Below are positions 1 to 42,725 of a stretch of DNA of 42,725 bases, one piece after another. Origin of the DNA: a virus; the IMG/VR virus record IMGVR_UViG_3300005831_000074, positions 1 through 42,725 of that record; one strand, 5' to 3'. A program made the position numbers and the translations under genes. Numbering within the stretch: the stretch's first letter is position 1; every line of letters begins with the position of its first letter. The notes under the pieces were generated by a model, which was not told where the DNA came from, searched no databases, and saw nothing but the letters and a program-made list of their open reading frames with translations.

Positions 1-620
1 GGCTGAGTACCATATAGTTGCAGCTTGCCTCTTTGTACACACATATCAATAAGCACAGGTATGAGCTGATCGCTTATGATCACTTCATCACCGTCTGCCA
101 TACTTAGTATGTCTTGTTTGGGAACGTAGAATACGATGAGATCATTGAAGTCTACATCTGCTGTATTAAATCCCTCAATGAAAACCTTCTTACCCTCCCT
201 GTAATACAGAACGTTCTCTGTACTAGGCTTCGCGAATCGCAAATCGCGAAGTACCTCTAAGTTCTCAGAGGCTGTTTTGTGAATAAGATTAAGATCATAG
301 TCAAGCACCTTCACAACACCTGAATCTTTAGGCAGGTCAAGTACTTCGTTTGTCAGGGTGAGATAGAATCGTTGATCGTGATCATCTATGTCAATCACAG
401 CTTCCTCTGTCATGGTTAGTCCTGTCTCCCGTATAATGTAGATAGGAGGGATAGACATACCTGTTTTAATGTGGTCTGTTATCTCTCTTTTAATCAGATC
501 ATTCAAATGATAATCTAACCACTGGGCTACCTGTAGTTCTTCAATAGTGAAGTCGTCAGTAGGTACACCTTGGGTCAACTGTAGAATTATATCGGATATG
601 AGTCTTGTTTTTGTAATCAT
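1..620 (-). CDS. Neck or head-tail connector-like structural protein (C-terminus cut by window edge)
   Basis: An open frame starts at the ATG ending at 620 and runs off the left edge after about 206 codons. It begins MITKTRLISDIILQLTQG and ends in the window with LQLYGTQ. No family is recognised with certainty. The mix of a helical N-terminus (about residues 1-50, Ile/Leu/Asp-rich) and a beta-rich middle resembles small connector or stopper proteins. It is the last gene of the unit starting with 1633-2172 and overlaps the stop of 617-997 by four bases (ATGA), so it is translationally coupled. If the window closes on itself, the frame continues nine codons past the P spanning the junction and stops with RLAR. 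Function is inferred from position only. Confidence 0.7.
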   Translation of the reverse strand, partial: MITKTRLISDIILQLTQGVPTDDFTIEELQVAQWLDYHLNDLIKREITDHIKTGMSIPPIYIIRETGLTMTEEAVIDIDDHDQRFYLTLTNEVLDLPKDSGVVKVLDYDLNLIHKTASENLEVLRDLRFAKPSTENVLYYREGKKVFIEGFNTADVDFNDLIVFYVPKQDILSMADGDEVIISDQLIPVLIDMCVQRGKLQLYGTQ

Positions 621-997
621 TTGATTGTCATGTATTTATCTATAATAGAACGTGCCTCGTCAAATCCACAAGCGAAGGAAGCAAAATAACCAAGCAGGTT
701 TAACTTCTTTATTGTTTCGGCTTGATCTGCCAGATGGTCGTCTTTTAACATTAGCTGAGGATTCTTCTTTTGGTAAATACTCTTAGCTTTTAGTTCTAAT
801 ATTAAACCGTGATATCTGCTGTTAGGATATAAAATATAAAGGTCACAATGCACATGGTTTGATCGGGTTCTCTTCAGCTTTGAGGCCAGACCTATTGAAG
901 TTCTTACACCACTGCTCTCCGATATAAACATTACCTTGGCGTACGCCAAGCGAATGTAGTCACAAATCGCAAAATGTACGCCCTCTTCTGGTCTCAT
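617..997 (-). CDS. VRR-NUC domain nuclease
   Basis: This 126-residue protein reads as a stand-alone VRR-NUC (PD-(D/E)XK-type) nuclease. Visible signature: Asp52 in CDLYILYP, then ELKAK (Glu68 and Lys70 of the ExK pair), then Gln92 in DHLADQAE, then the family's closing pattern LNLLGYFASFACGFDEARSIID (positions 99-120). Such domains cut branched or structured DNA, and stand-alone forms are common in phages. It is unusual that it lies inside a neck or tail operon and not with replication genes. The start at 997 shares a base with the stop of 997-1629 (TAATG). It may resolve DNA during packaging; this is inferred from position. Family call is fairly firm, role is not. Confidence 0.8.
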   Translation of the reverse strand: MRPEEGVHFAICDYIRLAYAKVMFISESSGVRTSIGLASKLKRTRSNHVHCDLYILYPNSRYHGLILELKAKSIYQKKNPQLMLKDDHLADQAETIKKLNLLGYFASFACGFDEARSIIDKYMTIK

Positions 998-1629
998 TAC
1001 TGTAACATTTGTACGCCTGAATTACGGGCATCTGTTAAAATCTCTTCCTCTCTCAAAGGTACTCCTGAAATCTTAACAGCTATAGCTATGATGTTAAACA
1101 GCACATAGTCTGAAAACTCAGGGTCACCATCAGAGAATGACGCTGGTGTTTTAATAACAGTTAGTGTTATGTCGTCTGCATCGTTAGTAGGATAGAACTT
1201 CAAGCCCTCGTTTGTAATCGTGTAACGTGGATTAGTAGCGGAGGGGGCTTTGAAATAGTTTCTTCCGTTAGTATGCAGTGTATTTTGAAACTCGTACTTA
1301 ACAGGGTAGGTTATACCGTCTGTTGTAATCCCGGCAGACATAACTCTGAACATAGGGTCGCCACTCAAAGCTGCTTCTATCGTAGCATCAGCTAACAGAC
1401 CACTGGTTGTGTTCAGTGTTAACGTGTAGATCAGAGGTTTGATATTATGGACTACGTTTGAGTCAAACTCATAATTAGCAATACCTCCCTGTGTATCAGG
1501 CACGAGTCTGTTCAAATACTCGTAGGCAGCCATATCCAATAAATCCTTTATCTCGGAATCTATTACATTAGGACTGCCGTACTTATCAATAAGAACATTG
1601 AATAGATCAACACATTGTTGGGTCGTCAT
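997..1629 (-). CDS. Putative neck or head-completion structural protein
   Basis: A 210-residue protein with a helical N-terminus (MTTQQCVDLFNVLIDKYG, then an Asp/Leu-rich helix to about residue 45) and a beta-rich remainder with Thr/Asn loops ending in a short helix. This organisation, and the location next to another connector-like gene (1-620), fits a head-tail adaptor or tail-completion protein of Bacteroidota phages. No catalytic motif is visible. It starts three bases after the stop of 1633-2172 and its stop overlaps the next start (TAATG). Specific function is inferred from context. Confidence 0.6.
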   Translation of the reverse strand: MTTQQCVDLFNVLIDKYGSPNVIDSEIKDLLDMAAYEYLNRLVPDTQGGIANYEFDSNVVHNIKPLIYTLTLNTTSGLLADATIEAALSGDPMFRVMSAGITTDGITYPVKYEFQNTLHTNGRNYFKAPSATNPRYTITNEGLKFYPTNDADDITLTVIKTPASFSDGDPEFSDYVLFNIIAIAVKISGVPLREEEILTDARNSGVQMLQ

Positions 1630-1632
1630 CTC

Positions 1633-2172
1633 TTATCCTTTTTTACCTATGTGGTATCCTATAATTCCAGTTGGAGGTGTAGGGGTTGAAGCATATACAC
1701 GCTTTACTGCTATTTCTGAAGTAGCTCCCTGTGCTATGTAGATAGTAATAGGTACTGCGGCTAAAGCTGTTCCTGATAGGTTACCAGATACGTTAGCTAT
1801 GGCAGCGGTGTTAGCTCCTGTGAAGATAAGTCTTGCCCCGTTACTTGTTACCGTGATACCAAGAGCCTTCAGGGTGTCGTCATGTGAGCTTACAAAATTG
1901 GTAGCAGTCACGGTAAGAGTGGATGCAAAAGTAGCTAGATAGGCAACACCGTTTATAGTGATGTTTGCTGTTCCTGATGAACCCGTGAGAGTGAAACCAA
2001 GCGGAGGATTAATACCTGCTGGCATAACTCGTACAGTACCACTTGTTCCGGGGTTATGCACGAAGACAGCCTCTACCCCGGCTAGGTTGCCAATATCGTC
2101 TTTTATATCAAGGGAATCTGACGCTGTTATGGCAAAACCATCAATATATGATCCAAAGCCTGTTTTATTCAT
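1633..2172 (-). CDS. Putative virion protein, first gene of a late unit
   Basis: A 179-residue Gly/Ala/Thr-rich, beta-predicted protein (motifs such as TGSSGTANITING near residues 62-74) with no Cys and no enzymatic motif. Composition is that of a capsid decoration or tail-surface protein. The start at 2172 is the only sensible ATG and follows an AT-rich leader without a Shine-Dalgarno. A promoter-like GG-N10-GT site (2231-2248) lies about 60 bases upstream, so the gene probably opens its own transcription unit and may be strongly expressed. Decoration versus neck role cannot be told from sequence. Confidence 0.6.
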   Translation of the reverse strand: MNKTGFGSYIDGFAITASDSLDIKDDIGNLAGVEAVFVHNPGTSGTVRVMPAGINPPLGFTLTGSSGTANITINGVAYLATFASTLTVTATNFVSSHDDTLKALGITVTSNGARLIFTGANTAAIANVSGNLSGTALAAVPITIYIAQGATSEIAVKRVYASTPTPPTGIIGYHIGKKG

Positions 2173-2287
2173 TTCTTTTTTATTTAAGTTTTATGCTATT
2201 GATTTTCTTGTACGAGTCTGTAACACGCTATATACAATAATCGTGCCATTTACTGAATTTAATACATATTTCGGTCTATTCATAATA
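2173..2287 (-). promoter_or_regulatory. Leader region with promoter-like site at 2231-2248
   Basis: The minus strand reads TGGCACGATTATTGTATA across 2248-2231. It is one of a family of sites (see 10582, 14534, 21837, 30152, 36826) sharing TGGCAYG-N4-TTG with a GG pair ten bases before a second G. This copy has GT where most have GA. A start site about 12 bases downstream would give a leader of roughly 50 bases before the ATG at 2172. The layout is that of a sigma-54 -24/-12 promoter; which polymerase uses it is unknown. Confidence 0.5.
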
Positions 2288-3712
2288 TTACGGGGCGTAG
2301 CCTATGGTTACCCAGCCTCTATTGTAAGAGCCGGAAGTATTGTTGTAATCGGTACTATCAAACATACTAGACCCGTTCCTATAAAGTGTGATTGTTGTAG
2401 AAGTAATATCACCAATCCATCCTTGCAGGAGTTGTGGCTCTGTTGGGGATAGCAGAGACCCTCTAGTTAAACCAGAGTATGTTGTTGCGGCATCATTTCT
2501 AATCATAGCATCTACAGACCGTATTTTTGTAAAATCAGCAATACCATGCGATACTGTGACGCTGGAAGTGGCATCCATGTCCCATGTTCCTATATTAACA
2601 GAAGTCCATGTTATGCCGGGCGTAGTCCACGTAGGCACTCCCCCCTGTGAGGTTAGAATGTACCCGCTTGTACCCGGTGCTAAAGTAGTAGCCACACCAC
2701 TTGAGTTACCCACAAACATCCTATTTTGGGCAAGAGTTGTAGACAATTTACTGTCTATCTGTGTCTGTATAGCAGAAGTAACCCCTATCAGGTATTGTAG
2801 TTCGGCAGAGGTTAGCCCTGCGGCATCTGCTCCCGCTAAAAGGTTTACGTCAGCTAAAACAGCCGTTACATCTGTAATATCGGTAAGAACTAAGTCTTGC
2901 CATTGGGTGTTGTAGTTTGTGCCGTCTACCTTACCTAACACTTGCCGGGTCGTTCCAGCAGTAGGTACTCCTTGACTTGCTGGGTCAACTAGTGTATATT
3001 CTCCTGCTGTGTTATCCCATGTTATAGCCCATCCGTCTTCTGTTATAGATGGGTTTTGAACAAGAACATTGGTTTGTTGTGTTGTTATAGTAGTGTCAAG
3101 CTGTGTTTGGATGTCACCGGATATTCCCGACAAAGTAGCTAACTCTGCTGCACTTACCGCAGACACAGACACCTTACCAGAACCATCACTAACAAGTGCC
3201 CTAGAGACTGTTAAGTTTGAGGTGGCAATAGTGGTCGCCCCGCCCGTGATCGTGTCTTGTTTGGCGTTTAGTTGAGTCTGAATGGCCGATGTAACTCCCT
3301 TACCATAGGAGAACTCTATGAGGGACGGGTAGGTCGCTGTGTCGGCAAAAGTTATCACACCGCTACCGTCTGACACAAGTATCCTAGATGCTGTGGTAGC
3401 TGCTAACTTAGTTAACGCTATTGACCCGGCCAGCATGGTATTTGTTATTTTCCCTGCACCAACAATAGTTACCCCTGCATTAGTGATAGTTACGTCACCT
3501 GTGAGGGTGACAGCTACAGGTGCATTGCTAACGTTACCAACCCATATCTTACCATCAGCTAGAGAGGAGGCCACTAGACCTGCTGTGTCTATGGCAGGAC
3601 GATCTGTTATAGTTCCGTCTGATGCAATAGATAGTATTCTATTGGTTGTGCTTTCTATAAGGGTGTTCTCTTTGAGAACTATTTTACCCCTGATTACTTT
3701 TGTTTTTGCCAT
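2288..3712 (-). CDS. Tail fibre or appendage protein, short paralogue
   Basis: A 474-residue repetitive protein of Bacteroidota-phage fibre type. Its N-terminal ~85 residues (MAKTKVIRGKIVLKENTL onward, with RPAIDTAGL and GKIWVGNVSNAP) closely match the N-terminus of the 1422-residue protein at 4946-9214, as do later blocks such as VTSAIQTQLN and GTTRQVLGKVDG. The shared start is probably a common virion-attachment domain. The C-terminal ~110 residues (from about WTSVNIGTWDMDATSS) are unrelated and beta-rich, plausibly the distal or receptor-binding part. It follows the small coiled-coil gene 3717-3968 by four bases. Function inferred from the repeat pattern. Confidence 0.75.
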   Translation of the reverse strand: MAKTKVIRGKIVLKENTLIESTTNRILSIASDGTITDRPAIDTAGLVASSLADGKIWVGNVSNAPVAVTLTGDVTITNAGVTIVGAGKITNTMLAGSIALTKLAATTASRILVSDGSGVITFADTATYPSLIEFSYGKGVTSAIQTQLNAKQDTITGGATTIATSNLTVSRALVSDGSGKVSVSAVSAAELATLSGISGDIQTQLDTTITTQQTNVLVQNPSITEDGWAITWDNTAGEYTLVDPASQGVPTAGTTRQVLGKVDGTNYNTQWQDLVLTDITDVTAVLADVNLLAGADAAGLTSAELQYLIGVTSAIQTQIDSKLSTTLAQNRMFVGNSSGVATTLAPGTSGYILTSQGGVPTWTTPGITWTSVNIGTWDMDATSSVTVSHGIADFTKIRSVDAMIRNDAATTYSGLTRGSLLSPTEPQLLQGWIGDITSTTITLYRNGSSMFDSTDYNNTSGSYNRGWVTIGYAP

Positions 3713-3716
3713 ACTA

Positions 3717-3968
3717 TTAATGCCACAAATATGTAGCGATTGCTCCTATTACTATTCCTAATAAAGTACCAACAGCTATGATAGCTCTGTTTACTGCTTT
3801 CCAATATCCCTTGGTGGTAGCTTGCCACTCCTCTAGGTCTTCAACCCTTACCTGAGTAGATGTTGTTTGATGCAATATTCTCTCAGCCATCTCTTCGATG
3901 TTCTCTATCTTTGTGTCAAGGTGGTTGAGTCTTGCATCAAGTAGTCTTTCTAAGTATTCGGGTTCCAT
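3717..3968 (-). CDS. XhlA-like coiled-coil membrane protein, possible holin component
   Basis: An 83-residue protein: an N-terminal heptad-rich coiled coil (about residues 5-48, LNHLDTKIENIEEMAERI), an amphipathic link WQATTKGYWKAVN, then one C-terminal transmembrane segment (about 62-82, IIAVGTLLGIVIGAIATYL). This is the XhlA/haemolysin-associated layout found beside holins and endolysins. It lies in a group of small late genes between the two fibre genes, close to the multi-pass protein 4316-4663. A lysis role is likely but inferred; a membrane-anchored virion factor is the alternative. Confidence 0.6.
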   Translation of the reverse strand: MEPEYLERLLDARLNHLDTKIENIEEMAERILHQTTSTQVRVEDLEEWQATTKGYWKAVNRAIIAVGTLLGIVIGAIATYLWH

Positions 3969-4053
3969 TTTGTTTTATGTCTTTAATTTCTTCTTCTATA
4001 TAAGATGTTAATCCAAGTAATCCCAATACCTTTAAAAAATCTAAACGATTCAA
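3937..4053 (-). CDS. Possible small gene with TTG start, coupled to its neighbours
   Basis: Between the stop of 4050-4319 and the ATG of 3717-3968 one frame stays open: a TTG overlapping the upstream TGA, then 37 codons (NRLDFLKVLGLLGLTSYI, then EEEIKDIKQNG) ending in TGA at 3939-3937 inside the next gene. The peptide is a plausible amphipathic helix followed by a charged tail. Without it the interval is an unusually long gap for this tightly packed operon. No ATG is available and no homologue is recognised, so this is tentative. Confidence 0.3.
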   Translation of the reverse strand: MNRLDFLKVLGLLGLTSYIEEEIKDIKQNGTRILRKTT

Positions 4054-4319
4054 ACGTTATTCAACTCAATAGTTATCTGAGCCTTAAAAAGATTATTAAG
4101 CCCTTCGTTTGTTTCAACCAAGCCCTTTAATACTTCAAAATCAGTATCATCCATTTCTACCTCTTCTTTGTTGTAGAACTTTAAAGCCCAGTTATAGAGT
4201 TTGATTGAATTGCCCTTGTTGCTTTGGCTTAGTGCCTCCGCTAACATTTGCCCCATTGTTAAGCCTTTTAGTTCTTCACCGTTTAAGGCTTTAAATTGTT
4301 TGTTCAAGTTTACTTTCAT
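4050..4319 (-). CDS. Small conserved phage protein, unknown function
   Basis: An 89-residue, mostly helical acidic protein (MKVNLNKQFKALNGEE at the start, LYNWALKFYNKEEVEMDD in the middle). Proteins of this pattern are common in late operons of phages and prophages, but I cannot attach a tested function; a tail-assembly chaperone-like role is conceivable because of size and position. It overlaps the stop of 4316-4663 (ATGA). No membrane segment or Cys. Confidence 0.6.
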   Translation of the reverse strand: MKVNLNKQFKALNGEELKGLTMGQMLAEALSQSNKGNSIKLYNWALKFYNKEEVEMDDTDFEVLKGLVETNEGLNNLFKAQITIELNNV

Positions 4320-4663
4320 AGTTGGTATATTAATATTAATAATGCAGTTAGTTTTAAAATGAAATAAACAGCGGGGTACTTTCTTCCAAACTTATCAACC
4401 GCACTATTCTCACCCCTGTAAAAAATATTCTTACCTCTTAGTAGATTTATCAGTATATCAAACAGCAACCAAAAGGAAGTAGCCGTATATAAGAACCACC
4501 AAAGTAATTGCCACTCTTGCAAATTGATTGAAATACCAATTAAGATAAACGCCCATCCTCTCGCTATCATTAACTGGATGTAGTTAGGTACTGTCTTTTT
4601 CTTTTCAATGATGTACCAGTTTACAAGTGCATCGAGTACGATATAGAATAACCAGAGTATCAT
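4316..4663 (-). CDS. Multi-pass membrane protein, holin candidate
   Basis: A 115-residue protein with about four hydrophobic segments: residues 1-20 (MILWLFYIVLDALVNWYII), 33-47, 51-75 (Trp-rich) and 98-114, separated by short basic loops (EKKKTVPN, RGKNIFYRGENS). Size, topology and location among late small genes fit a class I or III holin. Nothing in the sequence is diagnostic, and holins lack conserved motifs. It overlaps both neighbours by four bases (ATGA), so it is co-translated with the fibre operon. Confidence 0.55.
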   Translation of the reverse strand: MILWLFYIVLDALVNWYIIEKKKTVPNYIQLMIARGWAFILIGISINLQEWQLLWWFLYTATSFWLLFDILINLLRGKNIFYRGENSAVDKFGRKYPAVYFILKLTALLILIYQL

Positions 4664-4944
4664 AGTCCTGTATTTGTATCTACTACTATCTGCCTTCTGT
4701 TATAGTCAATGATGATGTTTCTCGCCCATGTTAGAGCAAAGTCGTCCAACTTATGTTGTGCGAATTGTGCCTTGCTCACAGGGTTAGGTATTGTTTCAGG
4801 TTGCCCGTTAGGAACACCATCAACCACTTCATAAGCTGGATTGGATATTGTTGCCTGATAACCGTAAGTGTCACAAACCGCATCTACGAATTTCAATGCT
4901 TGATTTGTTGTAACTGTTTTTGCTGTTGTTTGTATTGTTGCCAT
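4660..4944 (-). CDS. Small late protein downstream of the large fibre, unknown
   Basis: The ATG at 4944 (MATIQTTAKTVTTNQALKF) lies one base past the fibre stop and is preferred over an upstream in-frame TTG at 4953 that would overlap it. The 94-residue product has a Thr-rich start, a Pro/Asn-rich centre (VDGVPNGQPETIPNPV) and a helical C-terminus (ALTWARNIIIDYNRRQI). It could be a fibre assembly or tail-tip accessory protein; that is from position only. Confidence 0.6.
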   Translation of the reverse strand: MATIQTTAKTVTTNQALKFVDAVCDTYGYQATISNPAYEVVDGVPNGQPETIPNPVSKAQFAQHKLDDFALTWARNIIIDYNRRQIVVDTNTGL

Positions 4945-4945
4945 T

Positions 4946-7900
4946 TTATACAATTGTTAAAATTCCTCCGTTGTTCCAAATATCACCTGTTGCAAGTCCT
5001 GCTGATGATGTTGGAATGTTTGCTATGTTAATGCGTGATCCGCTTACTTTTAGATTACCAGCAAGTCCTAAAGACCATTGATTAGTCAACGTTACTCCTG
5101 CTCCTGCTGTTAGATCATCTATATAAACATTGTAAGCATCTGTGAAAGTTGCTGATGTTGTGGTCTTATTGAGAGTGTACCCTCTGAAATAATTAAATCT
5201 TTGAGTGGTTACTGTACCATCTGCCCAAGTCCAAGTGTTACCAACAAAATCTTGTGATACAAATTCTGTTGCTGCTGTTAGTGCTGTGTGCGCTCCAGCT
5301 GTTGTTTTTAAGATTGATAGCCAATTTGATGATCTTGCTGAGTCTGCAATATGTACAGCACCAGCAGTCGATTCCCAAGCATAATGAGTTAATCCAGTAA
5401 GTGATGTTAGCGTTGGGTTGTAGTAGAATGCTCTAAGAGTTGTACTGCCTCCCGTTGTGTTTATTGTGGGGCGTAAGTCAATATATGTTCCATTAACTGA
5501 TGTGTAACTTGCGTTTGTGACAGTCCCCAAAACATTTAACCATCTTGTATCTGCACTATTTACCCCAAACTGGAAACCCGTAGTAGAATATAACACTCTT
5601 CTAACACTTGTTGTTGTAGGTTGTAAATTGTCTGCTACTGACCCTGTTTGAAGTCTTAAAACGATTGTTGCATTAGTATCGCCAGAATCATTTCTGATGA
5701 TAACACCAGAAGTCATCCCAGTTCCAACTTTCCAGAAACCAGTTGCAGAGTCAGCCTTTCCTAAATACCACTGCTGTGTACTTGCTCCAGAATAGCCAGC
5801 TATACCAGTTAGTGTAGAAGTACCATTTATAACAAGTGAAATTCGAGTACCTGCTTTTGTACCGTAAGAAAAGCCCTCAATATCATTACCTTGATATACT
5901 ACATGAGTTTTCCCACTATCTTCAATGGTTACTTTTTCAGTTCCAGTACTATCTTCTAGTAATAAGTTATATCCAGCAGCAGTACTAATTCCCCTAAGCT
6001 GTAATCTTGTTGTACTTGCTCCAAGTGTTGTGTGACCTATTAATATGGAGCCTGATGTTGCTCTGTAAGCAATGTGAGTTAATCCTGTTGTGCTTGTAAG
6101 TGTTGGGTTGTAGTCTATACCATAAGCAATACCAGAGTAAGTACCTGTTGTATTAAATGTTGGAGTTAAATTAAGAAAAGCAAAAGTTGTTGTTCCTGAA
6201 GCAACTGCGAGCCCCCCTGTGGTAATACCCACATTATAATACGTTCCCGCTGTTGCTGTATGAGATAGGGTATTGGATAAACTTAAACCAGATGCTCCTG
6301 CTGCTATCCAATTTATTGTTCTACTAGAAGATAATATAAGTCCAGTACCAAAAAAATTAGTTACGCCAGTATTAGCCATTGAAAATATTTCAATATCTCC
6401 CCCAGTATTATTTACTATTGACGCTATTCTTAAAGTTCCAGAGGGTGCAGTTGTGCCTTGTGTTGTCGAAACATCTATTTTAAACTTAACACTTTGACTT
6501 GCTGCTGTTGCATTTGTTTTCCAACCCTGACCTTCTAATACAATAGAAGGGCTATACTGTTGCGCCCCTGCTGCTGCTGCTGTGGTATTAGCTAACCATA
6601 AACCAGCGCCATCAACTCGTGTAACTCCTAAAGCATCATAAGTAATCTTATTTACTCCTGTTGTTGCTGTAACTAAATTTAATCCACCATAACCATTAAC
6701 ACTAAATTTCTCTGTACCTGATAAGTTTTCAAGTAATAATATTTTACCTGTTGTATCGTCTATCCCTCGTATTTGAGTGCGTGTAGTACTTGCTCCAAGT
6801 GTTGTGTGGCCTATAAGGACTGAGCCTGATGTTGCTCTTAATGCGATGTTTGTTAAACCTGTTGTTGTACCTAAATTTGGGTCTATATCCAAACAATAAT
6901 AAATCCCTGAATAACTTCCGCTTGTATTTATTGAAGGTCTAATATGCACCCCTATTCCATTTCCTGTTCCACTGCTTACTGAAAAATTTCCTCTAATTCC
7001 TAAAATACCATAGGTATTTGAGGTGTGGATCATTGAAGCAGTAGAAACTACAGTACCCTCCTCACCATTTGCTAAAGCGTTATTAAGAGTATTATTAATG
7101 TTTATAATCTTGGCGTTAGCGCCTGTTGTAACATTATTACTATTAGCAACATTAGTAACTGCTGATACAGAAAACCATTCACCATTACCATTACCAAAGT
7201 TAAAAACACCCGTATCTGTACAGGTAAAAAGAACTGCCGAACTTGAGTTAAACCAAACAGAGTGATAAGTAGATGAACTATTGCTTATTGATTTTAAATT
7301 GAATGTATAGGAAGTATTAACAGATTGTTGATTAAATAAAAACCTACCTGATGAATCTATCCCTAAAGGAACAAAGGTTGTAGAATAAGCCGCACCATTT
7401 ATAGATGCTCTTAATCTCCAAATTGCTCTCGGATTAGTAGAGGCCTGAACAGGTAACACATCAGCCATAAAACGAACTGACTGAGATGCATTTATTGTTG
7501 TCGATCCATTACCATATCCTCCCCATGTTATAGAAGGGGATATTTGCTGATTTCCTAACGTGGCGGCAGTGGTATTTTCTAAAAACAAGCCATATCCTTC
7601 AGTGCTTGTAGTTCCTAAACTATCCCAAACTCCTTTTAATGTTTGCCCTGTTCCTGTAATTGTATTAGCCCCTGTAAGAGTACCACCTGAAGCTAAAGAC
7701 CATTTTGAATCTAGTTGTGTCTGTATTGCACTGGTTACGCCTTTAACATAACTAACCTCCGTTAATGACGGATAGGTCGCTACTGCTAACGCTCCTAATG
7801 TATCTGAGTCTACCCAATAGGTTAACTCGTTGGTTGTGCCGGAGCCATCTATAGTTGCCGCTATTGGTGCGTTTATCCACTCATTTGTACCAAGATCATA

Positions 7901-9214
7901 GGTTAGCACATCACCATCAGCAAGGGCTGAAAGGTTTACATCTATAATGTCATCAAGGTATCCAACGTCTCCAATAGTAACAACGGTAGCGTCATTAATG
8001 GCATCGTCTGTTACAGTTACATCTGCTCCAACAAAGTTTAAGTTAGTACGAGCTATACCAACAGCAACCCCCTCCTCCTGAATAGTATGACCACTGTTGT
8101 AGGAAGCAGCCACCCATTGAGGGACACCGCCTACAGAGGTAAACACAAAACCATCTGCTCCTGTTGGTAAGGCAGTAGCTACGTTTGACACATCACCTAC
8201 AAATATTGAATTTTGTGGCAGGTATGTGGATAGTTTGTCGTCTAGTTGTGTTTGTACATAATCAGTAGTGCCTATTAGATAGGTTAGTTCTGTTGGGGTT
8301 AGCCCGGCAGATGATACTCCTGTTGTTACATTTAAATCATCAGCAGAAGCGGTTATGTCTGTTATGTCGGATGTCAGAAGGTCTAACCAATCCGTATCGT
8401 AGTTTGTTGCCGATAGTTTACCCAACACCTGACGGGTAGTTCCCCCTGTGGGAACCCCTGTGGTGGATGGATCAGCTAAAATGTACTCACCTGTTCCATC
8501 GTCCCACATGATAGCAAAACCATCCTGTGCTACTGTTGGGGTTGTTACTAAAGCGTTTACAGGGCGACTTGCTATCTCAGTATCTAACTGAGTTTGTACG
8601 TTGCCTGTAAGCGTATCTAAATACCCTATCTGAGTGTTAGTAGTTGTTGAAGTTGCCAGACCAGAAGAAGTAGATACTACTGCCCTGCTTGCTGTCAGTG
8701 CTATGTTGTCTGTTATCTGACCGTTCGAGTCATTAACTAAAATTCTGTAAGCAGTGCCGTCTGCCAGTTTTGTTCTTGCTATGGCAGCAGCAACAGCTAC
8801 GTCAGCATTGACAATTCCCCCCGTTAAGTTTAATTTAGAATATACTATTGCAGCGGCAGCGTTGATGTCTGCGTTGACAATAGAGCCTGTAAGATTTAGT
8901 TTAGAGTAGGCAATGGCAGCAGAGGCGTTAACATCTGCATTGACAATAACACCAGTGCCTATGGCTGTAACACCTGCGTTGGTAACCGTGACATCCCCCG
9001 TGAGAGTGATTGCGGTAGCTACGTTGGAAACATTACCGATCCACAACTTGCCATCGGCTAGAGTGGTGGTAATAAGAGCAGATGTGTCAATAGCAGGTCT
9101 GTCTGTAACCTCGCCTGTGGTGGCATTTATAGACAGTATCCTATTAGTAAGGCTCTCGACAAGAGAGCTTTCCTTTAATACTAACTTGCCTCTGATTACC
9201 TTACTCTTGCTCAC
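4946..9214 (-). CDS. Large tail fibre or appendage protein
   Basis: A 1422-residue repetitive, Ser/Thr/Asn/Gly-rich protein, by far the largest in the window. The N-terminus (about 1-90, VIRGKLVLKESSLVESLTNR) is shared with 2288-3712. Residues about 85-170 hold three tandem NADVNASAAIAYSKLNLTG-type repeats. The middle contains two long similar modules, each with SPSI, ASQSVKF/RF, YNPTL/DPNL and ending in ATSGSVLIGHTTLGASTTR; the conserved DNA of this last block recurs at 6011-6040 and 6784-6814. The C-terminus ends in a short SSAGLATGDIWNNGGI segment often seen in Bacteroidota phage fibres. It probably forms a trimeric appendage contacting the host surface. Module count suggests growth by internal duplication. 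Confidence 0.85.
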   Translation of the reverse strand: MSKSKVIRGKLVLKESSLVESLTNRILSINATTGEVTDRPAIDTSALITTTLADGKLWIGNVSNVATAITLTGDVTVTNAGVTAIGTGVIVNADVNASAAIAYSKLNLTGSIVNADINAAAAIVYSKLNLTGGIVNADVAVAAAIARTKLADGTAYRILVNDSNGQITDNIALTASRAVVSTSSGLATSTTTNTQIGYLDTLTGNVQTQLDTEIASRPVNALVTTPTVAQDGFAIMWDDGTGEYILADPSTTGVPTGGTTRQVLGKLSATNYDTDWLDLLTSDITDITASADDLNVTTGVSSAGLTPTELTYLIGTTDYVQTQLDDKLSTYLPQNSIFVGDVSNVATALPTGADGFVFTSVGGVPQWVAASYNSGHTIQEEGVAVGIARTNLNFVGADVTVTDDAINDATVVTIGDVGYLDDIIDVNLSALADGDVLTYDLGTNEWINAPIAATIDGSGTTNELTYWVDSDTLGALAVATYPSLTEVSYVKGVTSAIQTQLDSKWSLASGGTLTGANTITGTGQTLKGVWDSLGTTSTEGYGLFLENTTAATLGNQQISPSITWGGYGNGSTTINASQSVRFMADVLPVQASTNPRAIWRLRASINGAAYSTTFVPLGIDSSGRFLFNQQSVNTSYTFNLKSISNSSSTYHSVWFNSSSAVLFTCTDTGVFNFGNGNGEWFSVSAVTNVANSNNVTTGANAKIININNTLNNALANGEEGTVVSTASMIHTSNTYGILGIRGNFSVSSGTGNGIGVHIRPSINTSGSYSGIYYCLDIDPNLGTTTGLTNIALRATSGSVLIGHTTLGASTTRTQIRGIDDTTGKILLLENLSGTEKFSVNGYGGLNLVTATTGVNKITYDALGVTRVDGAGLWLANTTAAAAGAQQYSPSIVLEGQGWKTNATAASQSVKFKIDVSTTQGTTAPSGTLRIASIVNNTGGDIEIFSMANTGVTNFFGTGLILSSSRTINWIAAGASGLSLSNTLSHTATAGTYYNVGITTGGLAVASGTTTFAFLNLTPTFNTTGTYSGIAYGIDYNPTLTSTTGLTHIAYRATSGSILIGHTTLGASTTRLQLRGISTAAGYNLLLEDSTGTEKVTIEDSGKTHVVYQGNDIEGFSYGTKAGTRISLVINGTSTLTGIAGYSGASTQQWYLGKADSATGFWKVGTGMTSGVIIRNDSGDTNATIVLRLQTGSVADNLQPTTTSVRRVLYSTTGFQFGVNSADTRWLNVLGTVTNASYTSVNGTYIDLRPTINTTGGSTTLRAFYYNPTLTSLTGLTHYAWESTAGAVHIADSARSSNWLSILKTTAGAHTALTAATEFVSQDFVGNTWTWADGTVTTQRFNYFRGYTLNKTTTSATFTDAYNVYIDDLTAGAGVTLTNQWSLGLAGNLKVSGSRINIANIPTSSAGLATGDIWNNGGILTIV

Positions 9215-9889
9215 TTAGTCGTATATAAGAAATCTTTTACCTGTTATTGACCAGTTATCTGTGTTTGATACGGTAACCCTGAGCCTTACATTACCTGCGT
9301 TTATGTCCACAGAAAGAACTACGTCTGAGGTAGCTGCACCTACGTCAGGGGTGCTCTCTTCTCCACAGTCGATAGCGGAGCCATCCGAAAGCCAACTAGC
9401 AGTTAAAATGCCAGATCGTTGAGCTGTACCAGCCCCATTCGTGATGGTGTAGAACCACACAGCGCCTGAGCTGAGACCATATGAAAACTCATCTGCCGTC
9501 TCTGTTCCAATGTCTGCGTCAGTGTTGGCAAACGCTGTTGACTCTGTTGAGGTGATGGTGGTTGTGATTGTTCCACCACCACTGCCGATTAATATCTGTG
9601 GTCGTGCTACGTTAGCAAGAACGGGTGCAGTGGGGAATGAATATATCTCTGCGAACTTGACGAGAGCATAAACAATTTTGTTTATGGTTGTCTGATCTAA
9701 GTAAGCAGCATAATCAAGTGCTTTAAGCCATAGTCTTATTTTGGTTATATTCAACAGAAGGTCTTTACCCTCCTTTGATTCTAACCTGCGTATAGCCACA
9801 TACTCGTCTACAAACTCCGAGAGCTTCGTAAGTGCCTGATAACGAACACTTTCTGTCGTTACTGGGAAGTGGTATGGTACGACTGCCAT
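9215..9889 (-). CDS. Putative tail or neck structural protein
   Basis: A 224-residue protein in two parts: a helical N-terminal half (about 1-90, with TKIRLWLKALDYAAYLDQTT) and a beta-rich Thr/Ser/Gly C-terminal half (GGGTITTTITSTES onward). It has no catalytic motif. It lies between 9891-10559 and the large fibre with almost no spacing, so it is likely a baseplate or fibre-attachment component. Assignment is from context; the helical half may be the virion-binding side. Confidence 0.55.
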   Translation of the reverse strand: MAVVPYHFPVTTESVRYQALTKLSEFVDEYVAIRRLESKEGKDLLLNITKIRLWLKALDYAAYLDQTTINKIVYALVKFAEIYSFPTAPVLANVARPQILIGSGGGTITTTITSTESTAFANTDADIGTETADEFSYGLSSGAVWFYTITNGAGTAQRSGILTASWLSDGSAIDCGEESTPDVGAATSDVVLSVDINAGNVRLRVTVSNTDNWSITGKRFLIYD

Positions 9890-9890
9890 G

Positions 9891-10559
9891 TTATTCTACT
9901 ATTGATTCAAACCTTCTGGCCTTTCTTTCTCCTTCTGGATAACTAGCCCTGTCGCTGTCGACATACATACCATCAAGAATAGCTCCTAATCGAATGTAGG
10001 GTAATAGGTTTTCTAGAGTTACGTCTGCTGCGGTAGCTTCCTCTGAAGCATCACTGATAGCGTTTGCATACTCGTATTCTGAGTTAGGCGTGAGAATAAA
10101 CTCATAAACCGTACCTCCACCCGTTAAGAAGTCTGAATTGGCATTTGCAGCGGCTGCTGCGATAAGAGCATCTGTTGATAATGCTGTCCATCTGTTGGTG
10201 TCTACTGCTGGATCAGTAGATGATCCTGTTGAATTCGCCTGATACAGATTACCAGCTCCGTCATCAACGATCTCATAGATGTTATAACTGCCAGCTACAT
10301 AAGCCTCAGCAGCTATAAAGCTAACTCTGAACCACCCATCATTTGGTATGGTGAAAGTCCAGCTTGTGTCTACGTAAGGGTCTGCGTCTGAGCCAGTTAC
10401 AGTAAGAGTAGACTCTACTGTGGTGTCCTGATTGATCTTTTGAGCAACTACATACGTGCCAAAGTTCCCCCTTGTTCCGTACACGGTAGCGTCAAGTAAT
10501 GTCGCTGTTGCTCTGTCTGAGCTAATGCTGTCTATCGAAATGTCTATTGTAAGTGCCAC
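9891..10559 (-). CDS. Putative virion protein, first gene of the fibre unit
   Basis: A 222-residue, acidic, beta-rich N-terminal region (about 1-115) resembling an immunoglobulin-like fold, followed by an Ala-rich helix (about 130-145) and a C-terminal charged segment ending ARRFESIVE. It is the first gene after the promoter-like site at 10582-10600 and heads the operon that carries the large fibre. Probably a tail or appendage-base protein; no family is recognised. Confidence 0.55.
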   Translation of the reverse strand: MALTIDISIDSISSDRATATLLDATVYGTRGNFGTYVVAQKINQDTTVESTLTVTGSDADPYVDTSWTFTIPNDGWFRVSFIAAEAYVAGSYNIYEIVDDGAGNLYQANSTGSSTDPAVDTNRWTALSTDALIAAAAANANSDFLTGGGTVYEFILTPNSEYEYANAISDASEEATAADVTLENLLPYIRLGAILDGMYVDSDRASYPEGERKARRFESIVE

Positions 10560-10581
10560 GTTATGAGTTGTTTATAATGTT

Positions 10582-10600
10582 GTATCAATTATCATGCCAG
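10582..10600 (-). promoter_or_regulatory. GG-N10-GA promoter-like site before 9891-10559
   Basis: On the minus strand the site reads CTGGCATGATAATTGATAC. It keeps the GG-N10-GA spacing of the family seen at 14534, 21837, 30152 and 36826. It overlaps the last codons (K K L A stop) of 10592-10999 and would give a leader of about 15 bases before the ATG at 10559. Overlap with coding sequence lowers confidence slightly, but position at the head of an operon supports it. Confidence 0.5.
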
Positions 10601-10999
10601 TTTCTTCGTAATCTTCAATAAAAACTCGTCTGGAAGAGTGTCTATCATGTGCTGTAATGTCTTGCCTGATTCAACCATGTCAGGCACACCATCATTGTTT
10701 AAATCCTGAAACCTACCACCCACACCAATACATCCCTTTAAGTCCTTCACAAATGTTATTTTATGAATGAGGATACCACTTCTGCCCGGCACAGAGGGTA
10801 ATCTGAAATAGGGATAGTCTCTGCCTACCTTTGGTAGTTGCTTGATAACTTTGTATGTGCCCTCTGGTATGCACGAGATTGAACGGGCGTTACCCTTATC
10901 AGGTAGTTCCATCGTTTTGCATATCAGTTGTTTGTTTTCATCGTATATTGACCCTAATGTTTCTGTAGGTAAATACACTCGTTCTAATGTAAGTGTCAT
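10592..10999 (-). CDS. DUF5675-family protein
   Basis: The ATG at 10999 (MTLTLERVYLPTETLGSIYD) is chosen over an upstream one at 11014 that lies inside a terminator stem. The 135-residue product matches the DUF5675 pattern: ERVYLPTETLGSIYD, CKTMELPDKGN, SCIPEGTYKV, GRSGILIHKITFV and KGCIGVGGRF. The His in LIHK and the conserved Cys in GCIG are visible. The family is widespread in Bacteroidota phages and often near lysis or tail genes. The resemblance to L,D-transpeptidase-type cell-wall proteins is suggestive only; biochemical function is not known to me. Confidence 0.75.
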   Translation of the reverse strand: MTLTLERVYLPTETLGSIYDENKQLICKTMELPDKGNARSISCIPEGTYKVIKQLPKVGRDYPYFRLPSVPGRSGILIHKITFVKDLKGCIGVGGRFQDLNNDGVPDMVESGKTLQHMIDTLPDEFLLKITKKLA

Positions 11000-11004
11000 A
11001 ATAT

Positions 11005-11040
11005 AAAAAGGCACAGACGCTTTTTACGAATGTGCCTTTT
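11005..11040 (-). terminator. Rho-independent terminator downstream of 11059-11850
   Basis: A perfect ten-base inverted repeat (AAAAGGCACA at 11006-11015 and its complement at 11031-11040) with a 15-base loop. On the minus strand the stem ends in a T-rich stretch. It lies 19 bases past the stop of 11059-11850 and directly before the start of 10592-10999. Confidence 0.7.
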
Positions 11041-11058
11041 AGTTAGGGTTATATTTCT

Positions 11059-11850
11059 TTATAGTGTCTCAACTTTTTTAGGTCGCCCACCCTTGTTAGG
11101 GGCTGCTTTAATATCGGGCTTGAATGACATCTTCTCTTTAAGAGCATCAATCATTTCCTGATCTCGTGATAGCATCGCTATTGCATCGTCCTCTGAGTTT
11201 CCGACAAGCGTCTCCTCCCACATAATGAGAGAACCCTTCATCTTGAATACTCCTTCTTGCAGAGCCTTTCTCACAAGTGCTCTCAACGAACGATCTCCTG
11301 CTTTCAACAGATCATTAAACTCAGAAGGTCGTTTACCAGCGAAGTCGATCACTCGTACACGCATTGCTGTATCTGGTTCACCGTAGTGTCCTAAGATATT
11401 AGCAATCTCTTCTAACGTTTGTGGGTCTAAATTAAGAGCTGTTGCTTGCGCTTCTACTCTCAGCTTATCAGCACTGAATGCTGTTTCTGCATCCTTCTGT
11501 GGATCGTATTCTCTGAATACAGCCCCCATCTGTTTGCCGTTCTTATCGTAAAATCCATTAGGTGATCCCTCACAGTCTGGATGGTTTTTCAGGTATTCAT
11601 ATTGCGACAGGCCGTTCATGTCCTTATCGTAATCTCTTGTTTGGAAACGTCTGAGGCTTTCGTCAAACTTGAACCTCTTAGCTTTAGGATTACCCTTGGC
11701 ATCCTTACCAACAACATACTCTACCTTCGTACCAGTCCTCTTGTCGATGTAATCAGATTGAAGAGAATAAGTACCTCCCCTGTTGATTACGTCTAACTTG
11801 TCACCAAATAATATGAACAGTCTCTGCTCATGTAATTTAAATTTTGTCAT
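11059..11850 (-). CDS. Putative DNA-binding or head-associated protein with AT-hook-like tail
   Basis: A 263-residue charged protein. The N-terminal half is rich in Lys/Arg/Asp (about residues 25-85). A helical centre (about 130-230) includes AFSADKLRVEAQATAL and SLRALVRKALQEGVFK. The last residues, NKGGRPKKVETL, contain a GGRPKK AT-hook-like core. It sits just after the capsid terminator and has its own terminator, so it is a separate unit between MCP and DUF5675 genes. It might be a head, internal or regulatory protein. No family is recognised. Confidence 0.6.
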   Translation of the reverse strand: MTKFKLHEQRLFILFGDKLDVINRGGTYSLQSDYIDKRTGTKVEYVVGKDAKGNPKAKRFKFDESLRRFQTRDYDKDMNGLSQYEYLKNHPDCEGSPNGFYDKNGKQMGAVFREYDPQKDAETAFSADKLRVEAQATALNLDPQTLEEIANILGHYGEPDTAMRVRVIDFAGKRPSEFNDLLKAGDRSLRALVRKALQEGVFKMKGSLIMWEETLVGNSEDDAIAMLSRDQEMIDALKEKMSFKPDIKAAPNKGGRPKKVETL

Positions 11851-11874
11851 AAATATTAATTTTAAAGTAAAATA

Positions 11875-11905
11875 AGAGTTGATGAGATTTTACCCCACCA
11901 ACTCT
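11875..11905 (-). terminator. Rho-independent terminator after the capsid gene
   Basis: On the minus strand AGAGTTGGTG pairs with CATCAACTCT (one G-U pair) around an 11-base loop, followed by a TATTTTACTTT tract. It lies 17 bases past the stop of the capsid gene 11922-13247, as expected for an abundant capsid transcript. Confidence 0.7.
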
Positions 11906-11921
11906 GTACTATGAAAAACTA

Positions 11922-13247
11922 CTAAGAATTTGCGTAAACTAAGCCAAGACGGTTAGGAAGCAATACTGCGGAAGTAAATTCGCACAATAATTCCATTTGC
12001 AAACCATCGTATGCGTTAGAAGCAGTCAAACCCGGAGAAGCCATACCAGTGATCATCTTTTGGATGAACTTGGCTCCCTTGCGGTACTTAACCTGAATGT
12101 TACGCTGTCCCGGTGTTGCATAACCCATATCAAGCACAAGAGCTACGTTCTTGAAGTCTTTAGCTGTTGAAGAAGGAGTTACTGATGGCAACATTGCGGT
12201 ATCAGAGAACATATCAAAATACTTGAAGTGGAAACGCTTGTTACCAATCTCGTAAGAGGTGAAGTTAAGACCAGCTAACTGAGCAGGTTTTTCTGAGTTA
12301 GGGATTGAACGATAACGATCAGCAAGAGCCTGTTGGTTCTGCAAGAAGATACGCTCACCCATTAATACTACTAGATCGTCAGAACCTTGGTTCACGATCA
12401 AAGATTCTGCTAGTGTTACCCAATCAGATTCCTGAACACCTACTGCACTGTTAAATGGAACTAGGTTAGCTCCACCTTCAGCATACTCGATCAAACCTCT
12501 TGTTTGATTAGTTGTGCCTTTGAAGCGCTGTCCGAACAGAAGTTTACCGTGGAAATCACGCATAAATTCTTTTTGTTCGATGTCCTCTTGCTTGAAGTAC
12601 CAAGACTTGTCGTCTACGTAGGTCTTCTGTGACATTACACCACGCTCAATAGTTGCACCTCTACGGTGAATATTGGTTACGTTGTAAGCACTTGAAGGCA
12701 AGTAAACACGAGTTCCACCTGATCCAGATGATCCACGAGCAAAACCAGTTGCAATGTGACCTGCATGGTATCCGTCTACATCACCAGTAACGATGTTACC
12801 ACCGTCAAAAGCAGCTAATGTAAGGCGTTGTAAACCACCGTTATCTGAAACAGCAGTTACGCGATAGTTAACACCTGTCTCCATAACCCGTACTTCATCA
12901 CCAACTAAGAAATAACCCAAGTTAGTTCCTGTTGCGGCAATATCAACGGCATCAACAACAACAGCAGCAGTACCAGTACCACTGATGTAGTTAAGTTCTG
13001 AACTCTTACGAGTGCGATCCATCACGTTCCATGTGTAGATGTCAGATTCGATTTCACCAGAAACATCTGGCACTTCATCAAGAAGTTTTGAAAACCAATA
13101 ATTAGGGAACTTCACGATCAAATCACGAAGAATCTCAGGTTGCTCCAAACCTGCATTGAAAATATGTCCACTAAGGACAGAAGCGGCAGCAGTTGTTCCT
13201 GTGCCTGTAATACTTGAAGGGACGTTAACGCCCGATACTAATGACAT
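11922..13247 (-). CDS. Major capsid protein (HK97-fold type, inferred)
   Basis: A 441-residue protein directly downstream of a scaffold-like gene and upstream of a strong terminator. Its composition is that of a shell protein: Gly/Ala/Val-rich with few Cys. Visible features are an N-terminal arm (1-40, Ser/Thr/Gly), an EQPEILRDLIVKFPNYWFSK segment, an E-loop-like Gly/Ser-rich stretch (GSSGSGGTRVYLPSS, about 170-185) followed by HRRGATIERGVM, and a C-terminal ELLCEFTSAVLLPNRLG. These match capsid proteins of Bacteroidota podoviruses in layout. Mass spectrometry would settle the call; order portal, scaffold, capsid makes it likely. Confidence 0.8.
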   Translation of the reverse strand: MSLVSGVNVPSSITGTGTTAAASVLSGHIFNAGLEQPEILRDLIVKFPNYWFSKLLDEVPDVSGEIESDIYTWNVMDRTRKSSELNYISGTGTAAVVVDAVDIAATGTNLGYFLVGDEVRVMETGVNYRVTAVSDNGGLQRLTLAAFDGGNIVTGDVDGYHAGHIATGFARGSSGSGGTRVYLPSSAYNVTNIHRRGATIERGVMSQKTYVDDKSWYFKQEDIEQKEFMRDFHGKLLFGQRFKGTTNQTRGLIEYAEGGANLVPFNSAVGVQESDWVTLAESLIVNQGSDDLVVLMGERIFLQNQQALADRYRSIPNSEKPAQLAGLNFTSYEIGNKRFHFKYFDMFSDTAMLPSVTPSSTAKDFKNVALVLDMGYATPGQRNIQVKYRKGAKFIQKMITGMASPGLTASNAYDGLQMELLCEFTSAVLLPNRLGLVYANS

Positions 13248-13299
13248 TTTATTCTATCATTTAACTTGTGTTACTCTACGAATACCGTAGTTTATAACT

Positions 13300-14478
13300 T
13301 TAAAGGCTTCCGCTCTTAATATGTCTGTCTCTAAATTCCTTCAGTTTTTCAACTGATGATTTAGGTTTCTCTGCCTCTGTTAACTCCGGTGCTGCGGAAA
13401 CGCCACCAGTGTTCAGTACAGGGTTTTGTGTCTTTTGAAGGAGTTCTCTTTTAGCTGCTACTTGTCCCTGATTAAACTGAAACTTGCTGATCTTGTCTCC
13501 GTACTCTGCTAGGGCGATAGCCTTCGTCAGTTTTGCTGGATCAAGTCTTGACAGAACTTCAGGTGGTATATCGCCCAAATGCTTTCTTACAAGCGATTGG
13601 TTTGATATGCCGTTGTACAGGTACTCAGAATGCTTTGGTTCAAAAGTGATACCAAATGATTCCTTGGGTAGTGACTTTGATAGACTCGATGTTGCTTCAG
13701 ATAACCTTTTGTTAAAGTCCATCTGCTTTCTCTCTGCTTCCTGCAAGATCGCCATCTTCTGTTGATTTTGCATCTGTGCTATCTGTTGCTTCATGGCATT
13801 GCCTTGAAACGTCTTGAGAGCATCAGGGATTGCGTCAAGTGCTGCGTCAAGTTGTGAGTAGTCAATGCTCCCATCGGGATTCTTGTATTTGTAAGACTCT
13901 TGTCTTTCAAACTCTCTCTCAAACAACTCAACCGGGTCTATCTTGGCTACATCAACATGGTTTCCAGTTAATGATTGCCAGTCGCCTCCTTTTTTAGCGA
14001 CTTCGATTGCTTCCTTCAAGCTGTCTGGAACACCCTCGAAGAGCGTCTCTCTTTCGGATTCCAGTTGCTTGAACTTAGCTAACTTTTCGTTTACAGAATT
14101 AATCAACTCTGTTTCGTCCTTGACATCAAGACCAAAGGCACTGCCTATTTTCTTAGCGTCAAACTTGGACTCTACAGGGGTAACAACTTCTGTTACGTCT
14201 TCATCCCATGATTTCAGCGGTTCTTCAACCACTGGCGCAGTTATGGGGTCTGCTGTTTTAGCCTCTTCTACAGGCACTGCTGGTGACCCCTCTGTTGGAA
14301 GCACTGCCTCTGGCTTCGGGGTTTCTACAGCAGCCTCTCCTTGAGAAGGCGGGCTTGTATTTTCAATAACTGGTGGCTGTTGAGCCGCCAATGTATTTTG
14401 TAATTCGTCTCTTTTTGCGGCTCTGTCCTGTGCTAGTTTCAACAGTTCTCCCGCTACGTTATGATCTAAATCTGCCAT
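13300..14478 (-). CDS. Capsid scaffolding protein
   Basis: A 392-residue acidic, low-complexity protein. Residues about 35-100 are rich in Pro, Glu, Val and Thr (disordered), then comes a helical region, a Gln-rich coiled coil (about 225-260, MKQQIAQMQNQQKMAILQ) and a charged C-terminus (SVEKLKEFRDRHIKSG). Scaffolds typically have this layout and sit directly before the capsid gene, as here. It is the first gene after the promoter-like site 14534-14553. No protease motif is visible, so maturation is either not proteolytic or uses another protein. Confidence 0.8.
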   Translation of the reverse strand: MADLDHNVAGELLKLAQDRAAKRDELQNTLAAQQPPVIENTSPPSQGEAAVETPKPEAVLPTEGSPAVPVEEAKTADPITAPVVEEPLKSWDEDVTEVVTPVESKFDAKKIGSAFGLDVKDETELINSVNEKLAKFKQLESERETLFEGVPDSLKEAIEVAKKGGDWQSLTGNHVDVAKIDPVELFEREFERQESYKYKNPDGSIDYSQLDAALDAIPDALKTFQGNAMKQQIAQMQNQQKMAILQEAERKQMDFNKRLSEATSSLSKSLPKESFGITFEPKHSEYLYNGISNQSLVRKHLGDIPPEVLSRLDPAKLTKAIALAEYGDKISKFQFNQGQVAAKRELLQKTQNPVLNTGGVSAAPELTEAEKPKSSVEKLKEFRDRHIKSGSL

Positions 14479-14500
14479 AAATTGTTTATTTTAAATTTAA

Positions 14501-14523
14501 GGCTGCCTGATTAAAAAGCAGCC
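14501..14523 (-). terminator. Hairpin in the scaffold leader, terminator or 5' stabilising stem
   Basis: A six-base stem (GGCTGC/GCAGCC) with an 11-base loop, followed on the minus strand by TTAAATTTAAAAT. It could end the upstream unit (14559-14810). It also lies just past the start site expected from promoter-like site 14534-14553, so it would form the very 5' end of the scaffold-capsid mRNA. Both readings are possible. Confidence 0.5.
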
Positions 14524-14533
14524 GCTTATAGTC

Positions 14534-14553
14534 TACATCAAATATCGTGCCAA
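14534..14553 (-). promoter_or_regulatory. GG-N10-GA promoter-like site before scaffold and capsid
   Basis: The minus strand reads TTGGCACGATATTTGATGTA, the best match to the family consensus and identical over 18 bases to the copy at 30152. It lies in a non-coding gap, 56 bases before the scaffold ATG. GG and GA are separated by ten bases as in sigma-54 elements, where the second pair is normally GC. Confidence 0.65.
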
Positions 14554-14558
14554 AACAG

Positions 14559-14810
14559 CTAAGTAGCTGAAAACTGGGCAGTTACATATTTAGTTTTCAA
14601 AATAAAACCATTTTCTATAACTTCTACACTCGTTGGTGTGAATGTTCTGAACTCTTTTTCATTAGTAACTGCAAACTTAACTCCCACTACAGGTTTACCC
14701 TGAGTGGTCATACCAATACAGGATGGCATCTCAGCACACGCTGTTATTTTGTAAATGGTCAGGTCTACCTTAGACCCGAAACCGAACCATGATTTTAGTG
14801 TTTGTATCAT
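14559..14810 (-). CDS. Small late protein, unknown
   Basis: The ATG at 14810 (MIQTLKSWFGFGSKVDLTIYK) is preferred over one at 14879 that would lie deep in the preceding gene. The 83-residue product has an amphipathic N-terminus and a compact beta-rich core with two Cys (ACAEMPSCIGM). It is the last gene of the portal-to-fibre unit, before the hairpin at 14501-14523. No function is recognised. Confidence 0.6.
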   Translation of the reverse strand: MIQTLKSWFGFGSKVDLTIYKITACAEMPSCIGMTTQGKPVVGVKFAVTNEKEFRTFTPTSVEVIENGFILKTKYVTAQFSAT

Positions 14811-14814
14811 ATTT

Positions 14815-15606
14815 TTATTGTGCTTCCCACATATATACCCCTCTCGTGTGCGTTCCTGTTTCTGTCCATACGATGTCAAAAGTGGTTGCCCCTACGTTTT
14901 GAATAACGCCTGAAATAGTATTACTAACAGCGGTATCTAGGAATATTGCAAATGCGCTTGATGTTTGTGCGGCTATTGTTGTTGTACCGTTAATTGATTG
15001 ATAAATACAGAAGTTTCCACTACTGTTCCAAATGCCCTCGGAAGACGTAGTAGGGGTTGCAGCAGCGTTACTTGTAAAACCGCTCTTACCCGATATTCTA
15101 ATCATTACTGGTGTTTTGCCGAGATTATGAGTTACTGCTGTTGTTCCTGATGCGGTTGGTGTAGTACCCACACCTGCGGTTGATTTAAGTACAGCCACCC
15201 CCTCTACGGCTAAAACCCCTGCTGCACTTCTTGAAAGGGTAGTATCTGTTGCTGCGCCTAATTCGATTGTGCCTGTGGTAAACACACCTCCTGTTCCGAT
15301 TGATAAAGCATCTGTTGTTGTGTCGAATGTGAAAGCTGTATCGCCCTCAATAGTACCATCTCCTGTCCATACACCCACTTGATTGTCTACAGGTGTGCCG
15401 ACCTTTGATACGTCCCCACTTCCTGCGGGAGTAACCCAAGAACCGTCACCACGAAGGTATGTTGAAGAGCTTGGAGTACCTGTCGCATCAATGTCGTCAA
15501 TTTGAACTGCGGCATTATCTATCACCCAAGTAGCCCCTGATCCTGATACGGTAATATCCCCTTTATCACCGTCTGTTATTCCTCCTGCTGGATTATAAAG
15601 TGGCAT
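14815..15606 (-). CDS. Fibre or spike-type structural protein
   Basis: A 263-residue Gly/Thr/Ser-rich protein. The N-terminal third contains [18 protein letters not shown] and [18 protein letters not shown], elements that recur in Bacteroidota phage fibres. The C-terminal part (from about residue 145, [18 protein letters not shown]) is a beta-sandwich-like domain related in pattern to the end of 2288-3712 (both carry an SV/AVTH-x-L/I strand). Third of three fibre-type genes behind the portal. Likely part of an appendage. Confidence 0.7.
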
Positions 15607-15607
15607 A

Positions 15608-16735
15608 TTATGATATTTCGGTTATTCTCATGTTTCCTGTGGCACTTGCCCAAATACAATCTATTCTACCCGTATAGCATGGGTACGGTAGTTCGTAAAA
15701 ACTGTTAGCAACCAATGCCACTGTGAAGGATGATGTTGAAGCTGTTGTACCTAATTTTAGATAAGCAATAGCGGTACTATCATTGTAAAAATAAGCACCC
15801 CTTCGTCCTGCTGTGGATGCTAATAATTGTACGCTTGATGCTGATCCTGCAACGGATGTTACGCTTGATGTTGAATATGTAGTTTGTTGAACAGCGAATG
15901 TTCCCGCATTAGTAGTAGCAACAGTCTGTGCAGCAGCTATGTTTACCGTGCCAATTACTTTGGTGGTTTCTGCTGACAGTGTAGCATTTGCTGATACAGT
16001 ACCGTCAACAGTAATTACATTACCTCCGTCCTGAATGTTTACAGCACTTGCCCCCGCTGCATTATTAATAGTTACATCACCAACGTCTACTCCTGAGTTG
16101 GCTTGGAGTGTTGGAGTGTTGGTGGCAAGTGATACTGGAAGGGTTGTAATAGCAGATGCACCATCTGATAGTCTTACAAAAACAGGAGTTCCTACGGGGG
16201 CATCTACTGTTATGCTGTTACCGCTATCGTTGATGCCTACTTCATCCCATGTACCAGATTGTGTTACCGCTACTGGGTTTGTTATTGATGTTACAGCAGT
16301 TACTGTTCCTGACCCTATAACTACGTTAGGCATTGTAACTATATCAACGTTACCTATATTGTTGTCACCTGCTGCTATTGATAAAATATCAACATCACCA
16401 ATATTGTTTGTCCCCGCTGGTATTGATGGTAGGGTTAAAACATCTACATCACCGATATTATTCGTACCCGCACCAAGCACTGTTCCTGAAGCATCTACTT
16501 TGTCTCCTGCAAATGTAAGATCGCGTACATCTAAGTTAGTTGCCTGAACGGTTACAGCATTGGTTATAGTACCTACTGTTGTTACGTTAGTAAGCGTCTG
16601 TGCTGCTGCTATTGTGATTGCTGGAAGAGTTAAAACGTCAACATCTCCTATATTATTAGTTCCTGCTGCTATGTTAGCGGTTACCGTTCCAGTTACAGGT
16701 TGATTCTCAAGTATATTATCCTTCCGTACTTTCAT
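15608..16735 (-). CDS. Repeat-rich appendage protein, beta-solenoid-like
   Basis: A 375-residue protein with at least four copies of an [12 protein letters not shown]-type repeat (two with [15 protein letters not shown], one DILSIA, one NVDIVTMP) in the first 145 residues, then [14 protein letters not shown] and a compact C-terminal domain (about 280-375). The regular Asn/Gly/Asp/Val pattern suggests stacked beta turns, as in spikes. The segment [20 protein letters not shown] is paralogous to GDVTVINGTGANAVNIRDGG in 16732-19440. Overlaps that gene by four bases (ATGA). Confidence 0.7.
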
Positions 16736-19440
16736 TGATCTTCTCTTGTGTTCATGGACGCATTAACATAAGTAGCTGTTCCCGTGACAGCCCTTGCAGC
16801 TAATGTCAATGTTTCTCCGGGCTGTATTTTTAATTCGTCCTCAAATTGGTAAGCACCTCCTGAATTCTGACCTAATGTATAGGCGAACTGCACCAGACCC
16901 GATGATGAGAACGAACAAGTTGTTGCTGATGTGTCTAAATAAATACAAGTTTCGGCATCATATCTTGAAAAATTAGGAGTACCATTTAATGTTGCATTTC
17001 TTATTAAATAAAACGTGATGGGTGTTGCATCATCGTGGGCACAACTTATACTTAATGGGTAAACAACTGATTGATTGGCTTTTTCACCTGTTCCATTGTG
17101 ACCGTGTATATAATCATTACGGATTGTGAAAAGCGGGTAATAAGTAGCTGCTGCACTTCCTACATAACCATTTGTTTCAACAAAAAATGTCTTTCTTGGC
17201 CCCGTTAGTCGCTTTTCTCCTTCGATGAACCCTGCAAACGATGCGCAACTAACACTTATGTCTGTTGTACTTCCAGCAGAATACGCTGCTAATGTAAACG
17301 GGAACGAGGGTTGATTAATACTTACAGATGTTCTTGTATTAGGAATACCGATGGTGTGAACTGTAACAAAATCTGGGTTATTACCCTGAGTGTTGGTGGC
17401 TTCTACCTGAAAACTAACTCCTCCAAATCCAAGATATTGAATTAATATCTGAAATACATTCCCCTTTGTTACATCCAATATAACACCAGAAGCCCCTGTT
17501 CCATCCAGCTTGTCTCCGTTCCAGCTTGATTGTGGAATCCATGTATCGGCTGTTGTTGCTCCTGCTAATGTTTCAGCAAAAGACCCTGCGGCTGGTGTAC
17601 CTGCTCCGCTTTGAGCAAGTGAGAAAGTACCTGTCTTATTCCCTACACTATCTGCCAAGAATACAACCGTTGATCCTCTTGCCTCTGCTTTCCATCCGGG
17701 ATAAACCCCCTGAGAAATCTCATAGGCGGTTTTCACGGTAGAACCGTTATTTGTAGCCGTTACATTTGTTGTGATACCAGCTAACTGAATATTATAATTA
17801 TTGGTGGCTGTTGATGCTGTTGATACGGTTAATGTTTGTATCTCACGCGTGTTTCCAGTTGAGTGTAATATACCAAAGGATGTTCCATTATACCCGAAAT
17901 AAAAACCACTTTCAGATGTTCCAAAACCAGCAACAGAAATAGAACTAGCCGCAGGAGCCGACCACAGTGCTGTGAATCTGCCTATTATACCCTGTCCAGC
18001 TCTGTATCTTAATCTCTTTCTGCTTTGAATTGTTGCGAACGAATATTGCGTTGTGCCTGTCGAAACCTTAAAAAGATTATTTGATCCTGAAATAGCTCCA
18101 CTATTTGCAGCACCGGGAGTCACTGCATGTCCTGTTGTGCTTATTACCTCTCTTGGATTAATCCCGTAAACAGAATCACATTGAAACTCAGGACGAATAC
18201 TTTCGGTATGAAGTGACCCGAATGGTAATCTTGGCGAATGAATAGCCACTTCCAAATGCCCCTCTGCTGTTGATGCTAATGCTTTAATATTACCATCATC
18301 ATTTGTTGCATATAAGGTAACGCTTGTATTACCTGCAAGGGCTGCTGATCCTTTCTTAATAACAGCCAATACATCCATAGCACACGCACCGCCTGTTTGT
18401 GTTACATCAATTGTAAAGTTATCGTTGGCATTAAAGGCTTTGTCTATGTCCTCAAGAACAATATCTAAACTTGTATCTCCCGTAGCTGACCATAGAATAG
18501 TCCCGTCACTGAGCGTCACTGTTACATCTCTTGATTCTGCTGTTGAGAAATTAAACTGTATGTGATCTAAAATATAATCACTTGAGATCGCTGACGTAGC
18601 TGAATAGGATGCTCCCCCTAAAGCGTAGGCTGTTGCTGTTATTGCGTTTTCAACAACAAGTTCAGGAATACCGCTTACAGTAACATCGTTGTTTGCTCCG
18701 AGATTTACAAGCAATCCATCAGCAACAGTACCCTGAATTGGTTGAAGTATATTACCCGCAACCTCCATCATCATAGCTGTGCCAGCTATACTTGCATCAA
18801 CATCTCCCTCTGTGTATTCAGTACCACTTGCTGATCCTGCTACTATATTTACGGGTAGTGGTTTTGCTGCGGATACTGATCGTAATGTATCAGACGTATC
18901 CTCCCACAACATGGCAGTACCTGTTATACTCGCATCAGTATCGCCCTCTGTGTATTGTGTTCCTCCCCCGAAACTTGTTATCTGATTACCAGAACCGTCA
19001 ACAATAGCTACCGCTTGTGCGTTGTATCCTGTTAGTGGTACTACCTCTGCTCCTGTTACTCCGTCTGTTATTTGAACAGCACCATCAACAGTAATGCTGT
19101 TACCACCATCTCTGATATTCACAGCATTCGCTCCTGTACCATTGATAACAGTAACATCACCAAGATCAATATCACCTGTAGCCTGTAGTGTTAGACCTGT
19201 GAAATAATCACTTTGTAACCAATCAGCTACATCCTCTAACACATCAGAGGGTCTTCCGTTGACCTCTGTTGGTAAGAATGAGATGTATGATTTTGTTAAA
19301 AATGTATTAGACGTACTCTGTAAGTAAATCTTATTTTCATTTGATTTAACAAAGATGCTTGTCTCCGGTGATAGATATATAATATCTACCGAAGCAATGT
19401 CCATCTTTACAGAGTTACCTGTCTTGGTGAATGTAATCAT
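16732..19440 (-). CDS. Large appendage or tailspike-type structural protein
   Basis: A 902-residue, Ser/Thr/Gly/Ala-rich protein. Residues about 100-250 contain two copies of a module beginning EYTEGDTDASITGTAM or EYTEGDVDASIAGTAM, preceded by a VNIRDGGNSITVDG turn shared with 15608-16735. The remaining ~500 residues are a non-repetitive, beta-rich region with conserved-looking loops, including aromatic patches near the C-terminus; this could be the distal or enzymatic head, though no lyase or hydrolase motif is recognised. The start at 19440 shares one base with the stop of the small gene 19440-19553 (TAATG). Confidence 0.7.
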   Translation of the reverse strand: MITFTKTGNSVKMDIASVDIIYLSPETSIFVKSNENKIYLQSTSNTFLTKSYISFLPTEVNGRPSDVLEDVADWLQSDYFTGLTLQATGDIDLGDVTVINGTGANAVNIRDGGNSITVDGAVQITDGVTGAEVVPLTGYNAQAVAIVDGSGNQITSFGGGTQYTEGDTDASITGTAMLWEDTSDTLRSVSAAKPLPVNIVAGSASGTEYTEGDVDASIAGTAMMMEVAGNILQPIQGTVADGLLVNLGANNDVTVSGIPELVVENAITATAYALGGASYSATSAISSDYILDHIQFNFSTAESRDVTVTLSDGTILWSATGDTSLDIVLEDIDKAFNANDNFTIDVTQTGGACAMDVLAVIKKGSAALAGNTSVTLYATNDDGNIKALASTAEGHLEVAIHSPRLPFGSLHTESIRPEFQCDSVYGINPREVISTTGHAVTPGAANSGAISGSNNLFKVSTGTTQYSFATIQSRKRLRYRAGQGIIGRFTALWSAPAASSISVAGFGTSESGFYFGYNGTSFGILHSTGNTREIQTLTVSTASTATNNYNIQLAGITTNVTATNNGSTVKTAYEISQGVYPGWKAEARGSTVVFLADSVGNKTGTFSLAQSGAGTPAAGSFAETLAGATTADTWIPQSSWNGDKLDGTGASGVILDVTKGNVFQILIQYLGFGGVSFQVEATNTQGNNPDFVTVHTIGIPNTRTSVSINQPSFPFTLAAYSAGSTTDISVSCASFAGFIEGEKRLTGPRKTFFVETNGYVGSAAATYYPLFTIRNDYIHGHNGTGEKANQSVVYPLSISCAHDDATPITFYLIRNATLNGTPNFSRYDAETCIYLDTSATTCSFSSSGLVQFAYTLGQNSGGAYQFEDELKIQPGETLTLAARAVTGTATYVNASMNTREDQ

Positions 19441-19553
19441 TATAAGGTATTATACTTACCTGTTTCTTTAGTGATTTTTACTTTCTTTACTGCTGGTTTC
19501 TTTGGTGCTGGTCTTGTGTTAGCAGCAGTGGCTGTTTTTCTTACTACTTTCAT
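19440..19553 (-). CDS. 37-residue Lys-rich peptide gene
   Basis: An ATG at 19553 opens 37 codons: MKVVRKTATAANTRPAPKKP followed by AVKKVKITKETGKYNTL. It overlaps the portal stop and the next start by one base each (TAATG both times), which argues for a real gene. About a quarter of residues are Lys or Arg, with Pro/Ala spacing like histone tails and no hydrophobic core. A DNA-neutralising or capsid-interior peptide is plausible, but this is inference from composition and its position next to the portal. Confidence 0.65.
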   Translation of the reverse strand: MKVVRKTATAANTRPAPKKPAVKKVKITKETGKYNTL

Positions 19554-21793
19554 TATTTATTTGTTTTAGGTGGTTGTTTAGGTTGTGCTTGTATCTTAGC
19601 AAGGTCAAAGGTTCCCTTAATCTTACTATCGTTTAATTTTGTTCTGCTTGAAATCAATGCTCTCTGATTCTGACCTTCGTTCTTCATCTGAGTGTCCTGC
19701 ATCTGAGCTTGCATTTGTTGTTGTGCCTGTTGTTGTTCAAGTGCCTTCATCTTCATCTGAAGCTCCTGTTCCTGTTGTTGTGCAGCCTGTGCTTGTTGCT
19801 CCTCAAGTGCTTTACGTAAGCCTCTTCTGCGTTGGAACTTACGAACAGCAACGGAGGTGTCTTGCTCCATCATGATTGCTAACGCATCGTCTATGAAGGT
19901 AGGATCGCTTTGAACTGTCATCATCAACAGAGATTCTAGTTTCTGTCTGTCGATGAACATTGGAGGTAATGCTTCTACAAATGCGCCAAACTCATCTAAG
20001 TCTAAATCAATATGCTCCTTCAAAAAGTCTACACCTGTAGAACCAATGATAGGGGCAAATACTTCTGGTGAATGAGGGAATACTATTTTAACAAGTTTGG
20101 CTTGTTGGTTAAGAACCCTTTCGTTGAATCTGCGGAAGCCGTTAAAGTATGGCGCAGTGATAAGGTTTGATGCTGTTAGTGCTGACTGCTGTACCGTTGG
20201 TGAGAGTGATGATCCAGAGATAACTCCCTGTCTCTCAGGACTTACGCCTGATATTTTATCCATCTCGTTATCATAGAATCTCATGATTTCTATATACTGT
20301 GCTATACTTTGAGAGAGGGTCATGTCGAACTCACGGAAGGTGCTGGCATTACCCGGCATCATTTGTGATTCCTTAGAGTTGATGAACATAACACCAAATA
20401 CCCTCATGTACTTCATGGCTTGCTCTGGTGTCCATCCTGCGGGAACCATCGCCAAGTCGTAGGTCATACCCCTAGCCCCTGCTCGTGTCATGGCTACGCT
20501 CATGTTGTACATGGCTATATCCTTTGACAACTGAATAGATGCCATCTGCTCTACCTTGCTCACTCCACGACCACTAGCGAAGTTAGGTATCCATCCCTTG
20601 TAGGGTGGTTCTGCTATCTCTAGTTCTGATAGGTTTCTTGCTTGGTTAGGGCACTCACCCCATTCTCTTATAATCTTACCGCCTATAATAGTACACTGTC
20701 TCCAAACCTGCATCTTGTTAGTGATGATGTTTGACTTGTCTCTATTGCGTACTTTATCTGTAATCTCTTGAAGATGTTCTGTTCCGTACTTTTCATTGAT
20801 CTCATGCTTGTGCTGCATGACCTTGTAATCATCCCACACAGCTCTTGTTACTAAAACTCGTAACTGCCCCTCTATTTCCTTGAACCACTTTAGTCTGCCG
20901 TTAGCTATTGTCCTAAAAGCATAGTTGTCATCGGCACTACCAGCAGAACCAACACTGGCTGCTGCCCATTGTGAGTAGGAAGTATATACGTCCTTGATTT
21001 CGTCATCTGAAAGATTGAACCTCTCAGCGGCCTGACCTATTGAAATATACTCTAATTCTCCAAAGTAAGTAGCGTCCTCTAGGGTGTCTGTCTTGCAGGA
21101 TGGGTCTATAACCATGTTTAGGGGGCTGATCCTCCTAGCTCTTGGTACACCCCGTACAATCTCGTTTCTCACAAAGCAACGCCCTGTGATCAGCACATCC
21201 CTGAACAGAAGCCTTCTTTCCTCGTCCCAATCGTTCTTTTTAGCCAAGAACTTCAGAGCTGACTCCATAATGATTTCAGCCTTATCCTTAAATGTAAGGT
21301 CTATGTATTCGTCTAGTTCCTTGTCTGTTTGGGGGATGTACTCGTCTGTTGTTACCTGAAGACCTGTTTGTTGCTCTAAGGTCTGCATGATCTCTTGTAA
21401 TCTCCTCTCTACCCTTAATCTTTCCTTCTCCTCTAACTTCCTAGATATGGCCTCCTTGTTAAGTGCCCTTACCTTTATCTCGTAACCCCTTGCCTCTAAT
21501 TCCCCAGTAAGTAAGTCTACTTTTGTAGGTAACGTGTTGAGACTCAGCCACATAGCTGGCAGGTCTGTGCCATCTTCTGCTTTTTGAAGGTGCTGTGTAA
21601 GCTCTCCGTTACTACCCTCCTCTAAGAACTTATAGCACTCCTGAAAGAGTCTATAGTTATTAGCGTAACCATCATCAATACAGTGATTGATTATGGCTCG
21701 TGCAAATTGTTCGTGGTAGGTTTTGTTTTTGTCTTTGGTGTCTAAGCGGGGAAATGCGTAAGAACCAGTTGAGGGTTTGTCTGTTGGTTGCAT
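19553..21793 (-). CDS. Portal protein
   Basis: A 746-residue protein next to the large terminase gene. It shows the features of large Bacteroidota phage portals: an N-terminal helical region with LPTKVDLLTGELEARGYEIKV (about 88-108), a wing with RDVLITGRCFVRNEIVRG, the strand motif RARRISPLNMVIDPSCKTDTL, a crown or stem helix region (VSKVEQMASIQLSKDIAMYN) and a SGVSPERQGVISGSSLS segment. The C-terminal tail (about 665-715) is a Gln-rich coiled coil (LEEQQAQAAQQQEQELQM), often disordered in portals. It forms the dodecameric packaging channel. First gene after promoter-like site 21837-21856. Confidence 0.85.
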   Translation of the reverse strand: MQPTDKPSTGSYAFPRLDTKDKNKTYHEQFARAIINHCIDDGYANNYRLFQECYKFLEEGSNGELTQHLQKAEDGTDLPAMWLSLNTLPTKVDLLTGELEARGYEIKVRALNKEAISRKLEEKERLRVERRLQEIMQTLEQQTGLQVTTDEYIPQTDKELDEYIDLTFKDKAEIIMESALKFLAKKNDWDEERRLLFRDVLITGRCFVRNEIVRGVPRARRISPLNMVIDPSCKTDTLEDATYFGELEYISIGQAAERFNLSDDEIKDVYTSYSQWAAASVGSAGSADDNYAFRTIANGRLKWFKEIEGQLRVLVTRAVWDDYKVMQHKHEINEKYGTEHLQEITDKVRNRDKSNIITNKMQVWRQCTIIGGKIIREWGECPNQARNLSELEIAEPPYKGWIPNFASGRGVSKVEQMASIQLSKDIAMYNMSVAMTRAGARGMTYDLAMVPAGWTPEQAMKYMRVFGVMFINSKESQMMPGNASTFREFDMTLSQSIAQYIEIMRFYDNEMDKISGVSPERQGVISGSSLSPTVQQSALTASNLITAPYFNGFRRFNERVLNQQAKLVKIVFPHSPEVFAPIIGSTGVDFLKEHIDLDLDEFGAFVEALPPMFIDRQKLESLLMMTVQSDPTFIDDALAIMMEQDTSVAVRKFQRRRGLRKALEEQQAQAAQQQEQELQMKMKALEQQQAQQQMQAQMQDTQMKNEGQNQRALISSRTKLNDSKIKGTFDLAKIQAQPKQPPKTNK

Positions 21794-21836
21794 GAATTAA
21801 GTTAGGTAAGGCACGGCCATCGCCCAAAAAACAATA

Positions 21837-21856
21837 CACATCAAATATCATGCCAA
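21837..21856 (-). promoter_or_regulatory. GG-N10-GA promoter-like site before the portal
   Basis: The minus strand reads TTGGCATGATATTTGATGTG, two differences from the copies at 14534 and 30152. It lies in the non-coding gap between terminase and portal; the expected start is about 35 bases before the portal ATG at 21793. The leader includes GGGCGATGGCC, which can form only a weak stem. Confidence 0.6.
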
Positions 21857-21941
21857 ATGGGTATTCACAGTACCCATATCATGATAATGTTAAAGATAAT
21901 TAACAAATAACCTCGTTATGTTCATAATATTTAACATTATC

Positions 21942-21957
21942 GCAAATCGAGATTTGC
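21942..21957 (-). terminator. Short palindromic hairpin after the terminase gene
   Basis: GCAAATC at 21942-21948 and GATTTGC at 21951-21957 form a compact stem 22 bases past the terminase stop. There is no clean T run, so it is either a weak terminator, an mRNA 3' end stabiliser or a protein-binding palindrome. Nearby AT-rich sequence up to the promoter shows nothing else convincing. Confidence 0.35.
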
Positions 21958-21978
21958 AATATTCCATATTATAATACG

Positions 21979-24900
21979 TTATAAACCGGGAAATAAAGAC
22001 GATTTTGGTCTTGCTTGTGAGGCTGGTTGTTTTCCAGTAACAAGCTGAATAACACCATTCTGCTTTATATAGTTCACCGTTGGGTTCATATTTAAACTCT
22101 CTGCTGTGTTTTTGGCTACAGTCTTGTCCCCCTGCATAACAGCCAAACACCATCCAAAGGCTACAGCTAAGTCATCGTCCTTACCTCTCTCTCCAAATAC
22201 ACCAAACTCGTCTATTAAACGGACAGAAGGAATGAATGTAGAGTAGTTTTCTACATAGGCTGTTATCAGTCCCTTCATCTGTTGTTTTCGATCCGCTGTC
22301 ATCTTCACACCGTGCTTCAGCATGACTCCTCCTCTCGCTGAGTTGGGAGAGGCTGGTGTTAAGGCCAGAAGATGTGGGTAGTGCTGTTCAAACCAATCAA
22401 GCATTCTCCATCCCCCTTTGTTTAATTCTATATGAAGGGGTGAATTTCCATACCACCGTATTAACATCGCTAAGTGCTCATAATACGTGTGCAGTTTCTT
22501 AGGGCGGTCACAGTACTCCGCAACTAACTTAGGTGGTTCTAGGCCATATGGTCGTGATACAACAGCCGTTGATACGTTGGATGTATCTCTTGTCTTTTCT
22601 ACATCGTCATCCTCTGCCGGGTCGCAGTTATGTGTTGTTAAATGATGGCATAAAAAGGTATTAGTTTCACATTCAAAATTATAAACAGTTCCTGTATAAA
22701 GGCTCGTTCTTACTTCCCTTATTCTGAAATAAATATAATCTAATGATTTATCAATAAAACACAGGTACTCCGGGTTCTTTCTTTTTTCTGGTAGTGCTTT
22801 TATGTCTATTCTCTCTAGTTTTAGATTATTTCTATTATCTAACATCTTAGCTAATAGTATAGTATTATGATGAGCCAATCTTAAATGATAGCATGGTTTT
22901 GTTTCACTAGGTGATCTGTTTATTTTAAAAAAATGAACCCCTTCTTTTCTTAATAAAGATAAACCACTAACCACTCCTAATGAGAACAGAATATCTTGTA
23001 TTCCTTCTAATAAACCAAGATTTATACTAACAAATTCTATTGTATATTCTACACCTCTTCTCTCTGTTTTTATGACAGAACCGTCTGAGTCAAGATACCC
23101 TGTTATTAATTGTTTTTTATAGTCTTCCTCTATGTATTTTACCCATTCTGGTATCTTTTTACCAATAGCGTATTTACCAAAGTTTTCAGTTAAAAAAGTA
23201 TTTAACTGTTGAAAACAGAACTTACAAGAGGTAGACCCGTTTCTAGTTAAAAAAGAAATTTCTCTATCGAATAGTCGTTTTATTACACCAGTAAATCTAT
23301 CAATATACTCTGTTTCTTTTTCATTAAAACTAACAGTAATATTATAACCATTACGTTCACACCATCCGTCACCCAGCCATATTCCAACAAACCACCAAAA
23401 GTCAGGATCATTGAGTGGATTTTGTGTATGTCTATCTACTCTATATCCAAAATTATCCCACCGAGTAGTATAATCAAAATTTGATTTTTTTCTGTATAAA
23501 TTGGGGATTTTAACCCAATCTCCTTTTTTTACATCAGATGCTGGTTTATATTTGAAATCAAAATCGTGATAACCAACACCAGACCTGTTATTCCTCCAAT
23601 CAGTATAATCTCTTTTTCTATTGTGTTCACTTACCAATATAGGATGCTCATGAGTAAAGCTGGTTTCTCTAAATGTATTAGCCGATTTAATAGTATATAT
23701 GGGGTCATTTAAAACATCGTATTGTATCAGTTTTTTTATAGATACTTCGTCTCCTTTTTCGTTTATTAATTTGTTGTCTAAAGTTACATCTTCTATATTA
23801 GAAAGTCCTGTTTCTGTTAAAACCTTTTCTCCTTCTGGTAAACAACAAATTATGTATCCGTTCGTCCTGTTAGGGTCTGGTCTGTCGTAGATGACGATCT
23901 GACCTGTAGCGGGGTCTGGATAGAACTCAGGAGGAGATACTATGTTCTCAACTCTTGGTTTCATCCATCCTGTTACTTTGATAGGAGGATTGTCGAATAG
24001 GTGAAGTCTTTGCTTGCCTAATAGGATAGGGTCACCAACTCCCCCGCCACTTGCATCTAGGAATGCGTCTGATTCATTGAGAGGGTACTTCTGTACAAAC
24101 TTGTTGAATACGTAGCGTGATCCTGATTCTCTTTTCTTCCTTTCATAGATGATCCACCTGACAGAATCCTCTATCATGTCGTTACCTAACTCATCGACTA
24201 TCAAGCAATTATATCCCCAAAAGGCGTATTGCTCTAAGTCATAGTTGGTATGGTTTTTCCAAAATTCAAGTAAGTCCTTACCTACCTTATTAGTATCACC
24301 AACCGTTCCAAAGATATATGGTTTCCCAACCCTAATACCGTCTTGCATAATACAGTCCTCAGCATTAGCCCATATAGGGATAATCTCTGTCTCTCCTGCC
24401 TCATCCATTACTAGCTTCAGATATTGATTACCTGCGTGTCCTGCGGGAGTAGGTGCAACAGAGATAATGGATGATTGTGTTCCTGAGAACTTCTTGGTCT
24501 TCTTGTCCCACTCACCAAAGAACATGGCATCTCTCCTGTCTGTTGATACTCGTGCCCGTATGAAGGGAAGCAGGTTTCTGTGTACGTACTTATGCTTGAT
24601 GAAGAAGTTTCTACTGTCTGTTTCTGATTTTGAGTTCATGCCTATGTCGAACTCAGTATTGAAGGTACAGTCGTAGATATTATCAACAGCCATGTCCCAG
24701 CTCATCCCTACCTGTCTTCTTTTTATCATCACCACACCACCACCACCAGATGTCTTGCTAATTCTGTCCTTTACCATTGCCCACTCAAGCTGCTTGGCTC
24801 TGAAGGTGGGTCTGATCTTACCTCTCTTCTTATGTTTAATATAAGCGTGATTGAAAAAGAAATAATACCTGCCCGGCATACCATCGTATCCATTAATACA

Positions 24901-25107
24901 GCGTCTTATCTCTTCTAATTCCCAATCCATCTGCTCACGTTTCTCTGTAGCTTTGAAATCAGGTATTACGATGTGGCTATACTTCTTCTTTACCTTAAAG
25001 GGGTTGCCAGCGTTAATTCTAGCTACGTTAAACGCAACCTCAGCCTCTAAGTCCTCCTTGTATTCGTTCTTAGGGATAATGGTTGACGATTCTTCCTTTA
25101 CAATCAT
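21979..25107 (-). CDS. terL: Terminase large subunit interrupted by an intein
   Basis: A 1042-residue precursor; removing the 406-residue intein (422-827) leaves 636 residues, a normal TerL length. ATPase: Walker A-like KRRQVGMSWD at about 129-138, Walker B LVMDEA at 232-237, motif III GTVGD at 267-271. Nuclease (RNase H-like): first Asp in CDPAEDDD (Asp829), further acidic residues toward the C-terminus including KDDDLAVAFGWC. The protein cuts and pumps phage DNA through the portal. Its start overlaps the stop of the sugar gene 25104-25862 (ATGA), so packaging and sugar genes are one unit. Splicing is required for function because the intein lies directly before the nuclease Asp. Confidence 0.92.
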   Translation of the reverse strand: MIVKEESSTIIPKNEYKEDLEAEVAFNVARINAGNPFKVKKKYSHIVIPDFKATEKREQMDWELEEIRRCINGYDGMPGRYYFFFNHAYIKHKKRGKIRPTFRAKQLEWAMVKDRISKTSGGGGVVMIKRRQVGMSWDMAVDNIYDCTFNTEFDIGMNSKSETDSRNFFIKHKYVHRNLLPFIRARVSTDRRDAMFFGEWDKKTKKFSGTQSSIISVAPTPAGHAGNQYLKLVMDEAGETEIIPIWANAEDCIMQDGIRVGKPYIFGTVGDTNKVGKDLLEFWKNHTNYDLEQYAFWGYNCLIVDELGNDMIEDSVRWIIYERKKRESGSRYVFNKFVQKYPLNESDAFLDASGGGVGDPILLGKQRLHLFDNPPIKVTGWMKPRVENIVSPPEFYPDPATGQIVIYDRPDPNRTNGYIICCLPEGEKVLTETGLSNIEDVTLDNKLINEKGDEVSIKKLIQYDVLNDPIYTIKSANTFRETSFTHEHPILVSEHNRKRDYTDWRNNRSGVGYHDFDFKYKPASDVKKGDWVKIPNLYRKKSNFDYTTRWDNFGYRVDRHTQNPLNDPDFWWFVGIWLGDGWCERNGYNITVSFNEKETEYIDRFTGVIKRLFDREISFLTRNGSTSCKFCFQQLNTFLTENFGKYAIGKKIPEWVKYIEEDYKKQLITGYLDSDGSVIKTERRGVEYTIEFVSINLGLLEGIQDILFSLGVVSGLSLLRKEGVHFFKINRSPSETKPCYHLRLAHHNTILLAKMLDNRNNLKLERIDIKALPEKRKNPEYLCFIDKSLDYIYFRIREVRTSLYTGTVYNFECETNTFLCHHLTTHNCDPAEDDDVEKTRDTSNVSTAVVSRPYGLEPPKLVAEYCDRPKKLHTYYEHLAMLIRWYGNSPLHIELNKGGWRMLDWFEQHYPHLLALTPASPNSARGGVMLKHGVKMTADRKQQMKGLITAYVENYSTFIPSVRLIDEFGVFGERGKDDDLAVAFGWCLAVMQGDKTVAKNTAESLNMNPTVNYIKQNGVIQLVTGKQPASQARPKSSLFPGL
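22627..23844 (-). mobile_element. Intein with LAGLIDADG homing endonuclease inside TerL
   Basis: Residues 422-827 of the terminase precursor (406 residues). N-terminal splice block: Cys422 in CLPEGEKVLTETG. Block B: TxxH at Thr485-His488 in SFTHEHPILV. Endonuclease motifs: FVGIWLGDGW (573-582) and LITGYLDSDG (667-676), each with the catalytic Asp. C-terminal block: VYNFECETNTFL, then THN with penultimate His826 and Asn827, followed by extein Cys828. All residues of a class 1 splicing reaction are present, so it is probably active. The exteins join as ...YIIC-CDPAEDDD, exactly at the first nuclease Asp, a highly conserved target typical of homing. Confidence 0.92.
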
Positions 25108-25862
25108 AAATTAAAGTAATTAGGTACTATTTTGATCTTACTCCCCTTATATCGTTCTATTCCGGGATTAGATTCTATATCGTAATTTTCGTACTCCTTA
25201 ATAAATTTTTCTATTTGTTTTTCTGACCATTTCATGGGCATATACCTGTTCTTGTATTTTTCCATAATGTCTGTTCTTATGTGAGAATAGTTATGAACAA
25301 TCAGCTCGTCTTCGTTGAATATGTGCCACGTTCCAGTAGTATTTATCTTTACTGCCGGGTCTACTAATACAGGATACTTAGCTACTTTTGTGAATTTAGT
25401 ATGAGGATACAGCTTAATGGTAAAGGGCATATACCATTCAACAATGGGCGTTATCTGCCATGTTGGGTGCTTATAGTACTGATGTGTTTTCGTGAATGAT
25501 ACATCATACGTTAAAGCCTTTTCTAATACGTTATGAATGAGATGTGATTCATAGAAGTGATCAACAGCAGATAGAATAAAATGCGTACCCCCCTCGGCAC
25601 GAGCAACAGCAGCCATTTGTGTGTGCTTCTTCATCTCATTTCGCTTAAAGTTCCAATGCTTATCAGGCACAAACTTGTCTATGATCACTTTTGGATGGTT
25701 TTTGAAGAGAGGTATGATAACATCTCCCACCTTTCTTCTTTCGCCAACATGAGATACATCCTGATAACAGATAATGATTTTGTCGCAAATACTTTCATAA
25801 TTTGCGACACATTTTTCTAAAAACTCTAAACCATTAAATGCTGTTATACCTACTATGATCAT
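25104..25862 (-). CDS. GT2-like glycosyltransferase or related nucleotide-sugar protein
   Basis: A 252-residue protein with a GT-A-type N-terminus (MIIVGITAFNGLEFLEKCVANYESICDKIIIC) where the first strand and helix of a family 2 glycosyltransferase are visible. SAVDHFYE at about 98-105 could supply the metal or sugar-nucleotide Asp. The C-terminal third is basic and aromatic (MPMKWSEKQIEKFIKEYE). It is last of the six sugar genes and overlaps both the amidotransferase stop and the terminase start by four bases. Donor and acceptor are unknown. It is divergent, so the fold call is moderate. Confidence 0.6.
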   Translation of the reverse strand: MIIVGITAFNGLEFLEKCVANYESICDKIIICYQDVSHVGERRKVGDVIIPLFKNHPKVIIDKFVPDKHWNFKRNEMKKHTQMAAVARAEGGTHFILSAVDHFYESHLIHNVLEKALTYDVSFTKTHQYYKHPTWQITPIVEWYMPFTIKLYPHTKFTKVAKYPVLVDPAVKINTTGTWHIFNEDELIVHNYSHIRTDIMEKYKNRYMPMKWSEKQIEKFIKEYENYDIESNPGIERYKGSKIKIVPNYFNL

Positions 25863-26929
25863 TTGCAGTACTTAGCGTATGCTGTTGATGGGAATACTCC
25901 GATCTTCATTAGTAACCAGAATAATGGCTTTAATCCCCTGAAGTCTGTCATCTTGTAGTCGCTTCGTTTACCCACAGACGAATGACTCACAATATGAAGT
26001 ATGTGATTTTTACGATCACCTAAATCTTCAAAATTAAAGGTGGCTGGTGTGTCAAGTATTAATTTAGCTACTTCCTTGGTTAGATTGCCTTCTCGTATTT
26101 GTGCTGACAAGTATGTTCTGCGTTTGTCAATACCAAACTTTGTAGGTAGTAAGAAATTACCAATAAATGCCGTGTAGATGTTTTCGTTATGCTTACCACC
26201 ATAATCCTTCCATCCTAACGCTTTCAGGTTGCGTAGGATATGCTGTCTGTTGAAATCGTCATAGTGGAATGGACGTACTTGTCTGATGCCTCGTACCCCG
26301 GCTACGATTTGATCCCATACGGTATAGAGTGGATAGTTTCTCATTTTACCCCAGAACTTCTCATATACTGACTTAACATACGTGTAGTCGATAATGCTCC
26401 ACGCTTTAGGGGAACTACCCTCTTCCCTGAACGAATGACCATTAAAGATATATTTAATTCCATAATTCAGTGCTGTTGTGTGCATTAGTTTAGCCATACA
26501 CACATCGTTTGCTAAGTCTGCGTCCTGTACACCAGCCATTAGAAACGAGTCACACAGTCTGTCGTATTCGCCTTTATCTATAAAATATTCAATGAAGTTT
26601 ACATTAAGTTCTTTAACGAGTAGTCTTATGTTATGGTCTGCTTCAGGTCTGTTTGTATGATTGTTGAAGTGAATTACAAGTGGTCTTAACCCCCATACAA
26701 ACACAGCTAGATAAAGCATGACAGAACTGTCCTCTCCCCCACTAATACCAATCAAACAGTCATACTGCTTACCTTTGCCCTTCTTCTTTATTTCCTCTAG
26801 CTTCCCCTCCCATTCTTCGGGGTTAGATGCCTCACGAAGTTTATCTTGTAATTTGCAATACTCGCAAATACCATCATCGTGGATTTTTGCTATCGAGTCA
26901 TCGAATAAGCAGATTTTACATTCTGTCAT
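25859..26929 (-). CDS. WbpG-like N-acetyl sugar amidotransferase (PP-loop ATPase)
   Basis: A 356-residue protein matching the N-acetyl sugar amidotransferase family (WbpG/PseA-like). An N-terminal zinc-type motif (Cys4, Cys7, Cys22, Cys25: CKIC and CEYC) precedes the PP-loop SGGEDSS at 63-69. The following segment carries LRPLVIHFNNH, family-typical of adenylating sugar amidotransferases. Known members convert a sugar N-acetyl to an acetamidino group using ammonia made by HisH/HisF-type partners, in LPS or flagellin glycan synthesis. No such partner lies in this window, so ammonia would come from the host or free pool. Full length, no visible lesions. Confidence 0.85.
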   Translation of the reverse strand: MTECKICLFDDSIAKIHDDGICEYCKLQDKLREASNPEEWEGKLEEIKKKGKGKQYDCLIGISGGEDSSVMLYLAVFVWGLRPLVIHFNNHTNRPEADHNIRLLVKELNVNFIEYFIDKGEYDRLCDSFLMAGVQDADLANDVCMAKLMHTTALNYGIKYIFNGHSFREEGSSPKAWSIIDYTYVKSVYEKFWGKMRNYPLYTVWDQIVAGVRGIRQVRPFHYDDFNRQHILRNLKALGWKDYGGKHNENIYTAFIGNFLLPTKFGIDKRRTYLSAQIREGNLTKEVAKLILDTPATFNFEDLGDRKNHILHIVSHSSVGKRSDYKMTDFRGLKPLFWLLMKIGVFPSTAYAKYCK

Positions 26930-27549
26930 AAAATTGTTAGTTTGATTGGTATATTTTTTAGTTTAGCATTCTTATATTCACCGTGGGATAATGCTCTGAG
27001 TATGTTATAAAACTCACCGAAAGTGCCTGTCTGTTCTTGGTCTAATTCACAAAGACTTTTATAATCCTTAAATGAGTTGTAGTTACTCGCCTCTTCGGGG
27101 TAAAAGGCAACAATCTCCCCATTAACTATCATTTGTAAGTTCTTGGCAAGCAACTCTTCCTCTGTCTTTAGAATCCTCTCATAAAGAGTTTCGGATGTAT
27201 CTGTTTCTAATACTGGCACTTGTTCTCTTACAAAGATAGGGCCAGTATCAATATTCTCATCAATCTGGTGTATTGTTACCCCCGCTGGTAATCCGTTTAT
27301 AATCGAGAATACATGAGGGAACATCCCTCTGTTATAGGGATTATAGCCGGGATGAACATTAATACATTTAACGGCTTCTGTCAGTTTTTTTGGGAAGATT
27401 TTCTTACAATGGAGGGATACAATAACATCCTCCTTCAGTAAGTCATCTGAGTTAATATCAACGTTATCGCTGTGTATGAATTGCCACTCACCCTTGAAGC
27501 ATGGCTTCATGCGTTTCATTACATCGTTGTTGCTGTAAATAACAATCAT
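26926..27549 (-). CDS. Sugar N-formyltransferase
   Basis: A 207-residue formyltransferase. The ATG at 27549 (MIVIYSNNDVMKRMKP) overlaps the previous stop as ATGA, and is preferred over an in-frame TTG two codons upstream. The catalytic triad of folate-dependent formyltransferases is visible: Asn64 in NVHPGYNPYNRG, His94 in AGVTIH and Asp101 in ENIDTGPIF. The pattern, including the family's Asn-Pro-Tyr-Asn-Arg-Gly stretch, fits enzymes that formylate the amino group of 4-amino-4,6-dideoxy or related sugar nucleotides with N10-formyl-THF. It follows the aminotransferase gene, which could make its substrate. Confidence 0.88.
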   Translation of the reverse strand: MIVIYSNNDVMKRMKPCFKGEWQFIHSDNVDINSDDLLKEDVIVSLHCKKIFPKKLTEAVKCINVHPGYNPYNRGMFPHVFSIINGLPAGVTIHQIDENIDTGPIFVREQVPVLETDTSETLYERILKTEEELLAKNLQMIVNGEIVAFYPEEASNYNSFKDYKSLCELDQEQTGTFGEFYNILRALSHGEYKNAKLKNIPIKLTIL

Positions 27550-28184
27550 TGCCAAAGTTTAAATTTTGATAGATCAGGGTAGGACATGGTTATGTCCTCA
27601 TTATGTTTTTTACTACCATCAAAGTTGTAGAACTGTCTCATGAGTAGCAAGCCTCTTGTTGCTATCTCAGGCATCATATAAAAGTTCCAGCCGATTACAG
27701 GGTTCTCGTCAAAGTTATCAACGTGATAGGAACATTCTGACCTACCACTGAATCTTGCTTTTTTAAACCACTCGTAGGCGTGTTTATCGTCTGTTAGTAT
27801 CGCCCCTCCCTTACTTAGTTTTAAATGCTTGTATGGCCCAGTAAAGCTAAGACACATGAACTTCCCCTTTTCGTACAGGTCTGCTGTAAAGCGTAAGGAT
27901 GAATCTATTACAGCAGTTTTGCCCAATCGGTACGCCCCTGTTATTGTTTCCCCTTCAACAGGCTCAAACTCAACAATACCCCCAGCGTGAATAATTTCGC
28001 AAGGAACGCTCATGTAGGTTCTTGCTGGTATCTTTACACGAAGTCCTTCTATGTTGTAATAAGTAAGGGCTAAGAATAAAGCATTACTACAGTTGTCTAC
28101 TGTTACAGCGTAGGGAGCGCCTGTGTATTCACAAAGTGCTTCCTCAAACATATCAGTTGCTACATACGGGCCTCTTGGGTTCAT
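27546..28184 (-). CDS. Short DegT/DnrJ/EryC1-type sugar aminotransferase
   Basis: A 212-residue PLP-dependent aminotransferase of the DegT/StrS family, about half the usual 360-400 residues. It contains the large domain: YAVTVDNCSNALFLAL (phosphate-binding region), AVIDSS with Asp94 for the pyridine nitrogen, and SFTGPYKHLKLSKGGAI with Lys119 as the Schiff-base lysine. The sequence ends after NFYMMPEIATRGLLLMRQF, where the usual C-terminal small domain would begin. It may be a compact natural form, since no broken remnant follows and the gene overlaps its neighbours cleanly (ATGA both sides). It would aminate a keto-sugar nucleotide supplied by the host. Confidence 0.8.
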   Translation of the reverse strand: MNPRGPYVATDMFEEALCEYTGAPYAVTVDNCSNALFLALTYYNIEGLRVKIPARTYMSVPCEIIHAGGIVEFEPVEGETITGAYRLGKTAVIDSSLRFTADLYEKGKFMCLSFTGPYKHLKLSKGGAILTDDKHAYEWFKKARFSGRSECSYHVDNFDENPVIGWNFYMMPEIATRGLLLMRQFYNFDGSKKHNEDITMSYPDLSKFKLWQ

Positions 28185-28912
28185 TTTAAACTTTGTTTAA
28201 CAGCCTCAGCGACTTTTTTATTTATACTTCCTATAGATGTCGCTTCAATACTGATGCGATATTTTATATAGTCTATGGTTTTCCATGCGAAACAATTTGG
28301 TAAATCTGAAACGTTTGTTATTACATTTCTTCCCTTTAATCCTAAATGAATAACGGTCTGTCCTCCCCCGGCAAATCCAGACAAACACAATCCTATAAAG
28401 CATTGATCATATTGTCTGTTGCCCTCGCCTGCCAACCATTGATCCTGTGGTATTGAACCATCACCTATAATAAATTCATAGGGTAACTCTCTTTGAAGTT
28501 GTTCTATCAGGTTTAACCTGTGGTAGGATGAGTGTGATGACGGTGCGTATGCGAAGATTTTACTACCAAGGGGGGTTACGTCAAACTCTCCTCCCAATAG
28601 GAGTGGCTTCTCAAGTTCTATATTTATGAACGGCTTTAGTGCTTTATAGACGTTAAGCAGGCTTGTTACGTGCTTACAGTGTTGTAGACATATGTGCCAT
28701 CCGTTGAATATACAGGTCATAGCGTCCTGACCACACCAGAAAATAGTTACCTCTGATTGATGATCAAGTATTGTTTTTAAATCGTATTCCGTATAACACC
28801 CTATAAACAAACAGGGTCTAGACGAATCTATATATTCTGTTAATCCTAATTTTTCTCTGAACGGGAAGTCAGATACGCTTTTAGATATATAACACTGTTG
28901 TATTCGACTCAT
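28181..28912 (-). CDS. GT-B-like glycosyltransferase, tentative
   Basis: A 243-residue protein. Alternating hydrophobic strands and Gly-rich turns suggest a Rossmann or GT-B half: PCLFIGCYTEYDL near residues 33-45, SKIFAYAPSSHSSYHRLNLI in the middle and YDQCFIGLCLSGFAGGGQTV followed by a helix. The last resembles the nucleotide-sugar-binding loop of GT-B enzymes. Length fits a single truncated or small GT. Placed between GT2 and aminotransferase with ATGA overlaps on both sides. No family is assigned with confidence. Confidence 0.5.
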   Translation of the reverse strand: MSRIQQCYISKSVSDFPFREKLGLTEYIDSSRPCLFIGCYTEYDLKTILDHQSEVTIFWCGQDAMTCIFNGWHICLQHCKHVTSLLNVYKALKPFINIELEKPLLLGGEFDVTPLGSKIFAYAPSSHSSYHRLNLIEQLQRELPYEFIIGDGSIPQDQWLAGEGNRQYDQCFIGLCLSGFAGGGQTVIHLGLKGRNVITNVSDLPNCFAWKTIDYIKYRISIEATSIGSINKKVAEAVKQSLK

Positions 28913-29793
28913 GCTATTTTATTGTATTCTGGGAAATAGGTATCACAAAAAGCGGTAGGGTTATCTATTCTCCTTGATGGAATCATATTAGACCAATGCT
29001 CTTCAAATTTATGTTTATTAATCCACAAATCAGTAGATATTGATAAACTGCATATCGACTTATTATAAACTATTTTGTGTTCGTTTTTGAACTTTTTAAA
29101 CATATTATAATCCAATCCAAAGTTTAACGTGTTATGAAATGGTTTATAATCTATCATTTCAAGACCTTCTCTTGATATAAGTCTTCCTATTCCTATTGAT
29201 TCGTCTGGTCTGTAATGAGTGGTGTTTGGGTTTGATCCAAACTTATAACCCGGCCAATATACGAGCCTGTATTGTGTTGGTATTTTTTTAATATTGTATT
29301 TTAAATACGATGATGGGGTGTGGGTAGCAATATCTAAGAAATAACATCCTGCCTTTCCTACCACATATGTATGATTATCTAAATAAGGAAGCATGACAGA
29401 AAGCCATTTATCGCTAACCCAATCCGATGACCCCATGAATAATACAGCATCTGGATTAAGAGATTTTGATCTTTTGAAACAGGCATTCCACTTCTCCCCT
29501 AAATATCTGTTATCGTGTTTTATAAAAATAGCACCAGCATCCTCGCACGTTTTCTGATCTTCTGGTTCACCAGCACATATAACAGCAGAGCAACCATTCT
29601 TGTTAAGAAGGCGTTCTATTGTATGCTTTAACAGAGGGTGTCTCCCATGAACGGGTATAACAGCAACTACCTTCTCTTTTATTTTAAGAGGGGGTTGTTT
29701 TACGGGAGAAGCGAGGGGGGTTGATGAAATTACCTGTTGGCTGGGTGGCGGGGCTGAGGTAGCTAAATCATCGTTAGCAAAGAAATTAAACAT
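28909..29793 (-). CDS. GT2-family glycosyltransferase with low-complexity N-terminal extension
   Basis: A 294-residue protein. Residues 1-40 are unusual: MFNFFANDDLATSAPPPSQQ then Ser/Pro/Lys-rich linker, before the GT-A core starting VVAVIPVHGRHPLLKHTIE (42-60). AVLFMGSSDWVSDKW (about 116-130) has the Asp expected for metal or donor binding. Further hallmarks of a GT2: a strand-helix alternation and a C-terminal acceptor-binding region (LISREGLEMIDYKPFHN). The N-terminal tag could mediate binding to a virion or membrane partner. First gene of the sugar cassette, after terminator 29821-29849. Confidence 0.75.
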   Translation of the reverse strand: MFNFFANDDLATSAPPPSQQVISSTPLASPVKQPPLKIKEKVVAVIPVHGRHPLLKHTIERLLNKNGCSAVICAGEPEDQKTCEDAGAIFIKHDNRYLGEKWNACFKRSKSLNPDAVLFMGSSDWVSDKWLSVMLPYLDNHTYVVGKAGCYFLDIATHTPSSYLKYNIKKIPTQYRLVYWPGYKFGSNPNTTHYRPDESIGIGRLISREGLEMIDYKPFHNTLNFGLDYNMFKKFKNEHKIVYNKSICSLSISTDLWINKHKFEEHWSNMIPSRRIDNPTAFCDTYFPEYNKIA

Positions 29794-29820
29794 AATATAA
29801 ATATTTTAGTAAATAAGAAA

Positions 29821-29849
29821 GGGCTGGGAGCTGATTCGCCCCGCAGCCC
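29821..29849 (-). terminator. Rho-independent terminator after 29874-30098
   Basis: Minus strand GGGCTGCGGGG and CTCCCAGCCC form a GC-rich stem (GGGCT/AGCCC plus an inner imperfect GC part) followed by TTTCTTATTT. It lies 25 bases past the stop of 29874-30098 and separates that small unit from the sugar-terminase operon. Confidence 0.6.
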
Positions 29850-29873
29850 AATCATAGGGAGGTAAGAAAAATC

Positions 29874-30098
29874 TTACGTGTAGGCACTCGCGTCAGTTGC
29901 CGACATTGCTGTTGCAAGTTCTGCTACTTCTGCGTCTACCTCAAACTGCCAGCCATTCACAAGCACTAGTGCCCGTGTGTTGCTGTCAAGGGGTAGGATC
30001 ACGAACTTGTCGCTTTCTACCACCACTGTTTTGTCTTCGGTGACGGTTTGCCCACTTGGAGCAATACTCTTAGTCACAGCTAAAATTAGTTTTGACAT
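29874..30098 (-). CDS. Small isolated late gene, decoration-like, unknown
   Basis: A 74-residue, beta-predicted protein (MSKLILAVTKSIAPSGQTV at the start; VILPLDSNTRALVLVNGW in the middle) with an Ala/Thr-rich acidic tail (AELATAMSATDASAYT). It has no Cys and no catalytic motif. It is flanked by its own promoter-like site (30152-30171) and terminator (29821-29849), i.e. a monocistronic late-type unit. Such an arrangement suits an abundant product such as a capsid decoration protein. Function inferred from the unit's architecture only. Confidence 0.6.
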   Translation of the reverse strand: MSKLILAVTKSIAPSGQTVTEDKTVVVESDKFVILPLDSNTRALVLVNGWQFEVDAEVAELATAMSATDASAYT

Positions 30099-30120
30099 TG
30101 TTTATTTGGTTTAGGTCTAT

Positions 30121-30139
30121 TTAACCAACCTTTGGTTAA
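30121..30139 (-). other. Leader hairpin of the 29874-30098 transcript
   Basis: TTAACCA and TGGTTAA (seven bases each) with a five-base loop lie five bases downstream of the transcription start expected from site 30152-30171. It has no T run, so it is a 5' structure and not a terminator, perhaps protecting the mRNA. Similar early hairpins follow the sites at 14534 and 36826. Confidence 0.45.
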
Positions 30140-30151
30140 TCTCATAATGGG

Positions 30152-30171
30152 TACATCAAATATCGTGCCAA
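30152..30171 (-). promoter_or_regulatory. GG-N10-GA promoter-like site before 29874-30098
   Basis: The minus strand reads TTGGCACGATATTTGATGTA, the same 20 bases as 14534-14553. It begins directly after the stop of 30172-30441, with a leader of about 45 bases before the ATG at 30098. Strongest evidence for the family, together with 14534. Confidence 0.65.
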
Positions 30172-30441
30172 TTAGATTAAATCAACAAAACCATCAGTAC
30201 AGGTTACTTTAAAGGGTGGAGCGTATGGCCTGTACCCCCTTGTGTAAATAAAGTGGTCGGTTAGAGTAGGAGGATGATGTTGTGGAAATATATCACCATT
30301 CCAAAAGGGTGTATTGTCTTGTGTGATAGCAAACCCCCACCACTCGTTGGGTATTGCTGCCCTTAACTTACCAATGTCATCAAAAGTATACACCCCCACG
30401 AGGGTAATCTCTTTCTTGTCTAAGTCTACTGTAAATTTCAT
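30172..30441 (-). CDS. Small protein, unknown, last gene before a promoter-like site
   Basis: The ATG at 30441 (MKFTVDLDKKEITLVGVYTF) is preferred; an in-frame start at 30543 would lie inside 30443-31333. The 89-residue product is rich in aromatics, His and Pro (NEWWGFAITQDNTPFWNG, RGYRPYAPPF). The pattern suggests a compact beta protein. It follows the metallophosphoesterase by one base. No function is recognised. Confidence 0.6.
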   Translation of the reverse strand: MKFTVDLDKKEITLVGVYTFDDIGKLRAAIPNEWWGFAITQDNTPFWNGDIFPQHHPPTLTDHFIYTRGYRPYAPPFKVTCTDGFVDLI

Positions 30442-30442
30442 A

Positions 30443-31333
30443 TTAGCTGTATTTTTTGCCTCCGAAGTAAAAATGGTTATGATGTATGATCTGCTGTAGG
30501 TGGTAGTCACCCTTCTCGTCAACATTGACAACAGCGAACCCATTCTGCCACATTGATTTTGTTCCCCGTGGAGCGTAGTTGAAGAAGGGGTGTGTTACAT
30601 CTCCTCCCCAGCCTATGTTGAATCCACCAGTGGTTCCCTCTATGTAGGTTTGGATACGATGGCTGTGTACGAAGGCGGCTGATCCCCTGTAAACATCTAT
30701 TGTCTTCTTGGCACAATGTACGTTGTAGTACTGACCATGAAACACATCTAAGTGGTTGCCAAGGGTCACCTTGTCGTCCTTCCATTTAGTGTAGGAATGA
30801 AATCCCTTCTCTGTTAAGCCTAAACCAGTTATGGGTGATCTCAGGGGTCGTTTAGCTGACTCCATCTCTGACATATACCTGTTATAGCGATCTTCATGAT
30901 TACCATACAGAAATATCTTTTCTGTGTTGGGTGACAGGGGAGTGACTAACTGACTGAGTAACTTCTCACCCTCTTCGTATTCTTCATCCAACGTGAGTCC
31001 CGGCACGGCTGCGAACCTGCCTGTGTCGTGTGATGAGAGTGAGTTTAAGTCTATAAAGTCGCCCATTAAAACAAGTCCTACCAAGTCCTTGCTGTAATCA
31101 GTGATGAGGTTTGTTATACCGTTCATCATTGCTACGTTGTGACCGGGAGCATGGACGCATCCAAGGAGGAGGTACATTCCCTCCTTCTTGAACTGCGTGG
31201 GTTTAGGTGGTTGTAATGGTTCTGGTATCGGGTCAGAAAACTCCTCGTGGTAGTTCGCTATCTTCTCCTTTAACAGTTTGAAGAGTTCGTACTCTACGGG
31301 AGTCATTCTGGGCCTGTATTCTTTTTCTGGCAT
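30443..31333 (-). CDS. Calcineurin-like metallophosphoesterase
   Basis: A 296-residue metallophosphoesterase. Motifs are in family order: GCVHAPGHN (58-66), LMGDFIDLNS (89-98), LYGNHEDRY (142-150), FHGQYY (His199) and FVHSHR (His223, His225). In motif I the usual Asp-x-His is Cys59-Val-His61, so one metal ligand is altered, which could change metal use or activity. Phage members act on DNA ends, nucleotides or phosphorylated proteins. The N-terminal ~50 residues are charged and Pro-rich. It shares a base or overlaps with the upstream gene 31333-31611. Confidence 0.8.
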   Translation of the reverse strand: MPEKEYRPRMTPVEYELFKLLKEKIANYHEEFSDPIPEPLQPPKPTQFKKEGMYLLLGCVHAPGHNVAMMNGITNLITDYSKDLVGLVLMGDFIDLNSLSSHDTGRFAAVPGLTLDEEYEEGEKLLSQLVTPLSPNTEKIFLYGNHEDRYNRYMSEMESAKRPLRSPITGLGLTEKGFHSYTKWKDDKVTLGNHLDVFHGQYYNVHCAKKTIDVYRGSAAFVHSHRIQTYIEGTTGGFNIGWGGDVTHPFFNYAPRGTKSMWQNGFAVVNVDEKGDYHLQQIIHHNHFYFGGKKYS

Positions 31334-31611
31334 TAGAAGGGTAAATCCGTGCTATCAAAATCAAGAGATTTCTTCTTGCCTGATGGTTTTTCTGATTGGG
31401 CGGGGGTTGATACTTTTAATGGCTCCATGGACAGCTTGTTAGGGTCAGCTTTTGTATAGTTAAGTTTGAACTTAACCATTCCCCGGCTGTCCTCTTCTGC
31501 ATCCTGAAGGTACTCAATCATCTGTTTCTTGTTTATGTCCATGCTAAAGAAGTCTCCGTATATTCCAGTTTTCTTAGTGATAAACACACCATTTACATAT
31601 TTGGTTTCCAT
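31333..31611 (-). CDS. Small replication-associated protein with SSB-like C-terminal tip
   Basis: A 92-residue protein. Residues 1-60 look like a small compact fold (VNGVFITKKTGIYGDFFSMD, FKLNYTKADPNKLS), followed by a disordered linker (STPAQSEKPSGKKK) and the end SLDFDSTDLPF. An acidic tail finishing in Asp-Leu-Pro-Phe resembles the C-terminal tip by which SSB proteins recruit partners. It may be a small ssDNA-binding or accessory protein; the tail is what is seen, the role is inferred. Confidence 0.6.
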   Translation of the reverse strand: METKYVNGVFITKKTGIYGDFFSMDINKKQMIEYLQDAEEDSRGMVKFKLNYTKADPNKLSMEPLKVSTPAQSEKPSGKKKSLDFDSTDLPF

Positions 31612-31613
31612 TA

Positions 31614-31775
31614 TTATTGTTGTTTGTTAATTAAAAATTCATAAATTTTCTCGTACTGCTCGTGAAAGATTTTTGGGTCTGACACTTGTTTGTCCATAAA
31701 GAACTGAACGGTTAGCTCTACTGCTTTCGTTCTTAGTTCTATCTCACGTTCCTGATCTGTTTGATAATTGTCCAT
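31614..31775 (-). CDS. 53-residue helical protein, unknown
   Basis: An ATG at 31775, sharing one base with the upstream stop (TAATG), opens 53 codons ending in TAA at 31614. The product starts MDNYQTDQEREIELRTKAVE and continues with FFMDKQVSDPKIFHEQYEKI. It is highly charged and helical. It is tightly placed between 31775-32014 and 31333-31611, which supports it being translated. Function unknown. Confidence 0.65.
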   Translation of the reverse strand: MDNYQTDQEREIELRTKAVELTVQFFMDKQVSDPKIFHEQYEKIYEFLINKQQ

Positions 31776-32014
31776 TATTGTATCGGTTGGGTTGCTTCTG
31801 GTGGAGCGTCTTCCCCTGCTATGGGAGTCACGGTCTCATCCACTAATAACTCAGGTGATGGTTCCTTCACATCCTCATCAAAGGTAATGTTAACAGCGGT
31901 GTTAAGCATCTTCAGATAGGGAAGTGCTTCCTTTGCTGTGCGGTTCATAAAGTACTCATAGAGTGTGTCTAACTGCTCTTTGGTTAGTCCATAAAAAATC
32001 TTAGTTTCTTTCAT
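31775..32014 (-). CDS. Small protein with acidic disordered tail, unknown
   Basis: A 79-residue protein: a helical N-terminal half (MKETKIFYGLTKEQLDTLYE, about 1-45) and an acidic, Pro-rich C-terminal half (EDVKEPSPELLVDETVTPIA). No motif. The stop shares a base with the next start, and the start overlaps the previous stop (ATGA). Part of the run of small early genes. Confidence 0.6.
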   Translation of the reverse strand: MKETKIFYGLTKEQLDTLYEYFMNRTAKEALPYLKMLNTAVNITFDEDVKEPSPELLVDETVTPIAGEDAPPEATQPIQ

Positions 32015-32196
32015 ACGTTCATTGCGTTATAAATTGTTTTATTGAATTGTTTTTTAAAAAGTCTCTTAATCATTTTGGTTTGCAGTTTCCTCATTCCCTT
32101 ATACTGTTCAAAGGACATATCAGGTGGTCTTGCTACTAAAATATCTGCCCCTGAGAACAGTCCTTGTGCTACTGTCGGTTCGTGTTCTTTTTTCAT
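32011..32196 (-). CDS. Small basic protein, unknown
   Basis: A 61-residue protein with a conserved-looking centre (ILVARPPDMSFEQYKGMRKL) and a Lys/Arg-rich helical C-terminus (QTKMIKRLFKKQFNKTIYNA). The pattern occurs in small hypothetical proteins of Bacteroidota phages. A nucleic-acid-binding role is possible from charge alone. Overlaps its neighbours by four bases (ATGA). Confidence 0.6.
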   Translation of the reverse strand: MKKEHEPTVAQGLFSGADILVARPPDMSFEQYKGMRKLQTKMIKRLFKKQFNKTIYNAMNV

Positions 32197-32954
32197 CTTT
32201 CTAAACTGTTAAAGTCTCTTCTTACCTTTTCTGTTAATAAATCTTTGATTGCTCCCATTAAATCGTCATTGGAGAGGTTTCTTCTTCTGTCATCTGACAG
32301 ATAGCGGGAGAGTTTCTCTATAGCTGATGACACGTTGATACCTGCTCCGTGATTGTCGTCCATTCTGATCCAGAACGTGTCCACATAACCACCTCTGTCT
32401 TCAACGATTTCTTCGTTCATGTACTCAATGATACTAAATACAGCATCGCTCATGAGAGGGTCTCTTCTTTCTATTTCAGTCAGACCCTGTAGTATCTTAT
32501 ACATCCTAGTGGTGACCTTGAACTCCTTACGACTTTGTTTCTTTTTCTCACTATTGTCTTCCTTCACCCCGAAGAACGCTTCCATTACTTCCTTGTTTCC
32601 ATTCTCCATCCACGAATACAGGTCATCTAATTCAGCCTCGCTCATATCAAAATCAAGGATGTTATCAAGGTCTATGATTTTAATATCAGAGATATACCCA
32701 ACAACCATGTCAGAAGAAGTAAGCGTTTCGAGATACGTAGCACTTACTGTTTTGTTTTTAGTATCCGTCTTGTAAATCAACCTGTACGATCCCGTGTCTG
32801 TGTTCTGTATAGCCCTGTACAGTTTTTTTGGTTTAGGATGACCGCTTGATTCCTCTCTTCCAAGAATGTTAGCTCCCCAGTCAAATTTATTCACATACAG
32901 ATAAACAATCTTGGTGTTATGAATAGTGTCTTGTAATTCCATCGTTCTTCTCAT
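32193..32954 (-). CDS. Early-region protein, unknown
   Basis: A 253-residue charged protein. An N-terminal part rich in beta strands (TKIVYLYVNKFDWGANILGR) is followed by an acidic linker (DFDMSEAELDDLYSWMENG) and a helical C-terminal part (RMYKILQGLTEIERRD onward) with an Asp/Arg-rich end. No catalytic motif. It overlaps 32951-33646 by four bases, so the two proteins may act together. Confidence 0.55.
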   Translation of the reverse strand: MRRTMELQDTIHNTKIVYLYVNKFDWGANILGREESSGHPKPKKLYRAIQNTDTGSYRLIYKTDTKNKTVSATYLETLTSSDMVVGYISDIKIIDLDNILDFDMSEAELDDLYSWMENGNKEVMEAFFGVKEDNSEKKKQSRKEFKVTTRMYKILQGLTEIERRDPLMSDAVFSIIEYMNEEIVEDRGGYVDTFWIRMDDNHGAGINVSSAIEKLSRYLSDDRRRNLSNDDLMGAIKDLLTEKVRRDFNSLER

Positions 32955-33646
32955 GATTGTTGGTTACGTTGTTTCGCCATGACCATATCAATGGTAGATG
33001 TTTCTGTGTTGGAGAAGTCTTCCTCTGATATATCATTGCTTGTAAATGTCACTATGTCGTTTAACGGGGTTTCTCCGTTTTTGTTTTGAATTAGTAATAA
33101 AAGATTTTGTCTTGTTTCCTTTAATTCAACAAGTCGTGATCCCAGCTTAACAGCCTGTTCTGCCAGCTTGAAGGCAAGTTCTACGTCTATGAAGCTCTCC
33201 TTAGTAGAACTACCGTCTTGCTTCACTTTAACTATTTCTTTTCGGGTAGCCTCCATCTTGTCCATCTTCATCATCATATTGGCTTCCTGTATCTGTGCTT
33301 CGATGGCATCCAGACTAGCCTGATCGCTGTCGTACTGTATCTCTGTAAACTTGGCTATAGCCTTCTCTATGTTGGGTACTTTCTTATCCACAGCGTTTCT
33401 GCCGTTCTTGTCAAGTCTGCCACCCTCAAACTTGTAACCAGCTATTTCAGCAGCCTTCTGCCTCCTAACGGTTTCAGGTAGTGTTCTCAGTGGTGAGTCA
33501 GGGTCTCTGTCTGCCACTAGGCACACAAAGAACATCTGACGGGTAGTGAGGATGCTAAACTCGTGTATAGCATCAGCACCGGGATTAACCACGAAGAACT
33601 CCTTTTCGGGAGCGTCTTTAAATGTAGATAGTACTTTAAACAGCAT
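32951..33646 (-). CDS. Coiled-coil protein of the early region, unknown
   Basis: A 231-residue protein. Residues 1-60 form a small mixed domain (MLFKVLSTFKDAPEKEFFVV); about 85-200 is a long helical, heptad-rich stretch with Met/Lys clusters (ANMMMKMDKMEATRKEIV and LAFKLAEQAVKLGSRLVELK); the end is acidic and Ser/Thr-rich. Suggests an oligomeric scaffold or replication accessory factor, without homologues I can name. Its start overlaps the end of the small gene 33636-33776. Confidence 0.55.
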   Translation of the reverse strand: MLFKVLSTFKDAPEKEFFVVNPGADAIHEFSILTTRQMFFVCLVADRDPDSPLRTLPETVRRQKAAEIAGYKFEGGRLDKNGRNAVDKKVPNIEKAIAKFTEIQYDSDQASLDAIEAQIQEANMMMKMDKMEATRKEIVKVKQDGSSTKESFIDVELAFKLAEQAVKLGSRLVELKETRQNLLLLIQNKNGETPLNDIVTFTSNDISEEDFSNTETSTIDMVMAKQRNQQS

Positions 33647-33776
33647 TTAATTTGGTACAAACCTTTAAAAGTTTCTCTAAATACGGCAAAGTGTGATCTG
33701 AGAGTCTATCAAAATACTTCTCAGGATTTCCCTTTGTTAGTTCCAGTATTTGGCTTATTATCTTTGACTTTTTCAT
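33636..33776 (-). CDS. 46-residue helical protein, unknown, overlapping both neighbours
   Basis: An ATG at 33776 opens 46 codons (MKKSKIISQILELTKGNPEK, then YFDRLSDHTLPYLEKLLKV) ending in TAA at 33636. It overlaps the C-terminus of 33721-33933 by 56 bases in another frame, and the start of 32951-33646 by 11 bases. The sequence is a good amphipathic helix bundle pattern and fills an interval otherwise empty. Probably real. Confidence 0.5.
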   Translation of the reverse strand: MKKSKIISQILELTKGNPEKYFDRLSDHTLPYLEKLLKVCTKLNAV

Positions 33777-33933
33777 CGTACTCTAATTTTTTATATGTAT
33801 TCATTATCAGCATTTCTGTTTTCATTCCGTGCTTGGTGCTATCCAGCATTCTACGGAGGGCGGTTCTGATTATCATAATCTCATCCTGATACAGGCGTAT
33901 TCTGCCGTCCTTGCCTATCTTACCTTCCTTCAT
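33721..33933 (-). CDS. Small basic protein, unknown
   Basis: A 70-residue Lys/Arg/Met-rich protein (MKEGKIGKDGRIRLYQDEIM, helical centre IIRTALRRMLDSTKHGMKTE) ending in a disordered Asn/Thr/Lys tail. It starts inside the stop of 33930-34301 (ATGA). Its C-terminus overlaps the small gene 33636-33776. No function is recognised. Confidence 0.55.
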   Translation of the reverse strand: MKEGKIGKDGRIRLYQDEIMIIRTALRRMLDSTKHGMKTEMLIMNTYKKLEYDEKVKDNKPNTGTNKGKS

Positions 33934-34301
33934 AGCAATAACAGTGCCATAATCACACCACCTGCTACAATGAATACCTTTTGACGTTTCTGTTTGCTGA
34001 TCTCTTTTTTAGCAAGAGTCAGTTCTTCCTCCTTTAGTTTAACCATTTCGTTTTTTGTTTTAATAAGCCCTTCGTAAGATTCCTTATCCTTTAAGTATGT
34101 AGAAATGATTTTGTCTTTTTCAACAATCATTTGTGTATACAGAAACAATGTCTTATCTAAGTCTATTACCTGTAGCCTGAGCATATCAGCCTCATCCTTC
34201 TTCTCAAGGTAAAATCTTGCCACGTTATCTGGCAAGATCACCTGAGAATAAGCGCAAAAAGTAGTGGCGCTAAGAAGTAGAACTAAAAAATATTTTTTCA
34301 T
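33930..34301 (-). CDS. Exported coiled-coil protein with C-terminal TM, spanin-like
   Basis: A 123-residue protein. Residues 1-20 (MKKYFLVLLLSATTFCAYSQ) are a signal peptide with Cys16 in a weak lipobox-like setting (TTFC). Residues about 30-100 form a charged coiled coil (LYTQMIVEKDKIISTYLKDK). Residues 108-123 (KVFIVAGGVIMALLLL) form one transmembrane segment at the very end. Lipoprotein-type start plus C-terminal TM is the topology of a unimolecular spanin, which would fuse inner and outer membranes at lysis. The poor lipobox makes this tentative; an exported membrane tether is the alternative. Confidence 0.55.
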   Translation of the reverse strand: MKKYFLVLLLSATTFCAYSQVILPDNVARFYLEKKDEADMLRLQVIDLDKTLFLYTQMIVEKDKIISTYLKDKESYEGLIKTKNEMVKLKEEELTLAKKEISKQKRQKVFIVAGGVIMALLLL

Positions 34302-34674
34302 TTTTCAATGCTAATTTTTTTGTATTTTCAATCTTATCGACCACCCATCCAAGAAGGTAACACTGTGGTTCGTCATTACTAATGGAGTACTTGATACCTG
34401 CGTGGTCGAATATCCAGTTAACAGCGTGTAATGATTCGTGTGCTATGAAGCTGACTGTTGTGCGTGGTTTCATAACGATAAGTATTCTAAACCTGCCATC
34501 AGGAAGATAAAACTTATATGTGATGGCTGCTGTCTTTCGTAAATCGTGTTTTTCATCATCAAGGCGTACATCTGTTGTGTTTTCGATGAACTCTACTGAT
34601 TTCATAAATGAGTTAGTAACACAGACCCATAACTGTCCTCCGTAAATAGGTATCTTGTGTTTTTTTAGAATCAT
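34270..34674 (-). CDS. HExxH putative zinc metalloprotease
   Basis: A 134-residue protein. The zinc-binding helix is visible as FIAHESLHAVNW, with His79, Glu80 and His83; a downstream Glu102 in NDEPQCYLLGW is the likely third ligand. The N-terminal half is beta-rich (YKFYLPDGRFRILIVMK). Small phage proteins with HExxH and a later DE motif are common, but their targets are not known. Overlaps the start of 33930-34301 by 32 bases, unusually long here. It sits between spanin-like genes. Confidence 0.65.
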   Translation of the reverse strand: MILKKHKIPIYGGQLWVCVTNSFMKSVEFIENTTDVRLDDEKHDLRKTAAITYKFYLPDGRFRILIVMKPRTTVSFIAHESLHAVNWIFDHAGIKYSISNDEPQCYLLGWVVDKIENTKKLALKNEKIFFSSTS

Positions 34675-35012
34675 CGGTTGTTGTAGCCCTCTATCATTTT
34701 ATCCTGTAACTCTTTGTTAGTAAGTAAGTTATACTTACCCTTGATCTTCTTGATCTCGACTCTGGTTAGTGAATCGTGAGCAGATATACTCCTAACAAGA
34801 GTAGTAATGCTGTCAATCCTATGATTATAAAGCACCCGCTGTTGTTCGGATTCTCGAAGTCTCCGCTTGTATTCCAGTGTCTCTGAGTGATATTTCCGTT
34901 GAAGCTCATTGTGCAGTAGTTTTAAATTTTTAGTATAATAACCTCCAAACAAGGAACCGCCAATTACAATAATTAACAGCCCTATTATGATATAGTTTTT
35001 CACTTTTTCCAT
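34671..35012 (-). CDS. Rz-like i-spanin candidate
   Basis: A 113-residue protein: one N-terminal transmembrane segment (about 7-27, YIIIGLLIIVIGGSLFGGYY) and a long charged helical ectodomain (LRESEQQRVLYNHRIDSITT and on), ending without further TM. This is the layout of the inner-membrane spanin Rz. No nested outer-membrane lipoprotein (Rz1) is seen, but 33930-34301 next door could supply the outer-membrane side. Call is from topology only. Confidence 0.6.
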   Translation of the reverse strand: MEKVKNYIIIGLLIIVIGGSLFGGYYTKNLKLLHNELQRKYHSETLEYKRRLRESEQQRVLYNHRIDSITTLVRSISAHDSLTRVEIKKIKGKYNLLTNKELQDKMIEGYNNR

Positions 35013-35602
35013 TCTTCAAGTATTGTAGCAACTTTCTCATATAGCTGTTCTAACGTACCATCGTTAGTAATGGTTACATCAAAGTGCTTATAATTATCAA
35101 GAGCAGTCTCTGATGGGTGATAGCTGTTGTATTTAGAATCTCTTACCACCCTGATAAGCATACCACCCTTAGCCAATACTCTGTCAGCCTCGTTAGGAAA
35201 TCTCACATCTGTTATAATCCATTTAGAGGTATGGTAGTAATCAGCAAACATGGCATTTACCCATATATCCTTATGTATAACATCACGCATCGCCTCTGTG
35301 CCTATCTTCTGTAATAAATCTCTGTATGTCATGAGTCCCCATGCTTCAGGCATGAACTCAGCCTTAAACTCCTGATCCTCCCATTTAACAAGTGGTTCTC
35401 CTGTGAGGATGCTTGCTATCTGTTTTATCTTTGAGGCAAACTTCTTGATTTCAAAACCAGACCCATCCTCTAGCCACCACTCCTCATGAGGGTGAAGTGA
35501 ATCAACCAACAGAGGCTTAGGCCCCCGGCAATTAATCCACTGTATGATTTTACCAACAGTATCCTTTCCTGATCCAATCTTACCTGCAATTCCGTATATC
35601 AT
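35000..35602 (-). CDS. Deoxynucleoside monophosphate kinase
   Basis: A 200-residue P-loop kinase of the phage dNMP kinase family. The P-loop GKIGSGKDT is at residues 7-15, followed by LMTYRDLLQKIGTEAMRD (about 91-108), IWVNAMFADYY (nucleotide or lid region) and the family motif ITDVRFPNEAD (about 129-139), then an RVVRDS basic patch. It phosphorylates dNMPs to dNDPs for genome synthesis. It overlaps the i-spanin-like gene by 13 bases. Confident family match. Confidence 0.88.
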   Translation of the reverse strand: MIYGIAGKIGSGKDTVGKIIQWINCRGPKPLLVDSLHPHEEWWLEDGSGFEIKKFASKIKQIASILTGEPLVKWEDQEFKAEFMPEAWGLMTYRDLLQKIGTEAMRDVIHKDIWVNAMFADYYHTSKWIITDVRFPNEADRVLAKGGMLIRVVRDSKYNSYHPSETALDNYKHFDVTITNDGTLEQLYEKVATILEEWKK

Positions 35603-35844
35603 ATTAAAGTTGTTATAAAGTATCCTACTAATGTTCCAATCATTGCCCCTGTAGCATATACTACCCTGTCTGTTAGGTTAGAGAAGGCCATCTTCTTCAC
35701 GTTGAAAGTCCACAACATACTGATGGAGAAACCAGTGCATAACATTGGTATAACTGCACCCTTGCTGATAAACACTACGTTCATGGATATAAACGTAACT
35801 TGAAGGAACGAGGTTATAAATACAGACATTCTGTTTGAAATCAT
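35599..35844 (-). CDS. Small multi-pass membrane protein
   Basis: An 81-residue protein with about three hydrophobic segments: residues 7-26, 28-46 and 62-80 (VVYATGAMIGTLVGYFITTL), and a basic loop (NVKKMAFSNL). It could be a holin, superinfection-exclusion or membrane-anchoring protein. Overlaps both neighbours (ATGA). No family motif. Confidence 0.5.
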   Translation of the reverse strand: MISNRMSVFITSFLQVTFISMNVVFISKGAVIPMLCTGFSISMLWTFNVKKMAFSNLTDRVVYATGAMIGTLVGYFITTLI

Positions 35845-36020
35845 AATACCATTGTTATTAAAAGTGCAACTATGAACCCTGCCACAAATCCCACAACACC
35901 TACTCTCTTTGTATGGATTTCTGTTTCGTAGGCGATCAGCTCAAGAAGGTCTGAAATTTCTTTTTCTGTCAGGTACTCTTCTAGGTAATCCCTGATGAAT
36001 AACAGAACCTTTTCTCTCAT
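35841..36020 (-). CDS. 59-residue coiled-coil and TM protein, unknown
   Basis: The ATG at 36020 overlaps the stop of the upstream gene (ATGA) and opens 59 codons ending in TGA at 35841, which itself overlaps the next start. The N-terminal ~37 residues are a charged helix (LFIRDYLEEYLTEKEISDLL), the C-terminus one TM segment (VGVVGFVAGFIVALLITMVL). Small membrane protein of unknown role, possibly a lysis or anchoring factor. Confidence 0.6.
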   Translation of the reverse strand: MREKVLLFIRDYLEEYLTEKEISDLLELIAYETEIHTKRVGVVGFVAGFIVALLITMVL

Positions 36021-36190
36021 TTCAATAGTGTTGGTAAGGTTGTCTGTTCTAGCTCTTTTATTTTTTCCTCAATCTTTTTTTTCAGATTAACAGGTATTTC
36101 ATACCACAATAGTCCCCTACAGAAACCTGTGTAATCACCAAGCAACCTATTTGCCTCTAACTCTAGTTTGAACTGTTCATAGTTTTCCAT
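36017..36190 (-). CDS. Small helical protein, unknown
   Basis: The ATG at 36190 (MENYEQFKLELEANRLLGDY) is chosen over an in-frame upstream start at 36238, because the added residues look like non-coding sequence. The 57-residue product is a helix (1-20), a Gly/Trp-containing centre (TGFCRGLLWYEIPVNLKK) and a charged C-terminal helix. First gene after the non-coding region 36191-36848. Function unknown. Confidence 0.6.
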   Translation of the reverse strand: MENYEQFKLELEANRLLGDYTGFCRGLLWYEIPVNLKKKIEEKIKELEQTTLPTLLK

Positions 36191-36356
36191 AGTGTATATA
36201 TACGATACTATGCCTGAAAAGGTTACAGATATTTGCACTCACTTTGTTTTGCCCTGCACTTGTTTCTGTTTTGGGGGTGTTACCCCCTTTGTGCCGGGCT
36301 ATGCACTGTGTGTTAATTGTTGAGGGTGAGTAGGAAACAGGTTGAGGCAAAAAGCA

Positions 36357-36389
36357 AGTCAACCCCCTACCCCCTAGAGAAGGTTGACT
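36357..36389 (-). terminator. Strong hairpin, candidate terminator of the leader RNA
   Basis: AGTCAACC (36357-36364) and GGTTGACT (36382-36389) form a perfect eight-base stem around a 17-base loop. On the minus strand it is followed by TGCTTTTTG, on the plus strand by CTCTTTTCG, so it could stop transcription from either side. Its arms are also two of the GTTGAC repeats, so termination is not its only possible role. Confidence 0.45.
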
Positions 36390-36623
36390 CTTTTCGTACC
36401 ATATTGTTGTGTGGAGCCATGAGGTATCCAGTATATCGGCACATGGCGGGTAGCAAGTCACAAGGCCCATTTCCATGATTTTAAACGTTCCCCTTGAGTC
36501 GGGTTGACGATAATTGGTTGACCGCAGGGTTACGCGTCCTGCGTATTAAAGATTTGAAAAATTATCTTGGCGGGAAGACTGCTCCGGCCTCAGTGTTGCA
36601 ATTAAAGTCAACTTCCCCCTATC
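36357..36623. repeat. GTTGAC repeats, iteron-like
   Basis: Five copies of GTTGAC or its complement occur in 267 bases: 36357 (AGTCAACC), 36382 (GGTTGACT), 36502 and 36516 (GGTTGAC in direct repeat, 14 bases apart) and 36606 (AGTCAACTTCCCCC). Two flanking copies extend to AGTCAAC-N2-CCCCTA. Chance expectation for a hexamer in this length is well below one. Such iterons are typical of initiator-binding sites in origins; no initiator is identified. Confidence 0.4.
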
Positions 36624-36718
36624 TTGTATTCTGTGTGATAGGACTACTGGACTAAGATAAATTTGACCTCTGTTGTGGTCATGATCCACTCGTTTCTTTT
36701 TACAGAGATTATGTTTTG

Positions 36719-36817
36719 TAACTGAGAGGATGTGATAATCTCGCACATTGTTCCCCTCAGTTAGAGGCTCTCGCAATCACGCTTAAAGACTGGGTCTAAC
36801 AGTCATGAATAGAGCCT
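36719..36817 (-). ncRNA. Predicted structured RNA at the start of the non-coding transcript
   Basis: Two nested structures lie directly below the promoter-like site. First: AGGCTCT (36811-36817) pairs with AGAGCCT (read from 36771 to 36765) as a seven-base stem enclosing GACTG-TTAGACC-CAGTC, a five-base stem with a seven-base loop. Second: TAACTGAGGGG pairs with CCTCTCAGTTA (36753-36763 with 36719-36729, one G-U pair), enclosing an ATGTG/CACAT stem. The expected start site is near 36818, so the first stem begins at the transcript's 5' end. Looks like a structured leader or small RNA; not a canonical tRNA. Confidence 0.4.
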
Positions 36818-36825
36818 TACCTACT

Positions 36826-36845
36826 ACTATCAACTACCGTGCCAA
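36826..36845 (-). promoter_or_regulatory. GG-N10-GA promoter-like site before the non-coding region
   Basis: Minus strand TTGGCACGGTAGTTGATAGT. It keeps TTGGCACG-N4-TTGAT exactly, while the N4 differs (GTAG instead of ATAT), which supports true motif conservation over a chance repeat. It lies directly after the stop of 36849-37091 and points into the gene-poor region. Confidence 0.6.
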
Positions 36846-36848
36846 GTT

Positions 36849-37091
36849 TTAGTTAATCAGGTCTTCAATTACAAGTCCCTGATACTCAATTAGATCGTAA
36901 ATTCGTTCCATGACATGATCAAGCGTATGCTGGTCATATTTTTCATTATGGTCGATTTCTCGCTCTATTGACTTCTGTACTTCTCTCAATCCAAAGAGAA
37001 CAAGAGCCATATCTACAGACCGTACACAACGCATATGCGCCATGACATCGTCTGGATTGTTTAAATCAAAGGTTAAAGTTGCTGTTGCCAT
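36849..37091 (-). CDS. Small conserved phage protein, unknown
   Basis: An 80-residue protein of a type common in phages (MATATLTFDLNNPDDVMAHM followed by RCVRSVDMALVLFGLREVQK), with an acidic beta start and a helical remainder. Homologues are usually annotated as hypothetical and found among early genes. Start at 37091 is close behind 37094-37540. Stop lies next to promoter-like site 36826-36845. Function unknown. Confidence 0.65.
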   Translation of the reverse strand: MATATLTFDLNNPDDVMAHMRCVRSVDMALVLFGLREVQKSIEREIDHNEKYDQHTLDHVMERIYDLIEYQGLVIEDLIN

Positions 37092-37093
37092 TG

Positions 37094-37540
37094 TTATTGT
37101 TTTAAAAGTTTAACATCAAACCATATTCCCCTTCTTCGTACAGAACGATCAAACAGTAAGTCTCCTCTTTTCTTATATCTCTTGTTCATTGTATCCTGAA
37201 TTATCCACATCCCATCAATAGCAGAATCACCAGACACCAACTGTACTGTGTCGCCATAGTTTAGTTTTCCATTCCATCTTTTCAACATATCTCTGCTTAA
37301 AGCCATCCATCTTATTTTTTGTTTGCGGAGTTTAAGAGTGTCAATCTTCGCATTACTTGCGGTAATTAGAGGATCGTTGTCGCACTGTGCTACCACAGGA
37401 TTGTAGATAGTCAGTGTGTCCAGCAGGAATACGTCAGATGGTTCTGTTTTGGGTACTGTATATGTGTGTATTTCTGAATAAACATGATTATGTGGAAAAT
37501 ATATTACCAACAATAAAATAAGTAAAAATATTTTTTTCAT
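37094..37540 (-). CDS. Exported 3D/RlpA-like double-psi beta-barrel protein
   Basis: A 148-residue protein with a signal peptide (MKKIFLLILLLVIYFPHNHV, cleavage near YSEI). The mature part shows the order of 3D-domain or double-psi barrel proteins: DPLITASN, IRWMALSRDML, LNYGDTVQLVSG and MWIIQDTMNKRYKKRGDLLFD. These are related to lytic transglycosylase or murein-binding domains, with conserved Asp residues in the last segment. A cell-wall role at lysis or DNA entry is likely; activity is inferred. Placed next to an HNH-like gene with an ATGA overlap. Confidence 0.7.
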   Translation of the reverse strand: MKKIFLLILLLVIYFPHNHVYSEIHTYTVPKTEPSDVFLLDTLTIYNPVVAQCDNDPLITASNAKIDTLKLRKQKIRWMALSRDMLKRWNGKLNYGDTVQLVSGDSAIDGMWIIQDTMNKRYKKRGDLLFDRSVRRRGIWFDVKLLKQ

Positions 37541-37881
37541 AGGTTTAGTCGTTTCTCGTACCCAATAGGGTCAAACTTCCTTACAACATCCATGTACTCG
37601 TTATAGTTCCTCAACGTAGTGTCATTCGATTCCCACCTTGAATTAACATTATGTGTTGCCGGGAAGAAGTTTATTGGGTTCCAAATCAGCTCTGTCATGT
37701 GTAGTTCCTTGCATCTTTTCTGTGAAATGATATGGGAGCTGCATTCTGCTGCAACTCCCGTCTCTTCACATCTTGGGTGAGGCTCTCCCTCGTATCGGTC
37801 TCTATAAGCCCTTGACAGATTCTTGTCTATCGTTGCCTGTGTGACTCGCGCACCGTCCGAACAGTAATAATAAATTGACAT
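37537..37881 (-). CDS. HNH-like endonuclease
   Basis: A 114-residue protein. CEETGVAAECSSHIISQKRC (around residues 38-57) contains paired Cys and the SSHIIS strand-His pattern of HNH enzymes, followed by ELIWNPINFFPATHNVNSRW with the Asn and His/Asn ligands. The usual beta-beta-alpha-metal core is plausible. HNH genes next to packaging or replication modules may be free-standing homing enzymes. Catalytic residues are not all identifiable. Confidence 0.65.
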   Translation of the reverse strand: MSIYYYCSDGARVTQATIDKNLSRAYRDRYEGEPHPRCEETGVAAECSSHIISQKRCKELHMTELIWNPINFFPATHNVNSRWESNDTTLRNYNEYMDVVRKFDPIGYEKRLNL

Positions 37882-38465
37882 TAGTTAAAATGTGCTAGGT
37901 AAGATTTTATTAATTTATAGTAACTCCGTACTGTAGCAAGTGATACGTCTAATATTTTTGCTATCTCTCTCTTGTTATACCCCTGAATAGTGTATAAGTA
38001 GATATTAATATACAGGTTATATCTCTTTTTCTCAGCATACTCTCTTGGATGGAATTTACTAACCACTACAGGAGGCTTAAACGAAATCATCAACTCGTCC
38101 ATCTCCTTAGCAATCATAATATCCTCTGGTGTATCCTGTCTTGTCTTTATTATTACATCTGTTAATACAGCACCAGAAAGAAATGCCCCATGTCTTTCTT
38201 GATTGGGACTATCTTCTTCTTTTGATTGGTCTATAGAGGTATAATCAATGAAAATATTTCTATTTACAACTTTTCTTTTATTGATATAGTACCCCTTCCA
38301 TGTTAATTTAATAACTCGTATAACCCTGTTTATTGGTTCGTCAAACAAATCATCAGAGGTCTTCTCAAACCAATGTAACCAGCTATCATGCAATATATCT
38401 CTATAAAGTGTTTTGTCTAATTTATAGCAGTATGATCTCCCTTGGTTGTATACTTTAGTGTTCAT
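37881..38465 (-). CDS. Sigma-factor-like transcription protein
   Basis: A 194-residue protein with the layout of a small sigma factor. An N-terminal helical part (RDILHDSWLHWFEKTSDDLF, about 22-41, and NRVIRVIKLTWKGYYINK) resembles region 2. An acidic linker follows, then a C-terminal helix-turn-helix (about 160-187, QGYNKREIAKILDVSLATVR), typical of region 4. It lies in the early region and could direct late transcription from the GG-N10-GA sites. Such ECF-like phage proteins usually bind -35 elements and would be atypical readers of a -24/-12 sequence. Family call moderate, target unproven. Confidence 0.7.
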   Translation of the reverse strand: MNTKVYNQGRSYCYKLDKTLYRDILHDSWLHWFEKTSDDLFDEPINRVIRVIKLTWKGYYINKRKVVNRNIFIDYTSIDQSKEEDSPNQERHGAFLSGAVLTDVIIKTRQDTPEDIMIAKEMDELMISFKPPVVVSKFHPREYAEKKRYNLYINIYLYTIQGYNKREIAKILDVSLATVRSYYKLIKSYLAHFN

Positions 38466-39133
38466 ATATAATCTAAATAAGTTTTATTCTCGTCTCTTAA
38501 TATCCACAGCAACTGCCCATTCTCATGAAACCGTGCTTTGGCTTGTTCTCCAAATTCCTCCTCATACTTCTTAAACACGATGTCCTTCATTTCCTTTATC
38601 TTTACCTTATGCAATAACCTTGCCGCTTTTACTGCTCCTATGCCCGTTAAACCCTTAATGTTGTCAGAGGGGTCACCAGTGAGCATTTGCAGCCAAAAAT
38701 AGTACATTGGCTTGGTGACTTTAACGAGAGTATCCTTAACAAAGTTATAGTGGCCCAGTGCCGGGATCATCAGCAAGTCCTTATCAAGGGTTGCGATGAT
38801 GTCTTTTTTAGTGCAATGTATGCCAATATAGTCGTCTGCTTCTATACCCTGTGTTTCTACTGCCTTCCAGTCCTTCATCACGTATTCACGCAGATTGTAG
38901 TAGTGTACGGGCTTGTCTGCCTTGCGTGTCCCCTTATAGGGCGCAGTAACAGCAACGTCATACCTGAAGTTGCTCTTACCGCTGATGACAAGGGTGTGGT
39001 TATGTTCGTCCTCAAACTTGGTAGTGATTCCCTTGATGGTGTTGTCCATCACCTCAAGAGTATCAAATAAGTCTAAGTCCTTGCACCCAAACCCAACCCT
39101 GTACACTAATATGTCTGCGTCTATGTAAATCAT
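38462..39133 (-). CDS. FEN/T7 gp6-type 5'-3' exonuclease
   Basis: A 223-residue flap or 5'-exonuclease. Visible: N-terminal MIYIDADILVYRVG (Asp5, Asp7), basic YKGTRK patch, IEADDYIG (acidic metal-site pair), ATLDKDLLMIP, and the helix-hairpin-helix signature GDPSDNIKGLTGIGAVKAA. All metal-binding acidic residues expected are present. It removes RNA primers and degrades DNA during replication. Next to the SSB-like gene and overlapping the sigma-like gene (ATGA). Confidence 0.88.
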   Translation of the reverse strand: MIYIDADILVYRVGFGCKDLDLFDTLEVMDNTIKGITTKFEDEHNHTLVISGKSNFRYDVAVTAPYKGTRKADKPVHYYNLREYVMKDWKAVETQGIEADDYIGIHCTKKDIIATLDKDLLMIPALGHYNFVKDTLVKVTKPMYYFWLQMLTGDPSDNIKGLTGIGAVKAARLLHKVKIKEMKDIVFKKYEEEFGEQAKARFHENGQLLWILRDENKTYLDYI

Positions 39134-39393
39134 AATATTTTTAAAAATTCATCAATAGCGTATGGTGGCTCTGTTCTCCAATCGACATCCATATACCCCT
39201 GAGTTTCCAACCACAGAGAGTATCGCTCTAACAAGTCTATTTTTTTACTACGCTCTTCTCTGTTGATTTGATCATTCATTTGATTGTTCATAAACTTAGA
39301 GATAGGAGTGAGATCGTTATCAGCCTCTGCCCCACACAGACATTCACCAAACGGCATTAAGTCAGTTGGCATACACGTACATTCTTTTTTCAT
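39130..39393 (-). CDS. Small Cys-rich early protein, unknown
   Basis: An 87-residue protein with an N-terminal Cys cluster (Cys5, Cys7, then GECLCG) that could bind a metal, and a helical C-terminus (SKKIDLLERYSLWLETQGYM). Overlaps the stop of 39390-39794 and the start of 38462-39133 by four bases. No family recognised. Confidence 0.55.
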   Translation of the reverse strand: MKKECTCMPTDLMPFGECLCGAEADNDLTPISKFMNNQMNDQINREERSKKIDLLERYSLWLETQGYMDVDWRTEPPYAIDEFLKIL

Positions 39394-39794
39394 TTTGTAA
39401 AGTGTTCCTTTAGTTCAACACTGATCTCACAGATTCTATGTGCCAGCTTTTCCAAGTCTTTCAGTTCAGCCTTACCATGCGCTATGAGAGTGACTGCATT
39501 AGAGATTGCATTGCCCACCATAGCACCTGTACCATCAAAGCTACCGCCACCACTTCTACCACCAAAGCCACCACCGCCTTCAGGCTGTACTCTCTTGATA
39601 GACTTCTTAGCTTCGTCCTTTACCTCGTAGGTCAGCGTACTACCTTCTGCTAAGAATGCAGGGTTCTTGTCCTTAGCCCCAATATTCCATACAACCCTAT
39701 CGCCTTCAAACTGTACGTTGTGATAATAGATAGTGCCCTTGTCGCCTTTCCATTCCTTCGAGAATTCTGATTTTTCGATTTTACCTGTTTTCAT
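39390..39794 (-). CDS. SSB-like OB-fold protein with Gly-rich linker
   Basis: A 134-residue protein. Residues 1-70 look like an OB fold (EKSEFSKEWKGDKGTIYYHN, FEGDRVVWNIGAKDKNPAFL), followed by a Gly-rich linker GGGGFGGRSGGGSFDGTGAM (about 73-92) and a C-terminal helix (AELKDLEKLAHRICEISVEL). Similar proteins are found beside helicase genes in Bacteroidota phages. It lacks the acidic -PF tip of SSB, but the tip is present on 31333-31611. Probable ssDNA-binding; direct binding is inferred. Confidence 0.7.
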   Translation of the reverse strand: MKTGKIEKSEFSKEWKGDKGTIYYHNVQFEGDRVVWNIGAKDKNPAFLAEGSTLTYEVKDEAKKSIKRVQPEGGGGFGGRSGGGSFDGTGAMVGNAISNAVTLIAHGKAELKDLEKLAHRICEISVELKEHFTK

Positions 39795-39801
39795 AAATTA
39801 T

Positions 39802-41577
39802 TTATTTTAAAGTTTTTCTATAGTTAAAAATAGGATCAACGCTATTACTTGAGTAACCACAGTAGTCAGCGTTTAGCTGCACGATAACTGGTTCGTCCTT
39901 TTGCGTGGGTTGTCCCCCGGTTTCCTTGTCCTTCACTTTATGTACGTGAATCTGTGTCTCGTACTTTTTAAAGGGATGGTTAATAATTCTGTGTATCATA
40001 ATGAAATCATCTACCTTGTTTGCCTTGAGTTGACCATACTCTATGTCACTCTTCCAAGGTACTTCAACGTAACCATCCTTATCTTTGTTACGTGCAGCAG
40101 AAGAATTTACGTGATCACACACCCAAATACTTGAATAATTTTCTTTGAATACACGCATCCTGTTGAGTGCGTACAAGTTATGTCTGTGCATATCCATATC
40201 CTTTGCCACATCAAAACTATTGTATGGTTCAGCTATAAACACATCAAACTCAAAGCCCTCGTCATATACGATCTCAGCTTTGAGCAACATATCCTCCACC
40301 GTGTGCATCTGTTTAGATGACATGATTCTAAAGTGCTTCTTCACAAAATCATCGGCAATGGTGAGTTCCTCGTCATCCATTAGCTTTAATGGTTTGTTCA
40401 TAAAGAGTTCCTTCAATTTTTTTCTAAGTTGACCATCTCCGTTTTCAGCGGAGTGGATCAATATTTTCCAATCGTGGAAGACAGCGGCAAGTACGGCAAG
40501 ATACCATACCCACAGACTCTTGCCCACGTTGTCAGTGCCACCGAACCACACGAGGTGGTGCTTCTTGAACATCCACCAGTTGTTAAGATCATTGATGCCT
40601 GTAGGCAGTCCCATCTCAAGCGTACCGTTGATGACAGCCAGTTCGTATTCATTCATCTCCTCGTTATCGGCAAGGAAGTCATACGATCCGTCCTCCCGTT
40701 TTAAGAACTCCTGTGCCCGTTCTATCTTCTTAGACTCATGCAGGGGTCGTGACTTACCATAGTCTAATCCGTCTCTGATAGTCTTGAGTGCTCCTGTCAT
40801 ATCCTTTGGGTGCTTCATCCTGATTTCTTCTTCCAGCACCTTAACTGCCTCGTTCTCGTCTACCCTACCTGTGGCTATGTAACCCCCTAACAGACAGGCT
40901 GCATTTCTAAGGCTCTCATGTTTAACACCGTCATAACTAGACCGCACCATTGCCACTGCTGTGGACAGAATCTTAGCACCTCTTCTGTTAGCTTCCTTAT
41001 CCTTGTTGTGTCTGCGTTGGTCTTCTGTCATGCGTTTATCCCACACGAGAGAGACTTCGTTTACCCATAGGTTGGGGTCGTAGGACTCGAAGGTTCCCCG
41101 GCTGATGTTACGTGAGCTTGTGTCGAGTTCAGGGTATCTGTCGATGAAGGCTGTGTAATACAAACTATGGTTCTCCACTGAGGCTGGGCATTTGACGAGA
41201 CCCTTAACGCCAGTACCCGATGGTGCTATCCAACAGGCTAGTATATAGGGGTCTTTCTTCAACTGCTCTAGTTTCTGCACTACGTCACATTTGTCGAAGT
41301 CAAGGATGAACACACCAGAGTGTTCGATGACACACTGATCCTCCCGATGAGTAGGGAAACCCTTCTTAGAGGTTACCTCCTTTGTGTTTGCTGCTGAGAA
41401 CTCGATAAAGGGCAGGTCTTTCTTTTCCCTGTCGTAGTCTTCTTCCGAGAACGCCTTTCTGCGTATTTCTTCTACTTTGTCTTTTGAAGCACCTATACGA
41501 ATACGTTCAAGGGCTTTGGATAGTTCTATTCTGTGTGGTGAGTTAACATCACCTAAGTTTTTAAAGATGGTTACCAT
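39802..41577 (-). CDS. Primase-like/DnaB-type replicative helicase fusion
   Basis: A 591-residue protein. Residues about 50-175 carry a BT4734/VirE N-terminal-type primase-like region: GVFILDFDK (89-96), IAPSGTGVKGLVKC (117-130) and NISRGTFESYDP (157-168). The C-terminal half is a RecA-like motor: GGTDNVGKS (Walker A, 346-354), FDVFIAEPYNSFDV (Walker B region) and IWVCDHVN. This arrangement is the replicative primase-helicase of many Bacteroidota phages. It has no polymerase partner here, so host polymerase is probably used. Start ATG at 41577 follows site 41599-41618. Confidence 0.85.
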   Translation of the reverse strand: MVTIFKNLGDVNSPHRIELSKALERIRIGASKDKVEEIRRKAFSEEDYDREKKDLPFIEFSAANTKEVTSKKGFPTHREDQCVIEHSGVFILDFDKCDVVQKLEQLKKDPYILACWIAPSGTGVKGLVKCPASVENHSLYYTAFIDRYPELDTSSRNISRGTFESYDPNLWVNEVSLVWDKRMTEDQRRHNKDKEANRRGAKILSTAVAMVRSSYDGVKHESLRNAACLLGGYIATGRVDENEAVKVLEEEIRMKHPKDMTGALKTIRDGLDYGKSRPLHESKKIERAQEFLKREDGSYDFLADNEEMNEYELAVINGTLEMGLPTGINDLNNWWMFKKHHLVWFGGTDNVGKSLWVWYLAVLAAVFHDWKILIHSAENGDGQLRKKLKELFMNKPLKLMDDEELTIADDFVKKHFRIMSSKQMHTVEDMLLKAEIVYDEGFEFDVFIAEPYNSFDVAKDMDMHRHNLYALNRMRVFKENYSSIWVCDHVNSSAARNKDKDGYVEVPWKSDIEYGQLKANKVDDFIMIHRIINHPFKKYETQIHVHKVKDKETGGQPTQKDEPVIVQLNADYCGYSSNSVDPIFNYRKTLK

Positions 41578-41598
41578 AAAGTGGTTTAAAGTGTAGTA

Positions 41599-41618
41599 TA
41601 CATCAAAAACAATGCCTA
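41599..41618 (-). promoter_or_regulatory. Possible GG-N10-GA site before the helicase, overlapping a terminator
   Basis: The minus strand reads TAGGCATTGTTTTTGATGTA. It keeps GG-N10-GA and the final TTTGATGTA of the family but not TGGCAC. It coincides with the 3' arm and T run of the terminator at 41605-41632, which alone explains part of the sequence. It is the weakest copy and could be a chance match. Confidence 0.25.
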
Positions 41619-41632
41619 ACTTTCGTCAGGCA
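41605..41632 (-). terminator. Rho-independent terminator with GAAA loop
   Basis: TGCCTGAC and GTTAGGCA (one G-U pair) with a GAAA tetraloop, followed by TTGTTTTTG on the minus strand. It overlaps the stop of 41616-41765 and separates the small upstream genes from the helicase. Confidence 0.65.
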
Positions 41633-41765
41633 CAGTTTGTTTTTGGTTTTCCTTGTTCTCGGTCTGTGACCTTGTCAGTTCTTGTATGGTTCGTTTCAGT
41701 TCTTCTATCTCTGCTGCCATGTCTATTATCCTTCTGGCAAACTCATCTATCATCTCGTCTTTCAT
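41616..41765 (-). CDS. 49-residue coiled-coil protein, unknown
   Basis: An ATG at 41765 opens 49 codons (MKDEMIDEFARRIIDMAAEI, then EELKRTIQELTRSQTE) ending in TAG at 41616, inside a terminator stem. It is a single long amphipathic helix with heptad spacing and a charged Gln/Asn-rich tail. Probably an oligomeric accessory factor; no homologue recognised. Fills the 200-base gap between helicase and 41778-42002. Confidence 0.65.
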   Translation of the reverse strand: MKDEMIDEFARRIIDMAAEIEELKRTIQELTRSQTENKENQKQTVPDES

Positions 41766-41777
41766 GTAGTGTTATAA

Positions 41778-42002
41778 TTAATCAGATAATAAATAAGTTA
41801 ACAACTCTTCTCTTGTTTTAAAAACCTCTGTTTCTATTCTTGATATAGAAAGCATTCCCGGCATAGAAACATCGTATAACAAAATAGGATTAGAACACTT
41901 TGGGTAACCATAATCATGAAATCTAATTCCAAGCACTCTTCCACTTTTTAGTTTATTATCGTGCATATAATAAACCTCGTCATTTAAATTAAATTTGTTC
42001 AT
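41778..42002 (-). CDS. Small protein, unknown, SH3/Tudor-like pattern
   Basis: A 74-residue protein (MNKFNLNDEVYYMHDNKLKS, GRVLGIRFHDYGYP, ILLYDVSMPGMLS). The Asp-Glu-Val-Tyr-Tyr start followed by GRVLGI strands resembles a small beta-barrel (SH3 or KOW-type). The C-terminal helix is acidic and Leu-rich. Function unknown. Overlaps 41999-42217 (ATGA). Confidence 0.6.
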   Translation of the reverse strand: MNKFNLNDEVYYMHDNKLKSGRVLGIRFHDYGYPKCSNPILLYDVSMPGMLSISRIETEVFKTREELLTYLLSD

Positions 42003-42217
42003 TTTCTCAGTGCTTTTAGTTTGTCCTTCTTTTTTGTTGGGTAGAATCTGAAGTCACAGATGTCGTAGGGGTTAGTATGTTCACGAGTAAGGGGCATTGT
42101 TTCGTGCCCCTTCTTGATTGCATTCTTAACAGCCTTCCTTACCCTCCTAGAAGCCTTCTTCTTATTCTCAGGGTTACTGTCTGTGAATACTGCTGTTTTC
42201 TTTCTTGATCTACTCAT
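41999..42217 (-). CDS. Small strongly basic protein, unknown
   Basis: A 72-residue Lys/Arg-rich protein (MSRSRKKTAVFTDSNPENKK, then ASRRVRKAVKNAIKKGHE) ending KKKDKLKALRK. No Cys. The charge suggests nucleic-acid binding, like small ribosomal or DNA-condensing proteins. Located in the small-gene block at the start of the early region; shares a base with the stop of 42217-42402. Confidence 0.6.
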   Translation of the reverse strand: MSRSRKKTAVFTDSNPENKKKASRRVRKAVKNAIKKGHETMPLTREHTNPYDICDFRFYPTKKKDKLKALRK

Positions 42218-42402
42218 TAGTCGTTGTTAGCACGGTAGTATCCGGGCGGGTTAGGGCCATCACACATAGCTCTCATGAGCCAGTCTCTGTATGCCTTGTC
42301 GAAGTCATCCTGCACGGGGTAACAGGCTGGGTCTGGTCTACAGGCTTCCATCAGGTCATCCCATGCTTTCTTTCTCATGTCGTATTGTTCTTGGTCTGTC
42401 AT
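42217..42402 (-). CDS. Small acidic protein, unknown
   Basis: A 61-residue protein (MTDQEQYDMRKKAWDDLMEA), Asp/Trp/Tyr-rich, with two Cys (CRPDPACYP) and a C-terminal CDGPNPPGYYR. Overlaps its upstream neighbour (ATGA). No recognisable domain. Confidence 0.6.
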   Translation of the reverse strand: MTDQEQYDMRKKAWDDLMEACRPDPACYPVQDDFDKAYRDWLMRAMCDGPNPPGYYRANND

Positions 42403-42578
42403 TTTTCTATGTCGTAAAAGGGTAGAATAATAAATCTGTTGTCATTGTGGTTGTACTTGTTAGCGAAGGCGTTAGCCTCCTCAAGTGTATTGAAGCGGTC
42501 TACTTCAAACATTGTGCCGGGCATGGTATCATAGTGATTTGCCACTGCCCCCTGAATAAAGATTAAAATGTATTTCAT
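42399..42578 (-). CDS. 59-residue protein, unknown
   Basis: An ATG at 42578 opens 59 codons (MKYILIFIQGAVANHYDTMP, later RFNTLEEANAFANKYNHN and FIILPFYDIEK) ending in TGA at 42399, overlapping the next start (ATGA). A compact alpha/beta pattern, like small phage accessory proteins. A GG-N10-GA match (42501-42520, CCGGCACAATGTTTGAAGTA) lies within it and may be chance. Confidence 0.65.
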   Translation of the reverse strand: MKYILIFIQGAVANHYDTMPGTMFEVDRFNTLEEANAFANKYNHNDNRFIILPFYDIEK

Positions 42579-42711
42579 ATAGTTGCTTCTTTAATTATTT
42601 CAAGAGCTTTGGTTAATGCGTTTTTTTATCTCTTAACTTAGTAGCCATTACAAAAGGTGTTCTGCACCAATCATCGAGATTCATTTCAATGTCATCGAGC
42701 AAGTCTTCCAT
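42575..42711 (-). CDS. Small gene with apparent -1 frameshift at a run of seven A
   Basis: The ATG at 42711 starts MEDLLDDIEMNLDDWCRTPF followed by VMATKLRDKK, then hits stop TAA (42615-42613) after 32 codons. A run of seven A at 42627-42621 (minus strand) lies just before. One base backward there opens NALTKALEIIKEATI, ending in TGA that overlaps the next ATG exactly as neighbouring genes do (ATGA). So either the run should be eight A (sequencing or assembly error), or slippage yields the longer protein. The 45-residue version is a good amphipathic pattern. Confidence 0.45.
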
Positions 42712-42725
42712 TATATCTTCCCTTA

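Follow-up and report, generated by a model that had tools for sequence, protein, structure and literature searches.

Glycosylation of virions by phage-encoded enzymes has a precedent in mycobacteriophages (Freeman 2023, cited in PMC12619734), and virus-encoded rare amino sugars of a bacterial-like type have been proposed to glycosylate the virions of giant viruses of the Megavirinae (PMC10117803). The Flavobacterium phage vB_FspM_immuto carries a glycan cluster (gp169–gp181) in which a DegT aminotransferase is surrounded by glycosyltransferases, a methyltransferase, an epimerase and a pilin-glycosylation-type protein. N-acetyl-sugar amidotransferases (NASATs) are recognized by a PP-loop of the form SGGXDS and a tetracysteine motif, CXXCXn[GN]XCXXC (PMC10607449).

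We analysed a cassette of six open reading frames on the minus strand (25104–29793), followed by terL, in the IMG/VR virus record IMGVR_UViG_3300005831_000074 (positions 1 to 42,725; this whole 42,725-nt stretch is hereafter the window). The host of this uncultivated virus probably belongs to the Bacteroidota. Judged from their sequences, the six enzymes seem capable of making and attaching an unusual sugar rich in nitrogen.

Coordinates of the cassette genes and flanking features in the window
Feature	Position	Strand	Main evidence
GT2N, family-2 glycosyltransferase with 40-residue N-terminal tag (FANDDLATSAPPP...)	28909..29793	-	PF00535 1.2e-5
Compact GT-B glycosyltransferase, 243 aa	28181..28912	-	AF2 model and Foldseek
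Compact DegT/DnrJ/EryC1/StrS-type aminotransferase, 212 aa	27546..28184	-	PF01041 3e-16
Sugar N-formyltransferase, 207 aa from ATG 27549 (209 aa from TTG 27555)	26926..27549	-	PRK07579 8e-62
NASAT/WbpG/WbuX-type N-acetyl-sugar amidotransferase, 356 aa	25859..26929	-	TIGR03573 3e-45
GT2C, tentative GT-A-like glycosyltransferase, 252 aa	25104..25862	-	Weak PF00535 in relatives
terL with intein	21979..25107	-	phrog_6681 6e-37; intein and LAGLIDADG domains; ATGA junction with cassette
Terminator-like hairpin	29800..29870	-	GGGCTG..CAGCCC, then T-rich; immediately upstream of cassette

The initial annotation had described six genes joined by ATGA overlaps to each other and to terL, and this layout held: when the formyltransferase was started at its ATG instead of the TTG, which restored the ATGA overlap, all six junctions, including that between the cassette and terL, were 4 nt long. 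Outside the cassette, overlaps of 4 nt were found in 12 of the 42 neighbouring gene pairs of the window; such coupling is common across this genome, but an uninterrupted series of six is not. The hairpin (−24.4 kcal/mol, z −4.45; 0 of 200 shuffles equally stable) likely separates the cassette from the preceding genes, and because it sits just upstream, we regarded the cassette as the head of the terL unit. A promoter scan gave no signal above shuffles, the TAnnTTTG motif occurred at chance frequency and an Rfam search of positions 21000–32000 returned no match. All six cassette proteins look soluble, with no membrane segment predicted in any of them.

In the window NASAT, the PP-loop reads SGGEDS (S63, G64, G65, D67 and S68) and was invariant except for the X position in eight phage members. 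All four cysteines of its second motif (C4KIC7...G-I-C22EYC25) were likewise invariant in the phage members compared, while the G/N position of this motif was lost in the terminase_6N group. The TIGR03573 score of 155.3 bits was under the curated cut-off of 203.2, and we therefore assigned the protein, as a divergent member, to the NASAT superfamily instead of a proven WbuX subfamily; it also matched PDB 8wex (LpNASAT) at 6.6e-5. The phage NASATs formed a single clade with a stem of 1.13 changes per site and were at most 38% identical to the cellular NASATs found, and their dN/dS of about 0.04–0.1 indicated purifying selection. The window protein is a putative amidinating enzyme for an N-acetyl sugar, and none of the phage records tested encoded a HisH/HisF or glutaminase partner as ammonia donor.

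The aminotransferase scored 59.9 bits against PF01041 (cut-off, 19.8) and lacks the C-terminal domain of the full-length family, whose members have about 360–400 aa. Three of its residues, D94, K119 and N167, showed conservation of 97% or more across 54 sequences and, by our motif reading, would be the canonical PLP-site Asp, Schiff-base Lys and Asn. Its viral relatives were matched at 500 loci, where the stand-alone copies examined were 208–228 aa long, pointing to a compact viral subfamily to which the window enzyme belongs; these loci, the uniform lengths and the conserved site residues ruled out a broken pseudogene, and the DegT protein that had been noted as short is naturally compact. 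Elsewhere, the compact DegT occurs in glycan clusters; in the window it adjoins the formyltransferase. The latter matched PF00551 (5e-21), PDB 6v33 (7e-51) and VioF. It shares with VioF and other dTDP-4-amino-4,6-dideoxyglucose N-formyltransferases the formyl-transferase fold family, the N-x-H and D site residues (N64, H66 and D101) and the C-terminal dimerization domain, but its N-terminus is about 25–45 residues shorter than in the solved VioF-type enzymes; its PRK07579 score of 209.3 bits was below the model cut-off of 238, with an alignment beginning at profile position 46.

For the glycosyltransferases, the evidence came from different sources. The N-terminal tag of GT2N, earlier remarked upon as unusual, proved genuine; relatives share the NDDLA motif of this tag and also carry GSSDW and NKH motifs. 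The second gene had no family match by sequence or profile search. Its AF2 model (pLDDT 94, pTM 0.87) gave 38 PDB matches at E ≤ 0.001 by Foldseek with TMq of about 0.5–0.6; the top entries listed were all of glycosyltransferase type, with SdgB as the best PDB match (5e-8) together with SenB, WbnH and others. Viral GT-Bs were matched as well, and the model predicts a two-Rossmann GT-B fold. Homologues of GT2C were found only in two other loci (L094 and L095; 39–40% identity). PF00535 was matched at E 0.025 in two of the three members of this family, while the window protein itself matched neither PF00535 nor any other family, its structure model (pLDDT 48) was too poor for its Foldseek matches to be interpretable and hhalign of GT2C against GT2N gave an uninformative alignment; we tentatively regard it as a GT-A-like glycosyltransferase. 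Scans of IMG/VR with the single GT2C and GT-B sequences gave no matches. In sum, the enzyme classes initially proposed were supported by profiles for the GT2, the compact DegT, the formyltransferase and the WbpG-like protein and by the model for the GT-B, while the GT2-like nature of the sixth gene is only tentative.

We found NASAT encoded at 186 IMG/VR loci. A GT2 gene lay immediately upstream of it in all 57 distinct testable loci, and terL was within about 2.2 kb of the cassette core in 77 of 79. The terL-side module was present in three different packaging backbones, and in a fourth it lay within the head-tail operon; one backbone had a second GT2N-like gene after the major capsid gene. 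The slot between GT2 and NASAT held a GT-B, a methyltransferase, nothing, or a GT-B with a formyltransferase, and the combination of GT-B, DegT and formyltransferase was seen in the window only. By sequence, GT2 and NASAT are inherited jointly, and the window cassette is an extended version of a recurring module made up of GT2, variable slot and NASAT. The combination had first been described as unfamiliar in a phage late operon; its core of GT2, GT-B and NASAT proved widespread in uncultivated phages, usually beside terL, and it is the exact six-gene set that was seen only here. No match to NASAT or GT2N was found by tblastn against 50,697 named phages. Full-text literature searches, which covered subscription literature thinly and in part used narrow queries, did not turn up the module, and this is weak evidence of novelty.

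Our preferred reading, to which we give about equal credence and doubt, is that the cassette acts in the cytoplasm late in infection and glycosylates virion proteins with an acetamidino or N-formyl sugar before or during assembly. The compact DegT would transaminate a nucleotide 4-keto-6-deoxy sugar, taken to be host-made because none of the cassette genes encodes its synthesis, and the formyltransferase would N-formylate the resulting amine using 10-formyl-THF. NASAT would consume ATP and ammonia to convert a sugar's N-acetyl group to an acetamidino group, the simplest source of this sugar being host UDP-GlcNAc. GT2N and the GT-B, perhaps with GT2C, would move the sugars onto a capsid or tail protein, and the genes between GT2 and NASAT would form a swap slot that gives different phages a different final chemistry. 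To the extent that sequence can tell, these enzyme classes agree with the rare N-formylated or acetamidino sugar that the initial annotation had suggested.

A cytoplasmic acceptor is the simplest since the cassette proteins have no membrane segment, and of the three targets first proposed (virion proteins, DNA and the host surface), virion proteins are favoured because the cassette has no membrane proteins, no pyrimidine hydroxymethylase was found in 15 cassette-bearing records and the position among virion genes is fixed. Such arguments, from location and from solubility, are all indirect. SdgB is a protein glycosyltransferase and GtfA was also among the matches of the second gene, both pointing weakly, at the fold level, in the same direction. 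Against this reading, no acceptor extension was seen in the window capsid protein compared with that of a cassette-free relative (L233), and the cassette is dispensable in this lineage, a relative with terL 63% and capsid 67% identical being without it.

The same position and composition bear on the alternatives. An alteration of cytoplasmic O-antigen or capsule precursors, such that other phages or released progeny fail to adsorb to the cell or its debris, would fit three points: enzymes of the NASAT, DegT and formyltransferase types are typical of O-antigen synthesis, the nearest cellular NASATs are located in polysaccharide-type loci and Bacteroidota phages generally encounter capsules. We consider such surface modification unlikely, as a membrane flippase, a polymerase and a Gtr-like protein are all missing from the cassette, which is coupled to late packaging genes, not to lysogeny or early genes; an integrase was not noticed in the scanned parts, leaving little time for surface replacement.

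Glycosylation of modified bases in progeny DNA before packaging, for protection against nucleases, appears quite improbable. PF00303 (thymidylate synthase/hydroxymethylase superfamily) was found in none of the 15 cassette-bearing records, some of them fragments, while controls were positive, so that the usual base handle seems to be missing, and no DNA glycosyltransferase was among the best structure or family matches of the GT-B and GT2. These results outweighed the adjacency of the cassette to terL, a T4-gp1-like dNMP kinase encoded in the window (PF21448 8e-17) and the existence of virus glycosyltransferases that add glycans to DNA (Pyle 2024, cited in PMC12619734). That NASAT has left sugar chemistry and its PP-loop activates another acyl or carbonyl group (on a protein, nucleotide or base), with the linked genes only partly related, is very improbable given the invariant motifs, the GT2 linked in every testable locus and the amino-sugar enzymes recruited to the same slot, despite the long clade stem, the missing glutaminase partner and the score under the TIGR03573 cut-off.

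Returning to glycosylation of virion proteins, we put forward tentatively the wider claim that a phage-only, transferable module of GT2, swap slot and NASAT has settled next to terL in unrelated tailed phages and places cationic acetamidino and/or N-formyl sugars on their virions as an exchangeable chemical coat; the single-domain PLP aminotransferase, in its compact form, would be another viral innovation. The analysis suggests that rare-sugar decoration, most likely of the phages' own particles, is a common, unstudied phage strategy. If so, this trait would be common in uncultivated small phages, kept next to terL across different lineages, and missing from the cultured phage collections searched. 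The two-gene core would offer a small defined enzyme set for phage-glycan roles such as shielding, adsorption and evasion, and the biochemistry of the compact aminotransferase, the formyltransferase and the GT-B is itself of interest.

Compared with the known NASAT family (WbpG of Pseudomonas aeruginosa O5, WbuX of E. coli O145 and LpNASAT, 8WEX), the window protein agrees in PP-loop, tetracysteine, length and profile, while the phage enzymes form their own clade and are linked to GT2 and terL, not to O-antigen genes, without HisH/HisF in their records. The vB_FspM_immuto cluster shares the compact DegT (66% identical), but this phage has a 160-kb genome with no match to the window NASAT or GT2N, and no terL was annotated in the 20-kb stretch examined. 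Rare amino sugars proposed for virions are common to the window and the Megavirinae, which are eukaryotic viruses (PMC10117803). As far as the description cited in PMC12619734 goes, the mycobacteriophage genes resemble the cassette in encoding phage glycosyltransferases with virion proteins as the proposed target, while the window differs in its host group and in its amino-, formyl- and amidino-sugar chemistry.

In the window, which is itself a viral record of 42,725 bases, six minus-strand ORFs were read as leading into the terminase gene terL, and the ATGA joining of these genes to each other and to terL that the initial annotation had claimed was found at all six junctions, the terL junction included. 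Since 12 of the 42 neighbouring gene pairs outside the cassette also overlap by 4 nt, this overlap style is native to the genome, and the unbroken series of six has no equal elsewhere in it. A terminator-like hairpin lies directly 5' of gene 1 (-24.4 kcal/mol, z -4.45), so the terL unit probably begins with the cassette. Its G+C content (~0.37-0.40) is slightly lower than that of much of the flanking sequence (~0.42).

All of the enzyme kinds were known ones, as had been stated beforehand. Gene 1 encodes a GT2 (hereafter GT2N; PF00535, 1.2e-5). Gene 2 had no family match in sequence searches; its model from a 20-sequence alignment (pLDDT 94, pTM 0.87) was grouped by Foldseek with GT-B enzymes (SdgB, 5e-8; SenB; WbnH) and viral GT-Bs, which places it as a predicted GT-B glycosyltransferase. 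Gene 3 is a compact DegT (3e-16) without the C-terminal domain, directly followed by the N-formyltransferase, the arrangement expected for a formamido sugar. The latter, gene 4, was nearest to dTDP-4-amino-4,6-dideoxyglucose N-formyltransferases (PRK07579, 8e-62; PDB 6v33, 7e-51; VioF) and retains N64, H66 and D101. Gene 5 is a PP-loop enzyme of the N-acetyl-sugar amidotransferase (NASAT) type (WbuX TIGR03573, 3e-45, under the model cut-off; PDB 8wex, 6.6e-5) carrying both sequence motifs given for that family (PMC10607449). Gene 6 (GT2C) is tentatively a GT-A-like protein. Membrane segments were predicted in none of the six proteins.

Coordinates of features in the window and in related viral loci
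Record	Position	Strand	Feature
Window	21979-25107	-	terL
Window	~22620-23845	-	Intein in terL, sitting ahead of the CDPAEDDD motif and carrying a LAGLIDADG endonuclease domain
Window	27549	-	ATG, best placement of the formyltransferase start (207 aa)
Window	29659-29793	-	Short conserved tag x-[NDH]-DDL-x-..-P ahead of the GT2 domain
Window	35000-35602	-	T4-gp1-like deoxynucleotide monophosphate kinase (PF21448, 8e-17)
L233	2212-4172		terL as two ORFs, 4-nt overlap at 3408-3411
L095	6610-7143	+	Glyco-looking gene flanking the cassette in the morphogenesis operon, by eye
L095	10483-11130	-	As preceding
L003	9617-10315		Second GT2N-like gene among the head-tail genes of a phrog_9-type phage, close behind the major capsid gene
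L002	9913-10617		As preceding
L091	14867-15571		As preceding
L298	985-3675		~870-930-aa chain combining GT1 glycosyltransferase, FkbM methyltransferase and compact DegT
L302	4003-6621		As preceding
L317	3826-6612		As preceding

In IMG/VR, a single NASAT query found 9 loci, a NASAT alignment 186 and a GT2 alignment 176, and architectures were counted over 87 distinct NASATs. GT2N was immediately upstream of NASAT in all 57 with enough sequence, and terL was ~0.4-2.2 kb away in 77 of 79. Between GT2N and NASAT, the slot contained a GT-B (49 loci), a SAM methyltransferase named from sequence motifs (14), nothing recognised (16), a GT-B with a formyltransferase (one, the viral contig L003) or a GT-B with DegT and formyltransferase (one, the window). 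The combination initially described as unrecognised was therefore unique only in its full form: the exact six-gene order was found in the window alone among the loci compared, but the GT2-slot-NASAT module recurs, and L003 shares four of the six genes in conserved order.

L002/L003-type contigs carry the cassette with a phrog_9 terL on one side and a phrog_12 portal on the other; in L004-type contigs (~32 kb) it precedes a phrog_2/Terminase_6N terL, and in the window it precedes a phrog_6681 terL. With the profiles used here, these three terL groups had no cross-matches, suggesting that the terL-side position was reached repeatedly or kept through exchanges. In the contigs L094 and L095, as read from the sequences and not by family search, a ClpP-like head protease borders the cassette at one end and a long tape-measure-like ORF at the other, with a GT2C homologue (39-40% identity) on the opposite strand. 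In a quick tree the window NASAT clustered with those of phrog_9-type phages, whose GT2s have the N-terminal NDDLA tag in common with that of the window, so the window cassette is probably related to that line by transfer. The tag, which could be a docking peptide, was seen in L002, L003, L011, L014, L015 and L091 and was not present in the terminase_6N group.

In the cassette-free relative L233 (terL 63% and major head protein 67% identical to the window), the order is metallophosphoesterase, small ORF, terL and portal; searches without their own positive control gave no NASAT or GT2N match in this 31.7-kb record. Its terL reads through the intein site uninterrupted, and its being read as two ORFs could come from a frameshift, from splitting of the gene or from misassembly. 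Among phrog_2-type phages, whose terL genes share at least 87% identity, GT2N and NASAT were kept at every locus with enough upstream sequence. The low dN/dS of NASAT (~0.04-0.1) and the glycosyltransferases (mostly 0.04-0.24) indicates maintenance by selection; most terL pairs gave 0.02-0.05.

Phage NASATs formed a single clade in a quick tree (SH-aLRT 100, stem 1.13). The 80 cellular NASAT loci kept were at most 38% identical and chiefly from Bacteroidota; none had a phage-kind GT2N, GT-B or terL nearby, 35 had a HisH-like neighbour within 3 kb by motif recognition rather than family search, and the one read completely was surrounded by polysaccharide genes. PF00117 and PF00977 were absent from all 15 cassette-bearing records, so the ammonia donor is apparently not phage-encoded. 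The window portal resembles those of Flavobacterium, Cellulophaga and Bacteroides crAss-like phages and a BT4734-like primase is encoded, which together make a Bacteroidota host likely.

As the putative acceptor class we favoured virion proteins, a reading we hold at even chances, because the enzymes look soluble, the association with virion genes is fixed, a terminator-like hairpin stands in front and a second GT2N-like gene follows the capsid gene in one backbone, that of the phrog_9-type phages. DNA modification would be compatible with the T4-gp1-like kinase of the window, but PF00303 was found in none of the 15 cassette-bearing records, nor any thymidylate synthase/hydroxymethylase alongside that kinase in the window record, and we judged against it. 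Classical serotype conversion was likewise disfavoured, since the cassette has no membrane component.

Among the papers available in full text, none was found to describe the module in its compact form, the acetamidino/N-formyl chemistry predicted for it or its terL attachment across lineages, and core cassette genes had no tblastn match in any named phage searched. The compact DegT is a separate viral family: 500 viral loci matched, the best 80 of which are 64-70% identical, stand-alone copies measure 208-228 aa, and D94, K119 and N167 are conserved. In large phages, among them the cultured Flavobacterium phage immuto, it lies amid glycan genes. Phage-encoded glycosylation is itself already known, with precedent for virion glycosylation in mycobacteriophages, for which PMC12619734 cites Freeman 2023, and a further precedent indicated for giant viruses (PMC10117803).
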